A stretch of DNA of 64,000 nucleotides from Erodium maritimum (lineage: Eukaryota; Streptophyta; Magnoliopsida; Geraniales; Geraniaceae): positions 42,526,557 to 42,590,556 of the forward strand of contig OY997594.1 of NCBI GenBank assembly GCA_963921825.1, written 5' to 3'. How positions within the stretch are numbered: position 1 is the stretch's first letter; each line of letters starts with the position of its first letter. The position numbers and the translations under genes are program-made. Positions 1-64,000 of the stretch are shown here, piece after piece. The notes beneath the pieces were generated by a model that saw only the letters and a list, made by a program, of their open reading frames with translations, was not told where the DNA came from and searched no databases.

Positions 1-477
1 AGAGCGATGACTGAGGAGCAGTCGGCCCTGTCTGATTAGCCGGAGAGCCTGGTTGGCCGTAGGCCTGGGCAGCGGCGTGTTGATGGGAGGTGATCGGCGA
101 GCTGGGGTAGGCCGAACCGCGTGGAAAGACGCTGGGACACAAGAGGTGATCGGCGATGCTGGGATAGACACTGGAAGCGCGCTGTTGGCGACGCTGCGAT
201 GGGTAGAGGACTCCCAGAGAGGAGACGAAGAACGGTGGAGACTGGAAACCACGTCGATCACGAGATGATCGACGACGATAGATTGTACCCTTGAGGTTTG
301 TGGGAGGAAACCCTAAATGGGTTCCAGGGAGTGCGCTTATTGTTCGTAGGAATAAGTTTGGTAAATTGCAATCTCCTTAAAATGATACGTAGTTCATACA
401 AACGTTGTATTAACCCTAATTATTTTATTGTTTTATCAGCATTAGATGGAAATTGCATTAGTTTCCCTCATATAATT
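1..477. other. intergenic DNA, no gene recognised
   Basis: The first 290 bases are GC-rich, with two copies of a short motif around GGTGATCGGCGA near 88 and 145; the remainder is AT-rich. No open reading frame here resembles a known family. Bases 445-474 resemble bases 2954-2983, on the far side of the LINE element, so this may be the left flank of that insertion. The GC-rich part could be remnant LINE sequence, but nothing proves it. Confidence 0.4.
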
Positions 478-2928
478 GAAGTCGCAGCTCTTCCCTTGTG
501 TGCTAGGGTTAGGGGTTTGTGAAACTCATCTGGGATCCATGGCTTTCGCTGGTGATTTGGAGGGAGGTGAGGAGTGTTTCGATGTCGAACTGTCCCAAGA
601 GTCGCGCCTGTCGGATCGGGAGGGAGGACAGTCCGGGGACGGAGGCGCTAGGGGCTGTCGTGGAGGGCGACCTAGTGATCTCCGATGCGACTCTAACGTC
701 GTGGGACGAGAATGCATCCCCGATGCGTTTCTCGGCCCAGAGGACGGAAGAGGATGGTTGGGTCGTAGGGGGGTAGATCCAATAAACGGCGAGGGGGGGG
801 GTACGTAGGACCCCGGCGAGAGGGCCACGCCCACGGAGGCTGGGGGTGGTTCGGTAAGGAAAGTACAGGGCTTCGCCGGAGGAATGGGGAGATCTCAAGA
901 GTCCTTCGAGGAGGAAGGTGGCTTATCACCTTTGCCGGGGTCGGGGGAGTCGGTCCAGGAGGGAGAGGAGAGGCTTCCGATCCTGGTGTCATCGGACACG
1001 TCAACCACGCCGGAGTAATCGTCGGCGACCCTTGCGTGGAGGAGACGCAAGAGGAAGGGGCTGGCACGGGAGGATGCTAGGGTTTCTGAGGAGGAGCTGG
1101 ACCGGGCTGGTGAGGAGGCAGGCCTGGGACGGGTATTACTAGCGGACGCTCGACGGGCTGGATGGTAGTGTATGGGCTGGACTCCGCGAGCTGGACTGGG
1201 TCAGATGCCGAGCTGAACCCGAGGGGGTGCGGACGACGTGACTCGTTGGGCGGCTAGATACGGGGCTGGCCAGGGCAGCTCAAACGGGCCGGGTGAAGAG
1301 CAGTATGGGCCTGGTGGGCCTTATAGGTATGGATCCGGGTCGGGGCATGATCCGCGGGTAGCAAATGGGCAGGGTTCGTAACCCGGCCCAAGCGGGTCAG
1401 TCGGATCCAGTACATGGGTTCAACCCGTTTGGGATACAGGGGAGGGATTGGGGTAGCCCGGGGGAACAGGTCAGGGAATTGGGATCCCAGATGGGCTCGA
1501 TGAGGATCAAGGAGGTCGTGGTACCGGTTCAGGAGGTCACTGGCCGAGGGAATCAATATAGGTTTGCGCTGGCAGCTAAGGTCCACTGACAACCAAGAAG
1601 ATATTCTTGAAGTCTGTGGTAGCGCGAATGGAAGATGTTTGGGGTATGAAGGTCGATGCCAAACCTCTAGAGGGGGGTCTGGTCGCTTTTTTCTTTAGGA
1701 CAGCTAAGGAAAGGGAGAGAGTGCTGATGGGGGAACCTTGGTCTTTCCTGGACTCCCTCGTTTTGTTTACGGACCTGCGTGCTCATATGCATGTACGAGA
1801 GTTAGAGTTCCATCATTTCTCGCTGTGGGCGCGAGTGTCAAACTTACCTGTGGGGGCATGGACGAGAGATGTGGGATTCAGAGTGGGGAATACTTTGGGT
1901 GTATTCCAAGGGGTGGATGTGGATAAGGAGGCACTTTGCTGGGGGGACTTTATGAATATCAGAATCAGGGCGGACATCCGAGTACCTCTGCAGAGTCAAC
2001 TATGGTTTCGGCTGTCAGTATCCCAGGTACGAACTCGGCTGTTTGTTTCCTATGAACACCTACCTGAGCACTGTTTTGGATGTTGATGTGCGGGCCACCT
2101 ATTTCCAGTCTGTCCGGTTGTAGGGGGAGTACGGGGACCGTCGCTGAAAGCGCCGGCAGACCCGAGATCGGCTCTAGAGAACGCGAAACATGGGAAGGCT
2201 ACCCCAGGGACGAACTGGACATATATGGGAGGTATGGGAAGAGGAGGCTCCAAACCGGTTGGGCCAAAGACGCCACCACAACATCAGGAAAAGGAGATGT
2301 ATGAGGGGCATGTGGAAAGGGGAGGTGAGGTACCGGTAGGATGGCTACCATAGGATCCTTCACTGTCATTATCTTGAAAGAAAAGGGCGGAGAGGGACGA
2401 GGAACCTAAGGAAGAGGAAGTATCTTCGGCGTTTGACGGGGCGTCACAGGTAGCGGCGGGGGGATTCAAGCACCCCCGCCTCCATGAATGAGTGCTTGGG
2501 GTTCCAGGGAGGGGTTGGTCGACTGTACCATTTCCCTGGCAGATTGACGGCAATGGTTCTGCCAACAGTCGACAAGATGCTTCCCTACCATTTCGGAGTC
2601 AGCAATCCCGCGTTCAGGAGCCCTACAATTATCAGTCAAGGGAGGACGACGCACGCTGACTTACCAGGGGAGTTATCGGTCCACCACTATAAAGTTATCA
2701 CCTGATCTGCTCGATCAGTTTCTTATGGTTGGAGCATACTGTATCAGTGTCTTTGGATGCTACCGCAGTCTCACCCCTCCGACCACCCTTATGTTCATGA
2801 GCAACAGCTACTATTCAACATCTGTCTTTAAGTTTTATGTTAGTTTCTTGATTTGTATGTTGTTATCCGTCTTCGCGGTTACCAAAATGTTTTAATTAAT
2901 AATATTATCATTTCGTCTCAAAAATAAA
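478..2928 (+). mobile_element. LINE-type retroelement with ORF1 only, no reverse transcriptase
   Basis: A GC-rich leader is followed by an ATG-led, ORF1-like start at 539, a DUF4283 reading frame (1607-2086) and an A-rich tail (AAAAATAAAATAAA, about 2920-2933). Bases 2466-2790 match the 3' part of a second element at 45700-46060, including an almost identical stretch around CAGGAGCCCTACA and ACGACGCACGCTGACTTACC, so the two belong to one family. No endonuclease or reverse transcriptase frame lies between ORF1 and the tail, so the copy is non-autonomous or internally deleted. Boundaries are approximate: no clean target duplication was found, only a diverged ~30-bp repeat flanking both sides. 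Confidence 0.6.
1586..2086 (+). pseudogene. LINE ORF1 fragment, DUF4283 domain
   Basis: The frame reads through TKKIFLKSVVARMEDVWGM, a GEPWSF segment and an NLPVGAWTRDVGFRVGN segment and ends at EHCFGC. This is the typical order of DUF4283, the domain found in ORF1 of plant L1-type LINEs and related retroelement proteins. A CCHC zinc knuckle normally follows; here only the first C-x-x-C (FGC) survives before the frame is lost. There is no ATG at the natural start, and an upstream stop in the same frame separates it from the presumed N-terminus near 539. ORF1 proteins bind the element RNA in the retrotransposition particle. It is a fragment, not a working gene. Confidence 0.65.
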
Positions 2929-3312
2929 ATAAAATGGTCTATATGTTGGTTTAGGTGGAAATCGCTTTGGTTTCCCTCATATAAAATGGTCTATATGCAT
3001 GTTTTCGAGGAATGTGCGCGTTTGGTAAATAGCACATCTCTTTTGTCCAGATGTCGAAACCCGTAGGATCAAAACAGCGATTACAAAGAGGTCAGGGTGA
3101 CGGAAAAAGGAAGGAGAAGAGGAAAGCATTTCCTTCCCTTTCCTCTCCCTCTCTCCAATGTTCCCTCAGAATCCCAAACCCTAATCATAATCCAAACCTT
3201 TTCGTCTTTTCAAATCGATGCGTGTTGCGTTTTCTTCAGAATCTATTCTTCTTTTCCACACTATTCGAGATCTTCTCTAAACATTGATCTCTTATCGGCG
3301 GGCTTGATTTCA

Positions 3313-6300
3313 ATGGAACCACCCAAACGGAGGTCATTCACCAGGTCGCCATCATCGTTGTTGAGCATCGCTTGCCTTTCGCGGAAAAGTAGCACCACCT
3401 ACACTAAGCTTCCTCAGGAGCCCCTCAAGCTATCTGTTCTCAAATTGGATGGTTCCTGCTTTGGTAATTCCTGTCTGCTTCTAATTATGTATCAAAATGC
3501 TGTGACTTCTTGATTGGTCTCCGAGAAAATTTGTAGAATCCGGAAGAAATTCTATGATAGATGAGCTCGAGCTCCTAATTCTTACAGATATTGAAGTTAG
3601 AAAAGCAGCATCTGTAGCTGAGCTCAAGGAGGCGGTGGAGGCTGCTTTCAGCGAGGTTCTAAATGAGGAATCTGACCAGATATCGTGGTATGTATGCGTC
3701 GTCCTGTTGAGACCGTATCCTTTCACGAGTAAACTGGGTTTTCTTACACTTTGCTCATCTAATTTTGTTTCATGGAGGCCTCATTTGTGGGAACAGTTCT
3801 GCCTATGCTTTGAAGATCAAAAGCTTGTGGCAGAAATTGGCAGTATTCGAGATTTTGGCATCAAGGATGGTGATCAGGTCTGCATGCACTTTTTAAGTTT
3901 CTACAGTTTTTATATTGTTAAATTGGCCAATCGTATCCCCATCATGCATGGATTCTGAAATTGTTGACCTGGTTTATGATTTGGAAGTGTTTTATCTTTT
4001 GTTTCATAATTGAGCTCATACAATTACTGTCTTGCATTGCTCATTACGATGTAAGGAGTCATGTAAATGTTGATTGAGCTCATACAAATTACTGTCTGGC
4101 ATTGCTTGTTTGTAAGTATTCAAAAACAAATCTTACTGTTTATTGTTTCAGCATTTCAAATATCGTACGTAGCAGAATCTGCTCTACTAGATCAAAAAAA
4201 TTTCCAATAAAGTTCAAGATAGTATGGTAATCTTATTGACTACCGGTTAAAAGTAGAAAGTTAGATAGAAACATTTATCTGTAGATAGACCGAGAGACTG
4301 AAAACAAGGCTATGAAATAGACCACTTTTTCTTGTGGCAAACCCAGCGCACGCTTAGAAGATCAGTATTAACTATTGGGAAATGTATAAAAGGCTTCTTC
4401 ATTTTGTACATTGTTTACTAAAAAAGCCTATTCAGTTGGAAACACAGAAATTGTTTGTATGATACAAAGTGGCAGATGTATGCTAGGTTTTAGCAATCAT
4501 CTGTCTGTAACATCCCTTTGGTTCTCCTACTAATTATTAATCTTTGCTGCACTTGTATACTAGGTTTTAGCAATCATCTGTCTGTAACATTCCTTTGGTT
4601 CTCCTACTAATTATTAATCTTTAATGCACTTGGTTGATGTTTTACCTATTTCTGGTTGTTGTCTTCACATTTGTTTAATTACTCATTGTTAGGGGACATG
4701 TATTATGTTATTTTTTATGCGTTAAGTTCTATCATTCTAGTTTAAAGTGGGAGCTCATTACTTATAATTTCACTGTGCAACTTTTCATTTTTACTTTTTT
4801 ACTTCGAATTTTAATTATACTGTTTTTGGAAAATACAGCTTCACTTCATCAGGCATCACTCACCTGCCTATAGGATGATAAAAAGACGGTCCAGGAAAAG
4901 GGTATCTCCTTCAAAACAACAGAAAAGGTAATGGTCCTTCCGTATCTGTTCAACTTTGCTAGATTATCTTTTTCAGCTTTTGATGATCTCTACTTTCTAC
5001 TTCAATTGTCCAACATTTCTGGTCTTCTAAATTGGAGCAAAATGGCTGGGATCTAACAAGGAGTTAAGATTGACATGTTTAAAAATTGAAAAAATTGGGA
5101 TAGATGGAAGCTGTTGTATGTTGTATTGTATGACCTAATAATCTGCTAGTTTAGTTTATGCAGTAGTTTAGATGGAGCAAGGATATATTCCATAAACATA
5201 CATTACAAGTTTAATTCAGAATATGTAGGTCTTCTTTGGTAATATACAGTCTAAATGGTATTTTCTGTTTTCTATGATAACCAAACATAGTAGATTGAAG
5301 CAAAAAAGGCGTTTGACATTAGGTTTTCCGTTCTTATGTAGATTCTCTCTGACAGCAATAGACTTCTAGAGAAATATAGTATCTCTTTTATTACCTACTA
5401 CTCCCTTTGTCCCAAATAAATTTCCCATTTCACTTTTCATAAAAATTAGGAATGTAAATTTCTGTGCTTAACCTCCCCACCGTCACGTCCCGATGTATCG
5501 TAACTAACTTATGGAAATTGTATAATTGGTAATTTATATTTTATTTACCAGCCAAAGTAGGTTTACATTTCATTTTGCAATGGCTAATTTTCGTAAAGTA
5601 AATACTTATTTTTGCAGAAAGGAAGTATATATTGGTGGAATTCTCTATAGGTCTGGGTATGCAAAAAAAAAAAATTTGTTGCATACTATTCATTTCAATC
5701 CAATTTAGAATGTCTCAAGTGATTGCAGAAAAACTTTAACCTGCATTCTTGACATTTCTTTCCATTCCTTGATAAGATGTTCTGAGCTTTTGTGAAAGAA
5801 ATGCATTAACTTTTTAAATGTTGACTTTTCCTTGATATCCATTAGAATGTGAAACTTTTCTACCGGCTTCTGTCTAAAGTCTAGAATTACAATCCCTTAA
5901 GTAAGGAAACTTGGGCCAAAGATAATGAAATTAGAAGTAGCCTGCAGTCCGCTCTACTTCTTTACTGTGCAGTGCATATAATAATTAGTTCCCTTCTAAA
6001 TGTTAGACTTCAGTTAATCAAAACATTGCATGGTGAGACAAGCGGTCATTGTTTTTTTCCATTTTTCCGCACTTACTGAATCTGAGGATCATGAAATGTG
6101 AAAAAGACAGGTCATCACCACGAGGGCGGGTCGATGGAGATAGAGATGAATATGAGAAGGAAGATGAAGAATATGAAGATATAGAGAGGAGTGGACACCT
6201 GTATTTTGATATTAAGAATGAAAAAATCACCCAACACCGTAAATCAAAACTGAAACACTTCTTGAGAGGGTGGTTCTGGGGTTCCAAGCGCAGAGTTCGT

Positions 6301-6405
6301 ACCACAAGATGCATGGTTCCGAAAACAAAAGGTGAAGTGAAGGTTCGTCCCACAAGATTTCCCTTCTGCTTTTGGCGGACATTTGGAAAGACTGTAAGGT
6401 TTTAA
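3313..6405 (+). CDS. SNRNP25-like ubiquitin-fold protein (U11/U12 snRNP 25 kDa family)
   Basis: Five exons join in frame at GT-AG sites: 3313-3463, 3588-3687, 3778-3877, 4839-4927 and 6087-6405, giving about 252 residues. Exons 1-4 encode LKLSVLKLDGSCFDIEVRKAA, then SVAELKEAVEAAF, then HLWEQFCLCFEDQKL and GIKDGDQLHFIRHHSP. This is the ubiquitin-like fold of SNRNP25, a protein of the U11/U12 di-snRNP of the minor spliceosome, and of its plant relatives. Exon 4 adds a basic tail. Exon 5 adds an acidic EYEKEDEEYEDIE patch and a basic, aromatic C-terminus ending GKTVRF. The start was chosen as the first ATG in frame with LKLSVLKLDG; an upstream in-frame ATG at 3097 is possible but lies in what looks like 5' leader. 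Exons 1-4 are secure. Exon 5 rests on phase and a good acceptor only. Confidence 0.75.
4483..4636. repeat. 77-bp tandem duplication in intron 3
   Basis: Two nearly identical 77-bp copies begin at 4483 and 4560 with CTAGGTTTTAGCAATCATC. A looser duplication of about 75 bp lies upstream, around 4010-4110 (GAGCTCATACAA). Both are inside the third intron of the SNRNP25-like gene, where they should be spliced out. Confidence 0.85.
5397..5631. mobile_element. Stowaway-like MITE (Tc1/mariner)
   Basis: The left end TACTCCCTTTGTCCCAAATA matches the usual plant Stowaway terminus. The right end read on the minus strand is a diverged version (ATACTTCCTTTCTGC). Flanking TA dinucleotides fit the family's target. 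It lies in the long last intron of the SNRNP25-like gene. Size, about 235 bp, is normal for the family. The right boundary is uncertain. Confidence 0.55.
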
Positions 6406-7319
6406 ACATTGTGAAGGGCATATTTGGAAAGGGTACATGGAGAAAGTGTTTGGTGCCTACCTCCAAAGGATATTAGCAGTGCCTAAAACTTTTGGTTGAT
6501 CGCATGCCGAAGATGACAGAGTTGGGTTCATATTGAACTTCGAACACCAAAATTGGCACATGCAAATGATCTTGGTATTGTAATACGAACTGTTTTGTTA
6601 TTACATGCATCCGAGATGGTTAATGTAACTATGGTCTTGCAGGAGGGGCCCAAATATTAAATAATACTTTCTTTTCATGTAAAATAAAAATAAATAGCTA
6701 ATTCAATAATTTATTTTGTACATCATAATATAGGAAAGCATGTTATGCATACAAAAAAAGAAGTGAACTACACTGATGTGGAAAATACTAGAAGCATGCA
6801 TATGGTATGTGGCTTTAATTAATGTAATTTTTTATTATAAATTAATAGCGTTGAGATCTTGGTATTTATTATTTATAAAGAAATTAATTAATTGATAAAC
6901 TAATATTTATTGATTTAAAATGAGATTATGTAAATGAGATGGGAAAGTTTCTAAAATCACATTACATTAATCTCATTTACATAAGAGATTTTATCACAAG
7001 TTTTATACGTCAGAACTATTTGATCGAAGTAGGATTAATATTTTGGATGCTACTAATCTTGTAATCTCTGTCAGGACAATTATTGTTCAACAAGATACAA
7101 AAGTAAATTCATGGTTGTTGGTGTCGGACATGAAAGGAAGTTTGTAAAAAAGAAAAAGGTGTGATTTTAAGTTTAGCCTAGGCAGAGTATTTACAGGAAA
7201 TTGGAGTTTTTCTTACAAAAATGATGGGACACGTGTCATCGCACAATCAGAGGGCCAACACTCTTGCAATGTACCACTAGAGGTGTTCTTAGTTATAGTT
7301 ATCTATAATCGGTGTATAC
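6406..7319. other. AT-rich 3' flank with a stem-loop
   Basis: This is 3' flank of the SNRNP25-like gene followed by very AT-rich DNA. At 6917-6993 two arms, one containing TTATGTAAATGAGAT and the other its complement, could form a stem-loop, possibly a decayed MITE. No coding frame of interest is seen. Confidence 0.5.
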
Positions 7320-8050
7320 TTTATTTATGGGTAAACTTCATCTCACTACCCTAAAAATATTTAGGTTTCACCTCACTACCCTAACCAAACTTTGTTGCAC
7401 CTCACTACCCTAACCAAACTTTTAGTGTCAATTTAATACCTACCGTTAGTTTTCCATCCATTTTTGATGGAAAATGAACATGTGCCAAGCACATGACTCC
7501 AATTTTAAAAAAATGACAATACTACCCCTCCACATTTAAATCATTTTCCTTGTTTTATCCCCACCATTCGTTCCTCATCTATACGCGGACAAATTATGAA
7601 AAGAGCCTTATGTTGATAATTTATTGCTAAAAAACCTTCATGTGTGTTATGTTTTGCAAAAAGACCTCCCTTTTAATGAAACTTTGTTTCTCCCTATTCT
7701 ACCCTTTTGTAATTTTGAAAAAACGCCTTAAAAATCAGCCCCCATTTTCGACCACCCACCATAGCCAAAAATCAGCCGACCTCCTCCATAGCCAAAAAAT
7801 TTCTCCGGCGTCCACCACGTTCACCGTCGCCGTCCACCACCACCGTCTAAAGCCCATTGCGTCTGCCATTGAAGCAAACCTCCAAGTAAGTTAGCTTGAC
7901 TTCATCCTATTTGAATTTAGTGAATGTCATTTTTAGGTTTGAGTAAGTAGATCTTCGAATTTAGGAGTAGAAAACAATATTTTGTGTTTTAATGTGTGTA
8001 AACTTACTGAAATAAACAAAGCAGTGGAATGTGGTGGATTAGATTCGTAT

Positions 8051-11000
8051 TGTCACGCCCCGAATTCGGCATGACTGAACCCGGAACGCGAACGGTGAAA
8101 CAGTAAAACGATTTTCAAACATTTAATAAACCTTTTTAAAATTACCACTTACGTTAATCAAAAACAATATTTTTACAGCGGAAAATACGTTCAAAACAAT
8201 GAACAACACGAGCTACACGGTACGTCGCTAACTACCCAAAGACCCGGACTTCCGTTCCCAGCTCTTCAAGCTTCGAGGGTTCTCCTAGTCCGCCTCACGA
8301 CCAGTACCTGCAGGCAAAGCAGCAGGGGGTGAGCACTTCGCTCACCGCCACGGATACCGGATTGACCACGGCGTACCCACAGAAATGTCGGGAACACCGA
8401 CATCAACAACAACCCCGGGGACTACTACCCCAAAAACACCATTTGGACTGACGGTCACACAATACAACTGTTAAAAACTTCCCAACCATCTCAAAACCCG
8501 GACACGTAATGTAGACCCCAAATCAGAGACCGAACAACCCTTCCATTAGTCACACCGACAAGGTAAAGCACAACCCTCACACGATCCTATATGTATTTAC
8601 TTGTAACTTTCCGCAACCAAACCAGTATTCGCTACTCGTCCCTATCTCAGAGGCCTGCGGGAAAAGTAGTAAAGGGGATGAGCGTTCCGCCCATCTCCAC
8701 GGATACCCGTTCGATTATGGCATACTAGTAAAACATCAACAACTTACCACTCTAAACAGGGCAAACAACTACCTCAAAACCTGATACCAAACCGTCACAA
8801 CTGCTCACGATATCAATACCTCAAACACTCACTCACGTAAGGGAAACCTCGAATGGGGATCATATTCTCAACTAAGCAAAACACTATTGCTCACCATATC
8901 AACATCCCAATTACCTGATCACGTAAGGGAAACCTCAAAACGGGGATCACGTTCTCATCTAAGCAAATCACTATTGCTCACAATATCAATACCCCAATTA
9001 CCCGATCACGTAGGGGAAGCCTTAAAACGGGGATCACGTTCTCAACTAAGCAAATCAGTATTGCTCACATTATCAATACCCCAATTACCCAATCACGTAG
9101 GGGAAGCCTCAAAACGGGGATCATGTTCTCAACTAAGTAAAACACTATTGCTCACAATATCAATACCCCAATTACCCGGTCACGTAGGGGAAACCTCAAA
9201 CAACCCACTCACGTGAGGGAAACCTCAAACCACCTGTCTACGTGAGGGAAACCTCAAACAACCCACTCACGTGAGAGAAACCTCAAACTACTCGTTCACG
9301 TGAGGGAAACCTCAAACAACCCGTTCACGTGAGGGAAACCTCAAACCACCCGTTCACGTGAGGGAAACCTCGAATAACCCGCTCACGTGAGGGAAACCTC
9401 AAACCACCCGTTCACGTGAGGGAAACCTCGAACAACCTAGTTCGTACGGCGCCACAGCGCATCAACCCTAACCCTTCTCCATGGTGAGACCCTCACACAG
9501 AGGCGCTGTATCACCACCGTAGGTTATTGATGAGTCTCGAACCCAAGACCTCACCCTTTAACACAAAACTTACGACCTTTGCAAACAAACACAATCGTGA
9601 ACAAAGTCCCGCAATATCATCAATATCAACACACACAATGCACGCAAGATCACAAAGGATCAACACACATACTGCGCAACCACAAGCCTCAACACTTTAC
9701 CGATCGCGCGGCGGAAGGTACGACACACCTCACGGGGACCACAGCCCTCGGCACTCTACCGATCGCGCATCGGAAGGTACGACACACCTCACTGGCATAA
9801 CTCAAGCCTCAACACTTTACCTATCGCGCGCCGGAAGGTACGACACACCTCACGGGGACCACATCCCTCGACACTTTACCGGTCGCGCATTAGAAGGTAC
9901 GACACACCTCTCGGGCACAGCTCAAGCCTCAGCACTTTACCAATCACGCGCCGGAAGGTACGACACACCTCACGGGGAACACAACCCTCGGCACTTTACC
10001 GGTCGCGCATCGGAAGGTACGACACACCTCTCGGGCACAGCTCATCCAGGTATCACCAGAACAATCACAATCACAACCAAATATCACACAATACTCCGCA
10101 TATAGCAAAATTAACCTCACGACTAACTACCACTCAGCAAGTCAGTCAACAACCATACAGGTTCAACACCCCACAGGCACTCATGGCCATACCGTGGCAC
10201 CCCTTATCGATGGCAAGTCGACATGCGGGCCAAACCTCCACGCCAATCACACAAATCACACGAATGCTCAACAACCAGCGAAAATAACATAATGACTAGC
10301 TACCACTCAGCAAGTCAGTCAACAACCATACAGGTTCAACACCTCACAGGCACTCATGGCCACACACAACCACAATCAGTTCATTAACCCTACGACACCA
10401 CCAAGTGCCACATGCATTTCTATTGTTCGACAGGTTCACTCAACCTACGACACCACCAAGTGTCACATGCAATTCTATTATTCGACATGTTCACTCAACC
10501 TACGACACCACCAAGTGTCACATGCAATTCTATTATTCGACATGTTCACTCAACCTACGACACCACCAAGTGTCACATGCAGTTCTATTATTTGACAAGT
10601 TTACTTATCCTACGACACCAACAGTGTCACATGCATTTCTACTGTTCGACAGGTTTACTTATCCTACGACACCAACAGTGTCACATGCATTTCTACTGAT
10701 AACTTTCCCTAGTCAAGGTCGATATCCGGCTACTTTTCCCTACCTCGTAACGCTTTCCAAACGTCCACGCTCAAGCTCCGGCAATGCTCACGATCACCCG
10801 CTTAGTCTCCTCTTTCCACGGTCGGTGGCACGATCTAACATGATCAAAATAACACACTTTTTAAATATGCAGGCAAAACCGAATTTAATGAACTTAACGT
10901 CCAAATGTCACCCCGACAATGCCGATCGCTCCTAAGCTTCCCAATTACTCGACATTGTCAACAATGGGCCCGGAAAGGCCCGATTCGCCCGGCTCGGCGA

Positions 11001-12142
11001 ATCTGCCCGGGATCGGAAAACGCCCTTCCGGGGCTCCGAAAGTTCCCGTTTTCGTTTCTACGATCCTAAAATAATTCAAGTGTTCCAACGCAATCGACGG
11101 AATCAATTTCCGACGTCCGAGCGATTTAAGTCGCGTTTAAAGTTTCTAAACCCGACATTTCCAATTTTCACAAATTGATTCCATAATTCGTTCCGGGTGT
11201 GAATTATCGACTCGGGGATTGTCCAAGACCACACGAACACGAAAAACCCGAGGCCCGGCCAAGTGGGCCCCACACGGCCACGATGGAAAACGTTCCTTTT
11301 CGCCCCAAAACGTTCCTAACGAACTCCAATCCTTAACCCAACCTTAATTTAACCATTTAAAATCAAACCCTAAAATTCAAACGTACCAAAACGAGAAAAA
11401 GTTGGGTTCTCACCGTAGGGAAAGACGAAGGGATGACGATTTCGCAAGAACAAACACGATCCAATGGCCGGATCGTCGACAATCTCCAAAAAAAACCCAA
11501 CTTCTCTCCTTCCTTTTCTCTCTCTTCTTTCTCTCTCCTTTTTCTCTCTATTTTTCTGTTTTGCCGATGCTCCCTCTCCACCATACCTTTTATTTTGTTT
11601 AAACAAACCCAACCCAACCAAATGACTAAACTACCCTCACTTACCCTTTTGTCTTGATTTTAAAGCCAAGGACAACATTGTCCTTTCAACTCCAAACCAC
11701 TACTATTTTGACAACTGTCAATGGATCGCATTGGTTAGAAAGATATCGTTATAGATATTTTTCAGTCAGATTCGCGAAATTCGACCGTCTCGGGCCCCGT
11801 ACGGGCCCATTTTCCAAGAATTTATGAAATTTCGCGTGCTACAAGGAAACGGCCCAACTAAGACCGCTGTAACGACGGATAAGCTTTTTGGATCCAAATC
11901 GGGCCTCGAACGGACCAAAACGTCGCTCGGTTGACTTTTTCGTTAAAAAGTCAACTTTTCCCCAATTGGTCAAAAAGTTGCCCTGAGTCACCCAGAACTC
12001 AACTTGGTCGATATCGGGGTCAGCTTAAGTCCGATATGACCCTCGTGGTCAATTTTAGGTTCATTTAGGTGTCTGTCCCAAAATTTTAAATTTTTCTGTT
12101 TTTCCGCCGATTGATCGGCGTTGACCAGGAGCGGTTTTTACA
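8051..12142 (+). mobile_element. solo LTR, long-LTR retrotransposon family (probably Ty3/Gypsy)
   Basis: The element runs from TGTCACGCCCC to GGAGCGGTTTTTACA, begins TG and ends CA, and is flanked by the 5-bp duplication CGTAT (8046-8050 and 12143-12147). It has no retrotransposon coding region, so it is a lone LTR of 4.1 kb. Uninterrupted sequence in MULE-B (around 21797-21830) shows the empty site. Two relatives lie elsewhere in the window: 46662-49555 in reverse orientation and a partial copy at 50235-51154. Much of its length is tandem arrays. Matching target duplications suggest a moderately recent fossil, younger than the MULE it entered. Confidence 0.85.
8823..10690. repeat. four tandem arrays inside the solo LTR
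   Basis: Four arrays follow one another: about four 87-bp units (8823-9200, each with TATTGCTCACAATATCAATA-like starts), about eight 30-bp units (9190-9440, CACGTGAGGGAAACCTC), about six 60-bp units (9700-10040, ACGACACACCTC), and about six 55-bp units (10384-10690, CCTACGACACCA). Short apparent reading frames here are only translations of repeats. Confidence 0.85.
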
Positions 12143-12361
12143 CGTATGTTGGTAGTTGGGGAATTTTTTGAAATGCTGAACTAGTAAGAACGTTCAGCCA
12201 AGAAGGTTGAAGACGATCTGGCCGAACGGTCAAAGATGTATGTAAATATCAACTAGCCGCACGGCTGATATTCCATCCGATCGGATGACCGTTTTTGTTG
12301 GGTAATTAGCCGTACGACTAATTGCATACACTACAACAACAACATACTCAGTTAGTAAAAC

Positions 12362-14627
12362 ATGTCATGTGCTTGTATACCCAATTTTGTAGGAGTTATC
12401 CCAATAGAGAAGATCTACGATGATTTCACTCTTCAGGGTTTTGTATTGGAGAACAGAAATATAGTTTCCAGAACCGTGTTACTTGTAGATCTGATCAAGA
12501 AAGATACCATTTGTGGCCAAGCTGAAACTGTTGAAGTTGAACAGGGGGTCAACGATGTACCGGAAGCTGTTGCAGTTGAGTATGATGAAAATGAAAATGA
12601 TGGGGGGCATGACACTTATTTTGAAGTTGGTATTTGTAGTGTTGCAGGTAATCCAGATAGTGTTGAAATCCTAGTTATTCGGCGTCAACCGAGAGAACGT
12701 GATACGGAAGCACAAGCATCATCTCTTACGCCACCACCGGTAAGCTTGGACAATATCGAGGAGAACGGTCAAATGGTGGAGTATGTTTCTAGAAACCAGG
12801 AGTTTCTTGCAGATACGGTAGATCCAGAACAAACCACGATCGATTTTAGGGTTGAGTCAGGTTTAGTAGTTGGTAAAGAGTTTCCGAACAAGATAGCAGT
12901 GATGACGTATCTCAAAGACATTTCAATTAAGGGTGATTTTCGGATAAAACGTGATAGATATTCAAAGACGTTATACATTGCAAAATGTGTTGGTGCTACG
13001 TGTGGATGGAGAGTGCGTGCAGCAAAAGATCGGGGATCCCGTGAAACGTTCTCCATTAGAACCTATGAGTCTTTACATACTTGTTTGGTCAGTGAACGGA
13101 ACTCCCGAAAAGGTAAATTGACTACGAAAGAGATTGCATGTAGGTTGGTAAAAGAATATAGTGAAGGAGAATTTATTCCCAAACCACGTGTGATTCAAAA
13201 CAACTTGGAGGGTCTGCAGTTAGGCTTTTATAAATACTGGCAATGTTGAAGGCAAAAACACTGGCGATGATTAAACTTTTAGGGGACCCAACTTCAAGTT
13301 ATTGATTACTCCCTGTTTATTTGCAGCAGGTTCGGAAGATGAATGCAGGCGTAATAACTCATTTAGAGGTGGATGCGGAGAGTATATTTAAATATGTTTT
13401 CGTAGCATATCGGCCATGCATTGAGGGATTTAACTTTTCCTTGAGAAAAGTGATCGCAGTAGATGATATGTGGTTGAAGACAAAGTATAAAGGGGTAATG
13501 CTAATTGCAAGCGGTGAAGATGGTAAATATCCCCAGTATCCTGTGGCTTGTGCTGTAGTTGACTCGGAGAACCACGATTCATGGAAATGGTTCTTCAAAA
13601 AGTTGAGGTCGGAGATCCCGGACGAGGACGACTTGGTTATCCTTTCGGATATACATATAAGTATCATCAATGCAGTGTCGGTCGTCTACCCAAAATCCCA
13701 ACATGACCATTGTAGGTGGCATCTGACCCAAAATATTAGAGAGCATGTAGGGGCTAAGGAAAAAAAGAAATTATCGAAGTTGTTTCAACAAGTTGCTGAT
13801 GTGTACACAATGGAGAGGTTCCATGACAAGTACGAAGAACTGAAAGAAACGTACCCCAAGGCGGCGAAATATCTGGAGACAACAACCATACAACGTCTTC
13901 AATGGGCGAGATCTTACTTCGTGGGGTCGCGGTACAATATCATGACAACGAACGGGGTTGAGTCTATCAACAATGTAATACGAGAAGCGAGAAAGATGCC
14001 TATTATAAAGTTGTTGAACAAGATGCAGGAAAGGGTTACCGATTGCTTCATGCAACGTCTGGATGTGATGAACAAGATACCAGACTCCCAAATTGTAACT
14101 CCAAAGATAGAGAAAATCATGTCTGCAAGCAACAAGCTAGGCTCGGAGATGCGAATAACAGCACTGAACACACACGACGAGTATCAAGGGAGGTGTGAAC
14201 ATAATGACGTATTTGTTCATTTGGGGATGAAGCAATGCAGTTGCCGGGAGTTTGACATTGACAGAATTTCTTGTGCCCATGCCTTGGCGTGTTGTGAGCA
14301 TGCCAATATAAATCTGTATGACTTGGGCTCGGACTATTACACGCTAAAAAAAATGGGCTGAAGCATATTCCGGGACCGTGTACCCAGTTTCCCGTGCATC
14401 AAAGTGGGATATTGATGAATTTGATCGTTCAGTTCTTATCGATGTTCTTCCTCCAGACTATGAAGGGAAACGCGGTAGACTGCAGGAAAAAAAGAATTCC
14501 TTCGGGAGGTGAGGTTCAAAGAGCGACTCAAGCGGCTCCAAAGCGTCCCAAGAAATGTGGAAATTGTGCGACCGTGGGGCACAACAGACGAACATGTCCT
14601 TCGCTTCGATCTACATCTAATGTTTAG
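12362..14627 (+). pseudogene. MURA-like transposase of MULE-A, broken
   Basis: The translated pieces follow the MuDR transposase order: MuDR DNA-binding domain (KTLYIAKCVGATCGWRVRAA), MULE catalytic domain (FKYVFVAYRPCIEGF to HDHCRWHLTQN), SWIM zinc finger (CSCREFDIDRISCAHALACC) and a C-terminal CCHC knuckle (CGNCATVGHNRRTC). Compared with MULE-B, about 69 N-terminal residues (a PB1-like segment) are deleted. A Trp codon near 13247 has become TGA next to a 1-base deletion, a further stop follows near 13302, and single-base insertions occur in A-runs near 14347 and 14488. It cannot make a transposase. Upstream, the solo LTR separates the gene from the left terminus that should carry its promoter. 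Confidence 0.85.
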
Positions 14628-14629
14628 GG

Positions 14630-15076
14630 TATGTATGTTTCCATTTTCTGATGGACTGTGTGTATTTATTTATTCCTGAATACGGTACTATTTGCTGAGG
14701 ATACTTTGTTTGAATTGCATGTGTTGAATGCATTTCCATTTCCATTACATGTGATGAATGCATTTATGTTTTGGGATATTAGAGATGTATATATATGCAT
14801 GTAGCCGATCGGTAATATAAGTGGCCGAACGGCTACATGAATGAATTGTTACACTTTTAGGGTCTGTTATGTGGACCGATCGGTCATGTGGGTGGTCGAA
14901 TGGTCGGCCGAATGGATTAACAAATCCTATAAACAAATGTCGTTCAAATACCACGATTCACATGAAATTTGATTCAAGTTCAACGGTAAACATTACAACC
15001 CTACTTTATTACCACAAAGACTCTCATATGTAGTTGAAAATTTGAGGTCTTTGTTTCCGATACAAACAAACCCATA
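14630..15076. other. intergenic spacer of MULE-A with GATCGG-type motifs
   Basis: Downstream of the transposase lie repeated palindromic motifs of the GCCGATCGG and GCCGAACGGC type (about 14813-14925). The conserved 3' region of the small minus-strand gene follows, with an AATAAA-type signal on the minus strand near 15005. Nothing coding is seen. Confidence 0.5.
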
Positions 15077-15346
15077 TTACCAACGGATAGTTATCGCGTC
15101 TTGGTGAGTGAAGGACAAGACGAAATGTCGAAGTCCTTCGAGCTGCTCCAACACGATACGCGCATTATTCTCGTCTGCATCTATCCATCCACTTCTATCG
15201 GCCTGTCTCAGCTCGTCCATCAGTTGATCAACCTTCACTTGGACCCAGAGAAGACTTATCCTGACCTTCTGGAGCTTATCCAACCTCTCATTGTGTTCAA
15301 GTTCAACACGTTGTGTTATAATGATGTCTCTTAAAGGTGAAGACAT
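15077..15346 (-). CDS. small coiled-coil-like protein 1 of MULE-A (SP1-A), unknown function
   Basis: An intact 89-codon frame starts MSSPLRDIIITQRVELEHNE and ends LEQLEGLRHFVLSFTHQ plus a short tail. It is charged and leucine-rich with no membrane segment, so a short coiled coil is likely. MULE-B has the same gene at 24931-25200 at the same length, with two stops. A paralogue with the same MSSP start and a similar QLEGL-RFV-SF end lies at 25981-26175. A TATA box on the minus strand (TATAAAAC, 15431-15438) lies about 90 bases upstream and recurs before its relatives. Conservation of start, length and promoter supports a real gene of the transposon. No known family is recognised. Confidence 0.55.
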   Translation of the reverse strand: MSSPLRDIIITQRVELEHNERLDKLQKVRISLLWVQVKVDQLMDELRQADRSGWIDADENNARIVLEQLEGLRHFVLSFTHQDAITIRW

Positions 15347-15430
15347 TGTTGATGAAGTGAGTGAAAGAGTAGTGATGAGTTAGTGAAGAGTAGTGATGAG
15401 TGAAGTGAAGAGGGTTGGAGTGAAGAGTGG

Positions 15431-15438
15431 GTTTTATA
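15431..15438 (-). promoter_or_regulatory. TATA box of SP1-A
   Basis: On the minus strand CCTATAAAACCCACTC precedes SP1-A by about 90 bases. The same string, nearly unchanged, precedes SP1-B (25262-25269) and SP3 (27053-27060). Confidence 0.6.
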
Positions 15439-15540
15439 GGCGTGGTGAGTTCAATAAATGTAAGTTGGGTGGTGGGTTCCATTAATATGGGGTTGGTGGT
15501 GGTTGGGAAGACTTATATGGTGGTTGTGATAAGTTAATCT

Positions 15541-15845
15541 GATGGAGGGATGTTATCATAAAGCGCCGAATGGAGGTCAATAATAGGGTTTGGGGCAGTC
15601 GGATGGAGGGATGGTATCAGAAAGCGTCAGATGGGGTCAATATTAGGGTTTGGGGAAGTGGGATGGAGGGATGGTATCAGAAAGCGCCGGATGAGGTCAA
15701 TCGGATGGAGGGATGGTTTCATAAAGCGCCGGATGAGGTCAATATTATGGTTTGGGGAAGTGGGATGGAGGGATGATATCAGAAAGCGCCAGATGAGGTC
15801 AATCGGATGGAGGGATGGTATCATAAAGCGCCGTATGGGTTCAAT
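15541..15845. repeat. GGATGGAGGGATGGTATCA tandem array in MULE-A
   Basis: About seven units of 30-65 bp contain GGATGGAGGGATGGTATCA, AAAGCGCCGGATG and AGGTCAATATTAGGGTTTGG. The corresponding place in MULE-B (25370-25740) holds a related array with GGCGCCGTTTGAGGTCAGTATT. The array lies upstream of the SP1 promoter. Reading frames inside it are repeat artefacts. Confidence 0.8.
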
Positions 15846-16019
15846 ATACCTATTGTTTTTGTGGGAATGTCCCATATATCACGATTCTCATTAAATGTGA
15901 GTAAAATTCAACCGTAAACATTACAACCCTAATTATTACCACAAAGCCTCACATATGGGGTTGAAAAATGGAGGTCTTTGTTTCCGATACAAACAAACCC
16001 ATAATAACAAGTGGAAGTA

Positions 16020-16077
16020 GTCTTCTAAGTGAAGAACCGTACGAAATGTAAAAGGCCTTCGACCTGGTCCATTTATA
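16020..16077 (-). pseudogene. remnant of small gene SP2 in MULE-A
   Basis: Sixteen codons (MDQVEGLLHFVRFFT and a stop) match the C-terminus of SP2 at 25981-26175. They lie directly against a minus-strand TATA-like box (16071-16077). The body of SP2 and the two genes beyond it in MULE-B have been deleted, fusing a promoter to the tail of SP2. Confidence 0.55.
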
Positions 16078-16267
16078 GGCGTGGTGTGGAGAAAAGGGTG
16101 AAGATCAATCAATGTGAAGTGAAGTGGGTGGTGAGATGTAATTGGGTATTTAATTGGAGTTCTATTAATGCAAAAATTCAGGTATGAGTACAAAAAATCA
16201 GATATGAGTCAAACCATCAAATATATATTCGTCATCAGTCATTCAGAAGTTTTTCAGCTTATACATA

Positions 16268-19200
16268 CTACAAAAGATATTCGTCATCAGTCATCACATG
16301 AATACAATATTTGATGCGAAACTGCGGCACAAGTGTAGCTCGGATGTAGTCTTCGAATTTCAGTTCCGCCAACCCCAACTCGATGAACTTGAGGGTGTAG
16401 ATCCCACTATAGCCGATCCTACCAACAAACACCAATATAATAAGCATGAAATCAAAGACTGTAACTCAAAGTCGTTGGAAATTAATAAGAGTCTCATTCA
16501 TACCTCTTGGCTTGCGGTATGGGTTCCACCCTCTCGAAGGTAAAATCCACGTTGTATGCGGATAATGTCTCCGGTGTCCTGGGAAAAACCCAGAACAACA
16601 TCTTAAGGAGCATGTGGACATACGACGTCATCAAAACATTTAACTCGTACTCGGATATTTGGGGACGATAGCTGGCGTACACTTGGATTTTTCTTCCTTC
16701 TACGTTAACAACCAACAATATCCAATGCATGTTCTTGTGGTTCACTGGAAAATATATCTTCTGCGCAGATGTCCAACTGTAGGGATAGCTATCTGGCTTC
16801 TTCCCTCGAGCATATGCCATGAGTTGGAAGTCCGGTTCTATATCGGCCTCATACTCTGCACAACATAGCTTGTGGAACCCACAATCCAGTACTATATGGG
16901 TCTGCCTGAAAAGATTCTGATAATGTCTTTGTCTGCATAGTATGTCTGACAATGCATCGTCCATATGCTGCACAAAGTTGAGAACAATATAAAATTACGT
17001 ACGTAAAAGGATCCTCATATGCTGCATAAAATAAAATACTAACCTGGGGTGTGACCCATTCGCCAGCGGTTGACAATGCCCGGTAATATGCGGCGGGTAG
17101 GCCTCTGTAGTAAAGTCCGTCCCACAAATTGTAACACACGGTATCAGAGAAATTCTTCAACCGTGTGGGAATCCTAGCTGCAGGATTCCAACTGCGGGTC
17201 ATCCTCTGATCAAGTACACTGATCATCTGGGTTCTCTTCCTCTTTCTTGAACTAGGAGGATCAGGTGAAAATAGGTGAAGGGGAAGGTGAACCACGATCG
17301 CTGCTGGCTCCTGAGGCTTAGAGGGTGCCCCCGGAGCCTGAGACTGTGCCCAATCACCGCCACCTTCATCTTTGTTCTGTTCCTCCTCCCAAGACGACAG
17401 TTTCCGCTGCGGCTGTTGACTGACATCCTCCTTTTCTTCCTCCAGACCTTCCCAAGACGACAGTTGCACCTCCACAGACTTTCCCCCCTCTTCCCCTCCT
17501 CCAAGTACCCTTCCCGCACTACGTGTCTGAGATTCAACAACCACAATCGGTGCGGGAACCTCAACCTGTCCCTCCTCAACCCCTAGCTGAACCTCAACCT
17601 GTCCCTCCTCACCCCTACCTGTCCCTCCTCACCCTTCACCTGAACCTCAACCTGTCCCTCCTTACCCCCCATCTGAACCTCATGGATCATATCCATATCC
17701 GCGGGTACATGGTCAGACTCTCTAACCTGTTCCCGTCTTCCTCTTGCGTCACTTGATCCACGAGGCTAAGATTCAACATCCCTTTGAGATCCGACATGAT
17801 GAGACCGATGAGATAGAGGTGGGCAATGTGATCCTCGGGAGTCGCCACCAGATGTACGGTCGACATGCTCGGTTAGCGGGTCACGGGCAGCGCCTTGGGT
17901 CCGGAGTAGATGAAGGACCTCATCTAGTTTACTCCCGAACTCTCTCTGCAACGCTCCGATGGCGTCCCCAAACTCAGTCCGTACCGCTCCAATGGAGTCC
18001 GCAACCGATTGGATCTTGCCCTGCAATTCTCCGATCTCAACACGGACACCTCTGATATAATCCTGAACCGTCGAATGACCCGCTGTTGCGGCCTGTTCCC
18101 ACTGATGACGAGGGGTCTGGGGTAAGTCTTCTACCCCGATGGAGGCCTCCCGGCAACGAGAGCACTCAGCTACATCCCGAACCAGAACCGGCGGTGTCCG
18201 CTCTGTACCCATCGCCTCATCCCCAGACTGACGATCAGGTGTCGGCTCTCTTCTGGCTGGCTCTGCTTGCTCCATACCCTCATCATCACATTCTATCTCC
18301 CCTCCAGCCTCCAAAATTTCTGCAATCCGCTCAATCGTCCTAACTGATACGTTTTCGGGTATGACTCCCACATTTTGATTATGCGGAAGTGCCCTCTCTG
18401 ATCCTGTGGGTACTAGGACACTCCGAGTCACCTGCACCTGCACATATTTAACCATTACATTCAATTCATATAAACAACCTACTTCCACTGTAAATAAATC
18501 CGTCTACAATTGTATTTTTTTACCCCGGCTTTCCTCAATTCGATTGTAACCTCCTCCGGCGACGAGGCCTTGGGCCAATTCGTGCGCCACTTTAAAAACC
18601 TCGGTAGGACCTGAGTGTAATTTGGGTCCACTGTCCCTCACTTCCTTGCCAGAGCGTCCATACACTCAAATACCAATGTCTGTTACACAAATCAAATTAT
18701 TTATAACCAATACGTAAATTAATTGATAATAATGCTCATAATAATATTCTATATAATGTTTTACGTACCGTAAATATCGGGAGCATACCGCAGATGGTAT
18801 ATGTGGCCACAAGTTTCCCAGGGACGATCGATAGGAACTTGGCTCTCAACTCTAGAATACAATCCTCCGTCAGATGCTGGAAGGAGAGATACCCCCACGG
18901 GTACTTGCTGAACATGTCCAGGTCTTCTACTAACCCCATCCACTTTGGTTCAATGTATTTCGTCACTTTTGTGTTCGATAGCAACACATCAACGACGAAC
19001 AACAGTTGAGCCATCTTGACAATTTTATAATCTGACTCGTTCCTCCGGGTCCTCGATTTCAACCGGTTCTTCACAAGCTCACTCAACTTGTTTATCAGGT
19101 TTACCACAGTCACTCCACGCTTATTACATGAAAAATGTCTCTTCTCAAATGCTGTGGACCCAAATTGTCTCCTCAAATTTGCATCTTCACGGATCGGTGT

Positions 19201-20650
19201 TGAGCAATTCAACCCTGTCATCAATGCGTATTCCTTCAGGGATAACCTGATCGGTTTCCCTTTCACCACGAACCACATTTCGGAGGACCTTCTCACCCTG
19301 GTACTCCTCACTATTAGCGACCACGCCAGGTTGTTGGAGTACATAAACTTCTCCGGTAACCTGGTGAACATCCCGAATGGACCCGCTCTTATTGCTTCAG
19401 CTCTCGGCGGGTCTTCATCCTTCAGCTCATTGAACTTCTCGTCCAACACCTTATACCCACACCTCTGTGTGACACGACAGTCGAAGAACTGGCCCTCTTC
19501 CAGTTGTGTTTCAAGTCATGGAAACCGTTGAGGTACTTCTGACGGAGTTGCACTCGGTATCGAACGAGAACAACTCCGTGCAGAACCTACTTGCTCTTCC
19601 ATTGACTGTAGTAGTAATATTATAATTAACAAATGCAACCTAACTGAAATTGGTAATCTAAAAACCTTAGTAGTAAAGTGTCATTGGCCGAACGGCCATT
19701 CACCAAAAATGTCCTTGGCCGATCGGTAGATCAGAGAGCAACCTTCTTTCCCACTCGGTTCCGACTGACCCCATACGGCGGAGGTTTAGACCTTTCTAAA
19801 GAAGATAAAAAACGCCGAAGTTTTTATGCCATTAAGCGTCATCTGGACCCATTCGAAGGCTTGTGATTGGGGGAAAAACGAAGCCGTAATTGCCCCATTA
19901 ATTTCCGTTTGGGCCGTCGACTGGGCCTGACGGAGCTGATAGGGCCTACCGAGTCGTCGTTTGGGCCGAATCAGCTCCATTTGGCTCAATCCAAAGGATC
20001 TGTTTCGGAGCCAAAACGACATCGTTATGGCTCCCCAATCAGCTCCGAATGGTCCTATCAAACGAAGCTGAGTGGGGATACAACGATGTCGTTTTTCCCC
20101 AATCAACTCCTTTCGATTGGGCCAGACGGAGTTGATTCGCCCCAAATCGACGGCTTTGTAGGCCCAATATGCTTCTTCTGGCCCAATCGAAAGGAGCTGC
20201 TTGGGGACAAAACGACATCGTTGTATCCCCACTCAGCTCCGTTTGGGTCATTCATCCGGCGCTTATTGGCGTCCGTAACGACGGAGTTTTCGCCGGAATC
20301 AGGGCCGTCGGTTCGTTCCAGTCGGAGCTGATTGGGGCAAAACGCCGTCGTTATAGCCCCCAACCAGCTCCGTCTGGAACCATCCGACGGAGATGATTCT
20401 ATCTCCGGCAACTCATCTACAGTGGGCTTAAACGCCGACGTTTTAGCCCCAATCAACGCCATCTGGACCCCAGCCGACGACCTTGATACCTTCTCCGACA
20501 ACGACCCAAACCCCTTCTACGCCTCCCCATTCGCCGTAGAATATAGCCCCTCACCGACGATGAACCCTAACTAAACCCTAGGTTTTGCAATAAGGAAATT
20601 AATCTAAAACCTAAATCAGAAGTTGAAATCGTACGTACCTAGTTCGACAT
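16268..20650 (-). pseudogene. DUF1985/ULP1-like protease gene of MULE-A, broken
   Basis: Reading leftward: a 4-codon first exon (20639-20650, with the fourth codon changed to TAG), a ~1-kb GC-rich intron, a DUF1985 exon (19.6-18.8 kb; FGMFTRLPEKFMYSNNLAW, SLKEYALMTGLNCS), a charged linker (18.5-16.9 kb, with coiled-coil-like GELQGKIQSVADSIGAV), and C48 protease exons (VNHKNMHWILLVVNVEG at about 16.7 kb, SGIYTLKFIE at about 16.4 kb). C48 proteases remove SUMO-type modifiers using His, Asp and Cys. Here the His is present, the Asp position reads Ala (QVYASYRP), and the Cys position reads Ser. At least one stop in the DUF1985 exon and one frameshift in the linker mark it as dead. It parallels the MULE-B copy exon by exon. 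Confidence 0.8.
19680..20520. repeat. GC/CpG-rich repeats in first intron of the ULP-like gene (MULE-A)
   Basis: Short motifs recur in both orientations: AAAACGACATCGTT, CCCAATCAGCTCCG and GGCCCAAT, with GGCCGAACGGCC and GGCCGATCGG at the left edge. The same region exists in MULE-B (31540-32110). Its location between the first and second exons is fixed in both copies. Confidence 0.65.
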
Positions 20651-20906
20651 TGTTGCTGTGGAAGTTCCTGACGACGGCGTCCTTGCTTGCTCGGAGATGA
20701 TCGGGAGAGATGAAGTAGAAGAGAGAATTTCGATTTTCTGAGTTTGAATCAGAGACGAAGATGAAGAGACGACGAAGAAAGTGCAAGGGGTATAACCGGT
20801 ACTTCATAATTTTTGATTTAAAAGAAAAACATAAAATCGAATTTAAAATTACGGAGGCTACCCCTCAAAGAAATTATCACGCGGAGGCTTTTTGAATAAT
20901 TTCTCC

Positions 20907-21372
20907 TGTACCCTGATACATATCCATTCATCCATCCAAATCTCTCTACAACCCATTCACTAATCTCAACTTCATTCACAACTCTCTGACCCATTTTTCG
21001 TATCCATCCAATATCTCCGAAACACAAGTTTCCTCTCACCCTCCGAGCCGTCGTCGACCACCGAGCAGCCATGAGAGTGGTCAAGGCGCCGACCACGATC
21101 TCGGATGCCATGTCCCTTGAACCCTCTCTCCATCACTCGTCTCTCTCTCATATTCTTCTTAGCCACCACCAGATCCAGATCTGAAAAGCTCAGATGAAGG
21201 TGGAGAAACCCAGATGGAGAAATGGGGTTGGCTCAATGGTTCCATCTCAAAAGTCTCACACAATTTTGGTGGTCTCTCTGTCTTCGTTCCTTTTCCTCTA
21301 CAGATAGACCACATGTTTCCCTTACAAATTTTACTTTTTTTGTAATAAAAGAACAAAAAGGTTTGGTCCAAA
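20907..21372. other. spacer between MULE-A and MULE-B
   Basis: This is 466 bases outside both sets of inner inverted repeats. On the minus strand a frame (20818-21111) starts MASEIVVGALTTLMAARWST, and a second overlaps it, but neither resembles a known family. The sequence could be a captured gene fragment, or original DNA between two insertions. Confidence 0.35.
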
Positions 21373-22049
21373 GGACAAATTATTAAAAAGGCCTTCTGAG
21401 GCTAATATATTGCAAAAGACCTTCACATGTTATATGTTTTGTAAAAAGACCTCCACTTTATGTTTTCCAATATTACCCTTTTGTAATATTGGAAAAAAAT
21501 ACCTAAATCTCAGCCCCCTTTTCGCACCCAGAAAAAAGCCGGCCGACGACCTTCATATCCAAAAAAAATTCCGGCGTCCACCACGTTCCCCGTCGCCGTC
21601 CACCACCTTCCAAAGCCCATTGAGTCCATTGAAGCAATCCTCCAAGTAAGGTAAGCTTGATTTCATCCTAAATTTAAAGCTAATGAATTTAAGTTTTAGG
21701 TTTGAGTAGATCTTCGAATGTATGAGTGTAACAACGATAAGTTATGGTTTAATGTGTGTGTGAACGTAGTGAAATAAACAAATGGTAGAATCGGGTGGAA
21801 TAGATTCGTATGTCGTAGGTTTTGTGAATTTTCTGAAATGGTGAACCAGTAGGGCCGGTCGGCGTCAGATGGGGAAGACGAGGGACCGATCGGCCTCGGA
21901 AGCACGTGAATATATACCAGCCGGACGGCGTATATGCAAACCGATCGGCGGGCCGATCGGAAGGGTTATGAGCGGGACGGCTAATTGCATATACTAAATC
22001 ATACTCGATTAGTACAATATGTCCTTATGGGGTTGTAATTGTTACAAGA

Positions 22050-24491
22050 ATGGGTGAAATTTTAGTCCGTGCTACTTACGGTGGTGAATATAAGCTAGTG
22101 GATGGGAAGTATGATTGGATATCAACAACAAACAATGGTTGTGTTAGCCTTATTGTGGACGATAATACAACGCTGAAGAAAGTGAAGGACCGGCTGTGTT
22201 CCGAAATCGGGGTGAATGAAAGGGAGATAGAATTGAATCTTAGTTTTGTAGGTGTTATGCCCAATTTTGTAGGAGTTATCCCAATAGAGAAAGTGTACGA
22301 TGATTTCACTCTTCGGGGTTTTGTACTTGAGAACAAAATTATAGAGACGAGAACCGTGTTATGTGTAGAGCTGAGCAAGAAAGATACAGTTTGTGGGGAA
22401 GATGATACTGTTGAACAGGGGGGGAACAATGTACCGGAAGCTGTGGCATATGAGTATGATGAACATGACAATGGGGGGCATGACGCTTATTTTGAAGTTG
22501 GTATTTGTAGTGTTGCAGGTAATCCAGATAGTGTAGATAACCCAGTTATTCGGCGGAGAGAACGTGATACGGAAGCACAAGCATCATCGCCTACGCCACC
22601 ATCGGCAAGCTTGGACAATATCGAGGAGAACCGTGAAATGGTGGAGTATGTTCATAGAAATGAGGAGTTTCCCGCGGATTCGGTGGATCCAGAACAAAGC
22701 ACTGTCGGTTTTAGGGATGGGTCAAGTTTAGTAGTTGGTAAAGAGTTTCCGAACAAGAGAGCACTGATGAGTTATCTGAAAGACATTTCAATTAAGGGTG
22801 ATTTTCTGATAAAACGTGATAGATCTTCAAAGACTTTATACATTGCAAAATGTGCTGGTGCTACTTGTGGGTGGAGAGTGCGTGCAGCAAAAGATCGCGG
22901 ATCCCGTGAAACGTTCTCCATTAGAACGTATGAGTCTTTACATACTTGTTTGGTTAGTGAACGGAACTCCCGAAAAGGTAAATTGACTACGGAAGAGATT
23001 ACGTGTAGGTTGGTAAAAGAAAATAGTGAAGTAGAATATCTTCCCAAACCACGTGCCATTCAAAACAATTTGGAGTTGGAGAAGATGGGGTTTTATAAAT
23101 ACTGGCAATGTTGGAGGGCAAGAACAGTGGCGATGATTAAACTTGTAGGGGACCCAGCTTCAAGTTATGGACTACTCCCTGTTTATTTGCAGCAGGTTTG
23201 GAAGATGAATGCAGGTGTAGTAACTCATTTGGAGGTGGATGCAGAGAGTAGATTTAAATATGTTTTCATAGCATATCGGCCATGCATTGAGGGATTTAAC
23301 TATGCCTTGAGAAAAGTGATCTTAGTAGATGGTACGTGGTTGAAGACAAGATATAAAAGGGTACTGATAATTGCAAGCGGGGAGGATGGTAATGGTCACC
23401 AATATCTTGTGGCTTGGGCTGTAGTTGACTCGGAGAACAACGAATCATGGAAATGGTTCTTCCAAAAGTTGAGGTCGGAGATCCCGGATGGGGAAGACTT
23501 GGTTATCCTTTCGGATAGACATGTAAGTATCAGCAATGCAGTGAAGATCGTCTACCCAGAAGCCCAACATGGGCATTGTAGGTGACATCTGACCCAAAAT
23601 GTGAGAGAGAAGGTAGGGGCTAAGGAAAAAAACAGATTATCGAAGTTGTTTCAAGAAGTTGCTGATGCGTACACAATGGAGAGGTTCTATGACAAGTACG
23701 AGCAACTGAAAGAAATGTACCCGAAGGCGGCGGAATATCTAGAGGAGACAACAATACAACGTTGTCAATGGGCGAGATCTCACTTCGTAGGGTCGCGGTA
23801 CAATATAATGACAACGAACGGGGTTGAGTCTATCAACAATGTAATAAGAGCAGCGAGAAAGCTGCCTGTTATAAAGTTGTTGAACAGGATGCAGGAAAGG
23901 GTTACCGAATGCTTCATGCAACATCTGGATGTGATGAACAAGATGCCGGACTCCCATATTGTAACTCCAAAGGTAGAGAAAATCATGTCTGCAAGCAACA
24001 AGCTAGTCAAGCAGATGCAGATAACACCACTGAACATACACGGCGAGTATCAGGTGAAGGATGAACATAATGACGTATTGGTTCATTTGGGGATGAGGCA
24101 ATGCAATTGCCGGGAGTTTGACATAGACAAAATTCCTTGTGCCCATGCCCTAGCGTGTTGTGAGCATGCCAATATAGATCTGTATGACTTGTGCTCGAAC
24201 TATTACACGCTACAAAAATGGGCTGAAGCATATTCTAGGACTGTGTACCCAGTGTCCCGTGCAGAAGAGTGGAATATAGATGAATTTGATCGTGAAGTTC
24301 TTATCGATGTTCTTCCTCCAGACTATGAAGCGAAACGCGGGAGACTGCAGGAAAGAAGAATTCCTTCAGAAGGTGAGGTTCAACGAGCGACTCAAGCGGC
24401 TCCAAAGCATCCCAGGAAATGTGGACATTGTGCCACCGTTGGTCACAACAGACGAACATGTCATTCGCTTCGATCTGCTTCTAATGTTTAG
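22050..24491 (+). pseudogene. MURA-like transposase of MULE-B, one in-frame stop
   Basis: This is a single open frame of 814 codons apart from one TGA at 23583-23585, where MULE-A has TGG (Trp in the HCRWHL motif). Order: N-terminal PB1-like segment (VRATYGGEYKLVDGKYDW, VDDNTTLKKVKDRL), MuDR DNA-binding domain (FPNKRALMSYLKDISIKGDF, CGWRVRAAKDRG), MULE catalytic domain (VDGTWLKTRYK with the first acidic residue, VILSDRH with the second), SWIM finger (CNCREFDIDKIPCAHALACC), and a CCHC knuckle (CGHCATVGHNRRTC). Length and domain set are those of complete MURA proteins. The ATG at 22050 is preceded by an AT-rich leader. A single nonsense change in an otherwise complete frame suggests a fairly recent death, or an allele-specific or sequencing difference. 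Confidence 0.88.
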
Positions 24492-24930
24492 GGTATGTAT
24501 GTTTCCATTTATGACAGACTGTGTGTATTTATTTATTCCTGATTATGGTACTATTTGTTGAGTGTACTTTGTTTGAATTGCATGTGTTGAATGCATTTCC
24601 ATTTTCATTACATTTGCAGAATGCAGTTATGTTTGGGATAGGATAGTGGTGTATATGAATGAAGCCGATCGGCAACATAGTGAGCCGAACGGCTTAACTG
24701 TGAAAAAATAAGATCTCCTCTGTTGCCCGATCGGTGCAGGTTGTGGCCCAGGCGGCGCCGATTGGGTTAACAAGTCATATAAAACCAAACATCGTTCAAA
24801 TACCACGAGTCACATGTAGTTTGATTCAATGAAAACGGTAAACACATTACAACACTACTTTATTACCACAAAGACTCTCATATGGATATGAAAATTTGAG
24901 GTCTTTGTGTCCGATACAAACCAACCCATA

Positions 24931-25200
24931 TTACCAAAGGGTAGTGCCCTCGTCTTGGTGAGTGAAGGACAAGACGAAGTGTCGCAGTCCTTCGAGCTGC
25001 TCCAACACGATACGAGCATTATTCTCGTCCGCATCTGTCCATCCAGTTCTATTCGCCTGTCTCAGCTCGTCCATTAGTGCATTAGCCTTCACTGAAACCC
25101 GAAGAAGACTTATCCTAATCTTCTACAGCTTATCCAGCCTCTCCTTGTGTTCAAGTTCAACACGCTACGCCGTAAGGGTGTGTCTTAAAGGTGAAGACAT
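24931..25200 (-). pseudogene. small gene SP1-B of MULE-B, two stops
   Basis: This 270-base counterpart of SP1-A aligns end to end (MSSPLRHTLTA, then RVELEHKERLDKL, ARIVLEQLEGLRHFVLSFTH) but has two internal stop codons, a TAG near codon 12 and another near codon 26. The promoter string (TATA on minus, 25262-25269) and the 3' region (GAGGTCTTTGT-TCCGATACAAAC-AACCCATATTACCA on +) are kept. Confidence 0.6.
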
Positions 25201-25261
25201 TGTGGATGAAGTGAGTGAAGAGTAGTGATGAGTGAGTAGTGAGTGAAGATGGTTGGAGTGG

Positions 25262-25269
25262 GTTTTATA
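25262..25269 (-). promoter_or_regulatory. TATA box of SP1-B
   Basis: Minus-strand TATAAAAC lies about 65 bases before the SP1-B ATG, with the same flanks (GTGGG...GGCGTGGTGAG on +) as at SP1-A. Confidence 0.6.
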
Positions 25270-25369
25270 GGCGTGGTGAGGTCCATAAATGTTAGTTGGG
25301 TGGTGGGTTCCATTAATATGGGGTAGGTGGATGTTGGGAAAACAGGGTTAGTGGTTGGGATGACTTAAT

Positions 25370-25740
25370 TTGATGGAGGAATGGCCCCAAACGGCGCCTT
25401 ATGAGGTCAGTATTAGGGTTAGGGTGGAGGGATGGCCCCAGACGGCGCCGTTTGAGGTCAGTATTAGGGTTAGGGTGGAGGGATGGGGCCAGAAGGCGCC
25501 GTTTGAGGTCAGTATTAGGGTTAGGGTTGTGTTGTTGTCAGACTGCGCTGGATGATGTCAGTATTAGGGTTAGGGTAGGGTTGTTCTCAGACTGCGCCGG
25601 ATGATGTGTCAAACTGCGCCGGATGGTGTCAATCGGACACTGAAACGGCGCCGTATGAGGTCAATATTAGGGTTAGGTGTAGGGTTGTTCTCAGAATGCG
25701 CCGGATGAGGAGCCAATCTGCGCCGTTTAGGGACCAATTA
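25370..25740. repeat. GGCGCC/AGGTCAGTATTAGGGTTAGG array in MULE-B
   Basis: Units of about 55 bp contain ACGGCGCCGTTTGAGGTCAG and TATTAGGGTTAGGGT, degenerating rightward. It is the positional counterpart of the 15541-15845 array in MULE-A. The TTAGGGTTAGGG strings look telomere-like but are part of this longer unit. Confidence 0.75.
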
Positions 25741-25980
25741 CTATTGTTTATAATTTGGAAGGTCCCATTCCATTAACATTCAACGAAAAACATTACAACC
25801 CTAATGAATACCACAAAGCCTCACATCTGGGAAATGGAATTGGTCTCCTAAGTGAAGGACCGTACAAGCTGTGAGTACAATTCAACACTAATTATTACCA
25901 CAAAGCCTCACATACTACATTGGAAAATTGAGGTCTTTGTAAGCCGATACAAGCAAACTCACATTAGCAAGTGGGATCTC

Positions 25981-26175
25981 TTAATAGAAGGACCGTACGA
26001 AACGTAATAGGCCTTCGAGCTGGTCCATGGCCTCCTTCAACTCCTGCTTGAGTTGATCTGCCTTATATTGCACCATCTGAAGAGTTTCCTTGATCTGGTG
26101 GAGATCGTCCAATATCGCAATGCATTCTTCCTCAGCAAGCCGTGGTGTATTGCTGCCCGAAATAGGTGAAGACAT
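25981..26175 (-). CDS. small coiled-coil-like protein 2 of MULE-B (SP2-B)
   Basis: An intact 64-codon frame starts MSSPISGSNTPRLAEEECIA, continues with a heptad-like stretch (ILDDLHQIKETLQMVQYKAD, then QLKQELKEAMDQLEG) and ends LLRFVRSFY. The MSSP start and the QLEGL-RFV-SF end match SP1, so SP1 and SP2 are paralogues. The shared 3' flank (GAGGTCTTTG ... GATACAA) shows that a whole gene unit was duplicated. A TATA-like box is at 26231-26235 on the minus strand. MULE-A keeps only its last codons. Function is unknown; a short protein-protein interaction helix is the most that can be inferred. Confidence 0.5.
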   Translation of the reverse strand: MSSPISGSNTPRLAEEECIAILDDLHQIKETLQMVQYKADQLKQELKEAMDQLEGLLRFVRSFY

Positions 26176-26340
26176 TGTTGATGAACTTAGTAAAGACTAT
26201 TGATGAGTTCATTGAAGTGAATATTAGGGTTTATAAGGGTAAGTAAAGAATATATTCCTTCCGTAAAGTATGTCCCATCTAATCAACGTCGGAAGGAATA
26301 TATTCATTCCGTAAAGTATGTCCCATCTAATCGACGTCGA

Positions 26341-26545
26341 AAGGAAATTTGGGACCCAATCTGCGCAGATTGAGATCCAAACTGCGCAGATTGGGACCCA
26401 AACTGCGCATATTGGGATCCAATCTGCGCATATTGAGTCCCAATCTGCGGAGTTTGGGACCCAGTCTGCGCATATTGAGGACCAAACTGCGCCGATTCAG
26501 GCCTCAATCCGCGCAGGTTGAGTCCCAATCTGCGCAGTTTGGGTC
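26341..26545. repeat. CTGCGCAGATTGGGACCCAA array
   Basis: Seven to eight units of about 27 bp (AACTGCGCAnATTGnGacCCA, with variants) lie between the promoter of SP2 and the end of SP3. Frames on both strands read as repeated peptides and are not genes. Confidence 0.85.
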
Positions 26546-26641
26546 CATAGGAAGACCGATCGGCCCACAGCAAGCAATGTAAAACCCAATAACTTATTTT
26601 ATTTCATCCAAACAGCATAATCATACAGCCTCATTACTACA

Positions 26642-26989
26642 TTACGCATCTAGCATAAAGTTAAGGAGCCTCTCCTCAGCTTCTCTAGATCTGTCCATCC
26701 ACTCTACGAAACGTTGAAACCATGGAGGCTCCTCGTAAGGAAGCCTCACAATGTCACGATCGTTTACAAAAGGAGGGAAATCAAATGGGTGTTCACCATC
26801 TAGAGGTGGAGGACATTCTACATTCTTCTGTTGGACGAGTTCCTCTATTCGGTCCAACCGCTGAATTGAGTCATCGAGTATGCGGTCGTACTCAACGGCC
26901 CATGGTGGTGGCGCCACAAAGACCACTGTTCCGTCGTTCTCCCGCCGCCTCCACCTACGCTCAAGACGAGGATCGTGGTTGGGTACCAT
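26642..26989 (-). CDS. small protein 3 of MULE-B (SP3), unknown function
   Basis: An intact 115-codon frame. A basic N-terminus (RLERRWRRREN) is followed by PPWAVEYDRILDDSIQRLDR, IEELVQQKNVECPPPLDG, then LPYEEPPWFQRFVEWMDRSR and an E/L-rich end finishing LLNFMLDA. It is paralogous to SP4 (27290-27696), sharing W-(A/S)-VEY, the helix with LD--EEL or QLEAL, C-PPL, EEP-WF and the R-L-N-L-A end. Its TATA box on the minus strand (27053-27060) is the same string found before SP1. No known family is recognised; intact length and a diverged paralogue next door argue that it has been under selection. Confidence 0.5.
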   Translation of the reverse strand: MVPNHDPRLERRWRRRENDGTVVFVAPPPWAVEYDRILDDSIQRLDRIEELVQQKNVECPPPLDGEHPFDFPPFVNDRDIVRLPYEEPPWFQRFVEWMDRSREAEERLLNFMLDA

Positions 26990-27052
26990 CGTGGCACAAA
27001 AATTATACCTACAAAATGAGGTTGGAGTGAAAACTATTCAAGTGGAGAGTGG

Positions 27053-27060
27053 GTTTTATA
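27053..27060 (-). promoter_or_regulatory. TATA box of SP3
   Basis: Minus-strand TATAAAACCCACTC lies about 65 bases before the SP3 ATG, in the same context as SP1-A and SP1-B. SP4 has a shorter version (TATAAAT, 27844-27850) about 150 bases before its ATG. Confidence 0.55.
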
Positions 27061-27289
27061 GGCGTGTAAGGAATGAAGAGGGTTGGAGTTGGTGTGTCAA
27101 CGCATTAATGGAGCCATTAATGTGTTGACTGCGTTGATTGTAGTGCATGCATTGGGACGTGCATATTTTGTATAGGAAATGTATCAAATAAAAGCATAAA
27201 AGCATTGTCATTCATTGCATTAATTATACAAAACATAAACATCATTCATTCAAGTACCAAAATAATTATCCAAAAAATAAAAACAAACA

Positions 27290-27696
27290 CTAGGCAGCAA
27301 GCAGACGGTTAATGAGCCTCTGTGTAATTTCTTGGTTTCGAACCATCCACTTTCTGTACTCCCGGAACCAAGCAGGCTCCTCCCAAGAATGAAGAAGGTC
27401 ATCCTCGTTCATCCGCGGTTGAATAAATAGGTTGTCACCAGGAGGGAGTGGAGGACATGGTAATTTTTCTCGCGCATGAGGGCCTCCAGTTGGTCCAGCT
27501 GCTGGTCTGCTTCTTCAAGTAACCGGTAGTACTCTACTGACCATGCTGGTTCCGGTGCTTGATACAGTCGTTCGGGCATTCGGACTATTCTGCCGTCGGC
27601 CAACATTGTGACGTATTCTCCGGCTAGCTCCCGTCTTATCCACGCACGCTCCGCACGCTCCGCACGCTCTGCACGATTCGCTTGGTCGGGATCCAT
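27290..27696 (-). pseudogene. small gene SP4 of MULE-B, one frameshift
   Basis: The N-terminal part starts MDPDQANRAERAERAERAWI, a repeated RAE tract, then runs through PAWSVEYYRLLEEADQQLDQ and LEALMREKN. At about 27460 the frame must shift by one base, after which PCPPLPPGDNLFIQPRMNED, WEEPAWFREYRKWMVRNQEI and TQRLINRLLAA follow to a stop at 27290. Both halves align with SP3, so this is one gene with a single 1-base lesion in or beside an A-run. Unknown function. Confidence 0.5.
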
Positions 27697-28094
27697 TCTG
27701 TCATAAACATATACGTGGTTACACTACTAAAACAACAAACACATCTAAAAAATTATAATGCAAGAACATTATTCGAATACCTATTCCTTGAATGCTGAGA
27801 GTGAAGGGGGTTGGAGTACAAATAATGGGGTAGCTAAGCCCCCATTTATAGGCTGCTGATAATGAATAGGGTTGGAGTGGGTGGATGAGTGGGTGTGTAC
27901 CCATAAATGTGTCTTGGGTGGAGAGACATATTAATGGGAGACATTGATATGTTGCGTTTCTTGGATGTAGTGATTGAATAGGGACGTGCAGATTTTGTAC
28001 AAGATATGTATCCATGAGATATGAGTCAAACCATCAAAAATATATTCGTCACTTCGCAGTCAAAAGTTTATCAGTCATCCAACATTTGTACAGT

Positions 28095-31000
28095 CTACAG
28101 AAGATATTCGTCATCAATCATCACGTGAATACAATATTTGATGCGAAACTGCGGCACAAGTGTATGTCGGATGTGGTCTTTGAATTCCAGTTCCGTCATC
28201 CCCACCTCGATGAATTTTAGGGTGTAGATCCCACTATCGGCCATCCTACAAACAAACACCAATATAATAAGCATGACATACAAGACTGTACTGCAAAGGT
28301 AAAATGAATAAGTCTGATACTTACTTCACGGCTTGCGGTATGGGTTCCACCCTCTCGAAGGTAAAATCCGCGTTGTATGCGGCTAATGTCTCCGGTGTCC
28401 CGGGTAAAATCCGGAAGAGCATCTTCGGGAGCATGTGCACATACTCCCGAACTCTGATATCTGGGGACGGTAGTTGTCGTACACTTGGATTTTTCTTGCT
28501 TACACGTCCACAACCAACAATATCCAGGGCTTGTTCTTGTGGTTCACTGGAAAATAAATCTTTTGCGCAAACATCCAACTGAAAGGATAGAGATCCGGCT
28601 TCTTCCCTCGAGAAGAGTTCATGAGCTCAAGGTCCGGTTCTATATTCGCCTCATACTCTGCACATCACAGCTTGTGGAACACACAATCCAGCACTACATG
28701 GCTCTGCCCGAACACATTCGGAAAATGTCGTTGTCTGCACCGTATGCCTGACAACGCATCGTCCATATGCTGCACAAAGTTGAAAACAATATAAATTATA
28801 TATTGCCAGGAAAAATATACTCATATGCTGCTTAAAATAAAATACTAACCTGCGGTGTGACCCATTCGCCAGGGGTTGCCAATGACCGGTAATATTTGGC
28901 GGGTAGGCCTCTGTAGAGGACTCCGTCGTGCAAACCGGTACGCACGGTGCCAGAGTAATTCCTCAACCGATGGGGAATCTTCGCTGCAAGGTTCCAACTG
29001 CGGATCAACCTCTGATCAAGGACACCGAGCAACTGGGTCCTCTTCCTCTTTCTGGAACTGGGCGGATCAGGTTCAAATAGGTGACGGGGAAGGTTAACCA
29101 CGATCGATGGTGGCTCCCGAGGCTCCGAGGGTTCCCCCAGAGCCTGAGTCTGTGCCCCCGGAGCTTGCGACTGTGCCTCATCCCCGGCACCTTCATCGTC
29201 AGTCGGTTCCTCCTCCCAAGACGACAGTTCCCGCGCAGGAGTTTGACTGACCTCCTCCTCCCCTTCGACCTCTAGACCTTCCCAAAAACTCGACAGTGAC
29301 ACCTCCATAGACTTACCCCCCTCTTCCCCTCCTCCAAGTACCCCTCCCGCACTACGTGTCTGAGAATCAACTACCACGATCGGTGCAGGAACCTGAACCT
29401 GTCCCTCCTCAACCCCTTGCTGAACCGGAACCTGTCCCTCCTCAACCCCCTGCTGTACGGCAACCTGTCCCTCCTCAACCCCCTGCTGTACCGCAACTTG
29501 TCCCTCCTCAACCCCCTACTGAACATCAACCTCACCCCCCATCTCAACCTCATGGACCATATCCATATCCCGGGGTCCATGGCTAGACTCTCCAACCTGT
29601 TCCCGTCTTCCTCCTGCGTCACCTGATCCACGAGGCTGAGCTTCATCATCGCTTTGAGATCCGGCTTCATGCGACTGATGAGACCGAGTCGGGCAATGTG
29701 ATCCTCGGGAGTCGCCACCAGATGCACGATAGTCAGGCCCGGGCAACGGGTCACGGGCAGCGCCCTGGGTCCGGAGTAGATGAAGGATCTCATCTAGTTT
29801 GCCCCCCAACTCTCTCCGCAACGCTCCGATGGCGTCCCCAAACTCAGTCTGTACCGCTCCAATAGAGTCCACAACGGATTGGATCTTGCCCTGCAACTCT
29901 CCTATCTCAACGCGGACACCTCTGATATGATCATCTGCTGCGGCCTGTTCCCCCTGACGACGAGGGGTCTGGGGTAACTCTCCTCCCCCGATGGTGGCCT
30001 CTTCCCGGCGACGAGAGCACTCAGCTCCATCCCCTACCGGATCCGGCGGTGTCGGCTCTGTAGCCATCACCTCATCCCCGGACTGACGATCAGGTGTCGG
30101 CTCCCTTTCAACTGGCTCTGCTTGCTCCATACCCTCATCATCCCATTCTATCTCCCCTCCAGCCCCCAAAATTTCTGCAATCCGCTCAAGCGTCCTATCC
30201 GCTACCCTGTCGGGTATGACTCCCACATTTTGATTATGCGGAAGTGCCCTCTCTATTTCTGTGGGTATTAGGACACCCTGAGTCACCTGCACCTGCACAC
30301 ACATAACCATTACATTCAATTCATATAACCAACCTACATCTACAATTACACGTCTACACTTTTATTTTTTACCTCTTCTTTCTGAAATTCGGTTGTCACC
30401 TCATCCGCCGACGGGGGCTTGGCCCATTTCGTCTGCCACTTCAAAAACCTCGGTAGGTCCTCACTATACTGTGGGTCCACCGTCCCCCACTTACTTGCCA
30501 GTGCATCCATAGACTCAAATACAAAAGGCTGTTACACAAATCAAATTATTAATAACCAATACGTACATTAATTGATAATAATGCTCTTATTCAAATTGTA
30601 TTAAATGTTTTACGTACCGTAAATAACGGGAGCAGACCGCATATGGTGTATGAGGCCCCCTGCCTCCCAACGATCGCTTGGAACTTCGCTCTCAACTCTC
30701 GAATACAATCCTCCCTCATATGCCGGAAGGAGATATACCCCCACGGGTACCGGTTGAACAACTCCAGGTCTTCTACTAATCTCATCCACTTTGGCTCAAT
30801 AGGTGTCGTCACTTTTGTGTGAGGTATCAACGCATCAGTGACGAACAACAGCTGAACCATCTTCACAATATTGTAATCTGGCTCGGTCCTCCTGGTCCTC
30901 GGTTTCAACCAGGTAGTCACAAGGGCGGTCAACTTGTTTGCCAGGTCTAGTGGAGACACTCCACGCAGGTTCGAATCAAAATGTCTTTTCTCGAATGCTG

Positions 31001-32207
31001 TGGAAGTCAATTGCCTCTGAAAATTTTCATCTCCAGTTCTGGGTCTTGAGCAATTCAATCCCGTCATCAGTGCGTATTCCTTCAGGGACAACCTGATCGG
31101 TTTCCCTTTCAGCACGAACCACATTTCGGAGTCCCTTCTCACCGTGGTACTCCTGACTATTAGCATCCACGCCAGGTTGTTGGAGGGCTGGAACTTCTCC
31201 GGTAACCTGGTGAACATCCCGAATGGACCCGCTCTTAATGCTGCAGCTGTCAGCGGGTCTGCATCCTTCAGCTCATTGTACTTCTCATACAACACCTTAT
31301 ACCCACACCTGGTTGTCACACGACAGTTGAAGTACTCCCCATCTTGCAGTTCTGTTTCAATTCTTCGAAACCGTTGAGGTGCTTCTGATGGAGTAGCACT
31401 CGGTATCGAAACAGAACCTTCTTCCTCTTCCACTGACTGTATTATGATTATAAGATGCATCCTAACATTATCCAGTAATCCTAATTGTAGTTGTAATATT
31501 ATCATTATAAAATAACATTAACTAGTAATCAAAACTGTCATGGGCCGAACGGCCTTTCACCTAATTGTCCTAGGCCGATCGGGCAACAGAGAGTTTGATC
31601 ACTTTCCCATCCGGCTCAGACTGACCCCATTCGGCGCCGTTTGGACCTTGCTCCACAAGATCAAAACGCCTCGTTTTACTACCGATATGCGCCGTCTGGA
31701 GCCTTTGGAAGGCAAATGATTGGGGGCCAAAACGACGTCGTCAGTGGTGAAACGGTGTCATTTTGGGCCCTTCACTGGGCCTCACCGAGCTTATTGGGCC
31801 GTGGATTGGGCCTCAGTGGGCCCAACCTACTTCGTTTGGTTCAACCTCATGGAGCTGGTCGGTCCCAAAACGACGTCGTTATGGGGTCTCATTCGGCTCA
31901 TACTGGGCATATCAATCGGAGCGTGTTGGTGACAAAACGTTGTCGTTGTGTCCCCAACCTGCTCCGTCAGGAACTCCGGCGACTCAGTGGGCTAAAACGC
32001 CATCGTTTTAGCCCCAATCAGCGCCGTCAAGACCCTAGTCGACGACACTGATTCCTTCTCCGGCAACGACCCTATTCCCTTCTACGCCTCCCCCATTCGC
32101 CGTAGCCTCACCGGCGATTTACACTAACTAAACCCTAGGTTTTGCAAAAGGGACCTAAATCTAACACAAATTGCAGGAGTTCAAATCGCACGTACCTGGT
32201 TCGACAT
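28095..32207 (-). pseudogene. DUF1985/ULP1-like protease gene of MULE-B, broken
   Basis: Six exons are visible: 32196-32207 (MSNQ), 30618-31436 (DUF1985), 30373-30528, 28851-30286 (linker), 28325-28769 and 28095-28245 (C48 protease), all with GT-AG borders and matching phase. Motifs: FGMFTRLPEKFQPSNNLAW, SLKEYALMTGLNCS, PWGYISFRHMREDC; linker heptads (GELQGKIQSVVDSIGAVQ) and four 11-residue GVEEGQVAVQQ repeats; RGLPAKYYRSLATPGEWVTP; protease core with QVYDNYRPQ and DSGIYTLKFIE. The catalytic Asp is kept, but the His-Trp site reads Pro-Trp and the Cys site reads Ser. Three in-frame stops occur: a TAG where sister repeats have CAG (29516-29518), a TGA near 28670 and a TAA near 28496. C48 enzymes cleave SUMO-like modifiers; ULP-like genes in MULEs are known, their role is not. 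Confidence 0.82.
31540..32110. repeat. GC/CpG-rich repeats in first intron of the ULP-like gene (MULE-B)
   Basis: The same motif set as in MULE-A: AAAACGACGTCGTT, TGGGCCTCA, CCCAATCAGCGCCGTC, with GGGCCGAACGGCC and GGCCGATCGG at the left edge. It occupies the intron between the 4-codon exon and the DUF1985 exon. Confidence 0.65.
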
Positions 32208-32689
32208 TAAGTCGGAATTGTAGGAATTTCCTCTCGCCGGCGTCGTTGCTTGCTCGGAGATGATCGGGACAGATGAAGTCGTCGACAATCCTTTTTCTGA
32301 CTTTGACTCAGTGACGAAGACGAAGAGCCAAAGAAGAAGAAAGGGCGAGGGTATATTGGGCAGTTCATAATGTTTTCAATTAAAAGAAAAACAAAAATTC
32401 GATTTAATTCGAATGCAAAATTACCGAGGCTACCCCGCAAATATATTAGCGTGATAAGGCCCTTTCCAACAATTCCTATTTGGATGGGTATGGGTTGTTT
32501 AATAGGGAGTTTGATTAAATTGTTCTTTTTTGGGGTGTTATGATTTTTGCGGACTAATTGTGAAGAGGATTATGATATTTTAGACATGTTGATTAAATTT
32601 TTATGTTTTTTTGTTCTTCTCTGCAAAATATTGTGGAATCGTGAAAACGAAAGGGGCAGAAATGTAGAATTCCATTAGGTAGTTGTATA

Positions 32690-33275
32690 ACAATTAAGGC
32701 AAAAATAATTTAAAATAAAATTTATAGGAAAAGGGAGATTAAAAAATATTATTTTTTATAAAAATAGAATCTGATTTTTTTAAATAAAAAACTGATTTTA
32801 ATAAATAAAACTGACTTTTTAAATAGAAACTGATTTTTGAAAATAAAAAAACTGATTTTTAAAAATAAAATCTGATTTTTGTAAATAAAAATCTGGTTTT
32901 AATGAGTAAAACTGATTTTTTAAAAATAAAAACTGTTTTTAATAAATAAAACTGATAATTTTAAATAGAAACTGATTTTTTTTTTAAAATAGAAATTGAT
33001 TTTTAGAATATAAAAATGATTTTTAAAAATAAAATATGATATTTTAAATAAAAGGCTGATTTTTATAAAATAAATTGATTTTTAAATAAATAAAACTGAT
33101 TTTATAATAAATACATTAATTTTTAAATAAATAAAATTGATTTTATAAAAAATAAACTAATTTTTTAAATAAAATATTAATTATTAGAATAAAAACTGAT
33201 TTTAAAAAACAAAATCTGATTTTTTAAGTAAGTTCTGATATTTTTAAATATAAGATTAAAATTTTAAAATAAATA
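32690..33275. repeat. AT-rich minisatellite, ACTGATTTTTAAAAATAAA units
   Basis: More than 20 degenerate units of 20-30 bp, each near ACTGATTTTTAAAAATAAA, lie between MULE-B and the right outer inverted repeat. No gene. It may be subterminal sequence of the outer element. Confidence 0.85.
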
Positions 33276-33654
33276 AATAAAAAGAAGTTTTGAAAACCAG
33301 TGGTATGCTTTTGAAAAAATGAGCGTTAGTGAGTGGCATTTTGGACTTTTTACCATTTTCCATCGAAAAATGGATGTCAAGTTGACGGCGGGTATGAAAG
33401 TGCAACTAAACACATAGTTAGGCTAGTGAGGTGCAACAAAGTTTGGTTAGGATAATGAGACAAATACAAGTATTTTTAGGGTGGTGAGATGAAGTGTACC
33501 TTTTGTTTATTTATTTATTTATTTTGAGAATAAGTTGGGTATGAGATCTCATATTAGTAGAGTTGATAGCACTTGTGTATTACACAAACCATTACATTGG
33601 TTCTTAGAGCATTCACACTGTGCAAACCATCATGCGAACCACAATTCGCGAATC

Positions 33655-33732
33655 ACGTTTTAGTGGTTCGAGGTTCGCGATTCGCATGTTGTCGCGTGCG
33701 TGATTCGCGAACCACGAACCACTAAAACACGA
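33655..33732. other. long hairpin near the Harbinger 1 left end
   Basis: Two arms of about 33 bases are complementary (CGTTTTAGTGGTTCGAGGTT on one side, its near-complement around CCACGAACCACTAAAAC on the other) with a loop of about 8 bases. Transcribed, it would fold like a small-RNA precursor. Related but less regular GATTCGCGAACC sequence lies at 41371-41500. Confidence 0.6.
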
Positions 33733-33897
33733 GTTGTGATTCGCGAGCCGAATCGCGATTGTTTTAATGGTTCGTCAGTGCGCGGTGCGTGATTCGTGGT
33801 CGGCCAATAACCACATGACACGTGGCAGGGCGGGGCAAAATTTTTTTGGACCGTTGGAAACCGTCTGAAAAGCAATGATTATATATATATATATATA

Positions 33898-36204
33898 GGT
33901 ATACACTCACGTGTTACCCATGCCCCATTTTGTTAATTGTTACCTAATTTTAAACCATTGGATTAGCTGAAATTAATGGTTCAGATTAAAATGACATTCA
34001 GCTGTAATTATTGCCAAATTGTATTTTATTTTGGTAATTAACCACAAAAAGGATATATGTGTAATTTTATCTTTCAAATTAACCTAACCCTAAACGTAAT
34101 CTCTCCCTCACACATTTTGTTCCATTAGCCGCATACGCACAACCACTCCCTTTGGCTTCAGACACCTTGCCGGATGGATCTCGTCTCGCCAAACGCAGCT
34201 CGCCTCACTGTGGACGCATGGAGATCCCAGCCATCCTTGTTCGTCGTACCTCCATGGAAGTCGGCGAGCAGCTGTGCATCCCGTAGCCCCTGACCTGCCC
34301 CAGCCGCTGTCCCGGACCACGCGAAGACACGGCTGCCTCTATGAAAGTCAGCGAGTACCGCAGCCGCCGTGATCAGCTTTTTCCCACAGTGAAGCCAGCG
34401 TCGCGCCGTGCCGTCGCAACCAGGTTACTCCGCCAAACCAAGCCGTCGCACGCAGGTATGCTCGCCACCGTTTCTGGTTCCCTAGTTCTCCGGCGAGGTC
34501 TGGAGCAGATGCTGTTCAATCTCTCCTCACATTGTCTTCTGAATTTTTGCACAGTCGAACACAAACTCAGTTTCATTGAGTGGAAATTAGTGTAGTGTCC
34601 AAGTGTTTGATTTTCATATGTAATTAAGTTGTCCTACAGATTGACTAAGCAAAGCACAAATGGATATGTGGAGGTGGTCTAGATTGGATCGTAGAAGTGA
34701 AGTTCTGGTATGGGAAGATATGGGAATTATTTGAAAATCTAAGTTTATACATGATAGATTAGCGTAATTTTTTAAAACCATTTTGTTGGGTAGTGTTTTT
34801 GTTGAATTTTAGTTTGGGTTGATCTGATTTTTGTGTTGAAACCGTAGTTTTTGTTGATATGATATTTTGTAACTTTGATTTTTTTTTTGGTGATCCGATT
34901 ATGTAATATACTATGATATAGATTATGTAATATTGTGATGCTAATTCGGTAATGTCTTGAAATGTATTTTTGATCATGTAATTTAGTTGGAGGTAAGCAG
35001 GTCAATCCTTGCTAGATCTGAAAGGTGATCTTATATGGCATGAATTTGTTCATGAGATTGTGGTTTCGGTTTTGATATCGATGATGAGTTTTAGGTTTTG
35101 AACCCAAGACATGTTAATTTGATTTTTTTTGGGTAGGTTTTTGTGTTGAAATGTAGGTTTTGCTGAGACAACTAGAAATTTTGAAACACTTCCTTTGAAA
35201 ATTATGTAATCAACAATCTGTAACTAAAGTTTTGAAATTATGTAAGGTGATGATGTTACTTCTGTAACAATTCATGGTTTTGATTATGTATCAGTAAGGT
35301 TAGTTTAGGATAGTCTTTTAAGACATGTTATTTGATTGGTTTGAGGTAGTTTTTTTGTGTTGAAAGGCAGGTATATAGAAGTTTTGAAACATTTCCTTTG
35401 GAAATTATGTAATAAACAATATGTAACCAGAGTTTTGAAATTATGTAAGGTGATGATGTTACTTCTATAACACTTTGATTCATGATTTTGATTCTGTATC
35501 AGTAAGGTTGGTTTAGGGTAGTCTTTTGTGTAATTTAATTGGGTAGTATTTTGTTAATTTTATTGTTGTATTGTTAATATAGAATTCCATAATTTTTTGT
35601 TTTTATTTCTATAATATTTGGTTCTTATTATGTAATCTATTATAGTTGTATTAAAAATATGTAATATCAGTTACAAATTCTGTAACACTAGTTTTAAATT
35701 TTTGTAACATTGATTTTTACTTTGGAGTATCGATTCAAAGTCGGGGACACTAACATAAACGTTCGGTAACAGACACAAATATATGTAATACCGTGGATAA
35801 ATTCTGTAATATCGGTTTTAAATTTGTGTAACATCTATTTTCATTTTCGAATATCAATTCAAAGTCTAGAAAAGCAACATAAACTTTATGTAACATATGA
35901 AATAAATTTTTGTAATATCGAATATAATATTATGTAACATCAATTACGAAATATGAAAAATAACCGAAAATTTGAAACTATAAAATAAAAAACATTAAAT
36001 AAAAATAAGATTTGGACAGTAAAAAAAATTATGCACCAAAAAAATAGAAGAAATGGATTTACCAAACTACCCTTTTTTTATATTTCTATTTATTTTATAA
36101 ATAATGGAGCCTAGAAATCTACGACCATTAGATTTGAAAATTCAATGGTCTAAATTTAGTTAACAAGTAACAAAATTCACTATGGTAACGCATGAAAGTG
36201 CCCC
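33898..36204. mobile_element. TIR DNA transposon without transposase, inserted in Harbinger 1
   Basis: Inverted repeats of about 65 bp (GGTATACACTCACGTGTTAC on the left; GGGGCACTTTCATGCGTTAC reading inward on the right, then TTTTGTTA-TTGTTA and ACCATTG) enclose 2.3 kb. It sits in a (TA)n target, so a 9-bp duplication is plausible but cannot be proved. Inside are a GC-rich block (34090-34560), a roughly 200-bp direct duplication (35127-35330 and 35333-35520, GTTTTTGTGTTGAAA) and many TGTAATATC/TGTAACA motifs. No transposase is present; MULE ancestry is a guess. Confidence 0.6.
34090..34560 (+). other. GC-rich block, possible captured gene fragment
   Basis: This 470-base block is clearly richer in G+C than the AT-rich element around it. 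On + a frame at 34341-34595 starts MKVSEYRSRRDQLFPTVKPA; on - there are frames of 67-70 codons. None was recognised. The composition step inside a transposon fits host sequence carried by a Pack-MULE-like element. Confidence 0.4.
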
Positions 36205-36267
36205 TATATATATATATTTAAATAAATTCAATACAAAATTAATACAAAAAAAAACATTTTCCCCACC

Positions 36268-36275
36268 TATAAATA
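36268..36275 (+). promoter_or_regulatory. TATA box of Harbinger ORF1
   Basis: CCACCTATAAATACCCC lies about 105 bases before the ORF1 ATG. The transposase of element 2 has a homologous promoter on the minus strand (TACAAATA, 40784-40791) in the same context (AAACATTTT-CCCACCTA and CCCATTCAT). Confidence 0.55.
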
Positions 36276-36375
36276 CCCCTTCTCCCATTCATCCGACCCA
36301 CAACACTTTTCTTAATATTCTCTCAACTTTCACTCTCAAATTATCCACTTCCTCTCTACAAAATCCGATAAAAAA

Positions 36376-38672
36376 ATGTTCGACGATTCGACTCAACCGT
36401 CGAACTCACCGGAGCAAAAAGAGTACACGTCGAATGAAGTCAATGCGGCTGCTGAGGTTAACACATCTCTAAGAGGGAGCCACCAACAAATGTTTGAACA
36501 CTGAGATTTTCAACCAACACATGCAACAACATTGGAACACTGGTACTTTGAACTTCTCGTCTTTAATTCTTTTTATTACAAATGTTTTTTTTAAACGGGT
36601 AACTGGGGAAGTGCATTACTGCAAAAAAGAAACCATACAAGGTAGAGCGTAACCGCCCTGGGTTCCAGATATTTGTCCGTGCTGACCGTAGCAAGCCCAA
36701 CGCTCATGGACTCATAAAGATAGCCTACTTGACATCGTAGACAATAACTGAGGACATCCCCTTACCGACGTCTCAAAACAACGAGACATAAAGTAAAAAG
36801 TCCTAACCAAAACAGAAAACAAAATGTTCCAACGACAAACATAAAAATGTAAAGATGAACATAAATGATGAGCTGCTGATGCAGGGTGCCCGAGACCTCC
36901 AAGCACTGGCTGTCCCGGGTCTGTAGGTATAGGCCAACATCGGCCAAACCCTCCCCTACCGGGTTGGTTCATTCCTGCATAGGAGGCTGCCCAGCCTCCG
37001 CCTGCTTCATCTGGTCCTCCTCTGTACTGTCCGGCGCATAAACTCCTAGCGGGAGACCCGACTGGTCCAGAGACTTCTTCGACCTAGGAGAGGGCGCCAG
37101 CGATTGGGGCTCATAGAGGACGATAACCCCCTCTACGACCAAGCCCGACTTGTCCTTCAACGGCGAGGCCCCGGATCTCAGGTGAGGGATGGGTGGATCT
37201 CACGGCAGGCGACGACGAGAAGGTGATGTCGGGGAGAAATCCCCGCGAGGATGGTTGTGTACCGGCAGGACAATTCGGTTGAACGGAGTCCATGGCACTG
37301 GTGCAGACGAGGCAAGGGTGGCGAGAAGGGGAGCAGCCAGTGTTGGCGGCGAGGTGCAGAACAAGCAACCGGCGTTGGCGGCTAGATGCAGAACCGAATG
37401 CTTCGGCGGCGAGCGGAGGGAAGGGAAGAGTTGGCGACGCAAGGACGGTTGAGCGAGAACATGAAAGAGGTTGTGGGACGGGCTGGACGAGCGGTAACGA
37501 CCTAACGAAGGTGGACGACGATGAAAAGGGATGTAAATGGAGGCTGTTGAAAGAAAACCCTAAAATTACAAATGCTGTTAAATGCACTTAATTTTATTAA
37601 TTAATTTTATAGTTGTAAATGTCGTTAAATGAAATTAGTTTCATTTAATAATTTTTTTTATTATGTATGTTAACTAATCATTTGAACCTAGGTACAATCC
37701 AACAACGTCCAACCCTGTTGTATTGCGACCAACAACTTTCAACCCCGCGCCTTACAACCCCGCAATCAACTATAATGGCTACCCCAATAATAGTGAGTAC
37801 CACCACCAACACGTCGGTGGCAGCATCGACACCTAGATGCCTCCTACATCGTCAAGATCCTGATAAAAGCATGGCTACGCACAAGTAAAGACCCCATCAA
37901 AGGAAACTCCCAGGATGGAAACACGTTCTAAGGAACAGTTGTCATCAAAGATGAGAAATTCGACCCTAAAGATTTTACATGGCAAGCCGTCAAGAGTCAT
38001 TGGAATAGACATGCGCCTAAGGTGCGGAGGTACATCACCATCATGAGAAGCGAGAAGGCACTTGATCATAGCGGATGGGACGATGAAAGGTATAGACAGG
38101 TGGTTGGAGAAATGTATTGAAAGACGACAAAAATGAACGAGCCGAAGAATTTCAACCTCCACCATTGGATCGACACGTTGCAATACGAAGAAAAGTTATG
38201 GGAAGAGGAAGGAACGACCGAGGCTATACGATGACGATTAGACGAGGCCGATAGTTATAGCTCAACCCCACCTACTTCACTCAACCCCGATGATAAACAT
38301 GTTACATATCTCGGTGGTGAGTCCAAACATGATCCTGATACGATTGAGGGATATTGTACCCCAAATTCCCCAATTGCCCCTCAGCGTGTACAAGAGCGCC
38401 CAATGGGAAACAAGGTCGCGAAGAGGAAGGGGGAGTGCGCCCAAGACCGAGTAGCTGCCATTACCCAAATTGACAACGCAAGGTGTGAAAATGCCAAACT
38501 TGTATGCTATCTAGATGCCAAATTCGACAAATACTGTGAGAAGATTGGTGAACTACAGAGCGTGGACATGTCAGACTTCACCGTGGAGCAGGCGATCAAT
38601 CACGCGAAAATGTTGTCTTTATATTTCACACAATGTGAGAAGATCCAGAAAAAAATTGATTGCCTCCAATAA
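36376..38672 (+). pseudogene. PIF/Harbinger ORF1 (Myb/trihelix-like protein), broken
   Basis: The ATG at 36376 opens MFDDSTQPSNSPEQKEYTSN, which ends at a stop at 36502-36504. Downstream, after an intron-like stretch holding a retroposon, come a Pro/Asn-rich part (37700-37840), a Myb-like helix region (FDPKDFTWQAVKSHWNRHAP at about 37960-38020, with a stop where Trp is expected just before it), and a C-terminal frame at 38403-38672 starting MGNKVAKRKG with a charged helical end. The GNK-AKRK motif is typical of the NAM-associated C-terminal domain of plant PIF ORF1 proteins, which bind terminal DNA and help the transposase. Stops and the internal insertion make it non-functional. Confidence 0.6.
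36585..37564 (-). mobile_element. LINE-type retroposon, 980 bp, no reverse transcriptase
   Basis: The target duplication ATTACAAATG (36575-36584 and 37565-37574) brackets an element whose minus strand ends in an A-run (complement of TTTTTTTT at about 36585) and whose 5' end begins with a pyrimidine-rich leader near 37560. A minus-strand frame (37111-37587) is Ser/Pro-rich, like other ORF1 N-termini here, and lacks any reverse transcriptase. It sits in non-coding sequence of Harbinger ORF1. Confidence 0.75.
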
Positions 38673-39037
38673 AATTGTAATACTTCGATGAATTAATGAA
38701 TGTATTATTTGGTTTTTATTTAATTTCTTTTTTTTATTAATTACAAATTGAAGTTTAATTTTCATTTTAGTTAAAAAAAATATTGATTAATTTTATCAAT
38801 TTTATTTAGTATTTAATGTTTTAAATTTGAATTTAATAAATTCCGAAAAAGAATAATTAATTATACAGTCAAAAATAACATCCATTCAACACTTCTACAA
38901 ACCATTATCCCCATATGTGATCCCCTCACTGTAGAACTCAACTCAGTTTTTGAGGTTCACATCACAAATCATCTCAATTATCACATGATTCGTGTATCAT
39001 GATCCTCATATGTGATCCCTCATTGTACATGCTCTTA

Positions 39038-41539
39038 GAGCATATAAAGTGAGGTACTCACATATGAGACTCCTGAGTTGAGAATCATGTGGTGAATGTA
39101 CTAACGATGCGAGCCCCTTAAATTGAGTCGTGTTCCACAGTGTTAGACTTATGTTTGAGACTCATGATTTGTAAGGATGTTGTTTGGGTAATTAATTAAA
39201 ATGTTGCTGAAATTTATTAAATTCTGATTTAAAACTATAAAATACTAAATAAAATTGATAAAATTAATTAATAAAAAATAAATTGACTAAAATGAAAAAT
39301 TAATTAATAAAAAAATAAATTAGCTAAAATAAATTAAACTTGAAAATTTTATTACTCCGCGAATAATACATAACAAAAATTAATTGAAAAGATAAATGGT
39401 ACATAGAAAAATCATCTTACTCGTCGTCTGATCGGTAAGTCGCTCTATATCGATCCCATATGTTCTCAACAAGGTCCTCTTGGAGTTGTCGGTGGGTCAG
39501 ATCATTTGTGATACTGAGTCAAGTGGTCAAGCGTTCTCGGTAGGACAAGGGCCCTCCTTGATGCCATCGTTCAGGTGGTGACCAATTTGGTATATCTAGA
39601 GGTGGGTCATCTCCTGCTTCGTACTGGTCGCGTTCATCCTCCTCAATCATGTTATCAGCCAAACTCGTCCTCTTCCAAACACGAGCGGGCCGAGAAATTA
39701 TGTGCCACCATGCTTGGAGGACTCCAAAATCCATTCAATATCTTTTCGAGCATCTTCTTGGACTTCAACAAACAATTTGTGTTAGCGAGTGTGGGGACGA
39801 CAAATCGACTTCACGAACCGACTCCATGATAGGTAAATGTCGTCAACCAAATAATAAGGCCGGTTGTATCGACATACGTTGATCTTTTACTCCACGACTA
39901 AGTCACGGCCATGAAAAGAATCATTGAATAAGTAGCCGGCGTTGAGGACGTTGATGTCATTATTCAAGCCAACCATCCCGAAAAATGAATGCCAAATCCA
40001 CAAATCACGGGACCCGTGGTGGTCTCCCCGACCATAGACTCCTTGTAATACGGTTGGGAAATTCTTCCACTCCCAATGCATGAAGTCAAGAATCTCAATC
40101 ATGCCAGGGAACCCTCGGTTGTACCCCCGATTCGAGTAATCTGGTTAAGTCTTCCGTTGTTAGTTTACGCTTGTATTCTTCCATGAAAACCTTAACAATG
40201 GCCTTACAAAATCGTTTTACACATTCAAGTATGGTACTTACCCCAATACGTAGAGATTCGTCCAACGATTCGTCCGAGCACCCATACACTAGCATTCGTA
40301 ACGCGACGGTGCATTTATAGTGTGATGATAACCCCGCACGTCTTGCACCGTCCGACTGCTGAACGAAGTAATCGTCATGCTCCTCTACCTTTTCCATCAC
40401 CCGTTGAAAAAGTGGTCGGGACATACGAAATCGACGCCTAAACATATCGGGACCATATGTGGGGTTCTCAACAAAATAATCCTACATCGGTCGGTTGTGG
40501 GCTTCAACACAACCTCTGTCAATCTGTCGTCGGGAAGGTTCACCACGTTTGAGCCTTTGCCTCAGTGCGGTGATGTTTGGAATCGATCTCTCTATCATTT
40601 TGTCTGTCCTTCGTCGTATTGGTTGCTCCATTGCACGAAGGGTGGCTTCCAATTCCTCCCTCGTTTCACCCTCGTCGTCGAGCATTTTTGATCAAAATAT
40701 GTGTGAGAAATTTAGGATTTTGAAATGGAAAGTGGAGAGAAATTAGAGAAAAATATTGGTGGTTTTATGAATGGGGTAAATGGTATTTGTAGGTGGGAAA
40801 AATGTTTTTTTGTGTGTGTTTATTTCAAGGGGTTACTCCATGTCATAACGCCCAACTTTCAGAAATTGTTAAATCCTAGCCCTATAAAAATGAAATTGCC
40901 ATGTAGTAACGGTCAATTAACTGAAATTGCCAACAATTTCTAATTTTAAACGGACGTTAACTTGGCCAAGTGAATAGTCGAGTTTGCCCTCAAATATGTT
41001 CTTCCTTCGGACGTTAACTTGGCCGAACTTCATCTCTTTGTGTCCGAGCTTCGAGCTTCGAACTTCATCTCTTCGTGACCTTAACTCGCCCAAGCTCCAT
41101 TATAAAATGAGTCACGTGAGACGCACGTGAGTCACTGTTCACGGAAACAGTCAATATAAACAGTACTTTTTGGTTTTTAATAATCTAGTTTTGAAATTTG
41201 TTACTATTTGACAATTTTCCAAAGTTTGGGTGCGGATTTGACAATTAAGTATAGTGTAGTATTGCGTTAGGACATGGAGTAACCTCTTATTTTAATTAAA
41301 AAAGTGCCGTTATTGGACCGTTGCCCCAACGGTCCGATTTTTTTTTCCTCCTACACCACGTGTCGGCATCCGACTGTTCTGTTCGCGACTTGCGATTCGC
41401 GAACCAACGACTCACAATTATGAGTCACGGTTCGGGCAACGCACCGTGAACCGCGATTTAGTGAGTCGCGAGTCACAACTCACGTAGGTCACAACGAGCG
41501 AATCGCGAATCGGGATGTGAGTCGCACGCTGCACTTGTA
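39038..41539 (-). mobile_element. PIF/Harbinger element 2, carrying transposase only
   Basis: It starts GAGCATATAAAGTGAGG directly after the TTA that ends element 1 and runs to GCTGCACTTGTA before TTA (41540-41542). Its right subterminal region shares GATTCGCGAACC, GACACGTGG and GGACCGTTGG features with the left end of element 1, in inverted orientation. The transposase is on the minus strand, transcribed toward element 1. The right end is more diverged, so that boundary is less sure. Confidence 0.6.
39519..40685 (-). pseudogene. PIF/Harbinger DDE transposase, broken
   Basis: The order matches the DDE_Tnp_4 transposases: MFRRRFRMSRPLFQRVMEKV, DESLRIGVSTILECVKRFCK, the catalytic DFMHWEWKNFPT segment, DLWIWHSFFGMVGLNNDINV with the second acidic residue, YYLVDDIYLSWSRFVK, then QEDARKDIE with the third, and WWHIISRPARVW and MIEEDERDQYE near the end. 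The start is MLDDEGETREELEATLRAME at 40685. An in-frame TAG at 40482, a frameshift near 40100, a stop near 39887 and a frameshift before the last 70 codons disable it. The enzyme normally cuts the element at TTA targets together with the ORF1 protein. Confidence 0.8.
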
Positions 41540-41542
41540 TTA

Positions 41543-42563
41543 TGTATTTCTACTTGGTTGCCACATGTGGTGATCGATATTGAAAAAATAATTAGGAATA
41601 GCTAAGCAATTTTGTTTTCATTAATGTGTCTGTCCTCTGCTCCTACTTGCAATATCAAGTAATGTTATTAATAAGATCTCTAGTCATTTGCTTTTCTCTC
41701 GCATTTACAGTAGATTTGTGATGGTTTAGTTTAATCAGTATTTGCATATTGCATCCTTACGTGGTTTCAGTAATCTAAATTTCCTAAAATCGGCCGACAG
41801 GGTTTGTATCACATTTTTTTTATAAACAAAAAATGTATTAAGCAAGTGTTCTACAAGACAATAAAACACTGTAAGAAACGATCCTAAAAAAAGATCATTT
41901 CCTCATAACAAAACAGCTCCAAAGGACAAAACAGGAGACAAAAACAAAAAACCAGGTAAGAAAGTAAAACAAGAGATCACGCCTTCCTTACATGCGTCTT
42001 AGCCGAGTTTAAACATATAAACCGGTTAGAAACCGGAACCCGAATTAGGGTTACTTTGATATTATTATAGTTTTTTCTGTTATGAGCAATTTTTATAAAT
42101 TACATACCCAAGTAAGAGAGACAGGCACAATACTTTGAATAGTCCAAGCAAGAGAGACAGGCACCATACTTTGAATAGCAATCGTGAATACATAGAACAT
42201 ATTGGTGAAAAAACAAACTAACAGCACCATAACATAAATATGAAAACAAAGAGGCAGACCAAGCTACGCTGCATCATCAACTTGTCTGCAGATATTTTTA
42301 TGGTCTTCCAAAAGCGTGGACAAATCTTCAATGCACCCACAAAGCATGGACAAAACTTAAATGTACCCATGAAAACGTGGGCAAAACTTTAATGCACCCA
42401 CAAAGCGTGGACAAAACTTTGTGCATCAACTCGTTTGTGGACGAAACTTTACGGTAGTTTTAGACAATTATCTCTAACAACTTTACTTGACAAAATAACC
42501 AACTGCCAAAATCACAAAGTTGAAACTTCCTCGGCTGAACTCCATCTTGTGCTCAGAGTAAGC
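41543..42563. other. 3' flank of the GT47 gene: LINE tail and short tandem repeats
   Basis: Bases 41812-42056 look like the 3' end of a LINE on the minus strand (oligo-T then TATAAACAAAAAATGTATT and A-rich DNA). Bases 42108-42186 hold a 42-bp direct repeat (AAGAGAGACAGGCACnATAC). Bases 42300-42425 hold four units of about 30 bp (AAAGCGTGGACAAAACTTTA). No gene. Confidence 0.5.
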
Positions 42564-42627
42564 CTTCTTCTTCTTCTTCTTCTTCTTCTTCTTCTTCTTC
42601 TTCTTCTTCTTCTTCTTCTTCTTCTTC
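42564..42627. repeat. (CTT)n microsatellite
   Basis: About 21 perfect CTT units. Reading frames through it give only poly-Leu, poly-Ser or poly-Phe. Confidence 0.98.
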
Positions 42628-42918
42628 GATCCATAACAAGCTTTAGGATCAACATTTTCAGATTTGCTATTGAAAACCAGATTATTCCTCCTTTAAGTAT
42701 GTAGATACAATACGAGTGTGGGTTTTGAGGAACGAAACAACTTGTTTATTGAGAAAAGATTTTGCAGATAAAGCTAAACACATATTTATTATAAACATAC
42801 TAACAAGTCTATGTTTAAAATTACCAAAACCTAGTGTTTTACATGAGATACTATATATTAAGCCCAGAAAGAGAGGGTAAAGTACACAAGCTTAAGCAGC
42901 AAAGGTATCATCTGAATT

Positions 42919-44519
42919 TCAAAGCTTGAGGTTAAGCCTCCTGAGCCACAGGGAATGCATCACCATATGCATTACATCATAAGGCCTCGACGGCCTGTGC
43001 AGTGCAAAATGTGGTTGCACCCTCATCACATTCCTCTGCTTTCTCAAGTACTCCTTCCTGGATATCCCTTGTAGAATCTTCTTTATTTCAGGTATCTTCT
43101 CGACGGGGATTTGAACCGAGAACTGGCTCCAATCAAGAACGTCGCTGAAGGGCAGCGCGTAGTTATCTGAAATGATCACCGGGACACAGCCAACGCTTAT
43201 GGATTCCACCAGTCTAGGACTGGCAACTTCAAAGCCGCTGGGGCACAAGCAGAACTTGCTCTGGCTCATGAGCCCAGTGTAAGCTGTGTAGTTGTCGTGC
43301 GTTTTCTGATGGGTATCGAGCACGAGAATGTCCTTGCCCTTGTGCTTCCAGAAATGGAAAAGGATATTCCTTATGTGCCCGTGTTGGCTTCCAGCGAAGA
43401 AGGCGAGGATGGAGCGGTTGTTTGGGGGCAGGCCAGAGTGTTGGCTCCCCAAAGACCCGTGCATGAGGTTGAATTCTGGCAACGATACATCTCGCGCAGG
43501 CTGGAAACCCTCCGACTTGTTGGCATTGCAGAGAACTCTTATAAAATCCTTGAAAAGATAGGGATCCGCAACAGAAACATCTGGTGCCTGAAAAGAGAAG
43601 TCTATCAACAACAACAATGTCTTCCTAATAACTCTAGTGAGAGGGATCAAGAAGATACCCAGTCATGGCAAGAAACGAGGAAATGATCAGCTCCACCGGT
43701 TCTGTTCCAAAAGGGATACTTGGTGGATACAATTGAAATGTAATCCTTGACAATGTTCTGCAGACGAGTCCTCGAAAAATCGACATAAGGTCTGTAGACA
43801 AACTGAATAACGTTGACGATGCTGATGGGGAGAAAGAAGGCGAGGGCTTGGTCGGGATGGGGAGCCAAAAAGGGGCTCCTCAAGCTCTCCAGCTCGTCCA
43901 TAAGTTGACCCTCTATGGCATAGATGTCATTGACGGGTCCTTTGTGAAACAGCGGTTCCTCTCCTTCTTTGTAAGTCCACACTCTGAATCTCTTTTCCAT
44001 CTCTAAATGGCTCCTGAATAACCAATTTCAAGTTTGTTTAAATGGAACTAAATATCAGGAGGTTTAATAGCACAAACAAACGAACAATAAAAAAGATCTT
44101 AACTGGTGGAAGGCATGAGGGTTTTTGTAAATGGAACCTCTGGGCACAAAGCACCCAATCTTACACTTGTGATAGGTACGAGTCGCGGCGGCTTTTTTGA
44201 TGGCCGCGCGAGCTCTGGCCAGTCCTTGTTCCATAGCCTCAAACTCATGACTCTGATCATATTTATCAAGTATTAATTAAGACGTAGAAGAAAACATGAA
44301 TTTAATGATTGATGAATCAATCACACATACATACATACATACCTTAGGTTTGGTGATAGGAGTAATGGTGGTAGTGGTGGCATTGAAGTTGGGAGATAGA
44401 GAGAAGAGGGTATGAGAGAAGAAATTGAATGGATGGTTAGTGGAAGAGAAGATGAGGAGGAGGAGGATGGAAGGGTAGAGCAACAATGGGTAGCAGCTGA
44501 AGCCAGCCATGGCATCCAT
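42919..44519 (-). CDS. exostosin-family (GT47) glycosyltransferase, Golgi type II membrane protein
   Basis: Four exons join in frame: 44343-44519, 44104-44252, 43659-44013 and 42919-43587, about 449 residues. The N-terminus MDAMAGFSC followed by [13 protein letters not shown] is a signal anchor. The stem carries the short pre-catalytic segment [21 protein letters not shown]. The exostosin domain follows: [44 protein letters not shown], then [49 protein letters not shown] and [15 protein letters not shown]. This set defines the plant GT47 proteins that add sugars to cell-wall polysaccharides in the Golgi; the sugar cannot be deduced. GxxHFFVxxHDW has Leu for the first or second Phe, which is minor. 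An ATG 24 bases upstream is an alternative start. All splice sites are GT-AG, and the frame is intact. Confidence 0.9.
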
Positions 44520-44969
44520 TTGCATATTCACGAACACTATCAAAAGCCTACAATTGTGTTATCAGATGTCATCTGTTACACTAATCCTTTTCTTTTTCAA
44601 AACTTTCTCTATATCTTTTTTTATTTATTTATTAACCATTTCGAAAATACTAAATGGTAGGTAGGATACTAGATATGTGATTTGTTACATTTTGTTTTTT
44701 GAAATACATTATTTTTTACTTACATTCATCTTTTCCTTTTCAAAACTTCTTCTTTTTATTGATTAACAAATTCAAAAATAACAAGGGGTAGGTATAAATA
44801 GAATACTAGATAGCTTTACCCACCCAACTGGAAAAAAAAAACTGAACTCAGGAATAAGTTGAGAATTCCTCGTTACTAGAAGGAGGTGGCGTGATCCAGT
44901 TTCTATTTTCCTATTTTCTATATACCGAGTATTAATTAATAGAATACTATAAAAAAAAGGAGGCTATCT
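44520..44969. other. upstream region of the GT47 gene
   Basis: AT-rich DNA with no frame of interest. It should contain the promoter of the GT47 gene on the minus strand. The nest of insertions starting at 44970 lies about 450 bases upstream of the start codon. Confidence 0.5.
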
Positions 44970-44995
44970 ATTGTAAACTAATAAGAGGAAATAGA

Positions 44996-46179
44996 GATTT
45001 AAAAGTTACAATTCTCAATTTTTTCGGTGAAGAAGAGAGCTGCGGGGCCGCCGCCGTTGCTTTTCTTTGTTTTGGTGATCATTCGGTAGTTTGATTTTCT
45101 CCAAGGGGGTTGATTGCTCACAGCCAAAGAGATTGATCAAAGGAGATGAAGATTTTGGGGTCGCAGCCCTCTTGCTCATCGAAAAAGGGTTTTTGCGGTT
45201 AGGGTTGCGAGCGGCGGCGATGACGTCGTCTGAGGCTCCGGCCCATCACGGGAGCACGTCTGAGACAAGCGGTGGTTCTACGCTGGCGAGGTCGTCTCTT
45301 CCTGTGGTTGTGTTGCCCAACTCCAAGCCGACAAGGTCGTTGCCGGAGAAGGAGGAGACAAGCTCTGTGACGATCCAAGATCTGAGATGGACGTTGCAGG
45401 GGGGACAGGCCGGGGCGAGCCACAGTGAGGTTGATGTCGTCTGTCCGTGAACCGGGGACACCCCCGTGGCCGAGAACGCTGGTGATCGCGTTGGTTGAGT
45501 CCGGCGGATGGAGGGAGAAGGTGGTGGCGCTGCAGAGGAAGGAAAATAGGGTTCCGGGTTGTTGGGACTGGGTCGTGATGGGCCTAGATGATGGAACCCG
45601 GTGTGGGTCGGGTCTGGGCTGTTCGGACCGGGTCGGATCCAATCAGATCGGGGCGGATTTCGAGGAGTTCTCGAAATTATGATGGTGCGTCAAACATAGC
45701 AGCAGCGGGGGGCTTCAGGCACCCTTGCCTCGCGGAATGATTCCAACATGGTCTAGGGAGGGGTCGGTAGAAAGCACCGCCTCCCTAGACGTAAGGTGGC
45801 AACAGTTCCACCAACTGTCGACAAGGTTCTCCCCTACCAGTTTGGGGTCAGCACTCCCTCGTTCAGGAGCCCTACACTTATCACTCAAGGGAGGACGACG
45901 CACGCTGACTTACCGGGGGAGCTATCGGTCCACCATTGTTCAACGTTCAACTGATCTGTTCGACCAGCGTTTTTGGTTGGAGCATACTGTGTCGGTATCC
46001 ACGGATGCTACCGCAGTTAACCCCCCGACCGCCTCTATGCATATGACACAATTTATTTCTCAGCATTCCTGTCTCAGTTTATTTATATTTGAACTACTGT
46101 TTTGTAAGGTTTTCGTCGACAGACAAAAACCTAGTTATCTTTCTTTCTTAATAATATTTTTAGTTCCTCTGAAAAAACA
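44996..46179 (+). mobile_element. LINE-type retroposon, 1.18 kb, no reverse transcriptase
   Basis: The 15-bp duplication ATAAGAGGAAATAGA (44981-44995 and 46180-46194) brackets it exactly, and the 3' end is A-rich (TCCTCTGAAAAAACA). An ORF1-like start at 45220 (MTSSEAPAHHGSTSETSGGS) runs for about 75 codons and stops. Its 3' third (45700-46060) matches 2466-2790 of the LINE element at the left edge of the window. The perfect target duplication suggests a young insertion. Confidence 0.85.
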
Positions 46180-46661
46180 ATAAGAGGAAATAGAATTAAA
46201 GGAACACAATTAAGTGTTACTCTTTTTATGCTCTCTAAATCCTAAGAGCTCTCTCTCTCTTGTCGCAAAGGTACGGTCATGGCTATGGTCATGACCTTTG
46301 CCATAGTCTTGCTCCTCTCGTCCACGCATGATTCTAGTGTCTCTTCCTTTTAGGTCTTGTGCATGTTTTTTCTGCTAGGGTTCCTCTCGAACCGCCTCTA
46401 GCTACCGCGACGTTGGCTTCATCCCGCCACCAACGAATCGTCTCCCGATCTGATTCGGTCCCCCCTCTCCGACTCCGGTGCATGGCGAATGACTCACCTC
46501 GACATCAGACCATAACGTCGTCCTTTTCGTCGTCGTCTCTGAAGTCGTCGCAGTCGCCACCACGGATGTCGCAGACGCAACGCCGCCGTCACTCCCGGCT
46601 TATGTCCGACACCACGGTGTTGGCTCCCCTCCGCTACCAACATCGTGTCTCCCGGCTTATG

Positions 46662-49555
46662 TGTAAAACCCGCTTATTTTAAAAAGGGGTTTTCTTTTGT
46701 AATTAGAATCGTCGGGTTAGGTTTGCGCAATAAGTGGTGTTGTAAAAAAAAAAAAAAAAATTGATTTGGGCTGGACCGGACTGACCCGGCCCGAGTCAGA
46801 ACCGGCTCAAGTGCTGACCCGGCCCAAGCCCGGGCTATATAAGCCGAAACTAGGGTTTGGCAGCCCCATTTTCCTCCCTTCTTCTTCGCAGCCCCCACGC
46901 CGACCTCCCTCCTCTGGCCCCACGACCATGCCGCCCTCGCCGGCGACACCTCCGGCCAGCTACTCCCACCCTCGTCCCCACGCGTCTCCGACCTCCCAAC
47001 CCCGTCCTCCCTCACTCCTTCCTCTCCGTCTTCTTCGAACCCCGTCCGACCTTCTCCCTCACCTCTCGGCCGTCTCCGTCCAGCCACGGCGCCACCGCTC
47101 CCGAGTCCGGCCACCGAGCCCCTCCTCGTCTCCGTCCAGCCACGGCGCCACCGCTCCCGAGTCCGGCCACCGAGCCCCTCCTCGTCTCCGTCCAACCACG
47201 CCGTGCACCGCCCCCGTCTTCTCCAGCTCACGTCGCCGCCGCCGCCGCTGGCCGAGTCTCCGCCCAGCCACGGCACCACCACCGAGCCGCCTCTCTCCCT
47301 CGTCTTCTCGGACCAGATCCGCCCTCGCCGTGCACGAGAAGGGCTCGCCGGCGCCGTCCCAGAGCTCCTCTCGCCTCCCTCGAACCCGAGCCCCGTCGTC
47401 CCAGATCTGAGACGGGTGAGGGCCACCGTGCCTCGCCGTGCTCCGCCGCCACGCCCGGCAGCACGACCACCTCCCGCCGCCCTTATCTCCCTTACGGTGA
47501 GCCACCACCGTGAGTTTCCGGCCGGCTTTATCGCCGTCGAGGGTCGTCGGAATTTATGACCGAGCCCTCCCTTTCGTCGTTTTATTTTCGTTTTATGTTT
47601 AGATCTGTTAATGATAGATCTGTTAATGTAAAATGTGTTATTGTTAAACCTGTAAATGTTGATCGGTTAATACGAAAACAACTGTAAATTTTGGATCCAT
47701 TTAGTGGAATCAACATCGGTTTTTTTTTTGGAAAGAAAAATTGTAAAACGAAAATCAGATTAAAGAAAAAGGGTTTAAGTTAAAAAGGGAATTAAAATCA
47801 ATTTGGGTTTTAAAAACGGTTTTAAATCGAGGAGTGGAGAATCAGATTTGTTAGGAAATAAACTAAAACGTCGGAAATAAAACTTGGGTTTTAGAAAGTC
47901 GATTTAAGTGAACAGTCAGATTTGATTTAAAATGGATCTTGATCCGTTGAGCGTGGAACGAATAATCGGGCTGTTAAAATGGACTGCAATTTGGGTTTAA
48001 AAAGGAACAAAAGCGGACCGCTGAATCGGACCTCGGGATTCGTGCATTGGGACTGTGCCTCGCAAGCACCGGTTTCGGCGCTCGGGCACTCAACCCGATT
48101 CACCGTGACCCCGCTTTTAGCCCGCTCGAGTTTAAAGGACAATTGTCGGGTCTAGACCGGATTAATCGTAACCTTTAATTTAGCGGTGGAACCGTTATTA
48201 ATCTATGGCTTTCGTGTTCTCTTTAGCGTCCGGCTTCGATCGAAGTGGAGCCCGGAGGTAGCGAGCCAGAACGTCAGCAGCTAGGAAACATAGCGGTTGC
48301 TCTTCAGTTGAGGTAGGGAAAAGTAGCCGGATCTCGGCCCTGACTAGGGAAAGTTAACAGTAGAATTGCATGTGACACCGGGGTGTCGTGGGTTGAATAG
48401 GCTTATTTAAATGTTAGAAAAGCATGATACGGGATTGTAGCGTTTATTAGAAAAGCATGCTACGGGAACTTGGTAATTACTGGAAAAGCATGTGACACTT
48501 AGTAGTGTCGTAGGAGCAGAGAACGTAGCGATAATTGTTTTACTGGAGGCATATGACCATGCCCGGAGGTTGTTTGTGAAACTAGCGATCTTAGGACTGT
48601 TGGAGGCATCGTTTATGCCAGAGGTTGTTGCGTGTTTATTGTTGTTGGGTTTGGGTGGCCTTGAGAGCCCGTGTTATTTGTTGTTGAGTTTGGGTGGCCT
48701 TGAGAGCCCGTGTTATTTGTTGTTGAGTTTGGGTGGCCTTGAGAGCCCGTATTATTTATTGTCGAGTTTGGGTGGCCTTGAAAGCCTGTGTTATTTATTG
48801 CTGAGTCTTGGGTGGCCATGAGAGCCCGTGTTGTCGTTTCGGTGTTTTGGGTGGCCGTGAGTGCCCGTGGGGTTGTGAACCCGTACTTTACTGTTGGTGT
48901 GTCCGAGTTTGAGTATCACAGGTTGTAAGCATTCTTTGGCTAGCCTGATCCGTGTTCGTGTGAGTAGGAGAGGTTACTGAGCAGCTGGTATGCGATCCTT
49001 TGTGATTTTTGTTTGGTGTGCGATCCCTTGTGATCTGTTTGGCGTTGTGTAGTTGTCGTTTGAGTCCTTGGGAGAGGTCGTCAATTGTTGTGTCGGGTCT
49101 GCTTACGTGGTTGAGTGTTGAGTCGTTCGAGGAAGGTCACCGTGGGAGTTTGTCAGTCGGAGTACTTGAGTTGGGGGCGGTGATCCCCGGAGTTGAGTCT
49201 GTTGTGGGTGTTATAGGCTTTGTCTGCTAATTATGCCGTAGTCAGTCTGTTATCCGTGGTGGTGAGCGAACGCTCACCCCTAGCTGCTTTTCCTACAGGT
49301 ACTGTTCGTGGGACGGACTTGGTGAGCTCTCGAAGCTTGTGGAGCTGGGAGCGGAGTCCGGGTTTTGTCTTTTTAGTCTAGCGACGGGCACCTCGCTTTT
49401 TTGTCCGCTGTGGGACGTTTTAATTTGAGTTGTAATTATCCTTTTGTTGAACTAAACTGTTATTGTAAAGTGTTTTAGTGGAAATGTTTTCAAAGTGTTT
49501 TCTTATTCTAAACGTCGCGTCCCTAGTTTCGGTTCGCTGAAATTGGGGCGTGACA
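46662..49555 (-). mobile_element. solo LTR, same broad family as 8051-12142, reverse orientation
   Basis: Read on the minus strand it starts TGTCACGCCCC and ends TTTTACA; it is flanked by the duplication TTATG (46657-46661 and 49556-49560). The first few hundred bases share the layout of the other solo LTR (GACCCGG-CT, CAGCTC, AAGCTTCGAG, GTGAGCG-TCGCTCACC). Inside are a 60-bp tandem duplication (47068-47190) and a 40-bp array (48640-48860, GTTTGGGTGGCCTTGAGAGC). It holds no retrotransposon coding region. Of the three layers here it is one of the two youngest. Confidence 0.85.
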
Positions 49556-50119
49556 TTATGTCCGGCTCCTCTCTCCCGCCACAGGCCCGGCCTCCTCCCT
49601 GGCCTCCACCACCGCCCCTGCATCCACCAGGATATCTGAAGTTTCCGCAGCCGCCGCCTCGGAAGTCCCCGCCTCCGTCTCGACAACCGCCACGCCCTCC
49701 TCCCTGGCCTCCACCACCGCACCCTCTACCCACAGGCCCATGTCTGTCTTTCACCACTGACGATCACATGTTCGGTTTTACAACAGCAGAAGAGCGTCGC
49801 CCTCGGGCGACCCAGCGGTATTCAGGCCCCACTTTGAGCAGTGTTTCGTCAGTCGTCTTTACTTTTATTGTTCTTAGGATTTGGTTGTTAGTTCACTACT
49901 ATTTTAGTCTTGTTTATTTTAGTTACTTCAGTATTGTTCTAGTTCGGTTGATTTGGTTGTCAGTTGTAGGTCGCCTTTATGACATTTCAACAAAACGTCT
50001 TAGACATTTTTCAGTAGATAGGGTTATTGTGTTTGTCCCGTCAGGGCTTTCAGGCATGTACTAACTCTCTTAAAGGAAATATATTGCACATTTACTCAAA
50101 AAAAATTGTAAACTAATAA

Positions 50120-50234
50120 AATATTATAAGTTAAAAACTAATTATAATCATTAGTCAAAAGGACTAGAGGCTTGAGGCAGGATCCGCTGCTGACTGGGTT
50201 GATTTGTAGTCCTGCCCCTCTAAAATTGAGATTG
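50120..50234. other. short unassigned DNA
   Basis: Nothing recognised. It lies between the outer retroposon's right target copy and the start of recognisable LTR sequence. Confidence 0.5.
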
Positions 50235-51154
50235 ATCCACATCGGCCCGAGGCCCGGCCAAGTGGGCCCCACACGGCCACACCTGAAAACGCTCCTTTTC
50301 GCCCCAAAACGCTCCTGACGAACCTCAAACCTCAACCATTCATCTTTAAACCAATTCTAACCAAAACCCTAGAATTCAAACGTGTCAAAACGAGAAAAAG
50401 ACGGGTTCTTACCGTAGGGAACATTGAGAAGATGACGATTATGCGAGAAATGAGACGATCCGTCGGTCGAATCGTCGGGAAACGCCAAAAACCTACACTT
50501 TCTTTTCATTTTCTCTCCTTCCCCTTCTCTCTCTTCCTTCTCTCTCTTCTCCCTCTTTTTTTTTCTTTTCTGAAATGGCCGAACCTCCCTCTCTCTTCTC
50601 TTTTTATTTTGTTTTAAATCCAACCACACCAGAAAGACCAACATACCCCCCATCCCTTTTGTCTTTTAGTTCAAAGTCCAAGGGCACATTAGTCCTTTCA
50701 ACTCCCTTCCACCACTTTTATGAGAAGTGTCAAGTGGGTCCCACTAGTTAGAAAAATATCTTGGTAGATACTTTTCAGTCAGATTCACGAAATTCGACCG
50801 TCTCGGGCCCCGTGCGGGCCCATTTTCCAAGAATTTATGAAATTTCGCGTGCTACAAGGAAACAGCCCAACTAAGACCGATGTAACAACGACTAAGCTTT
50901 TTGGATTCAAATCGGGCCTCGAACGGACCAAAACGTCGCTAGGTTGACTTTTTGGCAAAAAGTCAACTTTTCCCAAATTGGTCAAAAAGTTGCCTTGAGT
51001 CACCCAGAACTCACTTTGGTCGATATCGGGGTCAACTTAAGTCCGATATGACCCTCAGGGTCAATTTTAGGTTCATTTAGGTGTTTGTCCCAAAATTTTA
51101 AATTTTTCCGTTTTTTCGTCGATTGACCGTCATTGACCAGGAGCGGTCCTTACA
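50235..51154 (+). mobile_element. partial LTR of the 8051-12142 family
   Basis: From GAGGCCCGGCCAAGTGGGCC to GAGCGGTCCTTACA it closely follows 11250-12142 of the solo LTR, so this is the last 0.9 kb of such an LTR. The rest is absent. Its right end abuts the coding sequence of a MULE transposase, which it interrupts. It is older or more damaged than the two complete solo LTRs. Confidence 0.8.
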
Positions 51155-52443
51155 TACCATCTACTACAACAACATTTCTCATGGCGACTCTAAATCCTTC
51201 AATGCATGGACGATATGTTATGAAAACATATTTGAATCTGGACTTCGAATCCACCTCTAAGTGAGAGATCGCGTCTGGGTTCTTCTTTTTAACTATATGC
51301 AAATAAGACGGAAGAAGTTTATAACTTAAAGAAGGCAGACCTCTATATCTTTCGTTGGCAATTCGTCGCGCCCTCCAAGAATTCCAGTAGGTCATGTCAA
51401 TTTTTTGGTTCTTATTCATGTGGGTGAGAATTGTTCTTGGCTTCATTGTATGAAATCGATCGCCAAAAGTTGCAACCGCCCTATCACTTGCTTGATGTTG
51501 TTCTACCCTTCGTTCTTTTACCGAGAAAGTATGAGCTTTGCAATATGTTCTGATCACAAATTCATCACCCTCCTTCTTTTTTACTGCACGTACCGCCCAT
51601 CTACATTTCTGCCCAACACATTTCACAAAGTATAATGTCTTGTTAGATTTTAAAGTCTTGATCGTAAAGAGACCCTTCGATGTTATCTTCCTGATCGTGG
51701 CTTGTACTACTGCATTGTTCGAAAAAACATCGCCAACTTTCACACCAGATTCATTCGTGAAACCAATCATGAATGCTTCTTTATCAATAGAGTCTGACGG
51801 AAGCACTAGGTTTAAAGTATAAGTGTGACAATCCACATCCGCAACAACGTCCGGAACCACTACGTTTATAGTAACAATCTCATAATCCACATCAACATAC
51901 ATTTCATTGTCCGTTTCAACGTTCTCATAACGAACCTCTTCTCGAGTAAGAGAGAATGATGGTTCCCATACATGTGCAATAGGATCACCTCGAAGATGAA
52001 CATTTTGCTTCCCTACAACAATCAAAATATAAATGTCAAAGTAGTCGTCATGTCCAACCCATTCACCTAAACCTGCTTCATCATCTACCACAACTGTACT
52101 TTCTTTGCTAGCTCTACACGTAAATAGTTTCTAAAACTTGGGTCGGGACCCCCGTGTTGCAGAACAAATGCCTCAACAATTTCATCATCTTCTATCTTTA
52201 ATGTATAACTACTTCATCAACAATGCAATGCATGAAAGGTATGTAACTGAGATTCAATTTTGTATCCTCTTCATCCATTCCTATCTTTTCATACAATTTC
52301 TCATTCAAATTCTTCAAACTTGTATTGGAATCATCAACGACAAAAATAATATCTTCCTTATTTGGATTCAGAATCCATTTATATTTCCCTTGCTCTTCCA
52401 TATATTCCCCACCATATACAGCATGAATTACCACTCGAACCAT
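51155..52443 (-). pseudogene. MURA-like transposase of a third MULE, N-terminal half
   Basis: The frame starts MVRVVIHAVYGGEYMEEQGK at 52443 with the same PB1-like segment as MULE-B (VVDDSNTSLKNLNEKLYEKI). A frameshift occurs near 52200 and a stop near 52095. It then continues at 52091 with the MuDR DNA-binding domain (KTLYFVKCVGQKCRWAVRAV) and the beginning of the catalytic domain (FKYVFITYRPCIEGF, VVVVDGM), where the LTR end cuts it off. The second half, including the SWIM finger, is missing. It is a related but distinct lineage. Confidence 0.8.
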
Positions 52444-52526
52444 CCTTGAAAATTTAAACCAAACAAAAAACAATTTGCACCAACATTTGCTCAATCGCGA
52501 AAAACTAATCTTGATCGCGACTATGA

Positions 52527-53375
52527 TTTCCTCTCCGTCTTTCTTGACCATCTACAACTATGGGATGATCGATCCCGTACTCATAGTTTACTTCTCGACC
52601 AGATGATGTTTTCGACAACCATTTAAGAGATGAAGAATGTGAGGTCATTCCCTTGTAAAGTCGATGATTTATTCGACCGTGAATATTATCCCCTCTCTAT
52701 CTTTCTCGATCATCCCCAACTACCGGGCGATCGATCCCAGTCTAATAGTTTTACTTCTAGATCAGATGATCCTCTTCGACTACCATTTAGGCGATCGAGA
52801 ATGTGAGGTCATTACCAGATAAGTCGACCGAGGGTTCAATCTCTCTAACGTCCATTTTCTACAAATTCTAAAACCATTTGGGTTTCTGTAGAAACTAGAA
52901 CCCATCGAGACGCAATGCATGAAACAAGAATACGAAGTATATTCAGAGGATACATGCTTAAAACATCTAATACTGTAAGGGAAATTTGTTATTTCCTCCA
53001 ATTAAGGTTTACGGATTTGATTAGTACATCTAGATCTAGGTTGAGATCTACAAAGAAAAGAAAGCAACAAAAATGAGCTCGGTAAGGCAGCAACAACGAC
53101 CAAACGACGACAGAGCAACGACGTCAATCGTTGCTCGTGCAGAAGGCCACCGGTGGTGGTTTGTGGTTGGCGCGAAACCGCGGGAAGAGGAAGCAGAAAG
53201 CGTGGGAAAAAGAGAGCTCAACTGGGGCTCGTTCAACCACGTAAAGAAAAAGGGAGGTCAAAGGGCATATAAGGTATAATACAAATTTCATTACATGTAA
53301 TGTAAAGGTTCCTTTGCAAAGGAACAATAAGAGAGGGTGATTTTGCAAAATAATCTTTTTTTAAGGTCATTTTAC
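52527..53375. other. right part of the third MULE: duplication and terminal region
   Basis: A duplication of about 135 bp occurs at 52527-52660 and 52668-52820 (GATCGATCCC, GATGATC, AGAATGTGAGGTCATT). Bases 53050-53280 are GC-rich leader-like sequence. Around 53310 a palindrome GGTTCCTTTGCAAAGGAAC is followed by TTTTGCAAAATAATC, the style of MULE ends in this window. The element's other end was not found. No host gene. Confidence 0.5.
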
Positions 53376-53656
53376 TAATAACCCAAGATTATTTGTCATC
53401 GAGTTTAGAGATTGGTGTTTTGATCAGTCAATACCCTCGCGCGCGTTTATTTATATTCACTTAAATACTATTGCTGCTATGAATAATATGAAGTCTTTTG
53501 TACCCCTTTTGAATTGGTAACACACATTTAATATCACAAAGTTTCATAACATTTAGTAAGAATCATTTACATTTTGGTAACGCACTTTTACTATCCCTTA
53601 TAATTAGTCACCGATCAGTTTATACACATATGAGAAATCAAATACATACCATGTCT

Positions 53657-55209
53657 TAACCTAAAATCTAGAGAACCAATTTAAGCCATCTATTTTGAGA
53701 ATGGAGAGATGAGATACTATTGAGTTGTTGACTGTAAAAAAAAAACAGCACTTTTTAGTAAGTGGGAAGGACTTTTTAGTAAAACTATCATATTTTTTTT
53801 TACCAATTCACTAATTTAATTTTTTCCACTTCGTTTGAACTCCGATTGACTTCAAACTTGCGCCATTAGTTTTGTTTTTTCAAGGGCTTTCTATCAAGAT
53901 CACTCATGAATATATTTTGAAGCAAGATTTTTTTTTTATTTCGGGGCTGATTTAAAAAAAAATTATACATGGGTAATTTTTATCAACACTTTACTCTGGT
54001 TTTATCAATACTGTTACACTGGATTTATCAACACTTTGCACTGGGTTTATCACTTCATTTCCAATACTGATCATGATTTTATCACATCATCACGTGCTTT
54101 TTATGAACACTAGTTTTATCAACACCAAACACTAGGTTTATCATTAAATTACTTATGTTTTATCACCCCCATCACATGTTTTTTTTTGAAGAACGAAAAA
54201 AAGAATTATTTCGGGGCTGATTTAAAAAAAATTATATCTGGGTAATTTTTATCAACACTTTACATTGGTTTTACAACAATTTACACTGGTTTTATCAACA
54301 TTGGACACTAGTTTTATCACCTCATTTTACAAAACCGAACATGATTTTTATCACATCATCACGTGTTTTTATGAACACTAGTTTTATCAACACTAAACAC
54401 TATGTTTACCATTAAATTACATATGTTTTTATCACCCCATCACATGTTTTTTTTTGAAGAACGAAAAAAAAGAATTATTTCGGGGCTGATTTAAAAAAAA
54501 CTTATATCTGGGTAATTTTTATCAACACTTTACATTGGTTTTACAACAATTTACACTGGTTTTATCAACATTGGACACTAGTTTTATCACCTCATTTTCC
54601 AAAACCGAACATGATTTTTATCACATCATCACGTGTTTTTATGAACACTAGTTTTATCAACACTAAACACTATGTTTACCATTAAATTACATATGTTTTT
54701 ATCACCTCATCACATGTTTTTTTATCAACGCTAAACTCTAGTTTATCACACTTATTATCAAAATTGAACATGGTTTTTATCACATCAGTACATGTTTTTA
54801 TCAACATTTAGCACTAATTTGATACATCCGATATAAAACATTTATTAGTGGAGATTTATCAACACTCAACATTATTTTTATCACCCCGATATACCTTTTT
54901 ATTTTCGTGCTTCAAAATATATTCATGATTGATCTTGATTTAAAGCCCATGAAAAAATAAAAATATTGGCGCAAGTTTGAAGCTAATCGGAGTTCAAACG
55001 AATCGGAAAATTTAAATTAGTGAATTGGTGAAGAAAAAAATGGACACTTGTACACATGGCAACATGCTTTTACAATTATACCCTTGCTTGTGTGAGAAAG
55101 GATGAAAATGGAGTGAAATTGGGTGAAATTAGAGTGATGATGTGGCATCATGGTAAATGCTGGATCTTAGGTGTGTGGCTATGATTGTATCTATAGTTTT
55201 TAGGTTAAA
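53657..55209. mobile_element. non-coding TIR element with internal duplications
   Basis: Bases 53793-53932 and 54898-55036 are inverted copies (ACCAATTCACTAATTTAA, TTTGAACTCCGATT, CATGAATATATTTTGAAGCA), and weaker matches (TTAACCTAAAA) extend the ends to about 53657 and 55209. The interior is made of TTTATCAACACT-type repeats, including two copies of a 267-bp unit starting at 54181 and 54448. No coding frame. The superfamily is undetermined. Confidence 0.65.
54181..54720. repeat. 267-bp direct duplication
   Basis: Two nearly identical units begin GAAGAACGAAAAAA-GAATTA and contain TTATCAACACTTTACATTGG; a partial third begins near 53925. They were probably generated by slippage or unequal exchange inside the TIR element. 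Confidence 0.85.
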
Positions 55210-55766
55210 AGTGATTTGTAACCGATTTCATCTCTATATTGATAATAGAACAATTACATGCCTTTTATAATACATTGATCGCATATCATCAAATTAATTT
55301 TGTTCAGTGCATTACCAATACATAAGGAATAGTAAAGTTATGTTACCAATACATAAGAGATACTAAAGATATGCTAACCTTCCAAATTTGTAAAGTGTGA
55401 CTTCTTCGATGGCATCCACACTCCCCGAACTCTGTCCTAAAGTATAATCTCAACATCTCCATCTTCGCAAATGTCACAGTTTTTAGGCAGTTGGATTGTA
55501 ATTCGGAAGAGCACGATATATTCATAAATTCCTATTTAGGAGTTCTGACTTGAATACACCCCTCCCAAAGTATATCTTTAACTTGTGTATATATTGAAAA
55601 GTTAACACGACTTCAAATATACAAATAGAGCATTCAAAAGTCCACCACATAGTTAACATGACGTTCCTAGTCTTATTCTCAGTCAGGGGAACAGCATGCA
55701 TCAAATCTCCTGGCTGCCTTTTGCACGCAAAAGTAAGCCTGCTCACCGTATTGTTAGTAATTAACT

Positions 55767-58700
55767 TCATAGTGATGATCCATTAGTCTCCAAAAAGTTT
55801 CTCCATGCCTTCAAGGGGCCGACCTGTCTTAGGGAACCACGTTTTTCGTTTGGTCTGTGGCTTGCAAACAGGCCTCTGGCGGCAAAACCCAAGAGCTCAG
55901 TTGGCTCCATATAACTGCGTATCCTTGACACAATTCCACCTTCATGAGATACTCTCACTTTACAATGCCAATCAGGAAAAGAGGGCTCAATAGAGTCTGT
56001 TCCAAACTGAATTCCGCGTCTTGATTTTGACTCATCTCCAGAGGTTATATAACTCTCCATGCCGAAAGATTCCCAATCGATATTATGTATGATTCCAGCT
56101 GCCCGTTCTGTGCTCTTAACAGGACGATTTTGTGAATGAACCAGTTGTTCAAGAGCTAATTTGTCCACTTGGGCTTTCATTTCATGCAGCCGTTTGCCAA
56201 TTCTAGAAGCTACAGCGTCATAGAGCCCCCCTCTTGAGGAATCGTGTGTTTCTGCCTCATTCACCAAATCATCAACACTAATGGGATCACCAATGAGTAC
56301 GGTCACCTGCTCATTCCATATTGAAATTACATGTCACGATAAAGGGATGCAGTACCAGAAAATATATATTACAAGTTATATAATTACTTGAGAAGGAATG
56401 TATAAAACAATAAACAACACAAGTCCAGTCAGAGAACTGGATTCACATACAAATCAACTTCAGTCCAAAATATGCCTCACAAAGAATATAGTACATACAA
56501 TACAATATATGTTTAACTTACAATGAGTATGCATAACTGTGCATGTAGTTGATGATGTAGATAAGTAAAAAAGGGGAAGACCCTAGATGGAAACAGACCA
56601 CATTATAGTGTTCATTAATCAACTTTCTGTTACACAAACCATTTTACTTGGGCTGGAAATACTATTTGCATAAACTCTGCTACAAATCAGCGGTACTGTA
56701 TCATCGATTAATTACAAGTTGAAAAGCAAAGAGTACGAATGAGGCTTAATAGGGATTGCCTCAATTCCCCATTTAGAACACCATGAGAGTAAAAACTGAC
56801 AAGTTTTTTTTTTGATCAATGAGGTTTTATAAAAGCTCCCCCCTTAAAGGGAAAGGAGAAATCTGTCCGAAAACAGACTCAAACAAATCACACACCAGCT
56901 AGGCGACGAAAGAAAGCAACATACTACAAACTGAGACAAGAGTTAGATTACATACGGTCTTGCCAATTCTAGGGAAGTTTGCTCCAACGGGCATGATATC
57001 TTGCATCCCCGTGTGCACAAAAGGGACAACTAAAGGTACACTATCTGCATCCAGGACTAGCCTGTCATTACAAATATTACAAAGTTAGGAGCATAGTGGT
57101 TTGAAACATAGTAAAAGTAACCAAGATACAAAAACAGTATTCAACATTAGCTACACAACATCTAAAAAGCATCAGTGTTTCTCAATAAATTACTCTTTCC
57201 AGCAAAAAAATATGTCTCTTCCACTTAGCTACTGTATCACACCTCTCCTTACCCACCCACCTCCTCAGTAGCATAGGCAACCATTAACTGAAAAGAAAAT
57301 ATATACAAGTCTAGCAACAAAGACTCACCTTCCAACACCTCTTTTAGGGGACCTCATAGTTTTACCACCATCCCGAGAACGACTACCTTCTGGGAAAATG
57401 TGAACCCAACCCCCACTGTTCAATTTTGAAATAGCCATGTCCATCCCCTGCAGCAGGCACAAAAAGCAAGATGAAATATGAGCGAGCAGCAGAAAATGGT
57501 AACAGAAAGGCCAAAATCAGGGCAGGTAATATAATAGAGATTGACAAGCCGAACAGATTCAACCTAATATTACACTTCCAGCACGGAATATTTGGTTTTG
57601 CTTTAGAATAGAAAAAAAAAACTCAACATCATCGATCAGTACCAATTTAAGGTTTTTATACTGAAGGAACTACAAGAGGTTCTCAACAAATCAACAAAAT
57701 ACTGCTACACTATGACTATGTATTTAAGGAAGCTAGAGGTAAAAGGTTATTTAAAAGAGAGTTCAAACATTAGAGATATCAGCCAATAATAATATGTTGG
57801 TGTCTCTTTACTGTAGGTTATTTTTATCCCGATGCTATGAACTATCGTAGACCATAAAAATAGATGAAATGATACCATATCAATTAGCAAACACTCACCA
57901 AATAAGTCATCTATTGACACCGATAAACATACACAGCCATTTGAATAATTGCATGGGTTGCCACCCCAAAAAATAAAGGTAAGATTGATTAGTAAATCAA
58001 GACCTTTTGGTAGATACCATCACCACGAGAAACCGGCAAGACCTTGACAGAACGAAAGAATGCAGACGTCAAAGGATTTTTGAAGCATCGATCAGATGCA
58101 CAAAGTGTCCATCTCAAATTATGACTATCCAATAGAACACTTCGAGGAAGCAGTGAAGCAATGACAAATGGATCATCTACAGAAGCAACATGATTGCTAA
58201 CCTGAAATGAATAAATACCAAGGAATCAGTTCATATCTACCTAATATGATCTAATAGTAATGACAACATGAAGCAAAAAAGAGGAAGATAAAATTGGTTG
58301 TTTACACAATACGTTGTAAGAAAGAGCAGCCTAACAAAACATAATGCAATAATTGAACTTGAATCCATATAATGGTTGAGTTTATTATCACCGTTAGAAG
58401 AGGCTTGTTCTTTGGCCTATGTAGCACTGCATCATGTAATTTTTCAGCACCATATACCTGTCATAACAAATAGTTTGAAGCATAAAACAATGGAAAACGG
58501 CAATAAAATGGGTGTATATACATAGTATAATTAACAATTCTTTATATATTCATTACAATTTGATTCAACGAACCTGGACACGATTAAGCCCATGCATAAA
58601 AACATGACATACATTCCCAAGAACAGGGACAGCCACTGCTTGAAGCATGCGGGTGATGGTTGAATCTTCGTCCACATTGAAGTTCTTAGCGACTATTAAA

Positions 58701-59570
58701 CACAGAAACTCATATGTCAGATCAAGATCATGCTAAAAGCCAAAAACAAATTTACATGTAGAACGTCATAATAAGGAAAATAATGAGGGAAGAATAACTC
58801 AAGTAGTTCGCATAAACACCTGGACTCTAGGCAATATGTGGAAGTAAAATAGAAGGGTAATGAACACGAAAACCTTATAGTTAACTCATTCTTTTAATAC
58901 TGTTGCTCTTACTTATGCGGTTGAACCATATCATGTTAAACTTACTCAAACCAAAAAAAACAAGCTGATTGGTGAAGGCCTCAAAATGTTTATTAAGTTG
59001 TCACTAAATTCACATTCTTCCAATGTGAAACAGTTGAACAACTATTGCAAGGAAGGACATCCAAACATGATATAAATCAAAGTCACACAAATGAAGATGC
59101 ACTGAGTGTGCATGCCTTGAAGCAAATAACTGGTGCCTTTTTCCTCATGGAAAACAAAAATGTTATTTAATCACACAACATGTTCACTTTTGTTTATAAT
59201 TAACTCATTACCTACACTGCTTGTCTTGTTCAATTTATTAAAATAAAATAAAATGATAGAATGATAAAACTGAGAATTCTCCATCACCAAATGAAGTAAA
59301 CTGATAAAATGTGAAGGTCAAGGTAACAAATCTGGTAAATTTGAAATTCATACCTCGCTTGCGATAGAAAGAGGTGGAAGAAGGCAATGAATCTCTGCGA
59401 AAATCACGAATACGTCCATGCCAGCGCTGCATCGTGTCGGAGAAGTAGCCGTTGGCGAAAATCGGACGGCGGTACACAGCGATCCGGAACCTTTCCCGGA
59501 GCTGGAGCTGCAGGGACCGAGCCTTGCTCTTCCATATATCTCCACGATCAATCCGCTGTATCACCGCCAT
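55767..59570 (-). CDS. TAZ: tafazzin-like phospholipid-lysophospholipid acyltransferase
   Basis: Seven exons join in frame: 59354-59570, 58574-58692, 58392-58457, 58004-58201, 57329-57447, 56956-57061 and 55767-56306, giving about 454 residues with GT-AG introns. Motifs: HVFMHGLNRVQVYGAEKLHD, then SNHVASVDDPFVIASLLPRS with the catalytic H-x4-D box, HNLRWTLCASDRCFKNPLTS, ISKLNSGGWVHIFPEGSRSR with the FPEGS box, and VVPFVHTGMQDIMPVG. These define tafazzins, transacylases that remodel cardiolipin in mitochondrial membranes. A long C-terminal part (GDPISVDDLVNEAE, RIGKRLHEMKAQVDKL) makes it the long plant form rather than the short NAPE-synthase-like relative. The ATG at 59570 begins MAVIQRIDRGDIWKSKARSL, a basic N-terminus suited to mitochondrial targeting. 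No lesion is seen. Confidence 0.92.
56804..56925 (-). mobile_element. 5'-truncated LINE tail in intron 6 of the tafazzin gene
   Basis: A minus-strand fragment of about 120 bp ends in an A-run (TTTTTTTTTTGATCAATGAGG on +). It is flanked by AAAACTGACAAG (56792-56803) and the similar ACAAACTGAGACAAG (56926-56940), a diverged target duplication. It lies inside an intron and should not affect the protein. Confidence 0.55.
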
Positions 59571-60179
59571 TGCTATGCAGCGAATTTCTTTTCTAAGATC
59601 TTTTGATACTTGCCAAGTGAATCAAATAGTAGACAGAAATTTCAGAGAGAACGATTTGGTCCGAAGGGGTTGCTCGGAATCTGATTGTGGCGCAGAGTAT
59701 ACAAGACCGCGAGGGTAGAGAGCGAGCGACCAAGGTTACTTGGTAGTAACTCTATAGTGTTCCGGATGCGTAGTGCGCACGTCCACTTGCAAAAAACTTA
59801 ATCCAATATTGTCGGCCTAAATATCTAATGGGCTCTAACCATGTGTTTAATGGGCCCATGTTTGTGAAACGTGGTACCATCTCAAACAACGCATGTTTTG
59901 ATGGCAGGTGACTGGTGACAATGTTGCTTCCTCTTACTCACCTTCCTTTGATGACAGTTGGCGTTATTGGATTCGTTTCAGTTCGGTTGTGAAATCAAAA
60001 TCAAATTCCTCTCGAAATTTCAAGTGAAAACTTTATAAAACCATTCCACTTTTTTTTTTCATAAGCTCGTCCGGTTCTGTTTTTCTTTACAGATCATTGC
60101 TTTAAATTTTTAAATTTTCTCAAGTTCTGAAAAAAAAAAGATACTGTTGCTTTAGAGTTTCAAAAAGAGAGAGCATAGT
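59571..60179. other. upstream region of the tafazzin gene
   Basis: This holds the 5' leader and promoter area of the tafazzin gene (minus strand), then AT-rich intergenic DNA. No second gene is seen; short plus-strand frames at 59387-59718 are shadows of exon 1. Confidence 0.5.
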
Positions 60180-61238
60180 TGTATGTGAGTGACTAGCCCT
60201 AGTTCTGACCAACCATGGTGCTAATCTCTGTCTTCATTGTCGACATGTCCTAGATTTCGTTTGGAGTCATTGTTTCTTTCGGTGTCTGCCTTCTCGTGGT
60301 GTCTTATCCCTCGCAGACCGCATTCGGTGTGGGGGTTCAAGACCATCACTGAGAGCCGAGAGAACCATTGTTCTCGCTCTCTTCTTCCTCTCCATCTACG
60401 ATGCAGAGCCGCTACCTGATGGCTCCGACGGGCATTTTCTCTCCTTCCTTGGGACCTCGTCTTACGGGACGAGGATCGATGGGAGATGGACTTTGGTTTG
60501 CTTCAAACCTAAGCAACGGGGTTACCTTTCCTCTGAGCATTCAATCGTCGGTCGTTCGATTACCCCATGACCTTTCTCTGGGTTCTCTGTCGGGAGGCGT
60601 GAGAGCTACAGTGGGAGCTACAGCGGTGTCGCGCCCCCTACCTCCCTTATCACCATTGTCGCCGCCGCAGCCGTCCTTCAAACCGCCACTAAAGCGGTCA
60701 TCGCGATCCCTACCTCCTTTGCCTCCAGTGAGGCATGCAAGAGTGAGGAGGAGCCAATATCAGGGTTTAAGAAAGGCATGATGGACGCATAACCGTAGGA
60801 GCCGCGCTGCCCGAGAGAGGGCTAGCCAGAGCACGGTCGTAGTAAATTTGGGCCGACGAACTAGGGCTTGGAGGAAGGAGGACGGGGCGGGAATTGCTTG
60901 GAGAAGAAGCAATCGAGGATTGTTGCGTGAACCGTTCGAGTCTTGGTTTGAAGACCGTGGTCGGGGAACTGTCGTCGCTGTCGTCCAATCAGTCTTTGTA
61001 GGCTCGGTGCCTACTGAACAGGGAATGATGGATTCCCCTAGGGAGGGGAGCATCGGGGACTGGCCCAGGGAGGGGCAATGACTCAATACCGTCAAGGACA
61101 GTTCTACTGTGAAAACAACTGTGAACATTGCTACATGTTCTATGTCTGTTCTCCGTGGTCAGAGAGTCTCTGATGCACTCTATTGTATTGAAACAACTTG
61201 ATTAATGATTAATGAAAAGTACCTTTTGCTCCAAAAAA
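60180..61238 (+). mobile_element. LINE-type retroposon, about 1.06 kb, no reverse transcriptase
   Basis: A leader is followed by an ATG-led frame at 60368-60781 (MFSLSSSSPSTMQSRYLMAP, Ser/Pro/Arg-rich) and a 3' end AATGAAAAGTACCTTTTGCT before CCAAAAAAA, the usual look of plant LINE tails. Only CATAG is shared by the two flanks, so the exact ends are uncertain. Confidence 0.55.
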
Positions 61239-61534
61239 ACATAGCAATGTTCGCTATGACTATGAATCAGTGGTTCGGTATTAAATGTCAATTCGTTTAT
61301 ATTGTACAAACTACAAACTCACAGGAGGACGACACGTATGTTTAACGCGCGTTACGCGCACAGTTTTGGTACCTCCTATGCAAAGCGTTGGGGTACCTTC
61401 CATAAAAATGATGACACGTGTCCTTTTTCTGACATGCAAGATGTTGATACCAACACCCGTGTATATAAAGTACCAACACTTGTATATGTAAGGTACCAAC
61501 ACCTGTGTCTGTGATGTTGTCTATATCGTAGACG

Positions 61535-63089
61535 TATTTTTTTTATCAGAAAAGTTTATTAAAAATAGAGCAGCTTCGAAATTAAACCAAGAACAAAGGT
61601 CAGAACCCTCAGGACAGACAAGAGCATTGGCCTTGTAGGCACGACCTCGAACCAAAGAAAACCCAATAGGAAAGAACAATACACGGTCTTAGATTCAGAT
61701 TACAGACATTCAGCAGACATAATCCAACAAGGGGTTTAACTAAACAAACTAGGAAAACAGAGCAACCCAAACCAAACAAGGGACTAAACACCAGGACTTA
61801 CAACCAACCAAACCAGAACCCCAAAGCAAACCAAAAACTAAACTTCACAAACTAAACTAGGGCAGAGAGAAGTACCGAACAACTGAAACGAGAAGAGCCG
61901 CAACCTCAGGATGTCGAACAACCTTGAAAATAAAGACAGAACCAGCACCTCTGGGCTCGAGAACCACCACGATGAAATGATGTCACCGCAGAGAAGACCC
62001 AACCCACACTCGTAAGCCAATCAAGCTCCCGAACACTACTTAGTTCCAAAGGAACTCGCTCACGGCCAACACGACAGAGCAACCCTTGAGGGGAGTTGAG
62101 ACCACCAGAACCTTACACCAGCGCCGGAGACGAGGGAGAGGAAGGGGAAATGGCCTCGAGTTTGGAATCACCACAAAACGCTTCATAGAGAGAGGAAGAA
62201 AGCCAATTGTGACCTGGACAAATCCCTCCTCGCCGGTAGCCAGCACCACAACAAGACGAGGAGTAGTGCTGGTCAACAGACCAAGCACCACAACAGGACC
62301 CAACCCATCCACAAAGCCCAAAAAAATTTCCAAGCCAAATACTAGACGACGGTGGAAAACAACCCCACGACCGGCCAACACAAGGCGGTAGGGCCCTAGA
62401 GCCCAAACAGAGAGGGGAGGAGACAAGGACTTACAAGAACAGTAGGGGAAACCGGAGGAGAGTCTTGGGTAGGACGACAACTACGACGAGGAAGGTCTTG
62501 AAGCACGTTGGAGCCGCTCCAGAGTAAGAGCTTAAAAGGCCAGATGAGGGCGACAGAAGAAAGGCCACAGACGAAGGGGAAGAGGAACCGGAGTAGAGGA
62601 AGCCACCAAAGCGACTTCCCGTCTTCCTCACCCTAGAGCAACGACGCCCAATGTCGTGATCTACAACAATCTCACCATGGGAGGTAAGAAAGACTTCTCA
62701 CTTGTCGATCCGAAGAGAGACGTCGGTCGAAGACGAACAACCCACCACCAAAACGAGGAACCGGTCTCGATCTGTGACCAATTACCCAAAGGAAGGAGTG
62801 GTAGAGCCTCCCACGGACAGATCTGAGGCTAGACATCTCCGACGACCGAGAAGTTACACCGCAAAACCAAGGAAGGAGAAGAGAGGAAAGTGAAGGAAGA
62901 GGGAAAGGGCGAGCAGAAGTAGAGGAAACCAACGATGTCCTCATGGCCGAGGCCCTGAGGCCATTGCTTACAGCGGCGGCCCAAGGAGAAGAAGGGTTAA
63001 GGAGGGGAAGGAAGGAGCTTTCTAGAGAGAAAAGGGGTTTTTTGACAGACAAAGACTGGTTTTTGGAAGAAAGGGATTTGTTTTTTTCC
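61535..63089 (-). mobile_element. LINE-type retroposon, 1.55 kb, no reverse transcriptase
   Basis: The target duplication ATATCGTAGACG (61523-61534 and 63090-63101) brackets it perfectly. The minus-strand 3' end is TTTTCTGATAAAAAAAATA. At the 5' end a frame (62672-63091) starts MEKNKSLSSKNQSLSVKKPL and runs 139 codons; others downstream (62113-62406) are Gly/Ser/Trp-rich. No endonuclease or reverse transcriptase frame is seen. Confidence 0.8.
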
Positions 63090-63139
63090 ATATCGTAGAC
63101 GCATTGATGCAGTAGTTAGAGAACCCGAAAAGGAGTCAG

Positions 63140-63444
63140 TGTTGGAATCCGACAAAACCCTAGCATTTTTTGGTCGAAACGGGCTCCCGAGCAAACATTA
63201 TATTTTGCCATGACCGACGATGTTTTTCGGCCATCCGGGTTCATCTAGAGGATCAAATTCGTACATTTTGAGTTTGGGTGTTTATTTCCTCGTTGTTTAG
63301 GGTTTTCAGATTTCCTTCATTCGTATTAGGACTTTGGTAATAGTTTCCTTATTGTATTCCAACGCTGGGGTTTAAGTTTTGCTATATAAACACACGAGGC
63401 TTTTATTGAAAATCAATTTTTCTTAATTAATAAATACAATATCA
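63140..63444 (+). mobile_element. possible small solo LTR (Ty1/Copia-like)
   Basis: Starts TGTTGGAATCCGACAAAACC and contains a TATAAACACACGAGGC promoter-like stretch and a T-rich, A-rich end; this is the layout of many Copia LTRs. The 3' boundary and target duplication were not confirmed. Confidence 0.35.
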
Positions 63445-63622
63445 GCACTGGTGTATGTAAAGTACTAGTACTTGTGTGCATAAAGTACCAACACCTTTTT
63501 TGTGTGTATGTAAGGTATCAACACTTTGCATGAGGGGTACCAGCACTACGGGCGCCCTCAAAAGACACGTGTCGCCTTCCTGCGAGTCTGTAGTTTGCAC
63601 AATAAGGGTGATTTGTACATTA

Positions 63623-64000
63623 TATTATTTATCCTTAAATCTTCAATGTAAAATTGTAATAACTCTTTAACAAGTTTAATATTTTTATGATTTCATTTGT
63701 ATATGTTATTAGAACTTATGTCTTATGAGTCACGACTTCCAAACGAACTAACCCACATTACTAGGGCTAGTGAGTGATGGACCCACCTATCACTTGGCTA
63801 CCAATTATCTAGATTCAATCAAATGATTAGTCCTCAGCAACGCGCCAACTTGACGTCTGCTTAATTGATGGTCCAATGACCAAATATAATCAAGTAATTT
63901 ATTTCTAGTAGCGGAATCAACATGACGAGTTGCGTTTGTGACGTTGTCAGTTGTAGTTTATTTACTATATAAGTGTTAAAATATACTGCTCGTAACTAAC
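63623..64000. other. AT-rich intergenic DNA
   Basis: No coding frame, RNA gene or repeat of note is seen up to the window's end. Confidence 0.5.

What the first reader, a model, noticed from the sequence alone, without database searches (positions are those of the whole stretch)
24931..27850. Repeated small-gene units between transposase and protease gene of the MULE
Four minus-strand small genes lie in a row: SP1 24931-25200, SP2 25981-26175, SP3 26642-26989, SP4 27290-27696. SP1 and SP2 share the MSSP start, the QLEGL-RFV-SF end and the 3' flank. SP3 and SP4 share W-(A/S)-VEY, a helical segment, C-PPL and EEP-WF. Three have the same TATA string (CCTATAAAACCC) upstream. SP1-A (89 codons), SP2-B (64) and SP3 (115) are intact although the neighbouring large genes are dead. 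I know of no described accessory gene set of this kind in MULEs. They may be small coiled-coil partners of the transposase or of the ULP-like protein.
Basis: partly seen in the sequence, partly recalled or inferred. Interest (0 to 1): 0.78.

Follow-up and report, generated by a model that had tools for sequence, protein, structure and literature searches.

The report
Small gene cluster inside plant transposon
Inside two neighbouring, mostly dead copies of a plant jumping gene lie small genes in duplicated pairs, beside arrays of a palindromic DNA motif that probably serve as docking sites for the element's own anti-silencing protein.

Summary
SP1–SP4 exist at the stated places and form two duplicated pairs, SP1/SP2 and SP3/SP4. 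SP1-A, SP2-B and SP3-B are open; SP1-B has two in-frame stops, SP4-B a one-base frameshift. The 12-base TATA string occurs three times, but only two of these belong to the four B genes. The element is a MULE with a MULE/SWIM transposase and an opposite-strand DUF1985 + Ulp1 gene region, the domain make-up reported for VANC/Kaonashi anti-silencing genes.

Main addition: SP1 and SP2 lie downstream of arrays of a 20-base palindrome (consensus CTCAAACTGCGCAGTTTGAG), mostly at 21-base steps in the SP2 array. A weight matrix built only from the arrays finds 16 further sites in the elements' other non-coding DNA (0.27 expected), none in their gene regions and one in 44.6 kb outside (1.23 expected). 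VANC targets are described in this way.

Protein-level constraint is modest for SP3/SP4 and unproven for SP1/SP2. No relatives were found, but no plant collection was available. Best reading: small helical accessory genes in the VANB position of a VANC/Kaonashi-type MULE, two of them beside the element's own target motif. A new variant of a known kind; protein function is inference.

The parts
24931..25200 (-). SP1-B: 90-codon frame including stop, MSSP start; broken by two in-frame TAG codons
15077..15346 (-). SP1-A: intact 89-codon frame in copy A
   Evidence: model with helices 4-52 and 59-80, mean pLDDT 83
25981..26175 (-). SP2-B: intact 64-codon frame, paralogue of SP1
   Evidence: Z 14.9
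16025..16072 (-). SP2-A relic: only the last codons remain, directly behind a TATA-like box that begins at 16079
26642..26989 (-). SP3-B: intact 115-codon frame
   Evidence: model with two long helices, mean pLDDT 70.5
27290..27696 (-). SP4-B: paralogue of SP3, broken by a one-base deletion
25260..25271 (-). TATA-like box CCTATAAAACCC of SP1-B, 71 nt before its ATG
27051..27062 (-). TATA-like box CCTATAAAACCC of SP3-B, 73 nt before its ATG
26227..26238 (-). TATA-like box CCTTATAAACCC of SP2-B, 63 nt before its ATG (the script used 26242 and printed 67; recounted from the sequence)
27845..27852 (-). TATA-like box CCTATAAA of SP4-B, 156 nt before its ATG
15429..15440 (-). TATA-like box CCTATAAAACCC of SP1-A, 94 nt before its ATG
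25374..25730 (.). Palindromic motif array upstream of SP1-B: 9 GCGC-centred sites, spacings 51,51,49,49,22,32,50,22
26349..26547 (.). Palindromic motif array upstream of SP2-B: 8 GCGC-centred sites at spacings 21,21,21,42,21,22,21 (9 sites with the weight matrix)
15541..15850 (.). Palindromic motif array upstream of SP1-A: 5 GCGC-centred sites (6 with the weight matrix)
31606..32032 (.). Seven further sites of the motif upstream of the DUF1985 gene of copy B (centres 31616, 31636, 31690, 31898, 31920, 31962, 32022), not used to build the matrix
19770..20468 (.). Seven further sites upstream of the DUF1985 gene of copy A (centres 19780, 20044, 20238, 20260, 20326, 20368, 20458), not used to build the matrix
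24726..24766 (.). Two further sites between the 3' ends of transposase and SP1-B (centres 24736, 24756), not used to build the matrix
22050..24491 (+). Transposase of copy B (DBD_Tnp_Mut, MULE, SWIM); one in-frame stop at 23583-23585
28100..31517 (-). DUF1985 (VANC-like) gene region of copy B, in pieces; three pieces of its Ulp1 stretch scored no Pfam hit at E 0.01
16494..19515 (-). DUF1985 + Peptidase_C48 gene region of copy A, in pieces
   Evidence: PF09331 88.8 bits (cut-off 35.1), PF02902 30.2 bits (cut-off 20.7)
21367..32484 (.). Copy B with degenerate terminal inverted repeats (21367-21411 and 32440-32484)
   Evidence: score 42, best of 500 shuffles 30
7587..20907 (.). Copy A with degenerate terminal inverted repeats; interrupted by an insertion at 8051-12142
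   Evidence: score 38, best of 500 shuffles 31

Best explanation
SP1–SP4 are small protein genes of a multi-gene MULE of the VANC/Kaonashi type. They arose as two duplicated pairs (SP1/SP2 and SP3/SP4) in the position between transposase and VANC-like gene that VANB takes in Arabidopsis VANDAL21. Shown: two tandem copies of the element; a MULE transposase; an opposite-strand gene region with DUF1985 and, in copy A, Ulp1; the homology within pairs; a TATA-like box 63-156 bases before each start; motif arrays upstream of SP1 and SP2; the same palindromic motif in other non-coding DNA of the element, mainly upstream of the DUF1985 gene. Inferred: the VANC-like protein binds the palindrome, probably as a dimer, and keeps these regions active, so that SP1 and SP2 are made when the anti-silencing protein is present. 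Inferred with less support: the SP products are small helical proteins that bind a larger protein of the element, the VANC-like protein or the transposase.
For: Domains: PF10551, PF03108, PF04434, PF09331 and PF02902 above their curated cut-offs. VANC proteins carry DUF1985 and DUF287 and bind short motifs that form tandem repeats in non-coding parts, among them the region upstream of VANA21 and introns of VANB21 and VANC21 (PMC5735166, passages). A review says that Ulp1-carrying VANC genes are the Kaonashi (KIU) genes and that KIU is one of three coding genes of its elements (PMC13317346, passages). Motif: matrix made from the 22 GCGC-centred array sites; at score 10 or more, 16 sites in 5,528 bases of element non-coding DNA not used to build it (0.27 expected from 30 block-wise Markov simulations), 0 in 12,862 bases of the element's gene regions, introns included (0.9 expected), 1 in 44,624 bases outside (1.23 expected); at score 8 the counts are 22, 1 and 1. 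The array sites match their own reverse complement at a mean of 4.64 of 8 flanking positions, 71 other GCGC sites at 2.32. SP3/SP4: amino-acid identity 0.462 against 0.370 in a neutral simulation (P 0.0035), no stop in 104 codons (P 0.026), pN/pS 0.68 (bootstrap 0.49-0.93); by eye their DNA similarity stops at the stop codons. Codon usage ranks the SP frame first of six in 5 of 6 segments. The regions upstream of SP3 and SP4 are homologous (Z 15.1), those of SP1 and SP3 weakly alike (Z 5.4 and 5.5).
Against: No relative outside this window was found; the collections are not of plants, and a control search with part of the transposase in viral contigs was also empty. SP1-A/SP1-B dN/dS of 0.45 is matched by a wrong frame. 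SP1/SP2 cannot be told from neutral divergence (amino-acid identity P 0.28, no stop P 0.11, pN/pS 0.79 with bootstrap 0.52-1.22). In the codon-usage test 8 of 36 other ORFs also score above zero, the two highest inside the arrays, and the second half of SP4 ranks second of six frames. The region upstream of SP2 resembles none of the other upstream regions (Z -0.9 to 1.7). Foldseek gave no match at E 0.001 or better for either model. No site of score 10 or more lies upstream of SP3 or SP4. Helical phasing of site spacing at 10.5 bases holds for the training arrays (P 0.0001) but not for the ten other spacings (P 0.20), and the best-fit period was 9.7. The element has degenerate TIRs, while the review calls Vandals non-TIR. 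Binding, expression and partnership could not be tested.
Confidence: 0.5

Rival explanations
1. SP1 and SP2 (perhaps all four) are not protein genes but duplicated regulatory units (array, TATA-like box, conserved 3' flank) that happen to hold open frames; the DNA, not the peptide, is what is kept.
For: SP1/SP2 divergence is not distinguishable from neutral; identity by codon position is 0.73/0.60/0.68, with no excess of third-position change; ORFs of 89 codons are common by chance in such DNA; the SP1/SP2 3' flank keeps 62 invariant columns of 115 in the four copies aligned.
Against: SP3/SP4 amino-acid identity exceeds the neutral expectation (P 0.0035). SP1-A/SP1-B has no gap in 270 bases, while the 3' flank alignment has 40 gapped columns, 23 of them an overhang at the end and 17 internal. 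The 3' hairpin is no stabler than shuffles (z -0.59 to +0.42).
Confidence: 0.25
2. The four units are exons of one VANB-like gene whose introns hold the motif arrays, as described for VANB21.
For: Introns of VANB21 and VANC21 of Arabidopsis VANDAL21 hold the tandem motif repeats (PMC5735166, passages). The units are colinear and on one strand.
Against: Each unit has its own TATA-like box, ATG and stop. The units are paralogues of each other in pairs. Splice sites were not modelled.
Confidence: 0.12
3. The units are fragments of host genes captured by the MULE (Pack-MULE style).
For: MULEs often capture gene pieces (PMC2528002, passages).
Against: Start-to-stop frames with TATA-like boxes in duplicated pairs, SP1 in both copies; no Pfam family above its cut-off. 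No host proteome could be searched, so this is not excluded.
Confidence: 0.08
4. On the arrays alone: they are binding sites of the transposase, or merely unstable tandem repeats, rather than targets of the VANC-like protein.
For: Some transposases bind subterminal repeats (recalled). A second palindrome, CCGATCGG, occurs 11 times in the window, all in the two elements and 8 of them beside the transposase gene.
Against: The GCGC palindrome recurs outside the tandem arrays, 14 of 16 independent sites upstream of the DUF1985 gene, which growth of a simple repeat does not explain.
Confidence: 0.3

Closest known systems
Kaonashi (KI) MULEs / KIU-type VANC elements (Hoen 2006 and Sasaki 2022, known here only through passages of the review PMC13317346, and PMC2528002)
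   Same: MULE transposase; Ulp1 gene in reverse orientation to it; more than two genes; target motifs in non-coding DNA
   Different: Here the middle position holds four small genes in two pairs; the motif is a 20-base GC-centred palindrome; degenerate TIRs of about 40 bases are present, while KI-MULEs are called non-TIR
Arabidopsis VANDAL21/Hiun (VANA, VANB, VANC)
   Same: Three-part layout with a gene of unknown function besides VANA and VANC; DUF1985 in VANC; tandem target motifs in non-coding regions
   Different: VANDAL21 motif is YAGTATTAY (PMC5735166, passages); whether VANB resembles any SP could not be tested, as no VANB sequence was at hand
MuDR of maize (mudrA, mudrB)
   Same: MULE with a second gene of unknown function, apparently required for integration (PMC6446971, passages)
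   Different: One accessory gene; no DUF1985/Ulp1 gene or motif arrays are mentioned in the passages seen
ULP-carrying MULEs of grapevine and melon (PMC2528002, passages)
   Same: ULP region downstream of the transposase in either orientation, in TIR and non-TIR elements
   Different: No small gene set is mentioned in the passages seen

Membership tests
Mutator-like element (MULE) | MULE-type transposase domain | tested here: met
   PF10551 72.9 bits in both copies, cut-off 27.6
Mutator-like element (MULE) | Target-site duplication of 8-11 bases | tested here: inconclusive
   No convincing pair in a scan around ends of which the left ones later proved wrong; not rescanned by script at the ends found
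VANC / Kaonashi-type anti-silencing gene | DUF1985 domain | tested here: met
   PF09331 76.5 bits (copy B) and 88.8 bits (copy A), cut-off 35.1
VANC / Kaonashi-type anti-silencing gene | Ulp1 peptidase domain on the same strand (Kaonashi subset) | tested here: met
   PF02902 30.2 bits in copy A, cut-off 20.7; three pieces of copy B gave no hit. That both domains are in one transcript was not tested.
VANC / Kaonashi-type anti-silencing gene | DUF287 domain (shown for VANC proteins in PMC5735166) | tested here: not met
   Not among the hits at E 0.01 for ten frames of the two elements; not every exon was scanned. That some members lack it is recalled, not read. For this reason the gene is called VANC-like, not VANC.
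VANC / Kaonashi-type anti-silencing gene | Short target motif concentrated in the element's non-coding DNA, partly as tandem repeats | tested here: met
   16 independent non-coding sites against 0.27 expected, none in the gene regions. That the motif is a target is inference.
VANC / Kaonashi-type anti-silencing gene | Protein binds the motif and removes DNA methylation | not testable with these tools
   Needs an experiment
VANDAL (non-TIR MULE) | Absence of long terminal inverted repeats | tested here: inconclusive
   Degenerate TIRs of about 40 bases; 5 of 6 pairings of the four ends beat all 500 shuffles, one (A left with B right, 31 against a best of 34) did not; the review calls Vandal non-TIR
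VANB | Sequence homology of SP proteins to VANB | not testable with these tools
   No VANB sequence or plant protein collection at hand; only gene order suggests it

The most novel reading that the evidence does not exclude
A MULE has built a module of small helical genes by duplication and has placed its own anti-silencing protein's binding arrays in front of two of them. The micro-proteins would then be made only when the element is de-silenced and would tune the VANC-like protein or the transposase, closing a feedback loop.
Probability: 0.2. Interest if true: 0.72.

Novelty: new variant of a known kind. Interest (0 to 1): 0.5.

Why it matters
How transposons escape plant silencing has been worked out for a few Arabidopsis VANDALs. 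This element offers a Ulp1-carrying VANC-like gene with a clear, testable palindromic motif, and an unexplained gene set in the position of VANB, whose function PMC6446971 (passages) gives as unknown. If the SP genes prove real, they are candidates for missing partners of the anti-silencing system.

Tried and rejected
Tried without result. Pfam for SP1-A, SP2-B, SP3-B and the first frame of SP4-B: best E 0.021, none reaches its curated cut-off. PDB sequence profiles: best E 0.071 and 0.33. Foldseek on both models: nothing at E 0.001. Relatives of SP3 in genome contigs and viral contigs: none; SP1, SP2 and SP4 were not searched there. Part of the transposase as control in viral contigs also found none, so that collection says nothing about plant relatives; no such control was run in genome contigs. 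Rfam at gathering scores: no match in 12000-33000. The 3'-flank hairpin of SP1/SP2: the same hairpin is predicted in the minimum-energy fold of all four copies but is no stabler than shuffles. Copy A's TATA box at 16079 as the old SP4 promoter: its upstream region resembles that of SP1 (Z 4.5 and 4.0) more than that of SP4 (Z 2.9), so whether copy A lost SP3/SP4 or never had them is left open. dN/dS of four larger A-B gene stretches is 0.64, 0.94, 0.76 and 1.00, with upper bootstrap limits of 1.00 or more; SP1 at 0.45 (0.22-0.87) is lower, but see the wrong-frame control; a fifth stretch ('Ulp N') aligned only 7 codons and was dropped. Helical phasing of the motif sites is not upheld outside the training arrays.

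Literature: ten searches, read as listings of at most 20 papers each, showed no title or abstract that describes such a small gene set. Fu 2013 and Sasaki 2022 are not held, so a description there cannot be excluded. Passages, not whole texts, were seen of PMC5735166, PMC10398659, PMC2528002, PMC6446971, PMC13317346 and PMC7385966.
Full report
What was checked. The window carries two tandem copies of one Mutator-like element. Their two main blocks match at 85.7% (3.4 kb) and 80.1% (4.0 kb). The plus strand encodes the transposase (DBD_Tnp_Mut, MULE and SWIM domains), the minus strand a DUF1985 gene region with, in copy A, a Peptidase_C48 (Ulp1) domain. The four small units lie between them on the minus strand. 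The host is taken to be a plant from these families and from a GT47 exostosin gene at 42.9-44.0 kb; this is inference, the species is not known, and no genome is held.

Element ends. Degenerate inverted repeats of about 40 bases mark the ends of both copies: B 21367-21411 with 32440-32484 (score 42, best of 500 shuffles 30), A 7587 with 20907 (score 38, best shuffle 31). Of the six pairings of the four ends, five beat all 500 shuffles; A left with B right (31) did not (34). Copy A is interrupted at 8051-12142 by an insertion that begins TG, ends CA and has CGTAT on both sides, as an LTR element would. The MULE's own target-site duplication was not resolved.

The small units. SP1-A (89 codons), SP2-B (64) and SP3-B (115) are open; SP1-B has two in-frame stops and SP4-B a single-base deletion. 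SP1/SP2 and SP3/SP4 are paralogous pairs (Z 14.1-14.9 against 500 shuffles). SP2 also resembles the first half of SP4 (Z 8.1); I take this for helical composition, since three other cross-pairs gave Z between -0.1 and 0.9, but a distant common origin is not excluded. Upstream regions of SP3 and SP4 are homologous (Z 15.1), those of SP1 and SP3 weakly alike (Z 5.4 and 5.5); that of SP2 resembles none of the others (Z -0.9 to 1.7), although the SP1/SP2 DNA similarity runs 42 bases upstream of the start (blastn 15200-15388 with 26029-26217). TATA-like boxes lie 63 to 156 bases before the starts (the 67 printed for SP2 is a slip of my coordinate).

Are they protein genes? ORF length does not decide it: 20% of 1,000 simulated regions hold an ORF of 115 codons or more. 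For SP3/SP4 (104 aligned codons) amino-acid identity is 0.462 against a neutral 0.370 (P 0.0035), stops are absent (P 0.026) and pN/pS is 0.68 (0.49-0.93); the protein-guided alignment favours the coding frame somewhat. For SP1/SP2 (63 codons) neutrality is not rejected (P 0.28 and 0.11; pN/pS 0.79, 0.52-1.22). SP1-A/SP1-B gives dN/dS 0.45, but frame +1 gives 0.448; the bootstrap of the true frame is 0.22-0.87. Codon usage trained on 3,146 codons of the element's large genes puts the SP frame first of six in 5 of 6 segments and second in the sixth; 8 of 36 other ORFs of 60 codons or more in the elements also score above zero. I put real coding at about 0.75 for SP3/SP4 and 0.6 for SP1/SP2 (judgement).

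The arrays. Tandem arrays lie upstream of SP1-B, SP2-B and SP1-A. Their units share a 20-base near-palindrome centred on GCGC; in the SP2 array it recurs at 21,21,21,42,21,22,21 bases. A symmetrised matrix from these 22 sites was scanned over the window, with elements taken as 12143-20876 and 21807-32448 and gene regions taken whole, introns included. At score 10 or more it finds 24 sites in the arrays (training), 0 in element gene regions (0.9 expected), 16 in other element non-coding DNA (0.27 expected) and 1 outside (1.23 expected). Fourteen of the 16 lie upstream of the DUF1985 gene (7 in each copy) and two between the 3' ends of transposase and SP1-B. None lies upstream of SP3 or SP4. Spacing follows a 10.5-base period in the training arrays (P 0.0001) but not demonstrably elsewhere (P 0.20), and the best-fit period was 9.7. 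A second palindrome, CCGATCGG, occurs 11 times in the window, all in the two elements, 8 of them beside the transposase gene.

Reading. VANC proteins of Arabidopsis VANDALs carry DUF1985 and bind short motifs that form tandem repeats in non-coding regions of their own family (PMC5735166, PMC10398659; passages seen). A review says that VANC genes with Ulp1 are the Kaonashi genes, one of three coding genes of their elements (PMC13317346, passages). The element here has DUF1985 and Ulp1 (DUF287 was not found) and the same kind of motif layout, so its GC palindrome is best read as the target of its own VANC-like protein. That binding is inference. The SP genes occupy the position of VANB: in VANDAL21 the locus numbers VANC21 At2g23480 and VANB21 At2g23490 and VANA21 At2g23500 (recalled) put VANB in the middle. 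Homology to VANB could not be tested.

What the SP proteins do. AlphaFold2 gives SP1 as a helical hairpin (mean pLDDT 83) and SP3 as two long helices with a loose middle (mean pLDDT 70.5), from alignments of only 2 and 3 rows. Small helical proteins of this kind often act by binding a larger partner (general knowledge); the stretch between DUF1985 and Ulp1 of the large gene also looks coiled-coil by eye (29519-30310). Partnership is a guess that I would give about 0.3.

Verdict. The element is a known kind; the small gene set with motif arrays in front of two members is a variant that I did not find in the listings and passages seen, and two papers likely to describe relatives could not be read.

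Noticed in passing
window 8051-12142: Insertion of 4.1 kb in copy A, TG...CA ends, 5-bp flanking repeat CGTAT; its last 0.9 kb recurs at 50246-51154. It looks like a long solo LTR or an LTR element without a second LTR.
   Followed up: partly
window 12277, 14805, 14876, 19719, 21886, 21941, 21953, 24665, 24727, 26556, 31575: Palindrome CCGATCGG: all 11 occurrences in the 64-kb window lie in the two MULE copies, 8 of them flanking the transposase gene. A second protein-binding motif is possible.
   Followed up: partly
window 51150-52130: Another, different MULE transposase N-terminal part on the minus strand (DBD_Tnp_Mut), directly beside a copy of the repeat found at 11247-12142.
   Followed up: no
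window 14985-15076, 24838-24930, 15921-16024, 25875-25980: The 3' flank of SP1/SP2 is strongly conserved among four copies and folds into the same hairpin, without extra stability over shuffles.
   Followed up: partly
window 16025-16079: Copy A carries a TATA-like box fused directly to the last codons of SP2, a deletion-like junction at a short shared ATGG.
   Followed up: partly
window 42919-44027: Host gene with Exostosin GT47 domain.
   Followed up: no
window 1580-2083: DUF4283 frame, typical of plant LINE-like elements (that use is recalled).
   Followed up: no
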